Virus record (IMG/VR): IMGVR_UViG_3300046740_000334
Span: 1-41,952 of that record
Direction: 5' to 3' (one strand)
Length of the DNA: 41,952 bases
Source of the DNA: a virus
The translations under genes were made by a program, and so were the position numbers. The notes beneath the pieces were generated by a model. The model ran no database searches. It was given only the letters and a program-made list of their open reading frames with translations, and had not been told where the DNA came from. Positions 1 to 41,952 of this stretch are shown here, piece by piece (within the stretch, counting starts at the first letter, position 1; every line of letters begins with the position of its first letter).

Positions 1-127
1 AAACTGACAGATAAATTCAGTGAGCGCACAACCATGATTTGGATTGCTATTTGTTTTGCGGGCGTGCTTTACATTTTATATCGGGCCGAACTCGTTATAG
101 GGTCATGGAGCAAGTGTGGATATTGGG
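1..127. repeat. Terminal direct repeat, left copy
   Basis: These bases are identical to 41826-41952. A 127-base exact overlap equals a common assembler k-mer size, so it most likely marks a circular or circularly permuted assembly rather than a biological terminal repeat. The unique genome is then about 41,825 bp. Confidence 0.95.
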
Positions 128-234
128 ATGGAAAAGGGACCTATGATCCTGTTGCTGCCAAGGCCAGGGCTGATGAGCGTGATCGGCGGTGGGCTGAGAA
201 AATTCACAACAGAGAACTCCGAGGTGAGAAATGA
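1..234 (+). CDS. Small membrane protein, 3' part of a gene spanning the circular junction
   Basis: The first in-window ATG is at 34, but the frame is open to base 1. On the circularised genome it continues back to an ATG at 41823, which overlaps the TGA of the preceding gene, so the full protein is 78 residues rather than 66. It has one transmembrane segment at about residues 14-31 and a basic, charged C-terminal tail with many Arg, Glu and Lys. The stop overlaps the next start at 231. No family is recognised; it belongs to the cluster of tiny membrane proteins around the junction. Confidence 0.75.
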   Translation, partial: KLTDKFSERTTMIWIAICFAGVLYILYRAELVIGSWSKCGYWDGKGTYDPVAAKARADERDRRWAEKIHNRELRGEK

Positions 235-641
235 ATCCCGATGAACTTCGGAAATTGGCAGAGGAAGTTGTTCTCCGAGTTATAGGAGCGGTAGGAAAAA
301 CCTGTTTTACAATTGGTGAAGCTCCTGAGAAATGGAACCGTGCTAATGGTTATATCGAGGAAACTCTTCTCAAAGTCCGAGAGGAAACCAGGAGAGAGGC
401 GATTATAGAATGTGCAAATAAATGTGACGTGGACTGGCCATTAGGGATGCCAGCGAATGCTATCGAATATGCGGCCTCTAGATTAATTAAAGAATCAATT
501 CTCTCTCTTCAATCAATAGATATAGATTATTTTAAATGTGCTTGTGGAGAAACAACTTACATTTTAGAAAAAAATCCTAATCATTTTATTGGTTGTATTG
601 TCCATAAATCCCTTCTCGAATCCGGTAAGGAGAAAGAGTGA
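231..641 (+). CDS. Hypothetical protein, early accessory region
   Basis: This 136-residue soluble protein starts at an ATG overlapping the previous stop. Residues 1-85 are charged and helical and contain an EETRREAIIECANKC stretch of the type found in many small phage proteins built on an Ala-rich amphipathic helix. The C-terminal third has a Cys-x-Cys pair and a later Cys-x-x-His, a possible metal site. No function is assigned. The stop overlaps the GTG start of the next gene, which indicates translational coupling. Confidence 0.7.
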   Translation: MNPDELRKLAEEVVLRVIGAVGKTCFTIGEAPEKWNRANGYIEETLLKVREETRREAIIECANKCDVDWPLGMPANAIEYAASRLIKESILSLQSIDIDYFKCACGETTYILEKNPNHFIGCIVHKSLLESGKEKE

Positions 642-781
642 AGATTATTCATAAATATTTTCCTTGGCAATCCTTCGACTATTTGTGCAATAAAACAATT
701 GTTGTAACCATGGATTCAAAAGCCTCTCGTTATTGGAAGAAAGTCACCTGCAAAAGATGTCTTAAGAAGAGGAAAAAGTAA
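638..781 (+). CDS. Zinc-ribbon-like microprotein
   Basis: A GTG start at 638 overlaps the previous stop in a GTGA arrangement and gives 47 residues. The C-terminal half reads VTCKRCLKK, a CxxC knuckle followed by a basic tail, with another Cys near residue 18. Phages often carry such short 'TCKRC' proteins, whose role is unknown. Confidence rests on the tight packing and the motif rather than on length. Confidence 0.6.
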   Translation: MKIIHKYFPWQSFDYLCNKTIVVTMDSKASRYWKKVTCKRCLKKRKK

Positions 782-868
782 ATGAGAGATTTTATCCAAA
801 ACTTACTTATTCCTTATCTCGCCGGATTTATAGTGGGATGGTGTGTTTCAAGGACATTTTTCAGATAA
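782..868 (+). CDS. Single-pass membrane microprotein
   Basis: The ATG directly follows the previous stop and encodes 28 residues, most of which form one hydrophobic helix (about residues 8-22) followed by a basic end. No function can be named. It may be one of a group of phage membrane peptides here, together with the proteins at 1, 2821, 3875, 41574 and 41653. Confidence 0.5.
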   Translation: MRDFIQNLLIPYLAGFIVGWCVSRTFFR

Positions 869-897
869 GGAGAAAAAGATTTAGGTCTTAACGGACC

Positions 898-1275
898 GTG
901 GCGGTGCGGCGTGGACGGAGATCTGTAGAAGACTACCACGGCGACGAACTGACATATGCGGGTGCCGAAGCTACCAGCAAAAAAGTCAGGGATTGGCATT
1001 ACGATTCCTTCGGATACAACGTAATCAAGCAGGTTCAATTCCTGCCACCGCCAGAATTTAAGGAGAAGAAAATGAGCGAACGACTAATAAGAAATAACTG
1101 CAATATGTGTGGGGGCGGCCTGGTTCAGATCCGAGGTCGTTATCCCCAAGAACCACAAAGACGAGTCTGCCCGACCTGTCTTATGGAGCGTATGGAGCAG
1201 ATCCAAAACATTGCCTCATCGGGTTATGGCCAAGCGTATGCCGTTGTTGACCAAATTCAGCCGGATCTTAAATGA
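898..1275 (+). CDS. Zinc-ribbon protein with uncertain N-terminus
   Basis: The frame is open from a GTG at 898 and gives 125 residues. A far better start is the ATG at 1072, which has AAGGAGAA seven bases upstream and gives a 67-residue protein containing CNMCGG and CPTCLMER knuckles, a four-Cys zinc ribbon. The stretch 898-1071 looks coding in the same frame, with ordinary residue usage, no stops and higher third-position GC than its neighbours, but has no ribosome binding site at 898. An AAGGAGAA motif near 866-875 is followed by no usable start. This could be an old gene that lost its start, or a long form of the ribbon protein. Confidence 0.6.
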   Translation: MAVRRGRRSVEDYHGDELTYAGAEATSKKVRDWHYDSFGYNVIKQVQFLPPPEFKEKKMSERLIRNNCNMCGGGLVQIRGRYPQEPQRRVCPTCLMERMEQIQNIASSGYGQAYAVVDQIQPDLK

Positions 1276-1880
1276 CCAACAGCGATTCAGATAAAGCGGT
1301 AGACGGAGCGACACCGAGGCCGTGGCATCTTGGAGGTATAAGCGGACGAATGATTATCGGCTCCGATAACCTAATAATTGCCGATGTTGATCTTAAAGTT
1401 CATTCAGATCTTATTATCCAAGCCGTCAACGAGCGCGACGCCCTTCTTGCCGAGCGAGAGGAACTGAGAACCAGATTAGAAAGTACGATTAAAGGATCAG
1501 ACCGAGAAAATGCGTTGCTCTACAGTAAAGTCGGACAATTAGAATCCGAGCGAGAGGAACTGAGGAAGAGGGTGGAAGAGGCCAAGGGAATCGCTGACAA
1601 GTATTCGATGATAGCAGAGAAGGCAGTATCCGATCTCAAAGACTATGGGAAACGAGCTATTGAAAACGATGCTGTGATGAGAAAGCGTTGCTATGAGGCC
1701 GAGGCAAAAGTTCAACAACTGGAATCCGACAAGAGTGAGCTTTTGGGAGCATTAAAGGATTTGAAGGTTGCAACATGGGAGGAAAAGGGCCACCAATTAA
1801 TGTATCAAGGCCATCCAATCTGTAGGCGAGTAAACCAGTTGTTTGAGAAGCACACCCCCGAACAGAGTCAGGACAAATAG
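1272..1880 (+). CDS. Coiled-coil protein with phage TPRPW-type N-terminus
   Basis: This is a 202-residue protein. Residues 12-65 contain TPRPW, a loop, and then LIIQAVNERDALLAE. That pattern occurs in many phage proteins of unknown function and recurs here in the protein at 39434. Residues 60-190 are a Glu/Arg/Lys-rich coiled coil with repeated ESEREELR segments, about two near-copies. The ATG overlaps the previous stop. It is probably an oligomeric cytoplasmic early protein; no function is assigned. Confidence 0.75.
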   Translation: MTNSDSDKAVDGATPRPWHLGGISGRMIIGSDNLIIADVDLKVHSDLIIQAVNERDALLAEREELRTRLESTIKGSDRENALLYSKVGQLESEREELRKRVEEAKGIADKYSMIAEKAVSDLKDYGKRAIENDAVMRKRCYEAEAKVQQLESDKSELLGALKDLKVATWEEKGHQLMYQGHPICRRVNQLFEKHTPEQSQDK

Positions 1881-2120
1881 ATGGGATGCGAACCGCTTGT
1901 CCAAGGGAATCAGGTCGTCGGGCATATTTGTTATGGCCCTAAAACCAAAGAAGTGCAATTAAGAAAACGCCATCGAATGAAATTCTGTTTCAAATGTCGG
2001 AAACATCTCCCCCATATGTTGACAGCCAGCGTTCCAATCGAGCCTTCTTACTATGAGCCGAATGTGTGGTGGAAGTGTCAGGGATGTGGACATGATTACA
2101 CTACTTTCCCAGGATATTGA
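1881..2120 (+). CDS. Zinc-ribbon protein
   Basis: This 79-residue protein begins right after the preceding stop. It has CFKCRKHLPH in the middle and WWKCQGCGHDY near the end, two CxxC knuckles about 34 residues apart, as in a zinc ribbon. Such folds commonly bind nucleic acid or a protein partner. It sits in a run of small early genes and no specific family is recognised. Confidence 0.75.
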   Translation: MGCEPLVQGNQVVGHICYGPKTKEVQLRKRHRMKFCFKCRKHLPHMLTASVPIEPSYYEPNVWWKCQGCGHDYTTFPGY

Positions 2121-2135
2121 GGAGGAAGGAAAGCC

Positions 2136-2363
2136 ATGAAAAGATCAAAAACAAAAACTATCGGACAGGGATGGGTCGGTCGATGGAGAGATGGCACATT
2201 GGGTTGGTTTCTACCAAACCATTGTTCGGGATATAAAAACGGTGCTGATAGATGGAACGACGATCCAATTATTAAAGATGAAAAGGTTTATTTATGTTCG
2301 ATAACGATTAAGCAGAAATTTAAAAAGAACGGTTCCCCGATTACGCGAGTTGTAAAGTCATGA
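2136..2363 (+). CDS. Small basic hypothetical protein
   Basis: A clear GAGGAAGGAAA ribosome binding site lies before the ATG. The 75-residue product is basic, with Trp-rich segments (GQGWVGRWRDGTLGWF) in the first half. I recognise no domain. The stop overlaps the start of the next gene. Confidence 0.65.
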   Translation: MKRSKTKTIGQGWVGRWRDGTLGWFLPNHCSGYKNGADRWNDDPIIKDEKVYLCSITIKQKFKKNGSPITRVVKS

Positions 2364-2584
2364 CAATGACCAAATCTAAAGCAAAAGAAGTATTGAAAAA
2401 GATAATTGACTGGAGAAATGTCGGAGAGATTAATCCAGACGTTTCCCAAAAATGGCGAGCGAAAGGTTTCTTCGAGGGCCGAGAAGCCGGGGTCAGAGAG
2501 GCGGCTGATGTTTGTATGAAAAATCCATTTGATTGTGACGAACTTGCTAAAGCGATTTTGGATCTACTTAAGGATAAACAATGA
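2360..2584 (+). CDS. Small helical phage protein, GFFEGREAG type
   Basis: This 74-residue protein contains WRAKGFFEGREAGVREAADV and ends in an Ala/Leu/Lys helix. It shares its plan with the next gene, which has YWKAKGVIEGHAQGVEEERA, so the two look like diverged tandem copies. Such helix-turn-helix-like segments are common in phage accessory genes of unknown role. It is coupled to both neighbours by short overlaps. Confidence 0.65.
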   Translation: MTMTKSKAKEVLKKIIDWRNVGEINPDVSQKWRAKGFFEGREAGVREAADVCMKNPFDCDELAKAILDLLKDKQ

Positions 2585-2820
2585 ACCTAAAAGAAGCAGA
2601 AGAAATTACAAACAGAACACGCGGTTCTTTGCGTGGTGGATTTTTTTCAAGTTCCGATAATGATTTATATTGGAAAGCAAAGGGGGTTATTGAAGGCCAC
2701 GCCCAAGGCGTCGAGGAAGAGAGGGCTAAGATAAAAGTATTAATCCAAGCCTTAGAAATGGATTCTTGTCAATTTTCTAAGCTAGCTTTAGAAGCCTACA
2801 AATCAGTACAAGAGAAATAG
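2581..2820 (+). CDS. Small helical phage protein, probable paralogue of previous gene
   Basis: This 79-residue product has the same W-K-A-K-G-x-x-E-G-x-x-x-G-V pattern as the gene at 2360, followed by a helical tail. The ATG overlaps the previous stop. It is probably a duplicated accessory gene; function unknown. Confidence 0.65.
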   Translation: MNLKEAEEITNRTRGSLRGGFFSSSDNDLYWKAKGVIEGHAQGVEEERAKIKVLIQALEMDSCQFSKLALEAYKSVQEK

Positions 2821-2901
2821 ATGTGGGAAGCAATCACAACAGTTGGCGTGGCATGGGCTTTTGCTTTCATGATTTGGGCCGCGTGTAAATATAATAATTA
2901 G
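2821..2901 (+). CDS. Membrane microprotein
   Basis: An ATG immediately after the previous TAG encodes 26 residues, nearly all in one hydrophobic helix (about residues 5-21). It has no ribosome binding site of its own and would depend on coupling. It is supported only by position and composition. Confidence 0.4.
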   Translation: MWEAITTVGVAWAFAFMIWAACKYNN

Positions 2902-2934
2902 ATTTTGTTGCATTGAGCATCGACAATGTAACAC

Positions 2935-3066
2935 GCCCCTCGAAAACGTTATCCGTCGGAAGAGGCGTTTAGAGGGGCAAATTTTGCTGATGTCAGTCTG
3001 GAAAGACTGCCGCCTACAACAAGTGCGCGCTTAAGTGAAGGATGCCCTGGTTTAATTCCAGGGATC
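2935..3066 (+). ncRNA. Structured RNA leader with three hairpins
   Basis: The gap between 2901 and 3089 is rich in inverted repeats. Hairpin 1 pairs GCCCCTC (2935-2941) with GAGGGGC (2972-2978) and has an inner stem AAACG/CGTTT (2944-2948 with 2966-2970). Hairpin 2 pairs CAGTC (2994-2998) with GACTG (3005-3009). Hairpin 3 pairs CCCTGG (3045-3050) with CCAGGG (3058-3063) around TTTAATT and extends by GAT/ATC past one bulged G. None is followed by a T-run, so they are not standard terminators. The AAAGGAGAG ribosome binding site of the gene at 3089 follows directly. It could be a 5' leader, an antitermination element or a small RNA. Confidence 0.45.
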
Positions 3067-3088
3067 GGCTCCAATTTAAAGGAGAGAG

Positions 3089-3451
3089 ATGATTTCCACC
3101 GCCACAATAATTGCGAGTCTTTTAGGAACTCCGGCTCTAGTCATGCCGAGAACGGTGAATCCCGTATTTGCCTTGGCTCCCCACCCAGAAATGGCCCCCC
3201 TGGGGAGACCGAGGAAGATTCGCCTTAAGAGTGGAAAGTATTGGGTATGGGACGGCGAGAAGACAACTCTTGAGTCTGGGAACGCCGCCATAGCTCTTAT
3301 TCTTATCCTGGCCCTCTCTCTCGGGCTCTGGATTGGAGTTATAATCTACTGCATCAAAGTAGGAAGTCCGAATGCTTTGATTAACTTGATAATCTTCTCA
3401 ATCGTGATGGCGGGAATACTTTACACATGGGCGAATTGGGGAAAGAAATGA
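3089..3451 (+). CDS. Membrane protein
   Basis: This 120-residue protein has a strong AAAGGAGAG site before its ATG and begins a new gene run after the structured RNA region. Residues 1-30 are moderately hydrophobic and could be a signal anchor. Two clear transmembrane segments follow, at about 66-88 and 94-112, with a basic end. The middle has a short GRPRKIRLKSGKYWVWDGEK segment. No family is recognised. Confidence 0.7.
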   Translation: MISTATIIASLLGTPALVMPRTVNPVFALAPHPEMAPLGRPRKIRLKSGKYWVWDGEKTTLESGNAAIALILILALSLGLWIGVIIYCIKVGSPNALINLIIFSIVMAGILYTWANWGKK

Positions 3452-3618
3452 TGAACCAATTAGAACAGATCCGGCAAGCCTCGAACGTGGTCCAGGCATT
3501 AGAGAATTTAATAATTCAATGTGACGAAGCAGTAATCTTTCATAGAATCAAATATTATGCTGAAGACGCTTTAACTCAAGCGGAGCAGCTACTTAGGAAT
3601 TTGATTCATGGAGGATAG
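3448..3618 (+). CDS. Small helical protein
   Basis: The chosen ATG at 3448 overlaps the previous TGA and has GGGGAAAG just upstream; an in-frame ATG at 3427 is less likely because it would overlap by 25 bases. The 56-residue product is a helical Gln/Leu/Glu-rich protein with no recognised domain. Confidence 0.6.
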   Translation: MMNQLEQIRQASNVVQALENLIIQCDEAVIFHRIKYYAEDALTQAEQLLRNLIHGG

Positions 3619-3620
3619 CT

Positions 3621-3875
3621 ATGGAAGAACCAACGCCCCCGCCTTCTTCGTCAAAATTCTCAGAGTACAGAGACATTTTAGATTTTGCTCTCATTAGGAT
3701 TGGATTTCCAGCGGTAATATTAGGTCTCGTGCTGTGGTTCCACTTTAACGATTGGAAAGATTACAAGAAAGAGATGTCTTGGAAACTGGAAAGAATTGGT
3801 AGGAATACTCGTTCGATCATGCAAAAACTCAATATTCCAATAGTCTTTGATGGGGATAACCCCGGCTCAAAGTAA
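3621..3875 (+). CDS. Single-pass membrane protein
   Basis: GGAGG lies shortly before the ATG. The 84 residues comprise a Pro/Ser N-terminus, one transmembrane helix at about residues 24-42, and a charged cytoplasmic or periplasmic tail. The stop overlaps the next start. It may belong to a membrane complex with its small neighbours; function unknown. Confidence 0.65.
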   Translation: MEEPTPPPSSSKFSEYRDILDFALIRIGFPAVILGLVLWFHFNDWKDYKKEMSWKLERIGRNTRSIMQKLNIPIVFDGDNPGSK

Positions 3876-3997
3876 TGGAAATCGAGAAAACAGAAAAAGC
3901 TGTCTTGATTCTCGGTGTTGTCGTAATCATCGTTGGTGCTGTCATCGCTATTTTTGGTCCTTTAATAATCGAGGTAATCAGAAATGCCCATAATTGA
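3875..3997 (+). CDS. Membrane microprotein
   Basis: An ATG at 3875 sharing a base with the previous TAA encodes 40 residues. A charged N-terminus (MEIEKTEK) precedes a long hydrophobic helix rich in Val and Ile (about 9-32). The next gene starts inside its 3' end. Confidence 0.55.
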   Translation: MEIEKTEKAVLILGVVVIIVGAVIAIFGPLIIEVIRNAHN

Positions 3998-4115
3998 AGA
4001 TTGTGTTTCTTGTAAAGGCAAAGGGAAGTTTGAGATTGTAGACATGGAAGATCCCGATGTCTTCAGAATCATCCCCTGCGAAGTCTGCCACGGCACAGGA
4101 AAAGTTTCCTCTTGA
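3984..4115 (+). CDS. DnaJ-type zinc-finger microprotein
   Basis: These 43 residues carry two CxxCxGxG-like repeats, CVSCKGKGK and CEVCHGTGK, the hallmark of the cysteine-rich zinc domain of DnaJ. No J-domain is present. Stand-alone proteins with this motif are known in phages, and a role in binding unfolded proteins or RNA is only a guess. The ATG lies inside the end of the previous gene. Confidence 0.65.
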   Translation: MPIIEDCVSCKGKGKFEIVDMEDPDVFRIIPCEVCHGTGKVSS

Positions 4116-4172
4116 TCTCTCCAAGGTCAAAAAACAGTAAAAGAATTGTAAAGCCTCTCAATTATATTCTCG

Positions 4173-4325
4173 ATGATCAGAGACCAAACTTCCAAGGATC
4201 CCTTTACTACGAATGCCGCTTTATTTTCCACGCTTGGTCTTATCTTGATCGTTACAAAACAAAATCAATGCCGCCGGCCAGAGAAAATAAACTTAGTTGT
4301 TGAAGTTCAAATCCTCGTGAAGTAG
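4173..4325 (+). CDS. Possible small membrane protein (frame uncertain)
   Basis: The ATG at 4173 gives 50 residues with a hydrophobic helix at about 15-28 (AALFSTLGLILIV). A competing overlapping frame runs from a TTG at 4112, in a TTGA overlap with the previous stop, to 4303 and gives 63 residues without clear features. Neither has a good ribosome binding site. One of the two probably fills this gap before the terminase genes. Confidence 0.35.
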   Translation: MIRDQTSKDPFTTNAALFSTLGLILIVTKQNQCRRPEKINLVVEVQILVK

Positions 4326-4363
4326 AATCCGCAAATGGACTGGTATATCATGGAAGATCCAGA

Positions 4364-4687
4364 ATGAAAACTCCTGCTAACAAAGCAAAATCAGGCCGAT
4401 TCCAACCCGGACAATCTGGGAATCCTAATGGCCGACCTAAAAATCCTTTCGGAGAATTAATTCGTAAGCAGACCAATAATGGTCAAGAGATCGTTGATAA
4501 AGTCTTGAATATTCTCCGAAACGCAGAAAAGAATGCAGATGTTATGTGGGCCGCAGAATGGCTACGCGATACTGGTTACGGGAAACCAGCCCAAGCAATC
4601 GCTCTTACTGATACCAATGGCCTCGACCTTGGATCCCTGTTATCTTTAACAGCTCAAGCACGAATCGAACGTGGCCTTGAAATCTAA
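4364..4687 (+). CDS. terS: Probable small terminase subunit (DUF5681-like)
   Basis: This 107-residue protein starts with a basic segment containing GRFQPGQSGNPNGRPK, the signature of the DUF5681 family, which is commonly found beside large terminase genes. The rest is helical. It ends inside the start of the large terminase. From position it is inferred to recognise the packaging site on phage DNA and load the large subunit; the N-terminal motif is probably the DNA-binding part. It is shorter than many small terminases. Confidence 0.75.
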   Translation: MKTPANKAKSGRFQPGQSGNPNGRPKNPFGELIRKQTNNGQEIVDKVLNILRNAEKNADVMWAAEWLRDTGYGKPAQAIALTDTNGLDLGSLLSLTAQARIERGLEI

Positions 4688-6305
4688 AGTACCAACCGAA
4701 GAACAAATAAAGGATCCCAGATATTTCATCGAATCTCATTTCTGGATCGTCAATAAAGACCGTAAGAAAGTTCCCTTCATCTACAACCCCGTCCAGATAC
4801 GCTATTACCGCGAACACACCAACGCCGATCTCATCCTCAAAGCCCGAAAAGAAGGTTTCAGCACAGAGATAGAGGCTGAATTCCTTCACGCCTGCATCTT
4901 TGGAAAGAACGAGAACTGCGTTACCATGTCAGCGACTTGGCCGGATACCGTCATCCACATGGACCGGATTAAGTATTTCCTCGATACGATGGGCTTCAAA
5001 GACTATCCATTCACTGTTGACCGCGACAAAGAAAACCAGCACGAATTATTCTTTCCTCATTCCAATTCACGGTATTGGATCGGGACCGCCGGCAGCACCA
5101 CCTTTGGCCGTGGCCGCGACATCACCAAGCTACACCTATCCGAAGTCGCCCATTATTCCAATCAAGATGTTTTGACGGGCGTATTGGAAGCTTGCACACC
5201 GTCAGCGCGGAAGGTTTTGGAGACCACAGCCAATGGGGTTGGAGAAGTCTTTCATCGATTGTGGCGGGAAGCTGGCGATCCCCAAGCTGGAAGTCCGTGG
5301 AAACGCCATTTCTTTGCTTGGTTCGAGGATCCAACCAACTCAATGTCAGTCCCTTACGGCGTCACGTTTCGGATGACAGATCCAGAAGAGTGCATGAAAG
5401 CTCAATATAAACTCACAAATGAACAGGTTTATTGGTATCGAATGAAGCGAAACTCGATGACTGATAAGGCATTGATGGCCCAGGAGCATCCGGCAAATGA
5501 TCAGGAAGCGTTTTTAAGCTCGGGGCGCCACGCTTTTACTTTGACCAAGATCCAAGAGAAGAAGAATCGAACGCATCCACCGCAACGAATCTGTGAGATC
5601 TACGATGATGGTAAACAGGTTTCAGTTAGGGATGAGGAAGACGGACGCTTTCAAATCTGGAAGATGCCGCGGCAGGGTCGTAGGTATCTGATCTCAGCAG
5701 ACGTAAGCGAAGGCATCCCGGGTGGCGATTATTGCAGGATGGACGTTCTAGATCGATCCAGTTGGGAGCAAGTAGCGACATGGCGCGGTTATATGGATCC
5801 CGGCGATTTCGGCCGGCACCTGGTTTCGGCGGGTTATTTTTACGAGAACGCAGTGGTTGTTCCTGAATTAAATAACCACGGCTGGGGTTGTGTTGAAGCC
5901 ATCAAAGGCGAGAAATATCCTCACTTGCTCAAAACCACAATCCTTTGGAAAGATGAACCAGAGAAAGAAGGATTTCCTTCAAATGAGAAAACGCGGAACA
6001 TGATTATCACGGCACTCCGTAATGCCAACGACGATGATACGGTTTTCATCAATGACCACATCACTCTTGACGAGATGGAGACGTTTGTCCAAAATGAGCG
6101 ATCTGGTAAATTCGAAGCCCAAAAAGGTTGTCATGATGATTGTGTTATCAGCCTCGCCATTGGAGTTTATTGCTTGAACTTTCTCACCGTTGATGAAAGC
6201 TACGGTGCGCACGTCAAGAAAAAGCATGGAAGTCCACTTCTTATTTCTAGTTTGATGAGTTCACCGAAGCCGATTGGTGGGCATCGCCGTAAAACAGGAA
6301 TGTGA
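4671..6305 (+). CDS. terL: Terminase large subunit
   Basis: This is the 544-residue packaging ATPase-nuclease. A GTG start overlaps the small subunit gene. A degenerate Walker A segment lies at 57-65 (KARKEGFST), the Walker B-type strand LHLSE at 154-158 and the coupling motif ETTANG at 184-189. The C-terminal RNase H-like nuclease has an acidic strand at SADVSEG (Asp344) and a CHDDCV motif (Asp489/Asp490), its likely metal ligands. It docks on the portal and pumps DNA into the prohead, then cuts it. The length fits the family. Confidence 0.95.
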   Translation: MALKSKVPTEEQIKDPRYFIESHFWIVNKDRKKVPFIYNPVQIRYYREHTNADLILKARKEGFSTEIEAEFLHACIFGKNENCVTMSATWPDTVIHMDRIKYFLDTMGFKDYPFTVDRDKENQHELFFPHSNSRYWIGTAGSTTFGRGRDITKLHLSEVAHYSNQDVLTGVLEACTPSARKVLETTANGVGEVFHRLWREAGDPQAGSPWKRHFFAWFEDPTNSMSVPYGVTFRMTDPEECMKAQYKLTNEQVYWYRMKRNSMTDKALMAQEHPANDQEAFLSSGRHAFTLTKIQEKKNRTHPPQRICEIYDDGKQVSVRDEEDGRFQIWKMPRQGRRYLISADVSEGIPGGDYCRMDVLDRSSWEQVATWRGYMDPGDFGRHLVSAGYFYENAVVVPELNNHGWGCVEAIKGEKYPHLLKTTILWKDEPEKEGFPSNEKTRNMIITALRNANDDDTVFINDHITLDEMETFVQNERSGKFEAQKGCHDDCVISLAIGVYCLNFLTVDESYGAHVKKKHGSPLLISSLMSSPKPIGGHRRKTGM

Positions 6306-6463
6306 AAAAAATCAAACGAAAAAAGAAAATCAAATGGCTCGGTCCTATCGGTGAAACTAATCAACGAGTTCAATATCTTTCAACGACAGGCCGGATTGCC
6401 ACCTTCTATAAATGCGGATGCGGTCGATGTTCTCAGGATTGGCATTTGGCGAGGATAGTTTAA
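6302..6463 (+). CDS. Basic zinc-knuckle microprotein
   Basis: A GTG at 6302 overlaps the terminase stop (GTGA) and gives 53 residues. The first eleven are almost all Lys, Arg or Ile, and the C-terminal part has YKCGCGRCSQDW, a cluster of three Cys. A nucleic-acid-binding role is plausible from charge and Cys but unproven. Its TAA shares a base with the next ATG. Confidence 0.55.
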   Translation: MKKIKRKKKIKWLGPIGETNQRVQYLSTTGRIATFYKCGCGRCSQDWHLARIV

Positions 6464-6630
6464 TGGAACCAAATTTTATAATTATTAGCCCTGCCTGGAA
6501 TGATGCCATCATGAGAGGTAAATCGATTTGCCCCTGTCATGCAGATTATCGTCATAAACGCACTTGGATTGAAAAGATTCGACTATTTTTCATTCTTCTT
6601 CAGTATCGGATCAAAAGATATGTGCCTTAA
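6463..6630 (+). CDS. Small hypothetical protein
   Basis: The ATG at 6463 overlaps the previous stop and encodes 55 residues. It has a CPCH motif near residue 25 and a basic hydrophobic C-terminus. The next gene starts ten bases before its stop. It is supported mainly by the tight stop-start packing. Confidence 0.5.
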   Translation: MEPNFIIISPAWNDAIMRGKSICPCHADYRHKRTWIEKIRLFFILLQYRIKRYVP

Positions 6631-6940
6631 CCAAGACGATACTCCAATCGACGATCAAATCATTCCCATCGCTGGCCGCGTTCTTATTAAATTACCGCCT
6701 AACGAAAAGAAAGAAGTGAAAGGACTTGTTCATCTCGAGCAGGATCTTGGTTATTGTCAGGAAGGGACAGTAATTGCGGTGGGTGCCGGACGCATGGGAA
6801 AGAAAGGAAACCGGGTTCCAATTGAATGCAAGATCGGGCAGAAGGTTTACATCACCAGATTTGCAGGAATCCAGGTCATGTTCGATGGCCAGCCCTGCCT
6901 CATGTGTTTTTCTGAAGATGTGCTGGCGGTGATGAATTGA
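6620..6940 (+). CDS. GroES-like co-chaperonin, copy 1
   Basis: The ATG at 6620 gives 106 residues matching the 10-kDa chaperonin fold along its length: IPIAGRVLIK at the first strand, a mobile-loop-like segment at about 28-44 with GLVHL, then GTVIAVGAG, a KIGQKVYI strand and the end EDVLAVMN. GroES caps GroEL; the GLV tripeptide corresponds to the GIV-type contact of the mobile loop. Phage co-chaperonins such as T4 gp31 help the host chaperonin fold the capsid protein. The frame continues upstream to 6539, but the family alignment begins near this ATG. Confidence 0.85.
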   Translation: MCLNQDDTPIDDQIIPIAGRVLIKLPPNEKKEVKGLVHLEQDLGYCQEGTVIAVGAGRMGKKGNRVPIECKIGQKVYITRFAGIQVMFDGQPCLMCFSEDVLAVMN

Positions 6941-7377
6941 CTGCGATAACCTCAATTGCATGGAGCAGGACTGACGCAGAAATTCGTGGTTTTAAGAAAC
7001 CGACAGGTGGGAATGATCTTTCTTATCCCGAAATAAATTCCATGAAATTGATGCCAGTCTCAGATTTCGTTTTGGTGGCCTGGGATCTCTGTCAGGATGA
7101 GATTAAGGTTGGCAAGCATACTTTGATCAGGCCAGAAACGCACAAGAAGATGCACTACGTTGGGACTGTAATCGCTTGCGGCCCCGATGTTGATGATGTC
7201 ATCCAGCCCGGACAGAGAATCGTGTTCGATCAATTCTCGAACTTCGAGAAATATTGGGATCCTGAGATTGGCCGCGTGGCCTTGGTTCAAGAATCCAAGC
7301 AAGGAAGTTTGTTCGCTATCGTTCCCAAAAGAATTAAAGTGGAAGGGAGCGAATCAGAATATAATTACGATGTTTAA
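6937..7377 (+). CDS. GroES-like co-chaperonin, copy 2
   Basis: A TTG start overlaps the stop of copy 1. Of 146 residues, about 37-136 follow the GroES plan: MPVSDFVLVAW, a mobile-loop-like stretch DEIKVGKHTLIRPE, VGTVIACGPDV, QPGQRIVFDQF, and a final strand. The N-terminal 35 residues are extra. It is diverged from copy 1, so this is an old duplication or two separate acquisitions. The pair might form a mixed ring, be used with different clients, or one might have become a virion part; the sequence does not decide this. Confidence 0.75.
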   Translation: MTAITSIAWSRTDAEIRGFKKPTGGNDLSYPEINSMKLMPVSDFVLVAWDLCQDEIKVGKHTLIRPETHKKMHYVGTVIACGPDVDDVIQPGQRIVFDQFSNFEKYWDPEIGRVALVQESKQGSLFAIVPKRIKVEGSESEYNYDV

Positions 7378-7639
7378 AATTAAACAGGCCCTTAGTTATT
7401 CTGCTTTACAAGATGCCATCCGAATTTTTCGGAGAAGATATTCTGAGTATCCACGAATTCTTAACGTCTCCAAAGAATTAGAGTGGGTGGCAACTAAACT
7501 ATCGATTGTGATGACAATGCGTATTTGTTCTCAAAATATTTTCAGATGCAATTGGGATCTCCGGATAGATCCGCAATTGGATTCAACAGATTGGTCAATC
7601 CAGAAAGGAAAAAGAATAATTTTTTCCTCACCAGAATAA
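7370..7639 (+). CDS. Hypothetical protein
   Basis: The ATG lies inside the last bases of the GroES-like gene. The 89 residues are basic in the first half (IRIFRRRYSEYPR) with a VVAT/MTMR helix in the middle. No domain is recognised. A promoter-like sequence follows it before the next gene. Confidence 0.55.
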   Translation: MFKIKQALSYSALQDAIRIFRRRYSEYPRILNVSKELEWVATKLSIVMTMRICSQNIFRCNWDLRIDPQLDSTDWSIQKGKRIIFSSPE

Positions 7640-7644
7640 TTCGA

Positions 7645-7653
7645 TGTTATAAT
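7645..7653 (+). promoter_or_regulatory. Extended -10 promoter candidate
   Basis: TGTTATAAT is a perfect extended -10 (TGn plus TATAAT). The -35 region is poor, as is usual for extended -10 promoters, and the upstream DNA is A/T rich. Transcription would start near 7660 and lead into the exported protein at 7744. Confidence 0.5.
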
Positions 7654-7743
7654 CGGTGGGATTGATCAAAAAGATTTGGATTTTAACAATTCTCTCGGTC
7701 ATTTATGGTTTCGTTTGCTTTATTAAAGAGCAAAGGAGTTGTC

Positions 7744-8412
7744 ATGAAAAGATTTTGTCTAGTTACCGCTTTACTTCTCGCCTTTCTTTCATTACCGAAA
7801 ATAGCCAAAGCAGGAGATTTGTACGCCGGAAGTGCTGGCGGACCTGATGATTACACGGTTCTCTATACCACCAACGGAGTAATTTCAACCACGACAGTTG
7901 TGGTTTCACTCAGTTCTCAGACTCTAGCCGGAACAAACATTTGGCCTCATCCTTTAAATGCCAGATCAATTATTGTCGATACGCTTCAAGTCGAAATCGA
8001 TAAACTTGCGGCGACAACGGCTGGTGTAAAAATTGGGGTCGTGAGAGAAGTCAATGATTCCAGTGGAACCGTGACTTGGTTTGATACCTGCAACAGCACC
8101 ATAAACGTATCCAACACAAACAACTTTCAGCTTGTTCAATATGCGAATGGTGGTTTAAATACTCGCGTAAATAATGTTGCTCAAGTCACCGGGGCAAATA
8201 CAGGAACGAATCCTTGGATTTTATCCAATGATTTAAACCAAGCCAGCGCATTTTACAGCAGCAGTTCAACGGCGGCTGGACTTAGATATCCTAGCGTTAT
8301 TTCTCAAACTCCCATCTATCGAATGCAGGTAGGCGATATCGTGTCGCAGATTATTACTTCGGCCGCTGCCAACATCGCTATTCAAATTCGTTATCACGTT
8401 GAGACCAATTAA
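7744..8412 (+). CDS. Exported beta-rich protein, possible virion decoration
   Basis: The ATG at 7744 has AAAGGAG upstream. The 222 residues begin with a classic Sec signal peptide: basic MKR, hydrophobic core LVTALLLAFLSL, and a KIAKA cleavage site at about residue 23. The mature part is rich in Thr, Ser, Val, Asn and Gly, with alternating beta patterns, and resembles phage surface or decoration proteins in style, but I recognise no family. It lies between the chaperonin genes and the portal, inside the head module. The export signal is unexpected here. Confidence 0.7.
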   Translation: MKRFCLVTALLLAFLSLPKIAKAGDLYAGSAGGPDDYTVLYTTNGVISTTTVVVSLSSQTLAGTNIWPHPLNARSIIVDTLQVEIDKLAATTAGVKIGVVREVNDSSGTVTWFDTCNSTINVSNTNNFQLVQYANGGLNTRVNNVAQVTGANTGTNPWILSNDLNQASAFYSSSSTAAGLRYPSVISQTPIYRMQVGDIVSQIITSAAANIAIQIRYHVETN

Positions 8413-8657
8413 TGACCGATCTTGATAGAGAAAATTGCACGATTGGTTTAGATCCATTGGAAGATGTGGTTGTGATCACAATTCCAATCAGAAAATATGC
8501 TTTGGATCCGAATGATGGCAGCGCCTTGATTTACGGGAAGATGCGCGAATTACAGGCCCACGTCATGCAAATGGCGAACGAGATTCGGAGAAAGAAAGCA
8601 CAGGCTGGCCTCATGAAAGTCAATGGCCAATTGCCACCGAATCTCAAAGTCAATTGA
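8412..8657 (+). CDS. Hypothetical protein
   Basis: An 81-residue protein whose ATG overlaps the previous stop. The N-terminal half is acidic and beta-like (DVVVITIPIRKY) and the second half is a helix ending in a basic segment. No family is recognised. It lies in a run of small genes before the portal. Confidence 0.65.
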   Translation: MTDLDRENCTIGLDPLEDVVVITIPIRKYALDPNDGSALIYGKMRELQAHVMQMANEIRRKKAQAGLMKVNGQLPPNLKVN

Positions 8658-8866
8658 TGTGGAAACGGGTAATGCAATCATGGGAAGAATTTCAGGCTCG
8701 ATTTAAGAAGAAAGAGAAACCTGGACTCGAAGTTAAATTTAGGAAAGGGGAACACATTCCGTGGAAAAATATCTGGTTTCGCGTAACGAAAGTGGAAAAG
8801 GACAAACTGGAATTAACCCCAACTTCAGCCACAGCAGGATTCTACAAAAGGAGGGATGGCCAATAA
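8657..8866 (+). CDS. Small basic protein
   Basis: The ATG at 8657 is adjacent to a TTG at 8654 that overlaps the previous stop. The 69 residues are Lys-rich, with a helical N-terminus and a beta-like GEHIPWKNIWFRVTKVEKD segment that resembles a small SH3-like barrel. No function is assigned. About 130 bases without a gene follow (8867-8998); I see only a weak TACAAT box near 8977 there. Confidence 0.6.
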   Translation: MWKRVMQSWEEFQARFKKKEKPGLEVKFRKGEHIPWKNIWFRVTKVEKDKLELTPTSATAGFYKRRDGQ

Positions 8867-8998
8867 TGAGTCGCAATGATGTAGCTTGATTCCCTCCGAT
8901 TCCTCTACCTGCGTTCGTGCCGGCACTCTCGAATCTCACCAGCCAATTCCATTTCATAAAATTATTTCACATTGGATTACAATTAAAGGAGGCGCACC

Positions 8999-9271
8999 AT
9001 GCCTGTAGGAAAAATTATCCCATTCAGCCCAGGGGAATACCCAGAATTAAATGATTTGCCAGAAGGAACAAAAGTTTCTTTTGACGGCGAAGCCACGATT
9101 GTGAAGACTGAAGGATCAGAAGAAGGTGGAGAAGGCGAAGGTTCAATGGGTCTTCAGATTGACAATATCGACCTCAATCCCGAAGGCGAAGCTGATCGCA
9201 ATCTCAAGCAAATGACTCAAAACGATTACTCGAATAAGTCGGGTGCAACCGAGATGAAAGGCGGATTCTGA
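8999..9271 (+). CDS. Small acidic protein
   Basis: AAAGGAGG lies just before the ATG, one of the strongest sites in the window, suggesting high expression. The 90 residues are acidic with a Gly/Glu run (EGGEGEGS) in the middle. Function unknown; the position before the portal suggests a head-related role. Confidence 0.7.
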   Translation: MPVGKIIPFSPGEYPELNDLPEGTKVSFDGEATIVKTEGSEEGGEGEGSMGLQIDNIDLNPEGEADRNLKQMTQNDYSNKSGATEMKGGF

Positions 9272-9280
9272 GTCGCGTAA

Positions 9281-9484
9281 ATGCCTTGGACATCAGATAA
9301 ACAAAGAAAATGGGGTAACAGTCCCGCTGGGATCGCGGCATTAGGCCAAGCGAAAGTGGATGAGTTTAATGCTGCTTCAAAGGGTCTCAAGCTCCCCACA
9401 AAAATCGATAAGCCAAAGAATGTAGTCCGGCACCAATCTAAATATCAGGGAACACCTTATGTTGTTCCCGCGAATGTGAGGTGA
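9281..9484 (+). CDS. Conserved small phage protein (PWTSDKQRKW type)
   Basis: These 67 residues start with MPWTSDKQRKWGNSPAG, a pattern I have met in many phage genomes near head genes, usually as a short basic protein of unknown role. The C-terminal part is basic with KNVVRHQSKY. It ends four bases before the next gene. Confidence 0.65.
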   Translation: MPWTSDKQRKWGNSPAGIAALGQAKVDEFNAASKGLKLPTKIDKPKNVVRHQSKYQGTPYVVPANVR

Positions 9485-9487
9485 GTT

Positions 9488-9703
9488 ATGGCAAATCAGA
9501 GGTGGATCCAAGGCGCAATCAAGCACTCTGGGGCTTTGCATAAGGAATTGGGAGTTCCGGCTGGTAAAAAGATTCCAGCCAAAACACTTAACGCCGCCGC
9601 CAAGAAAGGTGGAACGCTGGGGCGCCGCGCCAGACTCGCTAAAACTCTGGAAGGATTCAGTCACAAAGGATCCCATCACATCACGCCAGCGAGGATGAGC
9701 TAA
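9488..9703 (+). CDS. Conserved small basic phage protein
   Basis: The 71 residues carry WIQGAIKHSGALHKELGVPA followed by KIPAK and an Ala/Lys/Arg helix (GRRARLAKTLEGF). Short basic proteins of this pattern are widespread next to portal genes in phages; the function is not established, though binding to DNA or to capsid interiors is possible from charge. The stop overlaps the next start. Confidence 0.7.
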   Translation: MANQRWIQGAIKHSGALHKELGVPAGKKIPAKTLNAAAKKGGTLGRRARLAKTLEGFSHKGSHHITPARMS

Positions 9704-9960
9704 TGAAAGCTTCAGATATTGCGCTCTTCAAGGAATTGCTGAATCGGGGTGGTGCAGACCAAATGAGCCAAGACGCTCTCGCTTATTTCTATCCTGATTT
9801 ACCGCAGAAATATGATCTTCGACTTGGGGCGCCGGATCCAGGCGAAACCGATGGGCCGGCGGACAATGGACCTTATCCAACCTCGCCAGTAGAAAATACG
9901 ATTCTTGATTCTCTTCGTAGAAAATTTATTCAGGCCAACAAAAAACATGAACGGCGATGA
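9703..9960 (+). CDS. Hypothetical protein
   Basis: An 85-residue protein with a helical N-terminus, an acidic Gly/Pro middle (APDPGETDGPADNG) and a basic end. It shares its layout with the next gene, which has PNSPLEMGYSARFGG and ends LRAKQLRKKFLMRQ, so the two may be related. Coupled on both sides by overlap. Confidence 0.6.
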   Translation: MKASDIALFKELLNRGGADQMSQDALAYFYPDLPQKYDLRLGAPDPGETDGPADNGPYPTSPVENTILDSLRRKFIQANKKHERR

Positions 9961-10192
9961 TTTACACCGGGAGAAAATGATTCAATTCCTGAGAACTCTC
10001 ATGACATTTGGTGGCCCAAAAGACGCACCCACTGATGTCGATGCTTCTTTCATGCCGAACAGTCCCTTGGAAATGGGTTACAGCGCCAGGTTCGGTGGCA
10101 GCCCCGATTCTCAAGATCAACCGGATCTTGGGCAAGAGTTACGGGCCAAACAATTGAGGAAGAAGTTTCTGATGAGGCAATTTTCTAAATGA
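9947..10192 (+). CDS. Hypothetical protein
   Basis: The ATG at 9947 lies within the end of the previous gene and gives 81 residues. The helical start, the flexible Gly/Ser/Pro middle and the basic C-terminal helix mirror the upstream protein. No family is recognised. Confidence 0.6.
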   Translation: MNGDDLHREKMIQFLRTLMTFGGPKDAPTDVDASFMPNSPLEMGYSARFGGSPDSQDQPDLGQELRAKQLRKKFLMRQFSK

Positions 10193-10605
10193 AAAAGTTT
10201 CTTCTGACAGCCTTATTGGTTTCCGTCTCTATCCCAAATTCTTCACTCACCCCAGGCAAGATCAACCCCAATCTCACCAAGAAAGTAATTTGTGCCAAGG
10301 AATTTTCAACCGAGAACTATCGAACGGTTAAGGATTCGCAAAAGAAAAAGATTTATTCTGAATACGGGATTCCCTACAAAGACCACTCTCTTTATGAAGT
10401 CGATCACTTAATCAGCCTGGAATTGGGCGGTTCAAATGATAATGTGAATCTTTGGCCACAACCGTATCCAGAAGCGAGGTGGAAGGACACGATAGAGAAC
10501 TATCTCCACAGAGCCGTGTGCAAAGACGAGATGAATTTGAAAGAAGCGCAACGCGCAGTCGTTAGTGATTGGTACAAAATTTACCAAGGTAGAAAAAACA
10601 AATGA
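10189..10605 (+). CDS. Exported HNH-type nuclease-like protein
   Basis: These 138 residues begin with a Sec-type leader (MKKFLLTALLVSVSIP). The mature part has YEVDHLISLELGGSNDNVNLW at about residues 66-86, then a KD-x-x-EN-x-L helix and VCKDEMNLKEAQ. This is the layout of a widespread bacterial and viral HNH-like secreted family: DH supplies the first His, NLW the Asn region. Two Cys outside the core could form a disulfide after export. It lies directly before the portal, overlapping its start. Role unknown; acting on DNA outside the cytoplasm or on incoming DNA are options. Confidence 0.7.
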   Translation: MKKFLLTALLVSVSIPNSSLTPGKINPNLTKKVICAKEFSTENYRTVKDSQKKKIYSEYGIPYKDHSLYEVDHLISLELGGSNDNVNLWPQPYPEARWKDTIENYLHRAVCKDEMNLKEAQRAVVSDWYKIYQGRKNK

Positions 10606-12692
10606 ACGAACTCGATATAGTTGCCGATACCGCTGAAGCAAAGATTTCCAAATCCCCCGTGTCTTTAGCCGATCAGTCGCGGCAGAAACTTGGGGAATTG
10701 CTTGATCTCAATGATGAGCAAAAGAGCAGGATCAAAACCTTCCTAAAAGAACAGATCAAGAATTGGCTTACAGATACCGCCGATCTTCACCGCCGGCTTC
10801 AGGATGATAATGATTTGGTTGAAGGAATCATCATGGAGACGGATTTCCCATGGGTGGATTGCTGCAATATCCATTCTCCGATCACTGAAATATACATGGA
10901 CGGTTACGGATCCATTATCAAACGTTCAGTTTTAGGGGCTGGCAATATCTGGGTCGCTGAGGCTGAAGTGGATGAATTGATGGACATGACAGCCGATATC
11001 GAAGAAATGATGAATTTTAAGGCCAGGAACGAATGGAATATTGAACACGGAATCAGGAATGTGATCTGGCCCACGGATCGGGATGGGCTTGGTGTTATCC
11101 AATGTCCCTATGTCGAGGAATATGAACGGTCAGACGACATCGTGTTGTTGACCAACGAACAAGATTTCCTAAATGAATTTCCAAGTCCTGAAGATGCGGG
11201 GATTTCCGAAGAGGAATGGTTTAACCTCGCCGAACTCTCTAAGCAAGCCTCTGATGAATTCCCCGTTGAAGTTCCGATCACTGCCGATAAACAAACCTAT
11301 GCTGGCCCCAAAGCTGAAATTGTAGAAGCGGTTGATTTCGTTACCTTCCCCGCCTGGGTTGCAGACATCAAAACCAAATCTTGTCGTGGTTACGGGAAAC
11401 GGTTTACTGCTCACATTGAAGAGATTCGTGAAAAAGCAGAGAACAAAGTCTTTTATAAGGACGTGGCAAAAAGCGTCATCAATGGAAATGCAGTCGCTAA
11501 AGCCAGTTCCTATATCCAAGCCAAGGATGAAATCGTTGGAATTAAACGCACCACGAACAAAGACGAACGCGATCTCTATGAATTGGTGATCAAAGGCAGA
11601 CTTGATGAAGGTGGAGAGATTAAAAAGTTACTCGTCACCTATTCCTATGAAGATGATCAGTTATTGGGTTGCATGGATTATATTTATCGCGTTGATTTTT
11701 ACGCTCTCTTCAGGATCGATGAAAGGCCAAACCAACTCTTCGGTAAGAATATTCCCGCCAAAACCAGAGATCTTAACGATCTCTCAGATACACTCATCAA
11801 CCAAGAAGTGAACACACGGACCATTTCCACTGTCCCAATATTCATGGGGCAGAAAGACATGAAGGAAGAGTTGGACCCTGAACTTCAGCAGAATAAGATT
11901 AAACCGGGGATGATTATTTGGTTATCGAATTTCGATTCCTTCACTCAATTCAAGATTCAACCCACGGATCTCGGTGAAAACGCGAATCTTCAGGAACGGT
12001 TGATGAGGATCTTGGATATGTATTTGGGGATGCCGGCTTCTCTCTTTGCCGGTGGCGTTCCCAGCGGAGACCCATCCGCACCTGGGAACAAAACCGCATC
12101 CTTAATTAATCAAGGCAATCTGAGGATGGAAGATCCAATTTCTACGTTCAGATATGGCGTCGAGGAATTGGGGAATATCTGCCTCTCCCATATGTATCAA
12201 TTCGGACCCCCTATCATTCAATTTAAGACAACCAATGATGATGGAACCCAGATCAAGACCATCCACAAAAAGTTCTTGCGTAAAAACATCAAACTCAAAA
12301 TGAATGGGATCACGGTTTTAGATAATCCGGATGCGGAGATGCAGAAACAATTCCAGCTTTACACTGTCCTCATGACCAATCCTGAATTCGCTCAGAATCC
12401 GCAGGCTCAAAACGAGGTATTGAAAGATGCCTTAGTTAAAGGGCGCGTGAATGGGCGGGATCGATATCTGCCTTCGCCGGAAGAAATCCAACAGCAGCAA
12501 GTTGATACGCAAAAGAAAGCCATGCTTCAAATTGCCGCCCAAAAACAAGCGCAAGATCAACAGGCACAGGAAGAGCAAGTGAAGACCAATCTTGCTAAGA
12601 TCAAACAAGCTATGACGATCAAAAAAACTGCGCAAGATCTAGCTGAAAACAATCTCGATCTTGCCCCTACAAATGGAGCGGCACCTGTATGA
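10602..12692 (+). CDS. Portal protein
   Basis: This 696-residue protein fits the large podovirus-type portals in size, position (after terminase, before scaffold and capsid) and style. The first 60 residues are helical; the middle is mixed with DTDFPWVD-like segments; at about residues 400-520 there is a run with LPASLF-like and GNKTASLINQGN stretches typical of portal crown and stem regions; the last 90 residues are a Gln/Ala/Lys coiled coil. It forms the dodecameric vertex ring through which DNA passes and to which terminase and adaptor bind. No signal peptide. Confidence 0.85.
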   Translation: MNELDIVADTAEAKISKSPVSLADQSRQKLGELLDLNDEQKSRIKTFLKEQIKNWLTDTADLHRRLQDDNDLVEGIIMETDFPWVDCCNIHSPITEIYMDGYGSIIKRSVLGAGNIWVAEAEVDELMDMTADIEEMMNFKARNEWNIEHGIRNVIWPTDRDGLGVIQCPYVEEYERSDDIVLLTNEQDFLNEFPSPEDAGISEEEWFNLAELSKQASDEFPVEVPITADKQTYAGPKAEIVEAVDFVTFPAWVADIKTKSCRGYGKRFTAHIEEIREKAENKVFYKDVAKSVINGNAVAKASSYIQAKDEIVGIKRTTNKDERDLYELVIKGRLDEGGEIKKLLVTYSYEDDQLLGCMDYIYRVDFYALFRIDERPNQLFGKNIPAKTRDLNDLSDTLINQEVNTRTISTVPIFMGQKDMKEELDPELQQNKIKPGMIIWLSNFDSFTQFKIQPTDLGENANLQERLMRILDMYLGMPASLFAGGVPSGDPSAPGNKTASLINQGNLRMEDPISTFRYGVEELGNICLSHMYQFGPPIIQFKTTNDDGTQIKTIHKKFLRKNIKLKMNGITVLDNPDAEMQKQFQLYTVLMTNPEFAQNPQAQNEVLKDALVKGRVNGRDRYLPSPEEIQQQQVDTQKKAMLQIAAQKQAQDQQAQEEQVKTNLAKIKQAMTIKKTAQDLAENNLDLAPTNGAAPV

Positions 12693-13057
12693 TCAGAAAT
12701 GATAATGGAAAGTGGGTCAAACCAAATCCTGAGATTATCGACAAATTGGAACGAAACAATATCTCGCTCAGGCTCGCCATTAATAGAGCCGAAATCCTTT
12801 CCCAACTCAAAAACCATCCTGCATGGACCACCATCCAAGAGATTTTAGAAGAGAAGGTTAAATCTCTTGATAATCAACTCAAGAAATTCTCAGAACTAGA
12901 CACAAGGAAAGTCGAAGCATTGCTTCAACAGAAGCTAGATTTCCAGTTCATGCTCACTATTGTCGATGATTTTGCCGATAGTGTTCCTGGTTTTGAAAGC
13001 GCGATAGCGAGAAACGAGAAAGAACTTGAATCCAGAAAACAGCCAACGGGAGCTTAA
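12689..13057 (+). CDS. Coiled-coil protein next to portal
   Basis: The ATG overlaps the portal stop. The 122 residues are almost all helical with heptad-like Leu/Ile spacing and a Lys/Glu-rich C-terminal half. It may be a small head-assembly or portal-associated factor. No family is recognised, and the next gene starts inside its end. Confidence 0.65.
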   Translation: MIRNDNGKWVKPNPEIIDKLERNNISLRLAINRAEILSQLKNHPAWTTIQEILEEKVKSLDNQLKKFSELDTRKVEALLQQKLDFQFMLTIVDDFADSVPGFESAIARNEKELESRKQPTGA

Positions 13058-13244
13058 TGCTTCCAGCGAATCACGCTGCCGGAATTGCAACAAGCTATTG
13101 AGTAAACCCATATTCAGGATTTCATGCGTTTCAATAACGACGGAACAATTTCATACGTTTCTGAAGGGTGTGCAGATAAATTATGGCGCTCAAACGAAAT
13201 GCCGGCGGTGCCGAAGTATTTCAGAGACGACTATCAAAATTTAA
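13026..13244 (+). CDS. Com-like zinc-ribbon protein
   Basis: A TTG at 13026 starts 72 residues with CRNCNKLLSKP at 18-28 and CRRCRSI at 59-65. The first knuckle, C-x-N-C-N-K-L-L, matches the Com translational regulator of phage Mu, which binds mRNA to allow mom expression. The 40-residue spacer is longer than in Mu Com, and no mom gene is seen here. It overlaps the previous gene by 32 bases. RNA binding is inferred from the family. Alternative: a non-regulatory zinc ribbon. Confidence 0.65.
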   Translation: MNPENSQRELNASSESRCRNCNKLLSKPIFRISCVSITTEQFHTFLKGVQINYGAQTKCRRCRSISETTIKI

Positions 13245-13287
13245 GAAGTTGAAGTAAACTTAATCATATTCGAGGCATTTTTCCAGG

Positions 13288-13334
13288 CCCACGATTCGCC
13301 CAAGCCTTATGGTGGCGAGCCGTGGGTTTTTTTT
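13288..13334 (+). terminator. Intrinsic terminator after portal genes
   Basis: CCCACG (13288-13293) pairs with CGTGGG (13321-13326), and inside it CGCC pairs with GGCG past a three-base internal loop; eight T residues follow. It separates the terminase-portal block from the scaffold-capsid block. I see no convincing promoter in the 33 bases between it and the next ATG, so partial read-through or antitermination may supply capsid mRNA. Confidence 0.85.
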
Positions 13335-13367
13335 ATGGCCGGACAAATCTGAGTCAAGGAGAATCAA

Positions 13368-14201
13368 ATGGAAGATATGGAACGCGGTGAACGAGGCGGA
13401 GTCGTCCTCGATGGTGGAGAAGGAACTGAGGAAAAGGGGGCTATCGATGCCGCTATTGATCAGACCAATAAGGAAGCTAACGAAATTGTCGATGAGTCGG
13501 GCGGAGCAACCGATCTTAACGCCGGAACAGAAGTATCTGAAGATGGAAAAGATGCTGGCGAAACAGAAGGTGAGGTTGTTGAAGGCAGCGAAAGCCCAGG
13601 GACGAAAGTCAATCCTGAGTTAGCGGCTTTCAAAGAAGAGATCAAGGCTGAGCTTGCAAAGCTGGCACCGGTCGCACCTGCGGCTGAAGTCAAACCTCTG
13701 ACCGAAGAACAATGGGGAAAACTCGAAGAAGATTGGGGTCAACCTCGCCAGACAATCCAACGCATCACCAACCAAAATGTTCAGGTTGTACGGAAACTCA
13801 CCGAATACATCGATTCCAGATTCGCCAAGCTTGAAGTGGGCGATACCATTCAGGCGGTATCAAAAGAAGCTCTCTACACTGATGCTCCCCGGTATCAAAA
13901 AGAGATAAGAGAATTTATTCAAGACTACGATCCCAAGCATTGGTCGAATCCAGAACTCATCAAAAGAGCCGTTATTTATGCGCGTGGTCTCAATGCGAAT
14001 GCGAATTTACAGAAGGTTCGAACTGATACCGAAAAGAACAAAAAGATTGCTGGACCAGCTCGACCATCAAGCCCAAGTGGTGGTATAAAAAGAACGACGA
14101 TGCCGGCATTAAACGGTGCGCATAGAGAGGCCGCAAACTTAATGGGATCTGAAGGCGAATACAATAAATTCCGTACTCGTCCGAGTCGGCAAATTGAGTA
14201 G
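13368..14201 (+). CDS. Probable scaffolding protein
   Basis: These 277 residues start behind a CAAGGAG site. Residues 1-85 are highly acidic and low in complexity (Glu/Gly/Asp), 85-180 contain an Ala/Glu coiled coil, and the C-terminus is basic (about 215-277). That charge split and the position between portal and capsid are typical of internal scaffolding proteins, which guide capsid assembly and leave before packaging. No protease domain is seen. Confidence 0.7.
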   Translation: MEDMERGERGGVVLDGGEGTEEKGAIDAAIDQTNKEANEIVDESGGATDLNAGTEVSEDGKDAGETEGEVVEGSESPGTKVNPELAAFKEEIKAELAKLAPVAPAAEVKPLTEEQWGKLEEDWGQPRQTIQRITNQNVQVVRKLTEYIDSRFAKLEVGDTIQAVSKEALYTDAPRYQKEIREFIQDYDPKHWSNPELIKRAVIYARGLNANANLQKVRTDTEKNKKIAGPARPSSPSGGIKRTTMPALNGAHREAANLMGSEGEYNKFRTRPSRQIE

Positions 14202-14559
14202 ATCTTTAAGAGGAAAAGGCCCTGCGTTTGGGATGACAGTTTATCCCAGCCCTTCAGCAAGGAAAGAGGGGCAGATCGGATACACGCCATTTCTCAGATG
14301 TATTCAGTGCGGGATGCCGAATGACACCAGGAAAACTCCCTGGTCAAATGTCGGGGAAGGGTTTGGGGATCCAATAGATATCACGGTGTCGCGGGCGCCA
14401 GGACAGAATACGGGGACAGTGAATACCAAAGATCATCCGGTTCAATCAGGATGTAGGTTTTGCGGGTCAATGAAATGGAGAGAGAATAAAGTGAAACCTC
14501 TTCAAGACGGAAACAACAGACCATCATCAGATTACTATAGACAAATCGGGAGGCGTTAA
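14194..14559 (+). CDS. Zinc-ribbon head-region protein
   Basis: A TTG at 14194 overlaps the scaffold stop and gives 121 residues; an ATG at 14233 behind AGGAAAAGG is an alternative. It contains LRCIQCGMPND and a later SGCRFCGSMKW, a four-Cys zinc ribbon with a Gly-rich loop between. Proteins with RGKG-x-AFG and TPWSNVGEG segments occur beside capsid genes of other phages with no assigned role. Confidence 0.7.
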   Translation: MSRSLRGKGPAFGMTVYPSPSARKEGQIGYTPFLRCIQCGMPNDTRKTPWSNVGEGFGDPIDITVSRAPGQNTGTVNTKDHPVQSGCRFCGSMKWRENKVKPLQDGNNRPSSDYYRQIGRR

Positions 14560-14561
14560 AA

Positions 14562-14834
14562 ATGCTCGTATCAAAGAGTTTTTTAGTCACAGGAAATACT
14601 TACAACAGAAACGGCAAACAGGAAAAGGATATCGCTGCAAATGTGGATAAGGCGATCAACGATTTTTTGAAATCAATAGACGGCAAAGGAAAACTGGTTG
14701 AACTGAGACCCAATGTTCAAATCGGCCCCATGCAAGACACGGCTTTTATCACAGTCATTGTTGATGTTGATGGGCGCGTGAATTTGGATAAGCCCATTAC
14801 GCCGCCACCGACTTCTACAGTTTTAAAGAAGTAA
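14562..14834 (+). CDS. Hypothetical head-region protein
   Basis: Ninety residues with a GGGAGGCG ribosome binding site. The sequence alternates beta strands (KSFLVTGNTY; TAFITVIVDVDG) around a helix (VDKAINDFLKSI), an alpha-beta layout, and ends in a Pro/Thr tail. No family is recognised. It sits between the zinc-ribbon and decoration-type genes. Confidence 0.65.
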   Translation: MLVSKSFLVTGNTYNRNGKQEKDIAANVDKAINDFLKSIDGKGKLVELRPNVQIGPMQDTAFITVIVDVDGRVNLDKPITPPPTSTVLKK

Positions 14835-14892
14835 AGCCAGATGGACCGTTATCCCAGCTTGGAACGGGAAACGAGATGAAAGGAGAATTACA

Positions 14893-15627
14893 ATGCGCGT
14901 AGTCAAATACGGAAACGATCTCACAACCAAACTTCCTGTTTCAGGTGGAAGTTCAGCGATGGTAGCAGGAGCTTTGCTGAAACCTGGGCCGACCCCGGGA
15001 ACGAACAACGGTTTTCTGGTTTTGGGAGCAGGAAATAGTACGGCCAGCCCTGATGCCATTGGCATTCTTCGCCAAGCCCATGCTGCGGCTGATGACACAA
15101 CGCTCACGGGAACAGTATTTACGGTTAAACCCGTTCAATTGATTGTCCCGGGCCGGATTCTGAGGCTTCAATACGATCCCTCAACCGTGATCAGCGCAAC
15201 ACAGGCTGTGACAACCACAACCATCACCCTGACAAACCTCGAAGACGATATCGATGGTTCGTTTTTGTATGTGTCTGCGGGGCTTGGTGCCGGCCAAACG
15301 AATTATCTCACGGCTTCTGCCTCTGGTTCGGCCACACTCAAGGCGGCTTTCGCAACCAGTCTCGACACGACTTCAAGACTCATCAAAATCCTCAACCGTT
15401 TCCATCCTCTCGTGGGATTGAGCGCGGACGGGACCAAGCTTGGAAGCTACGATGTCGTGGGTGTGCATACGGTTATGATCATCGATACCTTCATCGTCAG
15501 AAATGGTGATGAAGTTCAGATGGATCCGACCAAACACGCGGCCCTGACCGGACTCAATGCGCTTCGCAGCATTTCGTTTGAAGCGGACGTGATGTGGCGG
15601 AACACAACCCCATATTCGATTGACTAA
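14893..15627 (+). CDS. Putative capsid-associated (decoration) protein
   Basis: This 244-residue protein with an AAAGGAG site directly precedes the major capsid gene. It is rich in Gly, Ala and Thr with beta patterns: KPGPTPGTNNGFLVLG early, then FTVKPVQLIVPGRILRLQYD, and an acidic beta end. Placement and composition suggest a capsid stabiliser or decoration protein, but no family was matched, so this is inference. It has no signal peptide. Confidence 0.55.
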   Translation: MRVVKYGNDLTTKLPVSGGSSAMVAGALLKPGPTPGTNNGFLVLGAGNSTASPDAIGILRQAHAAADDTTLTGTVFTVKPVQLIVPGRILRLQYDPSTVISATQAVTTTTITLTNLEDDIDGSFLYVSAGLGAGQTNYLTASASGSATLKAAFATSLDTTSRLIKILNRFHPLVGLSADGTKLGSYDVVGVHTVMIIDTFIVRNGDEVQMDPTKHAALTGLNALRSISFEADVMWRNTTPYSID

Positions 15628-15668
15628 TTGACTCAAATTTAAATGCAACGTAGGGCCTTCGAGTCCCA

Positions 15669-15682
15669 AGGACATTTGTCCT
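15669..15682 (+). other. Short hairpin before major capsid gene
   Basis: AGGAC (15669-15673) pairs with GTCCT (15678-15682) around ATTT, just upstream of the AAAGGAGG site of the capsid gene. With a five-pair stem and no T-run it is not a terminator. It could shield the 5' end of capsid mRNA; support is weak. Confidence 0.35.
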
Positions 15683-15702
15683 AAGCCTAAAGGAGGCCAT
15701 CA

Positions 15703-16596
15703 ATGATTACTACTGGGAACTGGCAAGACGCTCTTGAGCCGATTGCCATAAAGAATGCAGCTCTCGGATTTCGAGAAAAACCGATGGAAAGGGATCTTCT
15801 TTTCACGGTTAAAAAGTCAAAGAAGTTGGTTGAGACTTATTTGGAGCTTGGAGACATCGGAGCCTTCGGATCTTTTAGCGGAGATCTGGCTTATGACGAT
15901 TCCGCTCAGGGCTACAAAATGACGATCACTCAAGATGAACTTGCCAAAGGCATGAAGATTCAGCGCAAGTTCGTGGAGACGGATCAGATCGATGTCGTGG
16001 AAGGACTTCCCAAACTCATTGGTTTGGCAGCTCGCCGGAAGATGTTGCGCGATACCTTTGCCTTCCTCAACAACGCCTTCAATACAGCCATGACAACGAT
16101 TGATGGTTTGCAATTGTGCAGTACCGCCCATACCTCAAATCAGGATGGGGTCTCGACAACGCAATCAAATCGTGGAACCACGGCTTTCTCCGAGCCAGCC
16201 GTTGAAGCTCGGCGCCAAGCCATGAAAGCGTTCATGAGCAACCGCGATCAGCTCATCGAAGTCAACCCGGATATGCTCATCGTTCCTCGTGGCCTCGAAT
16301 CAGCGGCTTACGAACTCATCAAATCCAGTGGAAAAGTGAATACCGCGAACAACAACCGCAACTTCCACATGGGTAAATATAAGCTCTTGGTTTCGGATAT
16401 TCTCGACGATGCCAACAACTTCTTCCTCGCGGATTCCGAACTCTTGAAGCAATCGAATAAGTGGAACAACGTGGTACCGTTTGAATTCGGCCAGGCTCGA
16501 GATTTCGATGGTCTTAACGCGAAATACTACGGCTATATGTTCTACGGTTTCGGAACCACGGAATGGCGTGGAATTGACGGATCCGAAGTCGCCTAA
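15703..16596 (+). CDS. Major capsid protein (Mu gpT-like, HK97 fold)
   Basis: The 297-residue protein has the strongest ribosome binding site of the region (AAAGGAGG). Hallmarks are the extended N-terminus, KGMKIQRKFVETD, a long helix around the RRKMLRDTFAFLNNAF segment, the TTIDGLQLCSTAHTS loop, and the C-terminal beta/helix part NPDMLIVPRGLE...LLVSDILDDANNFFL...EW, which resemble Mu-type major head subunits. It forms the icosahedral shell. There is no signal peptide and no obvious protease-cleaved delta domain; a separate scaffold lies upstream. Confidence 0.9.
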   Translation: MITTGNWQDALEPIAIKNAALGFREKPMERDLLFTVKKSKKLVETYLELGDIGAFGSFSGDLAYDDSAQGYKMTITQDELAKGMKIQRKFVETDQIDVVEGLPKLIGLAARRKMLRDTFAFLNNAFNTAMTTIDGLQLCSTAHTSNQDGVSTTQSNRGTTAFSEPAVEARRQAMKAFMSNRDQLIEVNPDMLIVPRGLESAAYELIKSSGKVNTANNNRNFHMGKYKLLVSDILDDANNFFLADSELLKQSNKWNNVVPFEFGQARDFDGLNAKYYGYMFYGFGTTEWRGIDGSEVA

Positions 16597-16623
16597 AAAA
16601 TTCAAAAAAAGGAGAGTGCCAAC

Positions 16624-17181
16624 ATGAGTGCCTCTTACAGCAGACAGGATCGGGTTTTATCGGTTCGAGAACGAGAGAAGTTTCGTAATGAGATCAAGGA
16701 TAAAGAGAGAGCCTTGCAGGGACATTTGGTGATCCCGAAAATGAATGGGACAGGGCCGGAAGGGATGTCGATTCGGAGGCAGGGACGCTGGAACGGTTTC
16801 ATGGATCCCAATATTCAGGAAGATGCGGGAATGTTAAATGCTCAGATCCGACATCTTAAAAGGAAGCTTGATTCTGGATCTCCGCGAAGTCTTTCTCGAA
16901 AAGAGCGAAGTGTTCTTGAAAAAGAAGTGGCTGAAGATCGGGAGTTTTTCAAAAAGAATATGGTTTCAACGAAGCTCTACAATCAGCCATCAGTTTTTCA
17001 TCGTGGGGATAGAATCGAACAGAATCCTCAATTCGGGAAGGCAACGAAAGCTGTTTATGACAAAGAGGTTGCAAACATCGAGTTTCAAAAACGAGCGAAT
17101 CGATTCAAGAACAACATGAGAGAACTTGATCCTGAAAACCCGGATGCGTCAAACATTGAGAAATTTAGACCGAAGAAATAG
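16624..17181 (+). CDS. Hypothetical head-region protein
   Basis: These 185 residues follow the capsid gene with an AAGGAGAG site. They are basic and helical with many Arg and Lys, and Asn/Met/Pro-containing loops such as RRQGRWNGFMDP. Possible roles include head-tail joining or internal structure, judged only from position. No family is recognised. Confidence 0.65.
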   Translation: MSASYSRQDRVLSVREREKFRNEIKDKERALQGHLVIPKMNGTGPEGMSIRRQGRWNGFMDPNIQEDAGMLNAQIRHLKRKLDSGSPRSLSRKERSVLEKEVAEDREFFKKNMVSTKLYNQPSVFHRGDRIEQNPQFGKATKAVYDKEVANIEFQKRANRFKNNMRELDPENPDASNIEKFRPKK

Positions 17182-17191
17182 GAGAACTTAC

Positions 17192-17842
17192 ATGAAAAAG
17201 AAATATTTAATTTTGGTTGGGCTATTGATGGGCCTTTCCATTCCTGGAATAGCGGCAGTCGTTGAACCCGCTAACACCACGAATTTCAATCGCATCATGC
17301 TTGACGAAAACAAGATCTACAATTCCAGTGGATCCCTCGTATTCGATATTGGTTTTGGAACGAGTGTTCTCAATAATTCCCTTGCTTTTGGAGATAACAA
17401 CAACGTCGCTTCTGTGACGCTGCCCTCCACGACAACGGCGAGTTCTTTCAGCGTCAAGGTTCCATTCTTTAATGGATCTGGGGCGGCAACAGCCGTGGGT
17501 CAGGTGATATTGTCATCTTCGACGGCGGCTCTTACAGGTGGAAATGCCTACGGGACTTCGGCTGCGGTTTTGGCTACCACAACCGTCCTTGGAATCTCAG
17601 ATGGAGTTTATGCCGCTGGTGCTAAGGGTTGGATGACCATCGCCGGATATTGTGCTGTTTTAACTACTGGCACAGTCAACGCTGGTGATATCTTGGTTTC
17701 AACGGCTGGAAGCGCGGGATCAGGTGCGGCTGGTTATGCTGGCGTGACCACGGGAACAGAAGTTGTTGGTACAAAAATTGGGAAAGCGCTTTTGCCTGGA
17801 ACAGCGGCTGGCGGCTTAACCATGACTTTAATCGCTCCGTAA
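17192..17842 (+). CDS. Signal-peptide-bearing decoration-type protein
   Basis: The ATG at 17192, behind AGGAGAACT, gives 216 residues. Residues 1-22 form a Sec leader (MKKK, then LILVGLLMGLSIP and GIAA). The mature protein is Gly/Ala/Thr/Ser rich. Its C-terminal 130 residues follow a G-x-V-x ... AGTKGWMTIAGYC ... AGDILVST ... GTKIGKALLPG plan typical of beta-barrel capsid stabilisers (DUF2190-like in style). The inferred role is head decoration. A leader on such a protein is odd for a tailed phage. Confidence 0.65.
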   Translation: MKKKYLILVGLLMGLSIPGIAAVVEPANTTNFNRIMLDENKIYNSSGSLVFDIGFGTSVLNNSLAFGDNNNVASVTLPSTTTASSFSVKVPFFNGSGAATAVGQVILSSSTAALTGGNAYGTSAAVLATTTVLGISDGVYAAGAKGWMTIAGYCAVLTTGTVNAGDILVSTAGSAGSGAAGYAGVTTGTEVVGTKIGKALLPGTAAGGLTMTLIAP

Positions 17843-17860
17843 TCATGTGCCTAACAAATT

Positions 17861-18613
17861 ATGAAACGATTCATTTTCATATTAGGTGTTCTGTCCCTAT
17901 GCGCTAGAGCCAGTTTCAGTTTAACTTTGGCCGAGGCTCGCACAGAAGTTCGTAGGCTCGTTAAAGATACGGCCACTTCTTCCACGCTTCAACGATATTC
18001 GGATACTGTTCTCCTCAGTTTTCTGAATCAATCGCAGCGGGAAGTCGTTACTGGATCTTTGGCACTTGAAAGCACGACCTTCTACGTTCTCAGTGCCGGG
18101 ACAACGTATTATTCCCTGCCCACCGATGTCATCAACGTCAAATTCGTTAAATTCAGGGATTCGGCAGCGCATACCCGCAAGCTCCAACAGGTCAGTTACA
18201 AAGCGACATTGGAAGGGAATCCCGATTACGAAAGATTGACGGGGCCTCCCTTTCAATATTTCGTTCGTCCCTCAACCACAGCAACGACATCTGATATTAC
18301 CTACCTTCCCATCCCCACCACGTCTTCGACAGGTACAGTCACGATCACTTATTTCAAACAAGCGACGGCTTTGGCTTCAGACAGCGATGTGCTTTTGGAT
18401 GGAGATGTGACCTTACTTCCCTATCATGAAACCGTTGTATTCGGAACCGTCGCTAAAATTAAGTTGATAGAAGGCGATCCCTCTGCCGCAACTTATATTC
18501 AGCTTCAGCAATCGGGACTTCAGGCCATGAATTCAAGGCTCGGGGAAATGCCCGATTACAATCCTGGTATGTCTGGTGGGAGTCCTGCTGTTAGTGCGGG
18601 GACTTCTCGGTGA
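17861..18613 (+). CDS. Adaptor (head-to-tail connector) protein with signal peptide
   Basis: Of 250 residues, 1-20 are a Sec-type leader (MKRFIFILGVLSLCARASFS). Directly after it starts LTLAEARTEVRRLVKDT, the usual N-terminus of podovirus adaptor proteins, followed by FLNQSQREV and a beta domain with YYSLPTDVINV. Adaptors form a ring under the portal and hold the tail. In family members I know, the protein begins at the TLAEAR helix, so the leader looks added. The ATG lacks a clear ribosome site, but no later good start exists. Confidence 0.8.
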   Translation: MKRFIFILGVLSLCARASFSLTLAEARTEVRRLVKDTATSSTLQRYSDTVLLSFLNQSQREVVTGSLALESTTFYVLSAGTTYYSLPTDVINVKFVKFRDSAAHTRKLQQVSYKATLEGNPDYERLTGPPFQYFVRPSTTATTSDITYLPIPTTSSTGTVTITYFKQATALASDSDVLLDGDVTLLPYHETVVFGTVAKIKLIEGDPSAATYIQLQQSGLQAMNSRLGEMPDYNPGMSGGSPAVSAGTSR

Positions 18614-21330
18614 AAAAGCTTTTACCTTTCCTTCTATTATTCTTCGCAGGTCCCGTTAAAGCCCAGACTCTTGCGATCAATCAATTCGGCGGCATCAACA
18701 CCGACGATTCCCCACTCACCCTTGAAAACGGGCAGTCCCCAGATAGTAGGAATTTACTCACTGACGATGGGCCAGGTGTTCAAGGTCGAAAAGGATTCGT
18801 TCGTTATTCCACGGAACCATCTTCTGGTCTTTGGGAATTCCCACTTTCAAATGGAACTCGATATTTAATTTCAAGTTCAGGCGGAAATCTTAAAGCCACA
18901 ACCGACGGAACGTTTTCAACATTCATTGCCACTGTTCCTACAGATCGAGTCACCGCCGCCGCCGTTCTTGGAGACAAGTTTTTCTTTTCCGATACCTTGA
19001 ACGGGCTTAGATATTGGAATGGGGCCAGCGTCACTTCCTCATCCAATACCATGACCTTCGACAAATTGGTGACGTTCAAGGGCCGATTGGTGGGCGCTGG
19101 AAAATCTGGGAGTGAGCGCATTCTTTTCCTGTCAAAGTATTTGGATGGAACGAATTGGACTTTGGTTACAAATCCATCCGATGATGACCCCTCCCAAATC
19201 ACTGTATCAGGCTCACTGGATGAAACGATTCAAGCCCTTTATTCCACGTTTCAGGATAAGCTCATCTATTTCAAAAAGAATAGTTTCGGGGGTTTAAGTG
19301 GAAGCCGGCGCAGTAATTTTGCTCTTCGTGTTTATTCTGATTCTATTGGAGTTTCATCGGTAGAAACAATCAGGGATTGCGATGGGAGGCTGCGTTGGCT
19401 TGGGAATAATCGGAAGGTTTATCAATTCGATGGTGCCACTTTCGGGATTATCTCGGAAGATATCGACAACATCTTCGCCAATGTTTCTCAGGGAGACGCA
19501 AATTCGAGATCCATTACCTTAACCACGGATTCAGATTTCGCACCCGGCACGTTTTCACCCACTGATTATATTTCCACTTCAGTTATTTCTGGATCCGTGG
19601 CCCTGGCGACTTCACCTGCAACGATTTTCGTTGACAGTATTTCCACGGATTTCGCGGCTGGAACTCTCACCAATTTATCGACCACGGTAATTAATGGATC
19701 CCTTGTTTTGTCCACCTTCACCAGCTCTGGATTCACAAATCTCGTCATCACCGATACAGGTTCACTCCCCGCCCCCAATAACGATATTTTTCTGGCCCAA
19801 AGTTTTACGACACCATCCACTTACACGAAAATAAATACGGCTACTTTTTTCCTTCAATCAACTGATGGGGGTGGATGCAGTCCCGTTGTTAGTCTTTATA
19901 CTTTTAATGCCGATATTAATTTGGGAACACTTTTAGCAACCGGAAGCATAATAAATTTATTTGGTACACCAGGAAGCCGAACTTCGACATTTTCGAGTTC
20001 CCCTATTTTATCCCCCAGCACAAAATACGTTTTAAGAATAGCGTCGTGCGCATCACCAAACTATGGGCGAATTGCTTACAAAGATCCGGGGACATATGCG
20101 GGTGGGGATTTCGGTAATTCTGGGGGTGCATTTGGTTCCGGCGATTCCTCGATGACGGTAACATACACAGCCGCAGCCGTGTCTCGAACCAGTGGATCCA
20201 TTGTTTCTCAGACATTCGATGTTGGAATCACGACGAATTCGTATATGTGGAAGTGGGGTAATTTAACTGCGAACGGAACCATTCCCACGGGCAGTTCGAT
20301 TACTTATCAAACACAAACCTCATCCGATGCCACGCATTGGGCGGCCTCTGTTGCAGCTTCGACTGGATCCACTCCTACGTCTACGGTCCAACGCTATATT
20401 CGATACATAGCCACCTTTACCGCATCCGATCAAACCGTGACACCGCAATTGGATGATGTCACGGTTCAGACCACGGATAAACGAAGACCGGCTGGGTTCT
20501 ATATTTCGCCGGCAATAGATTTCGGATTGAGCGTGAGTTCAGTGGGAACATTCGCTCCCACTTCGCAGACGCTTGGCGGATCCATTACTTATCAATTCCA
20601 AACTTCAACGAATTCAAGCACGTCTCTTTTTCTTTCTACGGCATGGGTGACGGTTCTCCCGGGCGCACTCCCGGTTGTCCCAGCATTCCGATACGCTGCT
20701 GTTCGATCAAGTTTTTCGGCAACATCAGGAACAGAAACGCTGTCACTGGATGTTCTCCAATTTAATTTCACGGAAGGATCCAATATCCGCGCCTCATCTT
20801 CCTACATCAACAGCAGGTATTGGCTCGGACTCGCCATTTCCTCTACGTCCAATAACGGTATCCTCGTTTACGACAAACAAAATCAATGGCAACGCTATGA
20901 TGCCTATGTCCCGGAAGCGATGACCATTTACAATTCGAGGATGTATGTGGGTAACACGAACGGGGTTTTCTTAAGTGAGTCCGGTTATTCTGATAATGGG
21001 ACACCAATCACAGGCTATTACACCACCAAAACCTTGACGCCGGCGGGCTACGATTATTTTGGTCAGTACGATCATCTTTATCTCACCACGGATAATAGCG
21101 ATGATGTCCTAACTCCAACATTCCAGATCAATAACAATGCCACGGACAATTCTTTCGGAGCCACGGCGATGAATGGAAGTCTGGGGATTCAGAATTTGAA
21201 GTACCCATTTTCTATGGCAGAAGTTCAACAAGGAAAATTTATCAACATGAAATGGAGCGTGACAGGTTCGAGCTTTTGGCGAATTCTACAAGGCGATCTC
21301 TATTTCTTACCCAGCGCGACACCGGATTAA
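18610..21330 (+). CDS. Tail nozzle / stabilisation protein with signal peptide
   Basis: A GTG at 18610, behind GGGGAC and overlapping the adaptor stop, gives 906 residues. Residues 1-19 are a Sec leader ending GPVKA. The mature part begins NQFGGINTDDSPLTLENGQ, typical of T7 gp12/P22 gp10-type nozzles, then a beta-propeller-like run (about 60-290), Ser/Thr-rich beta repeats (about 290-690) and a C-terminal part with QWQRYDAYVPEAMTIYNSRM that closes the propeller. It forms the distal end of the short tail. An insertion-like Ser/Thr-rich middle makes it larger than T7 gp12. Confidence 0.8.
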   Translation: MKKLLPFLLLFFAGPVKAQTLAINQFGGINTDDSPLTLENGQSPDSRNLLTDDGPGVQGRKGFVRYSTEPSSGLWEFPLSNGTRYLISSSGGNLKATTDGTFSTFIATVPTDRVTAAAVLGDKFFFSDTLNGLRYWNGASVTSSSNTMTFDKLVTFKGRLVGAGKSGSERILFLSKYLDGTNWTLVTNPSDDDPSQITVSGSLDETIQALYSTFQDKLIYFKKNSFGGLSGSRRSNFALRVYSDSIGVSSVETIRDCDGRLRWLGNNRKVYQFDGATFGIISEDIDNIFANVSQGDANSRSITLTTDSDFAPGTFSPTDYISTSVISGSVALATSPATIFVDSISTDFAAGTLTNLSTTVINGSLVLSTFTSSGFTNLVITDTGSLPAPNNDIFLAQSFTTPSTYTKINTATFFLQSTDGGGCSPVVSLYTFNADINLGTLLATGSIINLFGTPGSRTSTFSSSPILSPSTKYVLRIASCASPNYGRIAYKDPGTYAGGDFGNSGGAFGSGDSSMTVTYTAAAVSRTSGSIVSQTFDVGITTNSYMWKWGNLTANGTIPTGSSITYQTQTSSDATHWAASVAASTGSTPTSTVQRYIRYIATFTASDQTVTPQLDDVTVQTTDKRRPAGFYISPAIDFGLSVSSVGTFAPTSQTLGGSITYQFQTSTNSSTSLFLSTAWVTVLPGALPVVPAFRYAAVRSSFSATSGTETLSLDVLQFNFTEGSNIRASSSYINSRYWLGLAISSTSNNGILVYDKQNQWQRYDAYVPEAMTIYNSRMYVGNTNGVFLSESGYSDNGTPITGYYTTKTLTPAGYDYFGQYDHLYLTTDNSDDVLTPTFQINNNATDNSFGATAMNGSLGIQNLKYPFSMAEVQQGKFINMKWSVTGSSFWRILQGDLYFLPSATPD

Positions 21331-21341
21331 AGGAGACTATT

Positions 21342-22052
21342 ATGAGTCGGTTATCGAAAGCAGCAAAAAAAGGTTTCACGCCTTTGACTGGTCTCACAGG
21401 CGGATTGAATGCTTTGACTGGATACTTCACTGGTTATGGAAGCAAACCAGGAGAAGCCAATCCTTTTGGAGTTCCAAATCTTGATTTTCTTAAGAATCCA
21501 ATCGATCTCACTAAAAACTTTAAGCCCATCGATACCACAGCGAGTGACGCCACATTCAAAGATCTTTTGACGAACATCGGAGGTCAGAATCAGAATGATA
21601 CCGAAGCCCTTAACAATCTCTTGAACGATATCAATATCCAAGGCAACAACACCGTGGGCGCGACTAAGAGCGATTTTTTAGATCGAGGTTTAGGCGGGCC
21701 GGGTCAGATTTCAGATATTGAAGCCAACGCCATTGCACAGAATCGGGCCGATACCGGACGCACCGCTGCCAATGCACGAACAACGACAGTGGGAAAGGGT
21801 CTGGATCGTTTGGCGACAGCTTACGGAACCAAATACGCTGGGAGTCTGGACACCGCAAAAACCAATGCTGCGACATTTAATGATCTCTTGAAAGCCGGCG
21901 GTCTCGCCACGGCAGACGCAAGTGGAACTTACGCTAAACTCTTGGCCGATCTCTATTCAGGCGGAGAAAAGAACAGGATCGACACCGCGCAGCCAGGATA
22001 TTTGGATAATTTCCTGAGAAACATCAGCCTCAATGTTGGGGTGGGTAAATAA
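21342..22052 (+). CDS. Internal virion protein candidate (A/N/G-rich)
   Basis: The ATG at 21342 has an AAAGGAGACT site. The 236 residues start with a basic KAAKKGFTPLTGLTGG stretch, contain FTGYGSK, and then Ala/Asn/Asp-rich helices. Position between nozzle and polyvalent protein resembles the small ejected proteins of other podoviruses; no direct family match. No signal peptide. Confidence 0.6.
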   Translation: MSRLSKAAKKGFTPLTGLTGGLNALTGYFTGYGSKPGEANPFGVPNLDFLKNPIDLTKNFKPIDTTASDATFKDLLTNIGGQNQNDTEALNNLLNDINIQGNNTVGATKSDFLDRGLGGPGQISDIEANAIAQNRADTGRTAANARTTTVGKGLDRLATAYGTKYAGSLDTAKTNAATFNDLLKAGGLATADASGTYAKLLADLYSGGEKNRIDTAQPGYLDNFLRNISLNVGVGK

Positions 22053-22053
22053 T

Positions 22054-22890
22054 ATGAGCTGGGACAGCAATCATCCAAACCGAGGCGGAATGAGTATCGG
22101 CCTCAATCTTGGTGGCGGCGCTGATGACGAATTGAAAAAACAACAGGCCGATCTTCAGTTGTTCAAGGATCTCGTCGATCAGGGGATTCCACAGGATCAA
22201 GCGACGTACATGGTGCAGCAAAGACGTAAGACTGGACAACTCGATACGACTCTCCCAAACTTCCAGAATGATCTCCAAAAAAGCACACAGCCGAACCGTC
22301 CCGTTCCACTTCCACCGGTCCCAGATATTCCAGAGCGAAGCACGCTACAGAACTTCTCGACTCCGGTCAGCAAAAACGTGGGCCAGGATATCTACGTCGA
22401 TGCCAGCAATGGTCATGAAATCCGCCGCGAACCCAATGGAAGCAAGTCGAATCGGATAATCAAGGTCGGGGCGGCAGGTGGTGGTGGCGCTGGTGGACCC
22501 AAAGAAACGCCGGCACAGAAAGCGGCCATGGCTTATATGAAAGGTCATTTCAAAGCCATCCAAGACGGGACCGCGGATCCGAACGATCCCATCCTCCCCA
22601 GTGCGGCTAAGGCTTTGGGAATGGACGTAACCGATATTCCTTCAATTGACAATCCAACCCCGAACCAAACCTTCATTCAGAAGGTTTTTGGAATTACACC
22701 GGAGACGCCTCCGCCAACCCCTGGGAAGACTATTCCAGTGTTCAATGGCGGCAACAATGGGGTCCCGAAACCAGCCCAACCCGCGCAATCGGATGCGCAG
22801 AAACGGGCGGCTGATTTCTTAACTCAACACGGCCAAAAGGCGACACCAGCCAACATCGATCACGCGATCAAGGCGGGATGGGTTAAGTAA
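22054..22890 (+). CDS. Internal virion protein candidate (Q/P-rich)
   Basis: The ATG at 22054 follows the previous stop by one base and gives 278 residues. Parts: a Gly/Asn-rich start (GGMSIGLNLGGG), a Gln-rich helix (about 25-55), Pro-rich linkers, and a C-terminal helix DAQKRAADFLTQHGQKATPA followed by NIDHAIKAGWVK, a small repeat-like helical unit seen in linker-type virion proteins. Role inferred only from neighbours. Confidence 0.6.
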   Translation: MSWDSNHPNRGGMSIGLNLGGGADDELKKQQADLQLFKDLVDQGIPQDQATYMVQQRRKTGQLDTTLPNFQNDLQKSTQPNRPVPLPPVPDIPERSTLQNFSTPVSKNVGQDIYVDASNGHEIRREPNGSKSNRIIKVGAAGGGGAGGPKETPAQKAAMAYMKGHFKAIQDGTADPNDPILPSAAKALGMDVTDIPSIDNPTPNQTFIQKVFGITPETPPPTPGKTIPVFNGGNNGVPKPAQPAQSDAQKRAADFLTQHGQKATPANIDHAIKAGWVK

Positions 22891-25800
22891 TTGCCGACTC
22901 TCATAAAAAAAAAGGAATTCGACTTCAATTCTCTTCCTGACCAGCAAGATCAGGGAGTCGATTTCAGTTCACTTCCCGATCAGGCTGAACAGAAACCAGA
23001 TTTCAGTTCACTCCCAGATAGAAGTGAATCCACGCCATCTTTGGCTTCTCGCGCTATTGATGCTTTGAATTTATCGAATCTTCCTTCCTTAAAAGAAGTT
23101 GGCCAGTCAGCAATTGATTATTTAAAGCCATCCCCTGAACATGAGCGAGTCCTTCGTGGTATCGCTGCGACAGGCGCCCAAGCTGCTGGTGAGGTTACTG
23201 GTCCTTCTGTTTTCCCAATTCCAGCTGAAACGGGTGCTGCATTTCAGGAATTGGCACGTCGAATTGCCCCGGAAAGGATGACGGCTGTTCAGAAATTCAT
23301 GGTTGGTCAGCAAGATACACCTGAAACTCGCGCCAAATTGATCGATATGATGGCTCCGACAGAGGAAGAAATTCTTCATAAAGCCTACGCCGAAAAGCAC
23401 ATTCCTGTTTTTGATTTGGCTAAACGCCTTGGGGCCAGCATCGTTTCTCAGGTTGTGCCATTGACACCGGTTCAGGTTGGCATGACTGCGGCCACGTTTG
23501 CTGATCCCATCATGAAGATTGGGGGAGTGACTCAAGATTTCCTTCTTAATAAGAACTTGAATTTAAAAATCACACCTGAAACAATAGGCGATTTCTATAA
23601 ATTCGGAAGAGAAAGGCTTGATCCGCAAACCTACGAAATTCTTCTAAAAACGCCCAAAGAAGAATTGATTCGAGTCCTGAAATCAGGCGAAGATCTTGCT
23701 GTGAAATTAAAAGTACCAAGGTTTGGCGGCGGCCCCGCGCCGACCGCACCCGCAATTGAGCCTTTAAAGCCGGGAATTCCAACTGAAACCGCGAATCTTC
23801 CGACCGCCCCGGAGCCAAAACCCATATTTTCACCGAAAGCGAGCGATTTCCTGCGTGAAAATCATCCTGCCATGGCCAAGATCGTTGATTCCTTACCGGA
23901 CACCATTGATTCAGAATTGCTTAAAAAGACCGTGGTTGATGCCACGACTCAGGCAAACATCGCCACAATCAATGGTGGCAGCCCACAGGAAGCTCAGGCA
24001 GCGGCTTTGCGGCATTTAGGAGAACGACTTCAATCCGGGGAACTGGCGCCTAAAATCGAGCCTGAGAAGGCTTTAAAGGTGGATACCCAGGGGATCCCAA
24101 TCCGTAAACCAAACGCCGTGGTGACTCAGGTGGATTTGGGGGAGGGCCAGAAGCTACCGATCACTCACAGTCAAGTTTTAAATGAGGCCAAGGCACTTCA
24201 GCAGGATGCTCTCAATTCCCGCGAGATCAGCCCACTTGAACAATTCGTAAAGAGAAATGGCGGCGTTAAAGGTTACAAGGGAGGCGTTGAAGGCGAAGAG
24301 TTTAAAGGAGTTCCGGTTCATTTGCGCGGCACCCAAGCGGTCGATGAAATGGCGCAGATGGCCTACCATCGGGGATTACTGGATGAGCCGTCCGGGGATT
24401 TGCTGAGGGAGAAACTTAAGGAGATTAAGGCCAGGGGACCAGAACCTAAACTTGGAGATTTCTACGATCAGGCTGTGCGGAACCTGGAATATTACGCCCA
24501 GGAAGGGGTGCAGATACCGATACAGCCTGAAAATGTTCCACGTGGAGAGTTTTCAAATCTTGAGCAAGCCAAAGCCGCAGCACAAGATGTTTTGAGAACC
24601 AATAAGATTGATAATCAAGTAATAGTGAAGATTGTCGATCAAATCGCCGTGGATGACCAAGCCTTCAAGAAAGGCTACGGACAAGCCTATAAACCCAGCG
24701 AATTCGAGATTCAGGGCGCTACCTATACCCCAGGAATGAAGGATCGGATCAAATCCGTGATTGAATTGGCCAATGGCGCGGATCGCGGGGTCGGGCGGCA
24801 TGAAGCCTTCCACGCAGTTTCCAACATCCTTTTGGATCCAACCGAGCAGAAGATTATTACGGATCGATATGGGGATATGGAGAAAGCCGCCGATGCTTTC
24901 GCTGAATACCGCAACACTGGACAAGCCGAGACCCCTCTTTTAGAACGGATCTTCCAGAAGATCAAAGACTTCCTTGACCGAATCAAGAACTATTTCGATT
25001 CCAAGAACTTCAAAACGGCAGAGGATTTGTTTAAAGATATCGAGGAAGGGAAATTGAAGGGGGGTGGCGCCGCCCGGGAAGGTCCACAGTATAAGGCGGC
25101 TGAAGTCATGGATCTTAAGGATAAGGCACTTGAACAATTTGGGAAAACCAAAGATTTCGAGAAAGCCGGTTTCATCTTCCCCGATGGCCAGATGGTGGAT
25201 TTCACCAAAGGCGGGAAAGACAGGATCTTCATGCACCAGGATATTTCAAGGGTCTATGAAGGGACGGGCGAAGTTGACGATCCTTATTCCTTACTTCAAA
25301 AGTTCATGGAAGATACTGGCGCGGTTCGGCTGAGCCAATACGATGACGTAGGTGGTCATCGTGTCTCAATCGAGGCCCATGGTCCTATGTCTCACGATCA
25401 AATTAAAGAGATTGGGGAATATTTTGATACGCATCCGATGGATATGTCCACATTTGAAGTCATGAACAGCATCGGGCGCAGTGTTCGCAGTGCCGGGATC
25501 AAGGAACCAACCTCTGAAGATGTGGCTCGATTCTTTAATGGAAGTTCTCAATATAAAGCCGTTGAAAACAAACCTCCTTTCTTTTCGATGGTGGAGAAAA
25601 CCATCAACGATAAGATGCCGACACGATCTTCTGGCGATCAGATTATGGGGTTACTCCGAAATTCTCCTGGCGTAAAACAAGAGGAATTGGACTGGATCGG
25701 ACTCCCTGAATTCCTGAAAGGAAAAACCTCAATCACCAAAGAAGAAGTCCAGAATTTCATCAAAGAGAACAATGTGCAGGTGCAAGAAGTGATGAAGGGT

Positions 25801-28800
25801 CAACCAGGTGTAAACAGAGCTAAAGATTTTAAAGTGAAACAATTACCAGATGGAAGATATGGAATTATAGAGCCAAAATTCGGTAGTCAAGTTGCCAGAA
25901 TGTTTTTAACAAAAGAAGGGGCTGAAGCAGAATTGAAAAGGCTCAATACATATTCCAATGAACCTACTAAGTTCGAGAAATACACCCTCCCCGGCGGCGA
26001 GAACTACCGGGAGCTTTTGCTGACGACGCCAAAATTGCCAGCAGAAAAATCTGTTCATGAGCAAGGATTAGAAAGAACTATTTCAGATGTTTTAAAAAGA
26101 CGTGATGCAATTGGTGATAGCAAGAATCCACAATGGAAAAAACTAGATGCTCAACTCGGAGATCTCCAAGATCAAAGATTGGCGCTCGAAAAGGGGCGGG
26201 AAAGAATAACGAGTAAAGAGAATTTTACTTCTTCTCACTTCCCCGAACCCAACATCCTCTCCCACGTCCGATTCAATGATCGAGTAGACGCCAACGGAAA
26301 GAAGACTCTTTTCATAGAGGAAATCCAGAGTGATTGGCATCAGAAAGGCAGGACGATGGGATACACAGAACCGCCTCGTGATCCACAACGCATGGCTGAT
26401 CTTTCAAAAGAGAAGACCAAATTGGAAGATGTCATCGATGCTGGTAATCAAGGTCTTGCTAAATTAAGGGGAGGAACAAAGGGGTATTCTGAAAAGAAGA
26501 CGGCTCTCCATAATGAAATAAACGCTGCCGCCGACAGGTTGGTTGACATCGATGATGAATTAAAAATCCTCGAAGGCAAAAAAGGGGTGCCCAACGCCCC
26601 CTTCAAAAAAACCTGGCATGAACTCTCTCTTAAACGAATGCTCCGCTACGCCGCCGAGAACGGTTATGACCAGATTGCGTGGACGACGGGGGAGCAACAG
26701 GCGGAGCGATATGACTTAAGCCATCAAGTCGATTCGATCAGGTATCGAAAGACTGGTGACGATTTATACGAGATGTCAGCCGTCAAAGACGGTAACAGTG
26801 TTATCGTCGAGAGAGATAAAACGGGCGCTCAACTTAAAGATATTGTCGGGAAAGACGTGTCTGACAAAATAATTAATGGTGAAGGGAAAAAGATTGCGGG
26901 GCCAGGAAGCGTCACTGAACTTTCTGGTGTCGATCTCAAAGTCGGCGGCGAAGGCATGAAAGGTTTCTACGATCAGATGATTCCTTCGTTTCTGAATAGA
27001 TATTCTAAAAAATGGGGTGGGAGAGTTGGGGAAACGGAATTTCCAGGAGAAATGCTTCGTCCACAAATCCGGGTTGGCGATCAATGGTTTGCCGTTAATG
27101 GGCTGATGAATTATTTTGAATCGCATGGCATTGATCCGAAATCATTGAAGATAGGCCAAGAACTTCCAGAAATGGGGAAAATAGAGGATATGGTAAGGGG
27201 GCGTGATTTTTCTTATAAAACCCATTCCCTCGATATCACACCGGCCATGAAAGAATCCGTGATCCACGAAGGCCAACCACTTTATAAAGCCATCCAAAAA
27301 GATTCAGCGATGGATTTAAAACAATCTGCGAATGAAATCAGAGATCTTGTAAATCCGAGTAAATCAGCGCCCCTGGCGGCGGCTATTACCAGAGAACAGC
27401 TCGGAAAAATGGCGCGAAGTTTTGATAAGGCTGAGGCGGCTTTGGGCAAAGCCCATTCCTTTTTTGAAGGCCAATCGGTCGCAAACAACATCGATTTCAT
27501 CGACAAGATGGAGCATGGCCAGCCCCAACCAACCCCAGAACTTAATCAGATCGCGACACAACTTCGTGATCTTTTTGATTCTAAACGCAATGAAATCCAG
27601 GCTCTAGGAACTGGAAAACTCAAGAATTTCATCGAGAACTATTTCCCTCATATTTGGGATCAAGGCGAGAAACAAGTTTCAAAAGCTGCCCAGGTTATGT
27701 CGAAGCGGCCATTTGAAGGTGGAAAATCTTTCCTTAAAAAACGAACGATAGAAACATTTAAGCAAGGCATTGAAGCTGGATTGACGCCAGCCTCTTACAA
27801 TCCCATCGATCAAACATTTCTCAAGATCCGAGAAATGGATAAGTACATCATGGCCCACAAAACCTTAAATGAATTTAAAGAAGAAGGTCTATCTCAATTC
27901 GTGAAAATTGGAAGTAAGCCGCCGGAAGGATGGGTCAAGATCAACGACAATATTTCCACGGTGATGCGGCCTATTACAAACGAAGAAGGGAAGATGGAAG
28001 GGTTGGCGATTGTCGGTCATTACTACGCCCAGCCCGACGCCGCCCGAATCATCAACAATTATCTCTCGCCCGGCCTTCAGAAATCAGAAGTGTACCGAGC
28101 CTATCGCTATCTCGGAAACGCAATCAACCAATTCCAGCTTGGATTATCCGCTTTCCATTTGGGATTCACATCAGTCGACTCGATGGTTTCTAAATTCGCT
28201 TTGGCTTTGAATCAATTGGCTTTGGGTCATCCCATGAAAGCCATTAAAGCAGTTCTTCAAACTCCATTTGCTCCGGTCGAAAATGTTTTGCGCGGAGATA
28301 AATTGCTCAAAGCCTGGAAGGGTCAAGGATCAACAAAGGATGAAATCTTGGCAGAAGCGATGGCGACGGGCGGTGGTCGAGCCAAGATGGATCAGTTCTA
28401 TGCAACTAAAGCTTATGATCAGATGAAGAAATATTTCCAGGCTGGAAAATATGTGAAAGGAATATTTCAAGCGCCTTTTGCTGCCATTGAAGCCAGTTCC
28501 AAACCTATTCTTGAATATATCGTTCCTCGTCAAAAGCTTGGAGTATTCGCTGATATTATGAAAATGGAACTCGAACACAATCCCAACATGAGCCACGAAG
28601 AATTTCGAATGATTAAACAGAAAGCATGGGATAGTGTTGATAATCGCATGGGCCAACTTGTTTACGATAATCTTTTCTGGAATCGGACCTTCAAAGATTT
28701 GCTCATGGGATCTGTAAGATCCGTGGGATGGAATCTTGGAACCATCAGAGAAATATTGGGAGGAATTGGGGATTTCTTTAAATTTGGTCGTGGACCGAAA

Positions 28801-29652
28801 GGAAGAGGTGCCAATCTTTCTTATCGGAGTGCTTATGTGATAGCCCTTCCAGTTGTGGCGGGAATATTAGGGGCCATTTATCAATATCTCAGGACCGGGA
28901 AAGGACCGCAAGAATTAAAGGATTATTATTTCCCAAGAACTGGAAGCCTCGATGAAAATGGAGATCCAGTCCGTGTTTCTATTCCTTCTTACATGAAGGA
29001 TCTTTATCACTACACGCAGCATCCAGTTACAACCGTCACCAATAAACTCAGCCCATTGATCGGCATGGTCGCGCAGATGCTCAACAACAAAGATTATTTC
29101 GGGACCAAGATTCGAAATGAGGACGATCCTTTGGTGAAGCAAGTCGCGGGTGAAGCCCAATATATTCTTAAGCAAATGATTCCGTTTGGGATTCGGAATG
29201 CACAAAAGAATATGCAGAACGACAAAGAATTGAGGGACATCGTTGAACCATTCATTGGGATCACGCCGGCGCCTTACGATATCAATCAAACGAAAGCCGA
29301 AACATTGGCCCACAGAATATCCGCACAGAAAATGCCTATCGGTGGGCGCACACAAGAGCAAGCGGAACACAGCAAAGTTTTAAGAGATTTCTCCAAACGA
29401 TTGAAATTGAACGATCCCAATGTTCGCGCTGAAATGTTTCAGGCTATTCGTGATCGAAAAATAACACCTATGCAGGTAGCCAAGATCAATCGTGAGTCAA
29501 ATTTGACTCCACTTCAACGACAAGTCCTTCATTTTTCCGCAGCCGAAATAAAAAAGGTTTACGATTTGGCGACACCGGAAGAGAAAAAGCAGATCGAAAA
29601 CATGATGAAGGCAAAGATCGCTCGATCTAAGACGTTGGTGGAACAGCCGTGA
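22891..29652 (+). CDS. Large polyvalent virion protein with zincin motif
   Basis: From a TTG start this 2253-residue protein is the largest in the genome. Residues 11-49 hold three 13-residue DFSSLPDQ repeats. At 637-641 HEAFH gives an HExxH zinc site inside RHEAFHAVSN, as in zincin domains of phage polyvalent proteins. A conserved phage domain with EIQSDWHQ (about 1143-1150) and AWTTGEQQAERYDLS (about 1262) spans roughly 1010-1390. A hydrophobic segment VIALPVVAGILGAIYQYL lies near 1985-2002, and the C-terminus is helical. It is probably packaged and ejected with DNA; the zincin may cut host or virion protein. No signal peptide. Confidence 0.85.
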   Translation: MPTLIKKKEFDFNSLPDQQDQGVDFSSLPDQAEQKPDFSSLPDRSESTPSLASRAIDALNLSNLPSLKEVGQSAIDYLKPSPEHERVLRGIAATGAQAAGEVTGPSVFPIPAETGAAFQELARRIAPERMTAVQKFMVGQQDTPETRAKLIDMMAPTEEEILHKAYAEKHIPVFDLAKRLGASIVSQVVPLTPVQVGMTAATFADPIMKIGGVTQDFLLNKNLNLKITPETIGDFYKFGRERLDPQTYEILLKTPKEELIRVLKSGEDLAVKLKVPRFGGGPAPTAPAIEPLKPGIPTETANLPTAPEPKPIFSPKASDFLRENHPAMAKIVDSLPDTIDSELLKKTVVDATTQANIATINGGSPQEAQAAALRHLGERLQSGELAPKIEPEKALKVDTQGIPIRKPNAVVTQVDLGEGQKLPITHSQVLNEAKALQQDALNSREISPLEQFVKRNGGVKGYKGGVEGEEFKGVPVHLRGTQAVDEMAQMAYHRGLLDEPSGDLLREKLKEIKARGPEPKLGDFYDQAVRNLEYYAQEGVQIPIQPENVPRGEFSNLEQAKAAAQDVLRTNKIDNQVIVKIVDQIAVDDQAFKKGYGQAYKPSEFEIQGATYTPGMKDRIKSVIELANGADRGVGRHEAFHAVSNILLDPTEQKIITDRYGDMEKAADAFAEYRNTGQAETPLLERIFQKIKDFLDRIKNYFDSKNFKTAEDLFKDIEEGKLKGGGAAREGPQYKAAEVMDLKDKALEQFGKTKDFEKAGFIFPDGQMVDFTKGGKDRIFMHQDISRVYEGTGEVDDPYSLLQKFMEDTGAVRLSQYDDVGGHRVSIEAHGPMSHDQIKEIGEYFDTHPMDMSTFEVMNSIGRSVRSAGIKEPTSEDVARFFNGSSQYKAVENKPPFFSMVEKTINDKMPTRSSGDQIMGLLRNSPGVKQEELDWIGLPEFLKGKTSITKEEVQNFIKENNVQVQEVMKGQPGVNRAKDFKVKQLPDGRYGIIEPKFGSQVARMFLTKEGAEAELKRLNTYSNEPTKFEKYTLPGGENYRELLLTTPKLPAEKSVHEQGLERTISDVLKRRDAIGDSKNPQWKKLDAQLGDLQDQRLALEKGRERITSKENFTSSHFPEPNILSHVRFNDRVDANGKKTLFIEEIQSDWHQKGRTMGYTEPPRDPQRMADLSKEKTKLEDVIDAGNQGLAKLRGGTKGYSEKKTALHNEINAAADRLVDIDDELKILEGKKGVPNAPFKKTWHELSLKRMLRYAAENGYDQIAWTTGEQQAERYDLSHQVDSIRYRKTGDDLYEMSAVKDGNSVIVERDKTGAQLKDIVGKDVSDKIINGEGKKIAGPGSVTELSGVDLKVGGEGMKGFYDQMIPSFLNRYSKKWGGRVGETEFPGEMLRPQIRVGDQWFAVNGLMNYFESHGIDPKSLKIGQELPEMGKIEDMVRGRDFSYKTHSLDITPAMKESVIHEGQPLYKAIQKDSAMDLKQSANEIRDLVNPSKSAPLAAAITREQLGKMARSFDKAEAALGKAHSFFEGQSVANNIDFIDKMEHGQPQPTPELNQIATQLRDLFDSKRNEIQALGTGKLKNFIENYFPHIWDQGEKQVSKAAQVMSKRPFEGGKSFLKKRTIETFKQGIEAGLTPASYNPIDQTFLKIREMDKYIMAHKTLNEFKEEGLSQFVKIGSKPPEGWVKINDNISTVMRPITNEEGKMEGLAIVGHYYAQPDAARIINNYLSPGLQKSEVYRAYRYLGNAINQFQLGLSAFHLGFTSVDSMVSKFALALNQLALGHPMKAIKAVLQTPFAPVENVLRGDKLLKAWKGQGSTKDEILAEAMATGGGRAKMDQFYATKAYDQMKKYFQAGKYVKGIFQAPFAAIEASSKPILEYIVPRQKLGVFADIMKMELEHNPNMSHEEFRMIKQKAWDSVDNRMGQLVYDNLFWNRTFKDLLMGSVRSVGWNLGTIREILGGIGDFFKFGRGPKGRGANLSYRSAYVIALPVVAGILGAIYQYLRTGKGPQELKDYYFPRTGSLDENGDPVRVSIPSYMKDLYHYTQHPVTTVTNKLSPLIGMVAQMLNNKDYFGTKIRNEDDPLVKQVAGEAQYILKQMIPFGIRNAQKNMQNDKELRDIVEPFIGITPAPYDINQTKAETLAHRISAQKMPIGGRTQEQAEHSKVLRDFSKRLKLNDPNVRAEMFQAIRDRKITPMQVAKINRESNLTPLQRQVLHFSAAEIKKVYDLATPEEKKQIENMMKAKIARSKTLVEQP
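22921..23037 (+). repeat. Three 13-residue DFSSLPDQ repeats
   Basis: Residues 11-23, 24-36 and 37-49 of the polyvalent protein each begin DF(N/S)SLPD and continue with a variable acidic/Gln tail. They form a short repeat at the N-terminus of this ejected-type protein. Such tags may target or tether the protein during assembly; this is inference. Confidence 0.8.
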
Positions 29653-31007
29653 AGAAATTAATCACGCTTGGATTTATTTTGTCTGTCTTTTCATTTTGCT
29701 ACGCCGAGGAACAACCGCCCTTCGAGGTGAAGGATCCCGCAGCCACAGAAAACTTCCGACAGATTTATTATTTAGTTGATCAATTAACTTCGACATCAAC
29801 ACTGAATATTTCCAGCGGAACCATAGCGACTTTCAATTCATCGAGTGCGACCATCATCCAACTCATCACCACCTCCGCCACCATCCAAAATATCAACGGG
29901 ACCTCTATTTCGGGTCCAAGGAATCGGATATTTAATGGAGCGATGGTTTTTGATCAGAGAAATGAAGGATTGCCAAAATTAGTTAATAGTGTAACGACCA
30001 CTTATGGACCAGATCGATTTTATGGGAGAACATCCAATAATCCAGGCGGCACATTTACAATAACGCGGATCTCCACAAACGTCGCCCAGGGTTTTAGTTA
30101 TTGTTTGCAATATCATGTCACAAAAGTTTCCTCTTCAACTGTCTCAACCGATACCTATCATATCGGTACGAATATTGAAGGAAATATGATCGCTGATATA
30201 GGATGGGGAACCCCAAAAGTACCTAAAGATATTCTATGGGGTGATATCGATGCCAAGCCATTAACTCTTTCATTTTGGGTTATGAGTTCGACGGCTGGAG
30301 TTTATTCTGGTGCAGTTTCTAATTACCGAGCGAGTACATCCTATCCATTTCAATACACAATAAATGTGTCAAGCGCATGGGAATATAAAACTATAAATAT
30401 TCCGAACCGTCAGACTGATACGTTTCAGGTTGATAATTCAACAGGACTTAGGATCTCATGGGATTTGGGATCGGGGACAAACAATCGTGGGACGGCTGGT
30501 GCTTGGAATAGTTCCGATAATTTAGGAGCGAGCGGATCAACTAAATTAATTCAGGTCGCGGGTTCAACTTGGAGTATGACGGGCGTTCAGATTGAAATAA
30601 GTTCGACAGCGACAAGTTTTGAATATAGGCCATATATAACGGAATTAACTTACTGCCAACGCTATTATGAAAAAACTTTTCCGATTGGGACAAGGCCTCA
30701 GCAGAATGTTGGGAGTACAATTGGTGCGGCGCATTTTAGGCCCTATGTGACTGGAATCTCATCGACCTATATGTATTTATGGAGATTCGCCACTCAGATG
30801 AGAACCCTTCCTACAGGTACTTGCTTTAATCCAAACAACACTAATTCAAATTGGAGAAATTTAAACGACAACGCGGATTCGGGGACCTGTAATTTTAATG
30901 CCGATTCGCCTGGCGATTGGAATATTAATGTTCAAGATAGTCAAACGGCGAACGACGCCATCAATGAAAATATTGCCGTTCATGTCACAGTTGATGCGGA
31001 TTTCTAA
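29649..31007 (+). CDS. Tail fibre / receptor-binding protein with signal peptide
   Basis: A GTG at 29649 overlaps the previous stop and gives 452 residues. Residues 1-19 are a Sec leader ending FCYA. Next come a coiled or beta-stalk Ser/Thr region (about 35-90, SGTIATFNSSSATII...) and a body starting RNRIFNGAMVFDQRNEG, a common opening of phage fibre jelly-roll domains, with LSFWVMSS, WEYKTINIP and WSMTGVQIEI, and ending near CQRYYEKTF. It should bind the host surface. An export signal on a fibre is unusual. Confidence 0.85.
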   Translation: MKKLITLGFILSVFSFCYAEEQPPFEVKDPAATENFRQIYYLVDQLTSTSTLNISSGTIATFNSSSATIIQLITTSATIQNINGTSISGPRNRIFNGAMVFDQRNEGLPKLVNSVTTTYGPDRFYGRTSNNPGGTFTITRISTNVAQGFSYCLQYHVTKVSSSTVSTDTYHIGTNIEGNMIADIGWGTPKVPKDILWGDIDAKPLTLSFWVMSSTAGVYSGAVSNYRASTSYPFQYTINVSSAWEYKTINIPNRQTDTFQVDNSTGLRISWDLGSGTNNRGTAGAWNSSDNLGASGSTKLIQVAGSTWSMTGVQIEISSTATSFEYRPYITELTYCQRYYEKTFPIGTRPQQNVGSTIGAAHFRPYVTGISSTYMYLWRFATQMRTLPTGTCFNPNNTNSNWRNLNDNADSGTCNFNADSPGDWNINVQDSQTANDAINENIAVHVTVDADF

Positions 31008-31387
31008 TGGCTGAACAATACAAAGAAATTAAAAATTCATTGTCTCAACTCGTCGCCGTTATTCGACTTTCTGATGGGGCCACTATCCCGGCCAATACAG
31101 AAAATAAAGATTACCGTGAATATTTGGCCTGGGTCGCCGCAGGTGGAATTGTGATTCCAGCCGATCCGCTTCCGACTCCTGCTGAAATAACGGCTTTGCT
31201 TAGAACTCAGGCGATCAACATAATGAACCTGAACACAGACGCACAGGCGAAGATCTTAAGAGCCATTCTTCTCGTCATCATGGACGAACTCAATATTTTA
31301 AGAGCCTTGCATTCACTGGCGCCGCGTGTGGCGTCTCAGATTAAGACGGCGGTTCAGGCAAAAATAAATTCAGGGGATTCAGATTGA
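31007..31387 (+). CDS. Fibre-associated (assembly) protein
   Basis: The ATG overlaps the fibre stop. The 126 residues contain DYREYLAWVAAGG and IPADPLPTP, a pattern seen in small proteins located after phage tail fibres, then a helical C-terminal half. A role in fibre folding or attachment is inferred from position. No leader, in contrast with the fibre. Confidence 0.7.
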   Translation: MAEQYKEIKNSLSQLVAVIRLSDGATIPANTENKDYREYLAWVAAGGIVIPADPLPTPAEITALLRTQAINIMNLNTDAQAKILRAILLVIMDELNILRALHSLAPRVASQIKTAVQAKINSGDSD

Positions 31388-31391
31388 TTCA

Positions 31392-31514
31392 ATGAAATGT
31401 ACCGAGTGCGAGGGGGAAATGGAAAAGAAAATTGACGAATCTCTCGGGACTTATTTTGAATGCCCACTTTGTGGACACACACTCGAAATATATTACAAAA
31501 GGAATCCATGTTAA
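31392..31514 (+). CDS. Zinc-ribbon microprotein
   Basis: An ATG at 31392 encodes 40 residues with CTEC near the start and CPLCGH later, a four-Cys zinc ribbon. Its stop overlaps the ATG of the peptidase gene at 31508. Function unknown. Confidence 0.6.
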   Translation: MKCTECEGEMEKKIDESLGTYFECPLCGHTLEIYYKRNPC

Positions 31515-31861
31515 ATTTTAAAACAGGAATCAAAAGAGAAGAATTGGATCAGGAATTGTTGATTAAGCTTGAACAAGCCAGTGTGGTTTCGGATATGGAT
31601 TATGTGATCACCTCAGGTTATCGGGCCGGTGTTGACGGCGTGGACCATGGAATAAAGAATGGTCCTCATATGTCTCACAAAGCCGTCGATCTTCGCTGCA
31701 ATGATTCCACGACTCGCTACAAAATCCTCTATGGACTTTTTAAGGTTGGATTTAAGCGCGTGGGTATTGGAAAAATTCACCTTCACGCTGACCTAGACGA
31801 AACCAAACCACAGAATGTTGTGTGGTTAGAGCTGCAAGATGATCAGCCTGGGAATCAATAA
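31508..31861 (+). CDS. M15-type peptidase (endolysin candidate)
   Basis: The ATG at 31508 gives 117 residues, a single compact domain of the peptidase M15 type (D-Ala-D-Ala carboxypeptidase or L-Ala-D-Glu endopeptidase). ITSGYR at 34-39, SHKAVDLR at 56-63 with His57 and Asp61, and KIHLHADLD at 89-97 with His93 supply zinc ligands and catalytic groups. It would cut peptidoglycan cross-links at lysis. It has no leader, so it needs a holin-type pore or another route out. The next gene codes for a membrane-anchored coiled coil. Confidence 0.85.
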   Translation: MLNFKTGIKREELDQELLIKLEQASVVSDMDYVITSGYRAGVDGVDHGIKNGPHMSHKAVDLRCNDSTTRYKILYGLFKVGFKRVGIGKIHLHADLDETKPQNVVWLELQDDQPGNQ

Positions 31862-31862
31862 T

Positions 31863-32222
31863 ATGGGATCTGACATTTCAATCGGAGGCGTAAGCCTTAA
31901 TGTAATGTCGATCATTATTGCTATCGGCATTGCTTGGGGAATTGCCAAGAAAACCACCGAAGCGCAAGACGACAAATTAAAAGCTCACGATACTAAAATC
32001 GATAAACTCTTTGATTGGAAGGATAAGCATGAAGATGACGCCAGCAAGGAACGGCTGATCCTTCATCAGAATATTTCCAAGCTTGAAGGAATGTTAGAAT
32101 TTCGTGGTCGTGAAAATATTGAAATCATGAAACAGATAGAAAAAATTAACAACAATCTCGAATTGATGAAAGACGATCTCGCGTATTTAAAGATCGACAA
32201 CAAAAGGAGAAAGGGAGAATAA
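31863..32222 (+). CDS. Membrane-anchored coiled-coil protein, spanin or holin-like
   Basis: The ATG at 31863 gives 119 residues: one transmembrane helix at about 14-31 (VMSIIIAIGIAWGIAKK) and a long charged coiled coil to the end. That layout, next to an endolysin, is seen in inner-membrane spanins and in some holin-associated proteins. No outer-membrane partner with a lipobox is seen next door. Function is inferred from position and topology only. Confidence 0.6.
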   Translation: MGSDISIGGVSLNVMSIIIAIGIAWGIAKKTTEAQDDKLKAHDTKIDKLFDWKDKHEDDASKERLILHQNISKLEGMLEFRGRENIEIMKQIEKINNNLELMKDDLAYLKIDNKRRKGE

Positions 32223-32225
32223 CCT

Positions 32226-32579
32226 ATGCCAAAGCCGCCAAAGCCACCGAAGCCGACCAAGCCTATTTCGCCAGAAGATCAGGAAGTCTTACTCGTTTTG
32301 AACATACTCAAAAATACACAGGAGGGAATTATGAAGACTATTCAAGAGGCAGTAGATGAGGTGAATGCAGTTAAAGTGGCGCAGGACGCGCTCAACACGA
32401 AGCTGGACACTTATTTCACGGCGGTGTTGGCTGCGTTTACGAGACTGGAAACCAAGATCGCGGCCGGCGCCGATGCTCAGCCAGTCGTAGACGCTTTGGC
32501 TCCGCTTAAGCAAGCCATCGTTGACAAAGATGCCGTTGTGGATACGAAAACTGCTGAGGCTAATGTCGAGGGAGTCTAA
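32226..32579 (+). CDS. Coiled-coil protein with Pro/Lys N-terminus, two possible starts
   Basis: The ATG at 32226 gives 117 residues with a KPPKPPKPTKP stretch; an in-frame ATG at 32331 with a strong CAGGAGGG site gives 82 residues. Both could be used. The common part is a coiled coil (AVDEVNAVKVAQDALNTKLD...) of the type found in tail or lysis accessory proteins. Its stop abuts the next start. Confidence 0.6.
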   Translation: MPKPPKPPKPTKPISPEDQEVLLVLNILKNTQEGIMKTIQEAVDEVNAVKVAQDALNTKLDTYFTAVLAAFTRLETKIAAGADAQPVVDALAPLKQAIVDKDAVVDTKTAEANVEGV

Positions 32580-33044
32580 TTGAAGAAGCTTTTTCTTCTT
32601 CTTTTGTTTGCGCCCCTCACGGTTGTTGCTGAACTCAGCCATACTTATCCGTTGAGTGCAGTTACGACCGTGAGGTTGAGCGCTTACAATGATGGAATTT
32701 TTACGCTGGCGAAATCGACTTACGCTTTTCAATCCTCAACGTGGGATGTGATCAACACCACCTGGACCTGGATAAATCCCTCTCAAACCGTCTGGGGCTT
32801 CATTTCCACGCTGGAAGTCGTGGATTCCACGCCAACCTGGGTCCTTCATTCCAGCTCATGGAGCCTCGAAGATTTCTCCAACAATTTGATTCAAGAAGAA
32901 AGGCTTAAAGGTCTCAACAAAATCGTCGATGATGACATGGAAATCTATATGGTTTGGCCTTCGACGGAAGCTTGCCCCCCGGACTGGCGAGGTTGGCGGC
33001 AGGGCATTGTTAATGGGAAATTGATTCCGGTTGCGTGCCAGTAG
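32580..33044 (+). CDS. Exported beta-rich small protein
   Basis: A TTG at 32580 behind GGGAG gives 154 residues. The leader (MKKLFLLLLFAPLTVVA) has an AxA-like VVA cleavage site. The mature part is rich in Trp, Thr and Ser with a beta pattern and repeated STW units (QSSTWDVINTTWTW, STPTWVLHSSSW), then helical EERLKGLNKI and two Cys late in the sequence. Function unknown. Confidence 0.65.
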   Translation: MKKLFLLLLFAPLTVVAELSHTYPLSAVTTVRLSAYNDGIFTLAKSTYAFQSSTWDVINTTWTWINPSQTVWGFISTLEVVDSTPTWVLHSSSWSLEDFSNNLIQEERLKGLNKIVDDDMEIYMVWPSTEACPPDWRGWRQGIVNGKLIPVACQ

Positions 33045-33459
33045 CTATGATTTTCAGACTCTTATAGGGAAAACGATTGCTCTGATTCGGGGCGACGAAA
33101 AGGTTCAAGCTTTTTATAAAAGAAAAAATAAACAGCCACGAATCAGGGTCTTAAAAGAGAAAGTTTACCCGGAGCCTGTTTTTAAGAAGGTCAAAATCAG
33201 AGAAGCGGAAAAAGTTTCTGATCGAACTTTTAAGAGGAAAACGCGACACTTAAGGCCACCACGAGTGAAGTTGTCCGAGGAAGAAATCAAAGAGCGGAGA
33301 TGGTTGAGAAGAGGCGGGAAGAAACGAAGCAAAAAATATATCAAAACAAAAGAACCTGTTCAATTGTTTTTGCAGATGTGTATGCACGCGAATTTGGTTG
33401 ATCATTTGTTGCAGGGTTGCAAAGGTAATTTCATAAGCAGAATCAATAAAGGAGGATTC
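33031..33459 (+). CDS. Basic protein region upstream of, and in frame with, the next exported protein
   Basis: A TTG at 33031 starts a frame of 143 basic codons (many Lys/Arg; RKTRHLRPPRVKL) that continues without a stop into the exported protein at 33460. A single 289-residue product is possible, or a cytoplasmic long form plus an exported short form, or a fusion after loss of a stop. No other frame in 33045-33459 looks better. No family is recognised. Confidence 0.45.
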
Positions 33460-33900
33460 ATGAAAAGGATACTTGTGTTCGTAGGAAGTCTCATGTTTGT
33501 TTCGTCTGGTTTCTGTCAAGGCTTGGAGGATCAGTTCAAATTGGCGCTTCTGGATAAGGTCTCGACCGTCAGTCAGTTTCGTAGCGGCGAAACAACCTTG
33601 GCACTCATGGATTCCGTGATCATGATCGGCCAAAAAAACGGTCGCTCGATTCTGGATCTTCAGGCGGGATTCGGCAGCGATACCAAACCGGAACCAGATC
33701 AAGTGGCCGGGGCCAACTTTCTTTATGGAGGTGTTCTTCATATCAGCTCTCTCGTTAAAGACAAGATTCCATTCGCCCCAGACTGGAAATTCCTGAATGC
33801 TCTGGAATACGGAGTCGCTTATACCCATGACTCAAGAGAAAATAGCGATTTCTGGTCTCTTCAGGCTGGCTTAAGCTTCACACTTAATCCGAATCAATGA
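33460..33900 (+). CDS. Exported beta-barrel-like protein
   Basis: The ATG at 33460 has a strong AAAGGAGGATTC ribosome site. The 146 residues begin with a Sec leader (MKRILVFVGSLMFVSSGFC); there is no proper lipobox at the Cys. The mature part ends with alternating beta strands and SLQAGLSFTLNPNQ, like the C-terminal strand of small outer-membrane barrels. A role at the host surface, such as lysis or exclusion, is a guess. Confidence 0.7.
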   Translation: MKRILVFVGSLMFVSSGFCQGLEDQFKLALLDKVSTVSQFRSGETTLALMDSVIMIGQKNGRSILDLQAGFGSDTKPEPDQVAGANFLYGGVLHISSLVKDKIPFAPDWKFLNALEYGVAYTHDSRENSDFWSLQAGLSFTLNPNQ

Positions 33901-34292
33901 GTCGATTTCTCGAACCATTACGGGTCGAGCAGATTGATGATGGAGATACATGGAGGGTCTTAGAACCCATGGATTACGATATAGGCTTTCCTGGGGGTGA
34001 GAAAATAGAGGTTCCGATGGGAACGGTCACGGACTTTGGTTCGATTCCTAAACCTCTCTGGGGAATCATTTCTCCAATAGGAAATGCGACACGGGCCTTT
34101 GTCCTTCATGATTTCTTGTACCAAGTCCAAACTTACACGCGATTCAAAAGCGACAACATTCTTTTGGAAGCGATGGGAGTTTTGGGGGTGAATTGGCTTA
34201 AGCGTTGGACGATCTACTTAGGAGTTCGCGCTGGTGGCTGGATTCCCTGGAATCAACATCAAAAGGAGTTAAAACATGACAAACCTAATTGA
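33897..34292 (+). CDS. DUF1353 family protein
   Basis: These 131 residues, with an ATGA overlap to the previous gene, match the DUF1353 pattern: VPMGTVTDFGSIP (about 39-51), AFVLHDFLY (67-75, with His71 and Asp72), a later Asp, and the C-terminal helix with WTIYLGVRAGGW. DUF1353 proteins are frequent in phage lysis modules and are thought to be metal-dependent peptidase-like enzymes, but function is not proven. Confidence 0.8.
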   Translation: MSRFLEPLRVEQIDDGDTWRVLEPMDYDIGFPGGEKIEVPMGTVTDFGSIPKPLWGIISPIGNATRAFVLHDFLYQVQTYTRFKSDNILLEAMGVLGVNWLKRWTIYLGVRAGGWIPWNQHQKELKHDKPN

Positions 34293-34464
34293 GAAGATAC
34301 TGGCTTTTGCGAAGGGAAAAAAGACCTATGCTTGCACGATAGCATGGCTGGTCTATAAAGTAGGGGTCGCTAAATCTTATTGGACGGCCAATACTGTTTT
34401 AGAGACAAGCCTTTTGGCAGGTGGGGCCATGGCTTTTAGAGACTCGCTTTCCAAGCCTTCTTAA
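34276..34464 (+). CDS. Small membrane protein, holin candidate
   Basis: The 62 residues with an AAGGAGTT site comprise a basic N-terminus (KILAFAKGKKTYA), a hydrophobic helix at about 18-32 and a second weaker hydrophobic segment at about 44-56. Size, position after lysis genes and before a terminator fit a holin, but no holin family is recognised. Confidence 0.5.
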   Translation: MTNLIEKILAFAKGKKTYACTIAWLVYKVGVAKSYWTANTVLETSLLAGGAMAFRDSLSKPS

Positions 34465-34487
34465 AAAAACGCCCTTACGTTACGTTT

Positions 34488-34528
34488 CCGCCTCTTTTCC
34501 TGTGCCAGGAAGAGGGGCGGTTTTTTTT
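34488..34528 (+). terminator. Strong intrinsic terminator at end of late genes
   Basis: A stem of fourteen pairs, two of them G-U (34488-34501 with 34507-34520), a five-base loop and eight T residues. It ends the late transcript and separates it from the early promoter that follows. Confidence 0.95.
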
Positions 34529-34538
34529 ATTTATCCCC

Positions 34539-34567
34539 TTGCTTTGAACCTTTATATGGTCTATACT
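34539..34567 (+). promoter_or_regulatory. Early promoter
   Basis: TTGCTT (34539-34544), a spacer of 17 bases and TATACT (34562-34567) match the sigma-70 layout, with a probable start near 34574. It lies directly after the terminator and before the first early gene at 34603, which has an AAGGAG site. The same layout recurs at 38351. Confidence 0.75.
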
Positions 34568-34577
34568 TCTGATAGAC
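34559..34577 (+). promoter_or_regulatory. Palindromic operator candidate over early promoter
   Basis: GTCTAT (34559-34564) and ATAGAC (34572-34577) are perfect inverted repeats separated by seven bases. The left arm overlaps the -10 box, and the right arm covers the start site, as expected for a repressor site. The HTH protein at 38385 is the only clear candidate repressor in the window. Confidence 0.55.
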
Positions 34578-34602
34578 ACAAATAAACGTAAGGAGATAAA
34601 TC

Positions 34603-34767
34603 ATGGAACCATTTACCTTAGCGGTCGCGTTTTGGATCGGAGTTCATACAGTCTTCGGTTTATTTGCGGTGGATAAAAAAATCCGATGTGCGAGTGGGAA
34701 TCCGTTACCAGATCAAGTTTGCGAAGATAAAACGAATCAACCCACTGATCCCGTGAAAAGCAAATGA
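34603..34767 (+). CDS. Small membrane protein, first early gene
   Basis: The 54 residues start with a hydrophobic helix (about 4-22) and continue with a hydrophilic tail containing two Cys (RCASGNPLPDQVCEDK), which may form a disulfide if the tail is outside. It is the first gene downstream of the early promoter. The stop overlaps the next ATG. Early membrane peptides of phages often act on the host or on competing phages; this is a guess. Confidence 0.65.
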   Translation: MEPFTLAVAFWIGVHTVFGLFAVDKKIRCASGNPLPDQVCEDKTNQPTDPVKSK

Positions 34768-35090
34768 ACCGAAGCACAATAGCTCTCATCTTAATTTTAA
34801 GTCTGCCTGTTTTCGCCAAAGCCGAAATGAAATACAACGTCATGACTGGCGAATTTGAATCCGTCAATAGCGGTGATGAACTTCAGTTTAATACTCTTCA
34901 GCGTACATGGGAATACGCACAACCCGATGCCCAGCCCACCTATAACGTCATGGAAAATAAATATGAACTCGCGGCGCCGGACGAACAATTAAAGTACAAC
35001 GCCATGCAAAACTCATGGGAATACGCGAGTGACGATAGCCAATTGAAATACAACGCCGTTGAAAACACTTGGTCCTACCAAAAAGATTGA
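34764..35090 (+). CDS. Secreted protein of five 18-residue repeats
   Basis: The 108 residues begin with a leader (MNRSTIALILILSLPVFAKA) with an AKA cleavage site. The remaining 88 residues are five near-identical units of about 18, of the type QLKYNAMQNSWEYASDDS. Tyr, Asn, Trp and acidic residues recur at fixed sites. Similar YN-M-x-N-x-WEY repeats occur in some bacterial secreted proteins of unknown role. As an early gene, it may modify the host envelope or block superinfection. It is coupled to the gene before. Confidence 0.8.
   Translation: MNRSTIALILILSLPVFAKAEMKYNVMTGEFESVNSGDELQFNTLQRTWEYAQPDAQPTYNVMENKYELAAPDEQLKYNAMQNSWEYASDDSQLKYNAVENTWSYQKD
34824..35087 (+). repeat. Five tandem 18-residue repeats
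   Basis: The units start at residues 21, 39, 57, 75 and 93 of the secreted early protein. The consensus is (E/Q)LKYN-x-M-x-N-x-WEYA-x-P/D-D-x. The last unit is two residues short. Confidence 0.85.
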
Positions 35091-35099
35091 GAGGTAAAA

Positions 35100-36020
35100 A
35101 TGATAACTGAAGAACAACGCAAGCAGCGCATTAATTATTTGGGGTCAAGTGACGCCGCCGGCGTCGTTGGAGCTTCGCCTTATAATTCTCCGTTAAAAGT
35201 CTGGGCGATCAAGACTGGCCAACTGGAAGAGGAAGACATTTCACAAAAGCTTAAAGTCAAGGTTGGCACGAAAATTGAGGCTGTGATCGCTGAACTCTAT
35301 GAAGAACAAACCGGTAAGAAAGTGCGCCGGGTTAATGAAACAATTTATCATCCCCAATATTCTTTTCTTGCCGCCAATATTGACAGGAGAATCGTAGGCG
35401 AAAATACAATTCTTGAAATCAAATCCACGGGATCATTCATGAAAGCGAAGTGGGAGGATGATCAGATTCCAGGCGATACCATGATCCAGGTCTATCATCA
35501 GTTGATGGTGACGGGGATGGCCAAGGCTGAGATCTGTGCATTGATTGGTAATGGCGATGATCTGATCATCAAAATCATTGAACGAGACGAAAAAATTCTT
35601 AAACAATTGGAAGAGAGAGAGGTTGATTTCTGGAAGAATTACGTTCAAAAAAATGTGATGCCAAAACTCATCACCAAGACCGATGATGAGACATTAAATA
35701 GATTATTTCCGCAAGCTCAACCTGGGAAAGAAATCCTGTTGCCGGCTGAAGCCGATAAGATCATTGAGAACTTGAAAGCGTTTAAAGAAGACAAACGCAA
35801 CCTTGAAGGTTTGATTGATCAAAGCGAGAATGAACTCAAGGCCATGATCAAAGAGAATGAAATTGGCTTGACCCCAATCAACCAAGTTCTATGGAAAAAT
35901 TCTCAACGTCGCGGTCTCGACGGAGATTCACTTAAAAAAGATCTTCCCGATATCCACGAGAAATATTATCTTTCAAAACCAGTGCGCCGATTCTCATACG
36001 GCAAGCTAGGAGAAAAATAA
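35100..36020 (+). CDS. YqaJ-family exonuclease
   Basis: These 306 residues match YqaJ-type viral recombinases of the lambda-exonuclease superfamily: LGSSDAAGVVGASPYNSP at about 14-31, KVGTKIE at about 54-60 (Glu60), Asp95, and LEIKST at 105-110, in which Glu106 and Lys108 are the E-x-K pair. It resects double-strand ends to give 3' single strands for the annealing protein next door. Roles are in recombination and possibly replication. Length fits. Confidence 0.92.
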   Translation: MITEEQRKQRINYLGSSDAAGVVGASPYNSPLKVWAIKTGQLEEEDISQKLKVKVGTKIEAVIAELYEEQTGKKVRRVNETIYHPQYSFLAANIDRRIVGENTILEIKSTGSFMKAKWEDDQIPGDTMIQVYHQLMVTGMAKAEICALIGNGDDLIIKIIERDEKILKQLEEREVDFWKNYVQKNVMPKLITKTDDETLNRLFPQAQPGKEILLPAEADKIIENLKAFKEDKRNLEGLIDQSENELKAMIKENEIGLTPINQVLWKNSQRRGLDGDSLKKDLPDIHEKYYLSKPVRRFSYGKLGEK

Positions 36021-36036
36021 AGGAGAGCTAACTACC

Positions 36037-36846
36037 ATGGCCACCAAAAATGAAGTTGCACAAGCCGTACAAGGAAAAGTTCTAACCCCCTCAGATCGCA
36101 TTGAGCAGTTATTAAGTCGTGTTGATATTCGTCAGAAGTTTGAGGCGATGCTCGGGAAAAAAGCATCAGGTTTTATTTCCTCGATTCTTTCACTCAGGAA
36201 TTCCAAACCTCAACTCAAAGCTGCGGATCCCATGTCGATTATTTCTGCCGCTGCCATTGCCGCGACATTGGATCTTCCCATCAATCCCAATCTCGGATTC
36301 GCCCACATCGTTCCCTATGGCGATCAGGCGCAATTCCAAATGGGCTACAAAGGATTCGTGCAGTTGGCGATTCGGACAGGTGTTTATCAGACCATGAATG
36401 TCGCTGAGCTTTTTGAGGGTGAGTTGATCAAATACAACCGGATCACTGGCGAGACCACGATTGATGAATCCAAAAGAATATCAAACAAAGTCGTGGCTTA
36501 TGTCGCCTATTTTAAATTAACGACAGGTTTTGAAAAATATCTGCTCATGACCACTGAGCAAGTCACAGCCCACGCGAAACGGTATTCCAAATCCTTTAAT
36601 TCAAAAGGGGCGCCGTGGCAGAATGACTTCGATGCAATGGCAAAAAAGACTGTCTTGAAATTATTACTGTCAAAATATGGTGTCCTTTCCGTGGAAATGC
36701 AAAAAGCTGTAACTTACGATCAAGGCGTCATTGTCGATACCATTATCGGCGGTGAGAAAGTTGAATTCCCAGACGGTAAAGATGCCATTGATGCGGAGCA
36801 AGTCAACAAAGACGACCTTGCCGGCAGCGCTCAGGAGCCAGTTTAA
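36037..36846 (+). CDS. recT: RecT-family single-strand annealing protein
   Basis: The 269 residues carry the RecT core: SPLSIISAAAIAATLDLP-like (observed MSIISAAAIAATLDLPINP), GFAHIVPYGDQAQFQMGYKGFVQLA, and a C-terminal acidic tail. RecT coats single strands and anneals them; with the exonuclease before it, this is a complete two-part recombination system. An AAAGGAGAG site lies before the ATG. Confidence 0.95.
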   Translation: MATKNEVAQAVQGKVLTPSDRIEQLLSRVDIRQKFEAMLGKKASGFISSILSLRNSKPQLKAADPMSIISAAAIAATLDLPINPNLGFAHIVPYGDQAQFQMGYKGFVQLAIRTGVYQTMNVAELFEGELIKYNRITGETTIDESKRISNKVVAYVAYFKLTTGFEKYLLMTTEQVTAHAKRYSKSFNSKGAPWQNDFDAMAKKTVLKLLLSKYGVLSVEMQKAVTYDQGVIVDTIIGGEKVEFPDGKDAIDAEQVNKDDLAGSAQEPV

Positions 36847-37094
36847 TGAACTTCAAAAGATCCGGTAAATTCTGTAATGCCGAGGCGTTGGCCATTATCA
36901 ATAGTGAGTGGGACAAAGCTTTAAAAACTCCCGTTATGACATTCCGTAGCGACCTACCTGATATGGCAGCTTCGGCCAGGAAGATTGTCACTGATAATAT
37001 TCATGACCTTGCACTTAAGTATGGATGTGAAGATAACGGCGAGCCGTGGGGTATTGATATGAACACCGGCGAGTTTTTTCAAGAGGAAAAATAA
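36846..37094 (+). CDS. Hypothetical early protein
   Basis: The ATG overlaps the RecT stop. The 82 residues have a helical start (NAEALAIINSEWDKALK) and an acidic end with MNTGEFFQEEK. It is probably transcribed with the recombination genes. No family is recognised. Confidence 0.65.
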   Translation: MNFKRSGKFCNAEALAIINSEWDKALKTPVMTFRSDLPDMAASARKIVTDNIHDLALKYGCEDNGEPWGIDMNTGEFFQEEK

Positions 37095-37106
37095 TTTCTA
37101 AATTAC

Positions 37107-37135
37107 TTGACAAATAAGTGAGTGTTGTTTAATTT
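37107..37135 (+). promoter_or_regulatory. Promoter candidate after recombination genes
   Basis: TTGACA (37107-37112) is a perfect -35, followed by a spacer of 17 bases and TAATTT (37130-37135), a weak -10. The probable start is near 37142. It would drive a very short RNA to the terminator at 37166-37203, or read on into the replication gene. Confidence 0.5.
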
Positions 37136-37165
37136 CTCATAATGGAGACCGCAATCATCAATAAA

Positions 37166-37203
37166 AACCGTTTGGCGTTGTCGAGTGCGCCAGCGGTTTT
37201 TTT
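37166..37203 (+). terminator. Intrinsic terminator 1 before replication gene
   Basis: AACCGTTTGGCG pairs with CGCCAGCGGTT with one bulge, followed by seven T residues. About 65 bases separate it from the TTGACA promoter, so a small RNA or an attenuator is possible. Confidence 0.85.
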
Positions 37204-37214
37204 ATATCCACTTT

Positions 37215-37265
37215 CCCCCCGCGCCCGAAAGAACTTTGCGGTTTCCAGGGCCGGGGGGCTTTTTT
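37215..37265 (+). terminator. Intrinsic terminator 2 abutting replication-gene start
   Basis: CCCCCC plus GCGCCC on the 5' side pairs, with one bulge, with GGGCCGGGGGG on the 3' side, followed by six T residues that end right at the ATG at 37266. The G-run would also be the only ribosome-binding-like sequence of the gene, so forming this hairpin would hide it. Confidence 0.7.
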
Positions 37266-37967
37266 ATGAGTAAGCGTTTCACTGACACAGAAAAGTGGGA
37301 TCGGCCATGGTTTAGAAACCTCTCTGACCAATACAAACTTCTTTGGTGTTATATTTTAGATCGGTGTGATATAGCAGGTGTCTGGTACATCGATATGGAA
37401 CTCGCATCTTTCCAAATTGGCAAGAAATTCGACCGCCAAAAATCTGAAACAACCTTCCAAAAACAGATCGAAGTCAGGGGTGATCGATGGTTAATCCGAG
37501 ACTTTATCCCCTTCCAGTACGGTTCGTTGGATTCTTCAAATAAAGTTTACAAAGGGGTTTCAGCGAAGCTTAACCAATTCAAAGAAGGGGCATCTATGCC
37601 CCTTAGATCCCCCATAGATGGGGGTAAAGACAAAGACAAAGAGAAGGATAAAGATAAGGTTAAAGAAGGGGGAATGGGGGAAACAACCAAACAGGATTCA
37701 GAGCTTCAAAAGGTGGTTAAGGGATGGAAATTTTTAAATGGCCTTCCAACAGACGGACCTGAATCTCAAGCTTGGGATAGAGTCCATTTCGCCCGACACG
37801 CCAAATCCGCCAAGAGCCTTCTTGATCTTTTTGGTTACGAAGATGCCGTGAATTGCATGGAATACGTTTTTTCAGAAATGTCAAAAAAGAAACTGACCTG
37901 TACGATTGAAACCATCGTCAAGCATTCTGATTCTTTCAGAGAAAAATTAGCGGGGAGGAATACATGA
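37266..37967 (+). CDS. Phage replication organiser protein (DnaD/replisome-type)
   Basis: The ATG at 37266 gives 233 residues. The N-terminal 80 residues (DRPWFRNLSDQYKLLWCYIL, then DRCDIAGVWYID) match winged-helix domains of phage replication organisers, which bind the origin. A Lys/Asp-rich linker lies at about 118-136, then a helical C-terminus. A helicase loader or helicase is not evident beside it, so host factors are likely used. The start abuts a terminator hairpin. Confidence 0.7.
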   Translation: MSKRFTDTEKWDRPWFRNLSDQYKLLWCYILDRCDIAGVWYIDMELASFQIGKKFDRQKSETTFQKQIEVRGDRWLIRDFIPFQYGSLDSSNKVYKGVSAKLNQFKEGASMPLRSPIDGGKDKDKEKDKDKVKEGGMGETTKQDSELQKVVKGWKFLNGLPTDGPESQAWDRVHFARHAKSAKSLLDLFGYEDAVNCMEYVFSEMSKKKLTCTIETIVKHSDSFREKLAGRNT

Positions 37968-38347
37968 AAGGGTTTGTGGCACGCACTCAATTAGTTTCTT
38001 ATCTCACAAGAGAACAGTTAGAAAAAGTTCAAGCACGAGAAAAAATACGGGGATACATAATTCCTAACTGGAATATTCAAGAAGTATTTGGGCTTCCGAC
38101 GATCAAAGAAAAATATGGATTACCTGATGACAATGAAGCCCTCGCCAGAAATAATACTCGCATCGAAGCCGAGTTAAAGAACAAAGGATTTATGAGTACG
38201 GGAGAATATTACGAAGGCAATTTGGAATGGATGCACGCTTTCGATTGGAATGTGTTTAATCGATCTGGGGAGATTATTTGGGAATCAACTGGCGGCCGGC
38301 ATGGGAAAGGTAATCTTGTTGGCAGGTTAGCAAAAGATGAAATTTAA
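37964..38347 (+). CDS. Hypothetical protein, possible replication partner
   Basis: The ATG overlaps the replication gene stop (ATGA). The 127 residues have a helical N-terminus, then IIPNWNIQEVFGLP and a C-terminal mix. It could be a partner of the organiser protein, from position only. No family is recognised. Confidence 0.6.
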   Translation: MKGFVARTQLVSYLTREQLEKVQAREKIRGYIIPNWNIQEVFGLPTIKEKYGLPDDNEALARNNTRIEAELKNKGFMSTGEYYEGNLEWMHAFDWNVFNRSGEIIWESTGGRHGKGNLVGRLAKDEI

Positions 38348-38350
38348 TCC

Positions 38351-38378
38351 TTGCAATAGGTTTTATATCTGCTAGACT
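38351..38378 (+). promoter_or_regulatory. Promoter of HTH gene
   Basis: TTGCAA (38351-38356), a spacer of 16 bases and an extended -10, TGC plus TAGACT (38373-38378). The predicted start at about 38385 is the first base of the ATG, so the mRNA would be leaderless. Its layout, including a TTTATAT in the spacer and a TAGAC at the -10, resembles the early promoter at 34539. Confidence 0.7.
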
Positions 38379-38384
38379 GAGATC

Positions 38385-38588
38385 ATGATCGAAATCAGAG
38401 AGAAACTTATCCGCCATCAAAAGAAAACCAAGATTACTATCGAGAAATTATCAGCAGATCTCGGCGTGGGCTGGTTCACCGTCTACCGATGGCTTAAAAA
38501 GAAAACAAAACCGAGTGCGTTGGCCACAACCCGAATCCAGAAGTACCTAGAGATTTTAAAGGGGGACTCAAATGGTCAAGGTCAATAG
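38385..38588 (+). CDS. Small HTH transcriptional regulator
   Basis: The 67 residues carry an XRE-type helix-turn-helix (about 17-46: TIEKLSADLGVGWFTVYRWL) with basic flanks. No dimer domain is seen. There is no ribosome site before the ATG, and the promoter's predicted start coincides with it, so the transcript is likely leaderless, as for lambda cI from PRM. It is the best candidate for repressor of the early promoter. Confidence 0.8.
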   Translation: MIEIREKLIRHQKKTKITIEKLSADLGVGWFTVYRWLKKKTKPSALATTRIQKYLEILKGDSNGQGQ

Positions 38589-38721
38589 CGGTCCCGAAGA
38601 GCGCTGGGAAGACCAGAAGATCTGGGATCAGGAACGCTTCCGTGAAGACGAAAGTGAACACCTGACCAAAGCTGAAATTGACGCTATTCAAGCCGATGAG
38701 AAATACGATGCCGACCGATAA
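38572..38721 (+). CDS. Small acidic protein
   Basis: An ATG at 38572 behind AAAGGGGGA gives 49 residues of acidic, charged character (DDESEHLTKAEIDAIQADE-like). It lies inside the end of the HTH gene and overlaps the next start. Function unknown; it could be an anti-repressor from position only. Confidence 0.55.
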   Translation: MVKVNSGPEERWEDQKIWDQERFREDESEHLTKAEIDAIQADEKYDADR

Positions 38722-39211
38722 GCTAATGACGCATCAGCGGTTCGAGAAGATGGTTGGACCCGTCCAAGCCAACGGTTGCCGGCATTGGCTCGGTGTTAAA
38801 AAAGAGTCTGGACGCGGCATTTTCGTTGAATCAACCCAACCCCGTCGCTGTACTTCAGCACCCCGTTACGCCTATCGTTTCTACGTTGGCCCGATCCCGG
38901 TTGGCCAGTATGTGATGCCGAAGTGCGGCTCAAACGACTGTTTGGCTCCCTCACATCTGACCCTGGTCAAACGAAGCCAGATAGCTCAGGACGCGATAAA
39001 ACAGGGGACTTGGCCTCAGATCGCCAATTTCAAAAATAACCCACCAAATCGATTCCCAGGCAGTTTAAACGGCAATTCCCGATATTCGGATGAAACCATC
39101 AAGTCTATCCGCCAGGATCGCGCTCGGGGGGATAAGATTCAAGTCATAGCTTTACGCCGACACATTCCCGTGTCCAGCGTATCCTTCATATGTACTCGAA
39201 GAATTGGTTGA
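38708..39211 (+). CDS. HNH-family-like protein with altered first His, plus HTH
   Basis: The ATG at 38708 gives 167 residues. Residues 18-100 follow the zinc-type HNH pattern: GCRHWLG, then YAYRFYVGPIPVGQYVMPKC, CLAPSHLTLV. Where family members usually have HKC, this reads PKC, so the first catalytic His is missing and the nuclease may be inactive. The C-terminal end, RYSDETIKSIRQDRARG plus RRHIPVSSVSFI, is an HTH. It is related to homing-endonuclease-like proteins of phages. Confidence 0.7.
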   Translation: MPTDKLMTHQRFEKMVGPVQANGCRHWLGVKKESGRGIFVESTQPRRCTSAPRYAYRFYVGPIPVGQYVMPKCGSNDCLAPSHLTLVKRSQIAQDAIKQGTWPQIANFKNNPPNRFPGSLNGNSRYSDETIKSIRQDRARGDKIQVIALRRHIPVSSVSFICTRRIG

Positions 39212-39236
39212 AAATAGTTTAAATGGAGGCACATCC

Positions 39237-39437
39237 ATGATTCTTAACTTCCACGTTTCCTTTGAAGTCCCCGACCAAGATACCCGGAATTGGCAGTCCT
39301 TCATTAAAAAACAGTTGATTAAATTCGAGGGCAACGGATTCTGTGTCAGAAGCGTGACCCCGATTGACGACATGGACCCGAAGCTGGCAGAGGCGATAGA
39401 GTATGAAGCTTGGACTTCAGGGAGGATGGAGTTATGA
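39237..39437 (+). CDS. Small hypothetical protein
   Basis: The ATG at 39237 has a GGAGG site upstream and gives 66 residues with a beta-like start (ILNFHVSFEVPD) and one Cys. The in-frame extension upstream of this ATG has no better start. No family is recognised. Confidence 0.6.
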   Translation: MILNFHVSFEVPDQDTRNWQSFIKKQLIKFEGNGFCVRSVTPIDDMDPKLAEAIEYEAWTSGRMEL

Positions 39438-39724
39438 AAACCAAAACACACCACACACCGACGCCGTGGCGTTATAATCCATCACAAGGATTAGATCGAG
39501 AAATTATTCGACATTTTGGTGAAGTTGTCGGAAAAATTGAAAAAAGGGAAGATGCCGAATTCATCGTCCGCGCCGTCAATTCACATGAGGCGTTGTTGGA
39601 AGCGGCGAAAGAATTTATGATTGATTCAGAGTGTTACTGCTTAGATGCACAAGAATCTTTGGGTCGAAATCCTTGCGCCTATTGTCGGATGAAAGTCGTT
39701 ATTGCCCAAGTGGAGGGTAAATAA
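39434..39724 (+). CDS. Phage TPTPW-type protein
   Basis: The ATG at 39434 has GGAGGATGGAG upstream and gives 96 residues. HHTPTPWRYNP near the start and FIVRAVNSHEALLEAAKE in the middle follow the same pattern as the protein at 1272. Four Cys near the end (CYC and CAYC) may bind zinc. Such proteins are common in phages without known role. Confidence 0.7.
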   Translation: MKTKTHHTPTPWRYNPSQGLDREIIRHFGEVVGKIEKREDAEFIVRAVNSHEALLEAAKEFMIDSECYCLDAQESLGRNPCAYCRMKVVIAQVEGK

Positions 39725-39725
39725 C

Positions 39726-39869
39726 ATGACCCTAGCGAAATCAAACACAGAAATTAAATGCTTGGTCTGCCAAAAACACATGAGAAGCAAAGACGATTTG
39801 AGCCGACACATGAGAATGGCCCATGCCTGGGCGACGTTTTTGAGGCTGTTGTTTTCGAGTGAATGCTAG
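39726..39869 (+). CDS. C2H2 zinc-finger microprotein
   Basis: An ATG at 39726 encodes 47 residues with KCLVCQKHMRSKDDLSRHMR, then MAH: C-x2-C-x12-H-x4-H, the spacing of classical eukaryotic-type C2H2 fingers rather than the C-x2-C-x9-H-x3-H of bacterial Ros. A conserved Leu three residues before the first His is present. A DNA-binding role is likely by family. Confidence 0.7.
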   Translation: MTLAKSNTEIKCLVCQKHMRSKDDLSRHMRMAHAWATFLRLLFSSEC

Positions 39870-39905
39870 ATTTCCGAGAAGAAAATATCGATGAGGAATG
39901 GTTTC

Positions 39906-40175
39906 ATGATGAAAATCCTAAAACGATTCACGGAATTATTATGCGACAAATTTGGTCACAAAGGTCCGGTGATCGGATACGCGCACGACCCTATTTCCAG
40001 CCTTCGGTATTGGAATCACAGATGCAAAAGATTTCAGTGTGGGACAATATTTTACAGCGAGAAAGATTTAATTCCTATCGTTGTCGACTCCGTTTTTGTG
40101 GATCCAAAGGATTCGCCTGTCCAAAATGCCAAAGACCGATCTTCCCGGCCAGCCGATTCTCTTCTTTTCCCATAA
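39906..40175 (+). CDS. Zinc-binding small phage protein
   Basis: The ATG at 39906 with GAGGAA upstream gives 89 residues. CDKFGHK at about 13-19 and NHRCKRFQCG form a Cys/His zinc pattern. An overlapping frame from an ATG at 39863 to 40186 (107 residues, FACPKCQRPIF near its end) is also open and exactly fills the space between neighbours. I prefer this frame for its ribosome site and motif. Confidence 0.6.
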   Translation: MMKILKRFTELLCDKFGHKGPVIGYAHDPISSLRYWNHRCKRFQCGTIFYSEKDLIPIVVDSVFVDPKDSPVQNAKDRSSRPADSLLFP

Positions 40176-40186
40176 GTGAACTCTAA

Positions 40187-40639
40187 ATGTTTGGGATAAA
40201 ACGATCTGTCACAGATGATTTATTCAGCAAATTAGTTTTTGAGAGGGACAAAAGAACGTGCGTCCGATGCCAGCGCGTTCATCCTGAAGGACAAAACACC
40301 ATTGATACATCGCATTATTGGAGTCGTGGCATGAAATCTGTTCGATGGGATTTTTCTAATGCAGATACACTTTGCAAATTACCTTGCCATTCTGGGCGCC
40401 ATCAATCCTCTCTCGGTTGGGAGTATCAGAAACAAGTAGCTGGTGAACATGGGAATAAATATGACGGCGCTTATACGGCTTTTAAAAAGAAACAGCTTGG
40501 AAATACGGGGTTTGATCTTTTGATGGTTCGAGCGCATACTCCGACTAAAATAGACGAGAAGATTCTCCGCCAAGCATTTAAAATCGAATGGGCAAGAATG
40601 ATCAAAGAAAAGAAGTCAAAAATTCTAGGGGCAAGATGA
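40187..40639 (+). CDS. HNH-type protein (NinG-like)
   Basis: The 150 residues have RTCVRCQRVHPEGQN, then IDTSHYWSRGMKSVRWDFSN and TLCKLPCHSGRHQSS: a Cys-rich HNH layout with His in SHYW and CH, resembling NinG/Rap-type recombination nucleases. It would act on recombination intermediates or as an HNH nuclease. Lysine-rich end. Confidence 0.75.
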   Translation: MFGIKRSVTDDLFSKLVFERDKRTCVRCQRVHPEGQNTIDTSHYWSRGMKSVRWDFSNADTLCKLPCHSGRHQSSLGWEYQKQVAGEHGNKYDGAYTAFKKKQLGNTGFDLLMVRAHTPTKIDEKILRQAFKIEWARMIKEKKSKILGAR

Positions 40640-40815
40640 AATATTTTTTGATCGTAATCATGGTTTATTTCGGAGGGTTTTTGCTCTATCAGAAAAGAAT
40701 TGAGAAAATGAAATTATTCTGCCGATGCAAACACTTAAAAACAGAGCATAAAAACAGCGGTTGTATTTGGTGTGGTTGTATTTCCGACGGCAATTCTTAT
40801 GAGGAAAACAGATAG
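40636..40815 (+). CDS. Membrane plus Cys-rich microprotein
   Basis: The ATG at 40636 overlaps the previous stop. The 59 residues start with a hydrophobic helix (about 3-17) followed by CRCKH, then CIWCGC, probably a zinc knuckle at the membrane surface. No family is recognised. Confidence 0.6.
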   Translation: MKYFLIVIMVYFGGFLLYQKRIEKMKLFCRCKHLKTEHKNSGCIWCGCISDGNSYEENR

Positions 40816-40851
40816 ATTTTGATTCTTAAAAAAAGGTTAGGGGAAGGGTGA

Positions 40852-41577
40852 ATGACGGAGACAGATAAAGAATATTGGGCGAGATTTGACCAGGAGCTTG
40901 GAGCGATAGATTGGGAGAAGGATTCCATGGGTCTCAGATCAGCGTGTATTCCTGGGGCGCCGCTTTGGTTAAACGAGTACCACAATTTTATTCAGGCAAT
41001 GGTATTGGGGAAATTGATGCCGGCGTGGGAAGGATTACCGCTGCTTTTGGATATTGGGTGTGGAGAAGGTCGGTGGTGCAAGATATTTGCTTATTTAGGA
41101 TATCGGGTGATGGGGATTGATATCCGAGCAGGAGCTATAGCGCGATGTCGGGAACGGCTTCCATCTGTTAATTTCCAGGTTTCGTCCATAGAGGAATTTT
41201 CGGGAGGACCATACGATGTCGTGACATCGGTGACAGTATTGCAGCACATTAGGGATCAGCGGAAGGCAGCGGAATCGATATTCAAACTTCTCAAGCCTGG
41301 GGGGTCGATGGTGATGCTTGAGAACATCAAATTTAGATCAGAGACCTGTTTTGGGAATTCTATCCAGAAATGGGTCGAGATCATGGAAGGATCAGGTTTT
41401 GAGGTGGAACGAATTTTGGCTTATGATTACAGTCCATGGTTAAAGCTGCGGTTTCCTTCCTTCATTCTTAAATGGCTGATGCCCTGGGGCCTTCGTGTGG
41501 AAGAATTTCTCATTACTCAACAGCCTCAATATTTGAAATCTCAGCACTGCGGATTTTTATTTAGAAAGCCAATTTGA
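40852..41577 (+). CDS. Class I SAM-dependent methyltransferase
   Basis: These 241 residues hold the Rossmann-type fold: motif I LLDIGCGEG at about 65-73, GID at 88-90, YDVVTSVTVLQHI at 121-133 and LLKPGG at 146-151. The motif pattern is that of small-molecule or protein/lipid methylases rather than a DNA methylase, as no DPPY or PCQ motif is seen. AGGGGAAGGG lies upstream. Substrate unknown; could modify host or phage components. Confidence 0.8.
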   Translation: MTETDKEYWARFDQELGAIDWEKDSMGLRSACIPGAPLWLNEYHNFIQAMVLGKLMPAWEGLPLLLDIGCGEGRWCKIFAYLGYRVMGIDIRAGAIARCRERLPSVNFQVSSIEEFSGGPYDVVTSVTVLQHIRDQRKAAESIFKLLKPGGSMVMLENIKFRSETCFGNSIQKWVEIMEGSGFEVERILAYDYSPWLKLRFPSFILKWLMPWGLRVEEFLITQQPQYLKSQHCGFLFRKPI

Positions 41578-41684
41578 GATCGCGGAATTGGCTGTTGATA
41601 ATTTTATGGATTCTGATTTTCTATGGAATCTGGTTGGTACAAAAGGATTCAAATGAAAGTATCAGACAAATCCGAAATCAGTAA
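41574..41684 (+). CDS. Membrane microprotein
   Basis: A TTG at 41574 overlaps the previous stop (TTGA) and gives 36 residues: a basic start, a long hydrophobic helix (about 6-22) and a polar tail. It overlaps the next gene. The evidence is topology and packing. Confidence 0.4.
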   Translation: MRSRNWLLIILWILIFYGIWLVQKDSNESIRQIRNQ

Positions 41685-41826
41685 TTTCCTAGATAGGATG
41701 CCGCTTAAGGCCCTTATTTTTGAGGGTCTAATCATGATGTTAATTTTATTCTTGTTTGGTCTATTTATTTTTACAGTGGGGCGCGAGATTTATTTTGTGT
41801 TGTGGTCGGGGATGAAAAACGCATGA
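41653..41826 (+). CDS. Small membrane protein before the junction
   Basis: The ATG at 41653 with AAAAGGA upstream gives 57 residues: charged N-terminus, then a hydrophobic stretch (about 19-45) with one long or two short membrane helices. An upstream in-frame ATG at 41623 has no ribosome site. Its TGA overlaps the ATG of the gene that crosses the junction. Confidence 0.65.
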   Translation: MKVSDKSEISNFLDRMPLKALIFEGLIMMLILFLFGLFIFTVGREIYFVLWSGMKNA

Positions 41827-41952
41827 AACTGACAGATAAATTCAGTGAGCGCACAACCATGATTTGGATTGCTATTTGTTTTGCGGGCGTGCTTTACATT
41901 TTATATCGGGCCGAACTCGTTATAGGGTCATGGAGCAAGTGTGGATATTGGG
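41823..41952 (+). CDS. 5' part of the junction-spanning membrane protein
   Basis: ATG at 41823 (ATGA overlap) opens the gene that continues at base 1 of the window after the 127-base overlap is removed. See the entry at 1-234 for the product; this copy ends at the window edge. Confidence 0.75.
   Translation, partial: MKLTDKFSERTTMIWIAICFAGVLYILYRAELVIGSWSKCGYW
41826..41952. repeat. Terminal direct repeat, right copy
   Basis: Identical to bases 1-127, as described for the left copy. Confidence 0.95.

Follow-up and report, generated by a model that had tools for sequence, protein, structure and literature searches.

A head-to-tail adaptor preceded by a Sec-type leader

We found that the head-to-tail adaptor of a tailed phage starts with a Sec-type leader placed entirely ahead of its folded domain, and that such leaders recur across a clade of related phages on proteins of the tail, stopping abruptly short of the head and packaging proteins of the same genomes. 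The phage is represented by a DNA stretch of 41,952 nucleotides (positions 1 to 41,952 of IMG/VR virus record IMGVR_UViG_3300046740_000334), hereafter the window. The adaptor gene (17861-18613, + strand) is opened by an ATG at 17861 and encodes 250 amino acids. Pfam, fold and gene position agree that its product is an SU10/P22-gp4-type head-to-tail adaptor: it matched SU10_adaptor (PF24175) with 73.4 bits (4.5e-20, above the curated cut-off of 27) as well as phrog_399, and its gene lies between those of the capsid and the tail hub. An AlphaFold model built from ten aligned adaptors (overall pLDDT 70.7) retrieved with Foldseek the structures 9k09, 7z47 (SU10), 8zkk (VP1) and 8jov (GP4) at E 1e-8, the neck proteins resembling it by fold being those of cyanophage A4, SU10, VP1 and GP4.

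The boundary between leader and fold was located in several ways. The PF24175 alignment begins at residue 22, which corresponds to profile position 2, so that the first 20-21 residues precede the domain. In the model, residues 1-19 have pLDDT <50 (except residue 5) and the folded domain starts from residues 21-23; the N-terminal alignment of adaptor homologues likewise leaves the leader outside the adaptor fold. We rejected the idea that it is a hydrophobic helix of this fold, as it is disordered in the model and precedes the domain. The initial annotation had set an exact join at TLAEAR; the leader does lie outside the fold, but the join falls at L21 and not at T22, and the predicted mature adaptor (17921-18613, + strand) begins LTLAEAR.

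The leader itself, MKRFIFILGVLSLCARASFS (adaptor residues 1-20; 17861-17920, + strand), has a KR n-region, a 9-residue core with a mean hydropathy of 2.9, no acidic residues, and small residues at -3 and -1 before L21; an alternative cleavage-like site (ARA followed by S) occurs at 17. On a simple home-made scale, in which known E. coli leaders get 10.5-12.9 and controls behave, it scored 12.9, the same as E. coli OmpA. This score was reached by 7 of 5000 shuffled versions of the first 30 adaptor residues, and only 4 of 553 genes (0.7%) of related leaderless phages reached a score of 10. Form, score and shuffles thus bear out the complete 20-residue Sec leader that had been claimed, as far as sequence can tell; export and cleavage are what such a leader would predict.

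The start codon was surveyed as well. An in-frame stop lies three codons upstream of the adaptor ATG, and the sole later start near the boundary is a TTG at codon 23 that lacks a Shine-Dalgarno sequence, in line with the earlier statement that no other good start exists. No Shine-Dalgarno sequence is visible before the window adaptor ATG; the leader starts of sister adaptors have AAGGAGG (G011), AGGAGG (G007) and AAGGAG (G016). In six related contigs (G011, G012, G015, G016, G019 and L144), codons 9-46 of the adaptor contain no in-frame start at all and, therefore, the leader has to be translated.

Distribution and turnover of the adaptor leader

The adaptor alone as query gave no relatives in viral contigs or GenBank phages. 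For this reason, sister phages were sought via the capsid protein and the terminase, and further adaptors were gathered using the adaptor alignment as query. We obtained 14 distinct leader-bearing adaptors from uncultured sister phages, all with the same boundary and with differing leader sequences: that of the window, two in tandem in G001, and those of G007, G010, G011, G012/G014, G015, G016, G019, G031, L141, L142 and L144. A tandem pair of adaptor genes with a leader on each is found at L002:12161-13623, and the GP4 neck also has two adaptor-type chains (8jov G and 2).

The fold, the operon place between capsid and tail hub, and the Pfam family are those of known SU10-type/P22 gp4-type adaptors (PF24175; 7z47, 8jov, 8zkk). 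However, the 58 homologous adaptor ORFs of other phages begin at the first helix or a few residues ahead of it, whereas the leader phages add a Sec-type leader of 20-24 residues. None of the 58 has a leader (top score 5.7), and the hydrophobic N-terminus that would have spoken for a part of the ordinary fold was seen in none of them; they include many near-copies, 39 remaining in the adaptor tree. The homologue of the cultured Vibrio phage VPMS1 begins MTRIAEILTRVRDSLADPNKERWTDARLV, at the point where leader-bearing adaptors have their first helix (compare L144). Phages with and without the leader both exist, in separate groups.

In the capsid tree, a 13-row clade (98/98) holds all leader phages except G031, and none of its rows is known to be leaderless. 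In the adaptor tree, based on domain columns only, two changes explain the leader distribution. Together, these trees indicate that the adaptor leader is an old trait. The initial annotation spoke of a leader grafted on to a normally leaderless adaptor; the addition to a normally leaderless protein holds, but it is old and clade-wide rather than a fresh graft. The leader phages are diverse, their major capsid proteins (MCP) being 32-71% identical to that of the window.

A basic n-region, a hydrophobic core and small -3/-1 residues characterise these leaders, with one subclade shifted by one residue. In three phages of this subclade, with capsid proteins 93-96% identical and adaptor domains 65-68% identical, only 4-6 of 20 leader residues are shared, while the basic start, core and small c-region are retained in each. 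In an automatic alignment, the -3/-1 rule holds exactly at the boundary in 8 of 8 adaptors outside this subclade (8/11 overall), and the three remaining adaptors satisfy it one residue earlier; among the tail hubs, 5 of 9 satisfy it in one register. An offset of +4 scored high too because the LTLA motif is conserved in the adaptor fold, so this result supports cleavage without proving it. Cysteine content and parity of the exported-looking proteins gave no clear sign that these proteins are adapted to an oxidising compartment.

Leaders on tail genes and their absence from head genes

The adaptor leader, described earlier as the single cleanest case of an export pattern, is real, although the adaptor is one member of a block of exported-looking tail proteins. 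The tail-hub gene has a GTG start that overlaps the adaptor stop and encodes the leader MKKLLPFLLLFFAGPVKA (18610-18663, + strand), followed by the predicted mature tail hub/nozzle (18664-21330, + strand). Its AF2 model contains an N-terminal beta-propeller (residues about 64-290, pLDDT about 75), the only part modelled with fair confidence in a model of pLDDT 46.7 that is poor outside the propeller; Foldseek matched it to the nozzle proteins of Pa223, Pam1, VP1, P22 (gp10) and Sf6 (gp8). Propeller and position directly after the adaptor are shared with P22 gp10-type hubs (8u10, 8eap; Pam1 7eeq; Pa223 9nwi), but all identified hubs of the leader phages add a Sec-type leader of 18-25 residues (33 in G010), which is absent in 16 other hub ORFs.

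Just upstream of the adaptor, a protein that appears collar-like from its position (17192-17842, + strand) carries the leader MKKKYLILVGLLMGLSIPGIAA (17192-17257); its four sequence homologues (4/4) and its positional counterparts in other leader phages have leaders as well. Further downstream, a tail fibre (29649-31007, + strand; phrog_4492 tail fibre, 8e-41) has the leader MKKLITLGFILSVFSFCYA (29649-29705), and a leader is also present in G011 and G014. On these two proteins the leader is usual, not universal, in leader phages. Leaders also begin three proteins of no assigned role, MKRFCLVTALLLAFLSLPKIAKA (7744-8412, + strand; the G011 homologue likewise has one), MKKLFLLLLFAPLTVVA (32580-33044, + strand) and MKRILVFVGSLMFVSSGFCQ (33460-33900, + strand; starting at an internal ATG of ORF 33031), and a protein made of repeats of ~20 residues (YNVMENKYE...), MNRSTIALILILSLPVFAKA (34764-35090, + strand). 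A small protein at 10189-10605 has a leader-like N-terminus, MKKFLLTALLVSVSIPNSS, and weak likeness to non-specific endonucleases (PF13930, 0.012, below cut-off).

Leaders are missing from the terminase large subunit (4671-6305, + strand; phrog_2, 1.5e-22; 0/19 homologues with leader), a scaffold-like protein named from its position (13368-14201, + strand; 0/9), the major capsid protein (15703-16596, + strand; phrog_371, 1.1e-20; 0/44) and a conserved protein encoded immediately upstream of the leader block (16624-17181, + strand; 0/30). The portal (10602-12692, + strand) is leaderless too; its PHROGs match in the window is weak (phrog_156, 0.0021), the assignment being firmer via homologues annotated as head-to-tail connecting proteins. 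Among 34 portal homologues, one scored 10 or more, from an internal start and in an outgroup, and no portal homologue of the leader clade has a leader. Two tandem GroES-like ORFs lie upstream of the portal (6539-7377), and in a relative, phage G028, a GroEL-like protein is encoded by 29931-31562 (orientation as analysed). Between hub and fibre there is a leaderless protein of 2253 amino acids (22891-29652, + strand), a putative ejection (internal virion) protein judging from its position and its lack of cysteine. This residue is absent from the protein and from four leader-phage homologues (1635-2862 amino acids), about 11,000 residues altogether, which would fit a protein ejected through the envelope.

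Within the same genomes, leaders are present on 22 of 22 adaptor and hub genes and on 0 of 42 head and packaging genes (those of capsid, portal, terminase and scaffold, plus the conserved gene that follows the capsid gene). The split is complete, but its p-value of 1e-17 is too small because the genomes are related. Along the gene order the border is abrupt: portal, scaffold, capsid and conserved protein are leaderless; collar-like protein, adaptor and hub have leaders; the putative ejection proteins have none, and the fibre has one again. The same order and pattern recur independently in L142 and L144 up to and including the hub, and in L141 up to and including the adaptor, its contig ending there. 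In the more distant relatives G036, G028, G008, L049 and L051, leaders are confined to distal proteins, of which some are probably tail fibres; the trait is therefore graded, and tail parts may carry leaders in a wider range of phages than the neck does. In one such locus, L119 (G036:34000-48809), four successive large Sec-leader proteins, probably distal tail fibres, are encoded at G036 coordinates 37849-43632, and the adaptor and hub of this phage are leaderless.

A possible two-compartment assembly

From these leaders we infer Sec export, cleavage, the compartment of the tail parts and the timing of joining. On balance, we think it probable that these phages are short-tailed and P22-like and that they export their tail machine but keep their heads in the cytoplasm, the two meeting at an opening of the inner membrane. 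More tentatively, and with slightly less than even confidence, we propose a tailed-phage clade with a two-compartment virion, in which filled cytoplasmic heads and a Sec-exported, processed tail machine would be joined only at that opening. Portal, scaffold, capsid, terminase and ejection proteins would remain in the cytoplasm, where capsid assembly and filling would take place. Adaptor, hub, collar-like protein and tail fibre, synthesised with cleavable Sec leaders, would cross the inner membrane, have their leaders trimmed where the folds begin, and wait outside the cytoplasm until a holin breaches the inner membrane; filled heads would then come together with the tail parts, completing the virion.

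In P22, gp4, gp10, gp26 and gp9 are added after head filling, and the ejection proteins enter the procapsid. This assembly order counts for the proposal, since the leader set corresponds to the proteins that P22 adds late, and the leaderless set to its procapsid. Export is further favoured by the retention of leader form while its letters turn over and by the Shine-Dalgarno sequences at several leader starts. The window encodes a leaderless M15-peptidase-like endolysin candidate (31460-31861, + strand; Peptidase_M15_3, 3e-4, just under the curated cut-off) and, adjoining it, a single-membrane-helix protein that is a holin candidate from its sequence and position (31839-32222, + strand). Canonical holins open micron-scale holes (PMC6116005), which would be wide enough for heads. 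Several points count against the proposal: the dodecameric adaptor must get to a portal that lies in the cytoplasm, the tail parts would be diluted if joining waited for the hole, the holin is no more than a candidate, and the partial -3/-1 fit of the hubs, the lack of a cysteine signal and the graded trait also weigh against it.

Alternatively, the leaders might be uncut signal-anchor or signal-anchor-release (SAR) tethers holding the tail parts, bodies outward, in the inner membrane until the potential collapses at lysis and assembly follows. Phage endolysins with uncleaved SAR sequences are freed in this way on depolarisation (PMC6116005), and such tethers would time tail addition exactly. 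However, the adaptor cores are strongly hydrophobic (2.4-2.9), whereas a SAR helix is weakly so, and most adaptors have small -3/-1 residues at the fold start, as cleaved leaders do; we consider this reading unlikely, yet the most serious of the alternatives. It is improbable that the virion retains the hydrophobic N-termini and uses them at the next infection to drive its tail or channel into the host envelope, with no involvement of Sec. Short-tailed phages do need virion proteins to get through the envelope (PMC6116005), and the segment is present on several tail proteins. But adaptor, hub, collar-like protein and fibre all have it, its n-region is basic, its end resembles a signal-peptidase site, its sequence changes fast, it is disordered in the model, and the putative ejection proteins lack it.

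Somewhat less probable still is that exported copies act in the host envelope, in receptor blocking or superinfection exclusion, and that virions use the share escaping export. Phages do export single proteins for such purposes, for instance T4 Spackle gp61.3, which is secreted to the periplasm with cleavage of its 22-residue leader (PMC7650644). Here, the entire tail set shows the trait, even an adaptor ring, for which an envelope role is implausible, and a leaderless product is impossible in the six contigs without an alternative start. The hosts could also have unusual internal membranes or envelopes, the leader directing tail proteins to a particular place on the membrane at which filled heads would dock, with release without bursting the cell. 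No leader-bearing neck was found in the genome contigs searched, as this would lead one to expect: the terminase search for hosts gave no match, and the MCP search found three distant loci only, all of them outside the leader clade, in MAGs of Alphaproteobacteria, Rhodospirillales and Bacillota; a hub could be identified at the Alphaproteobacteria and Bacillota loci, and a leader was seen on none of the necks. No tRNA was found in the window. Against such a site, the endolysin and holin candidates suggest ordinary lysis, and leaders span a wide phage diversity, which makes several hosts probable; we give this explanation marginally less credence than an envelope role. An artefact is very improbable. 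The invisible Shine-Dalgarno sequence of the window adaptor would favour it, but the 14 diverged adaptors, the complete split between neck and head genes and the six contigs without an alternative start contradict wrong start codons or chance hydrophobic N-termini.

Relation to known systems

Textbook tailed-phage assembly is entirely cytoplasmic. Virion proteins with leaders that are assembled after membrane insertion exist in filamentous phages (Ff coat proteins). However, Ff is a non-tailed ssDNA phage extruded through the membrane, whereas the leader phages are capsid phages with a packaged head, in which no secretin-type exit was seen. T4 Spackle gp61.3 is a leader-bearing protein of a tailed phage, but a single tail-lysozyme inhibitor and not a structural neck part. 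The endolysin Lys44 of fOg44 and SAR endolysins are Sec-exported before lysis (PMC6116005), but they are lysis enzymes and not parts of the virion. In the open-access literature, we found neither a tailed phage reported to have Sec leaders on its neck proteins nor a description of two-compartment virion assembly in tailed phages. For annotation, these leaders are a warning that a signal peptide does not exclude a virion protein. If the proposed assembly is true, some phages would use the host Sec machinery to keep head and tail building apart, a separation that would perhaps ensure that tails are added only to filled heads, or let tail fibres fold outside the cytoplasm.
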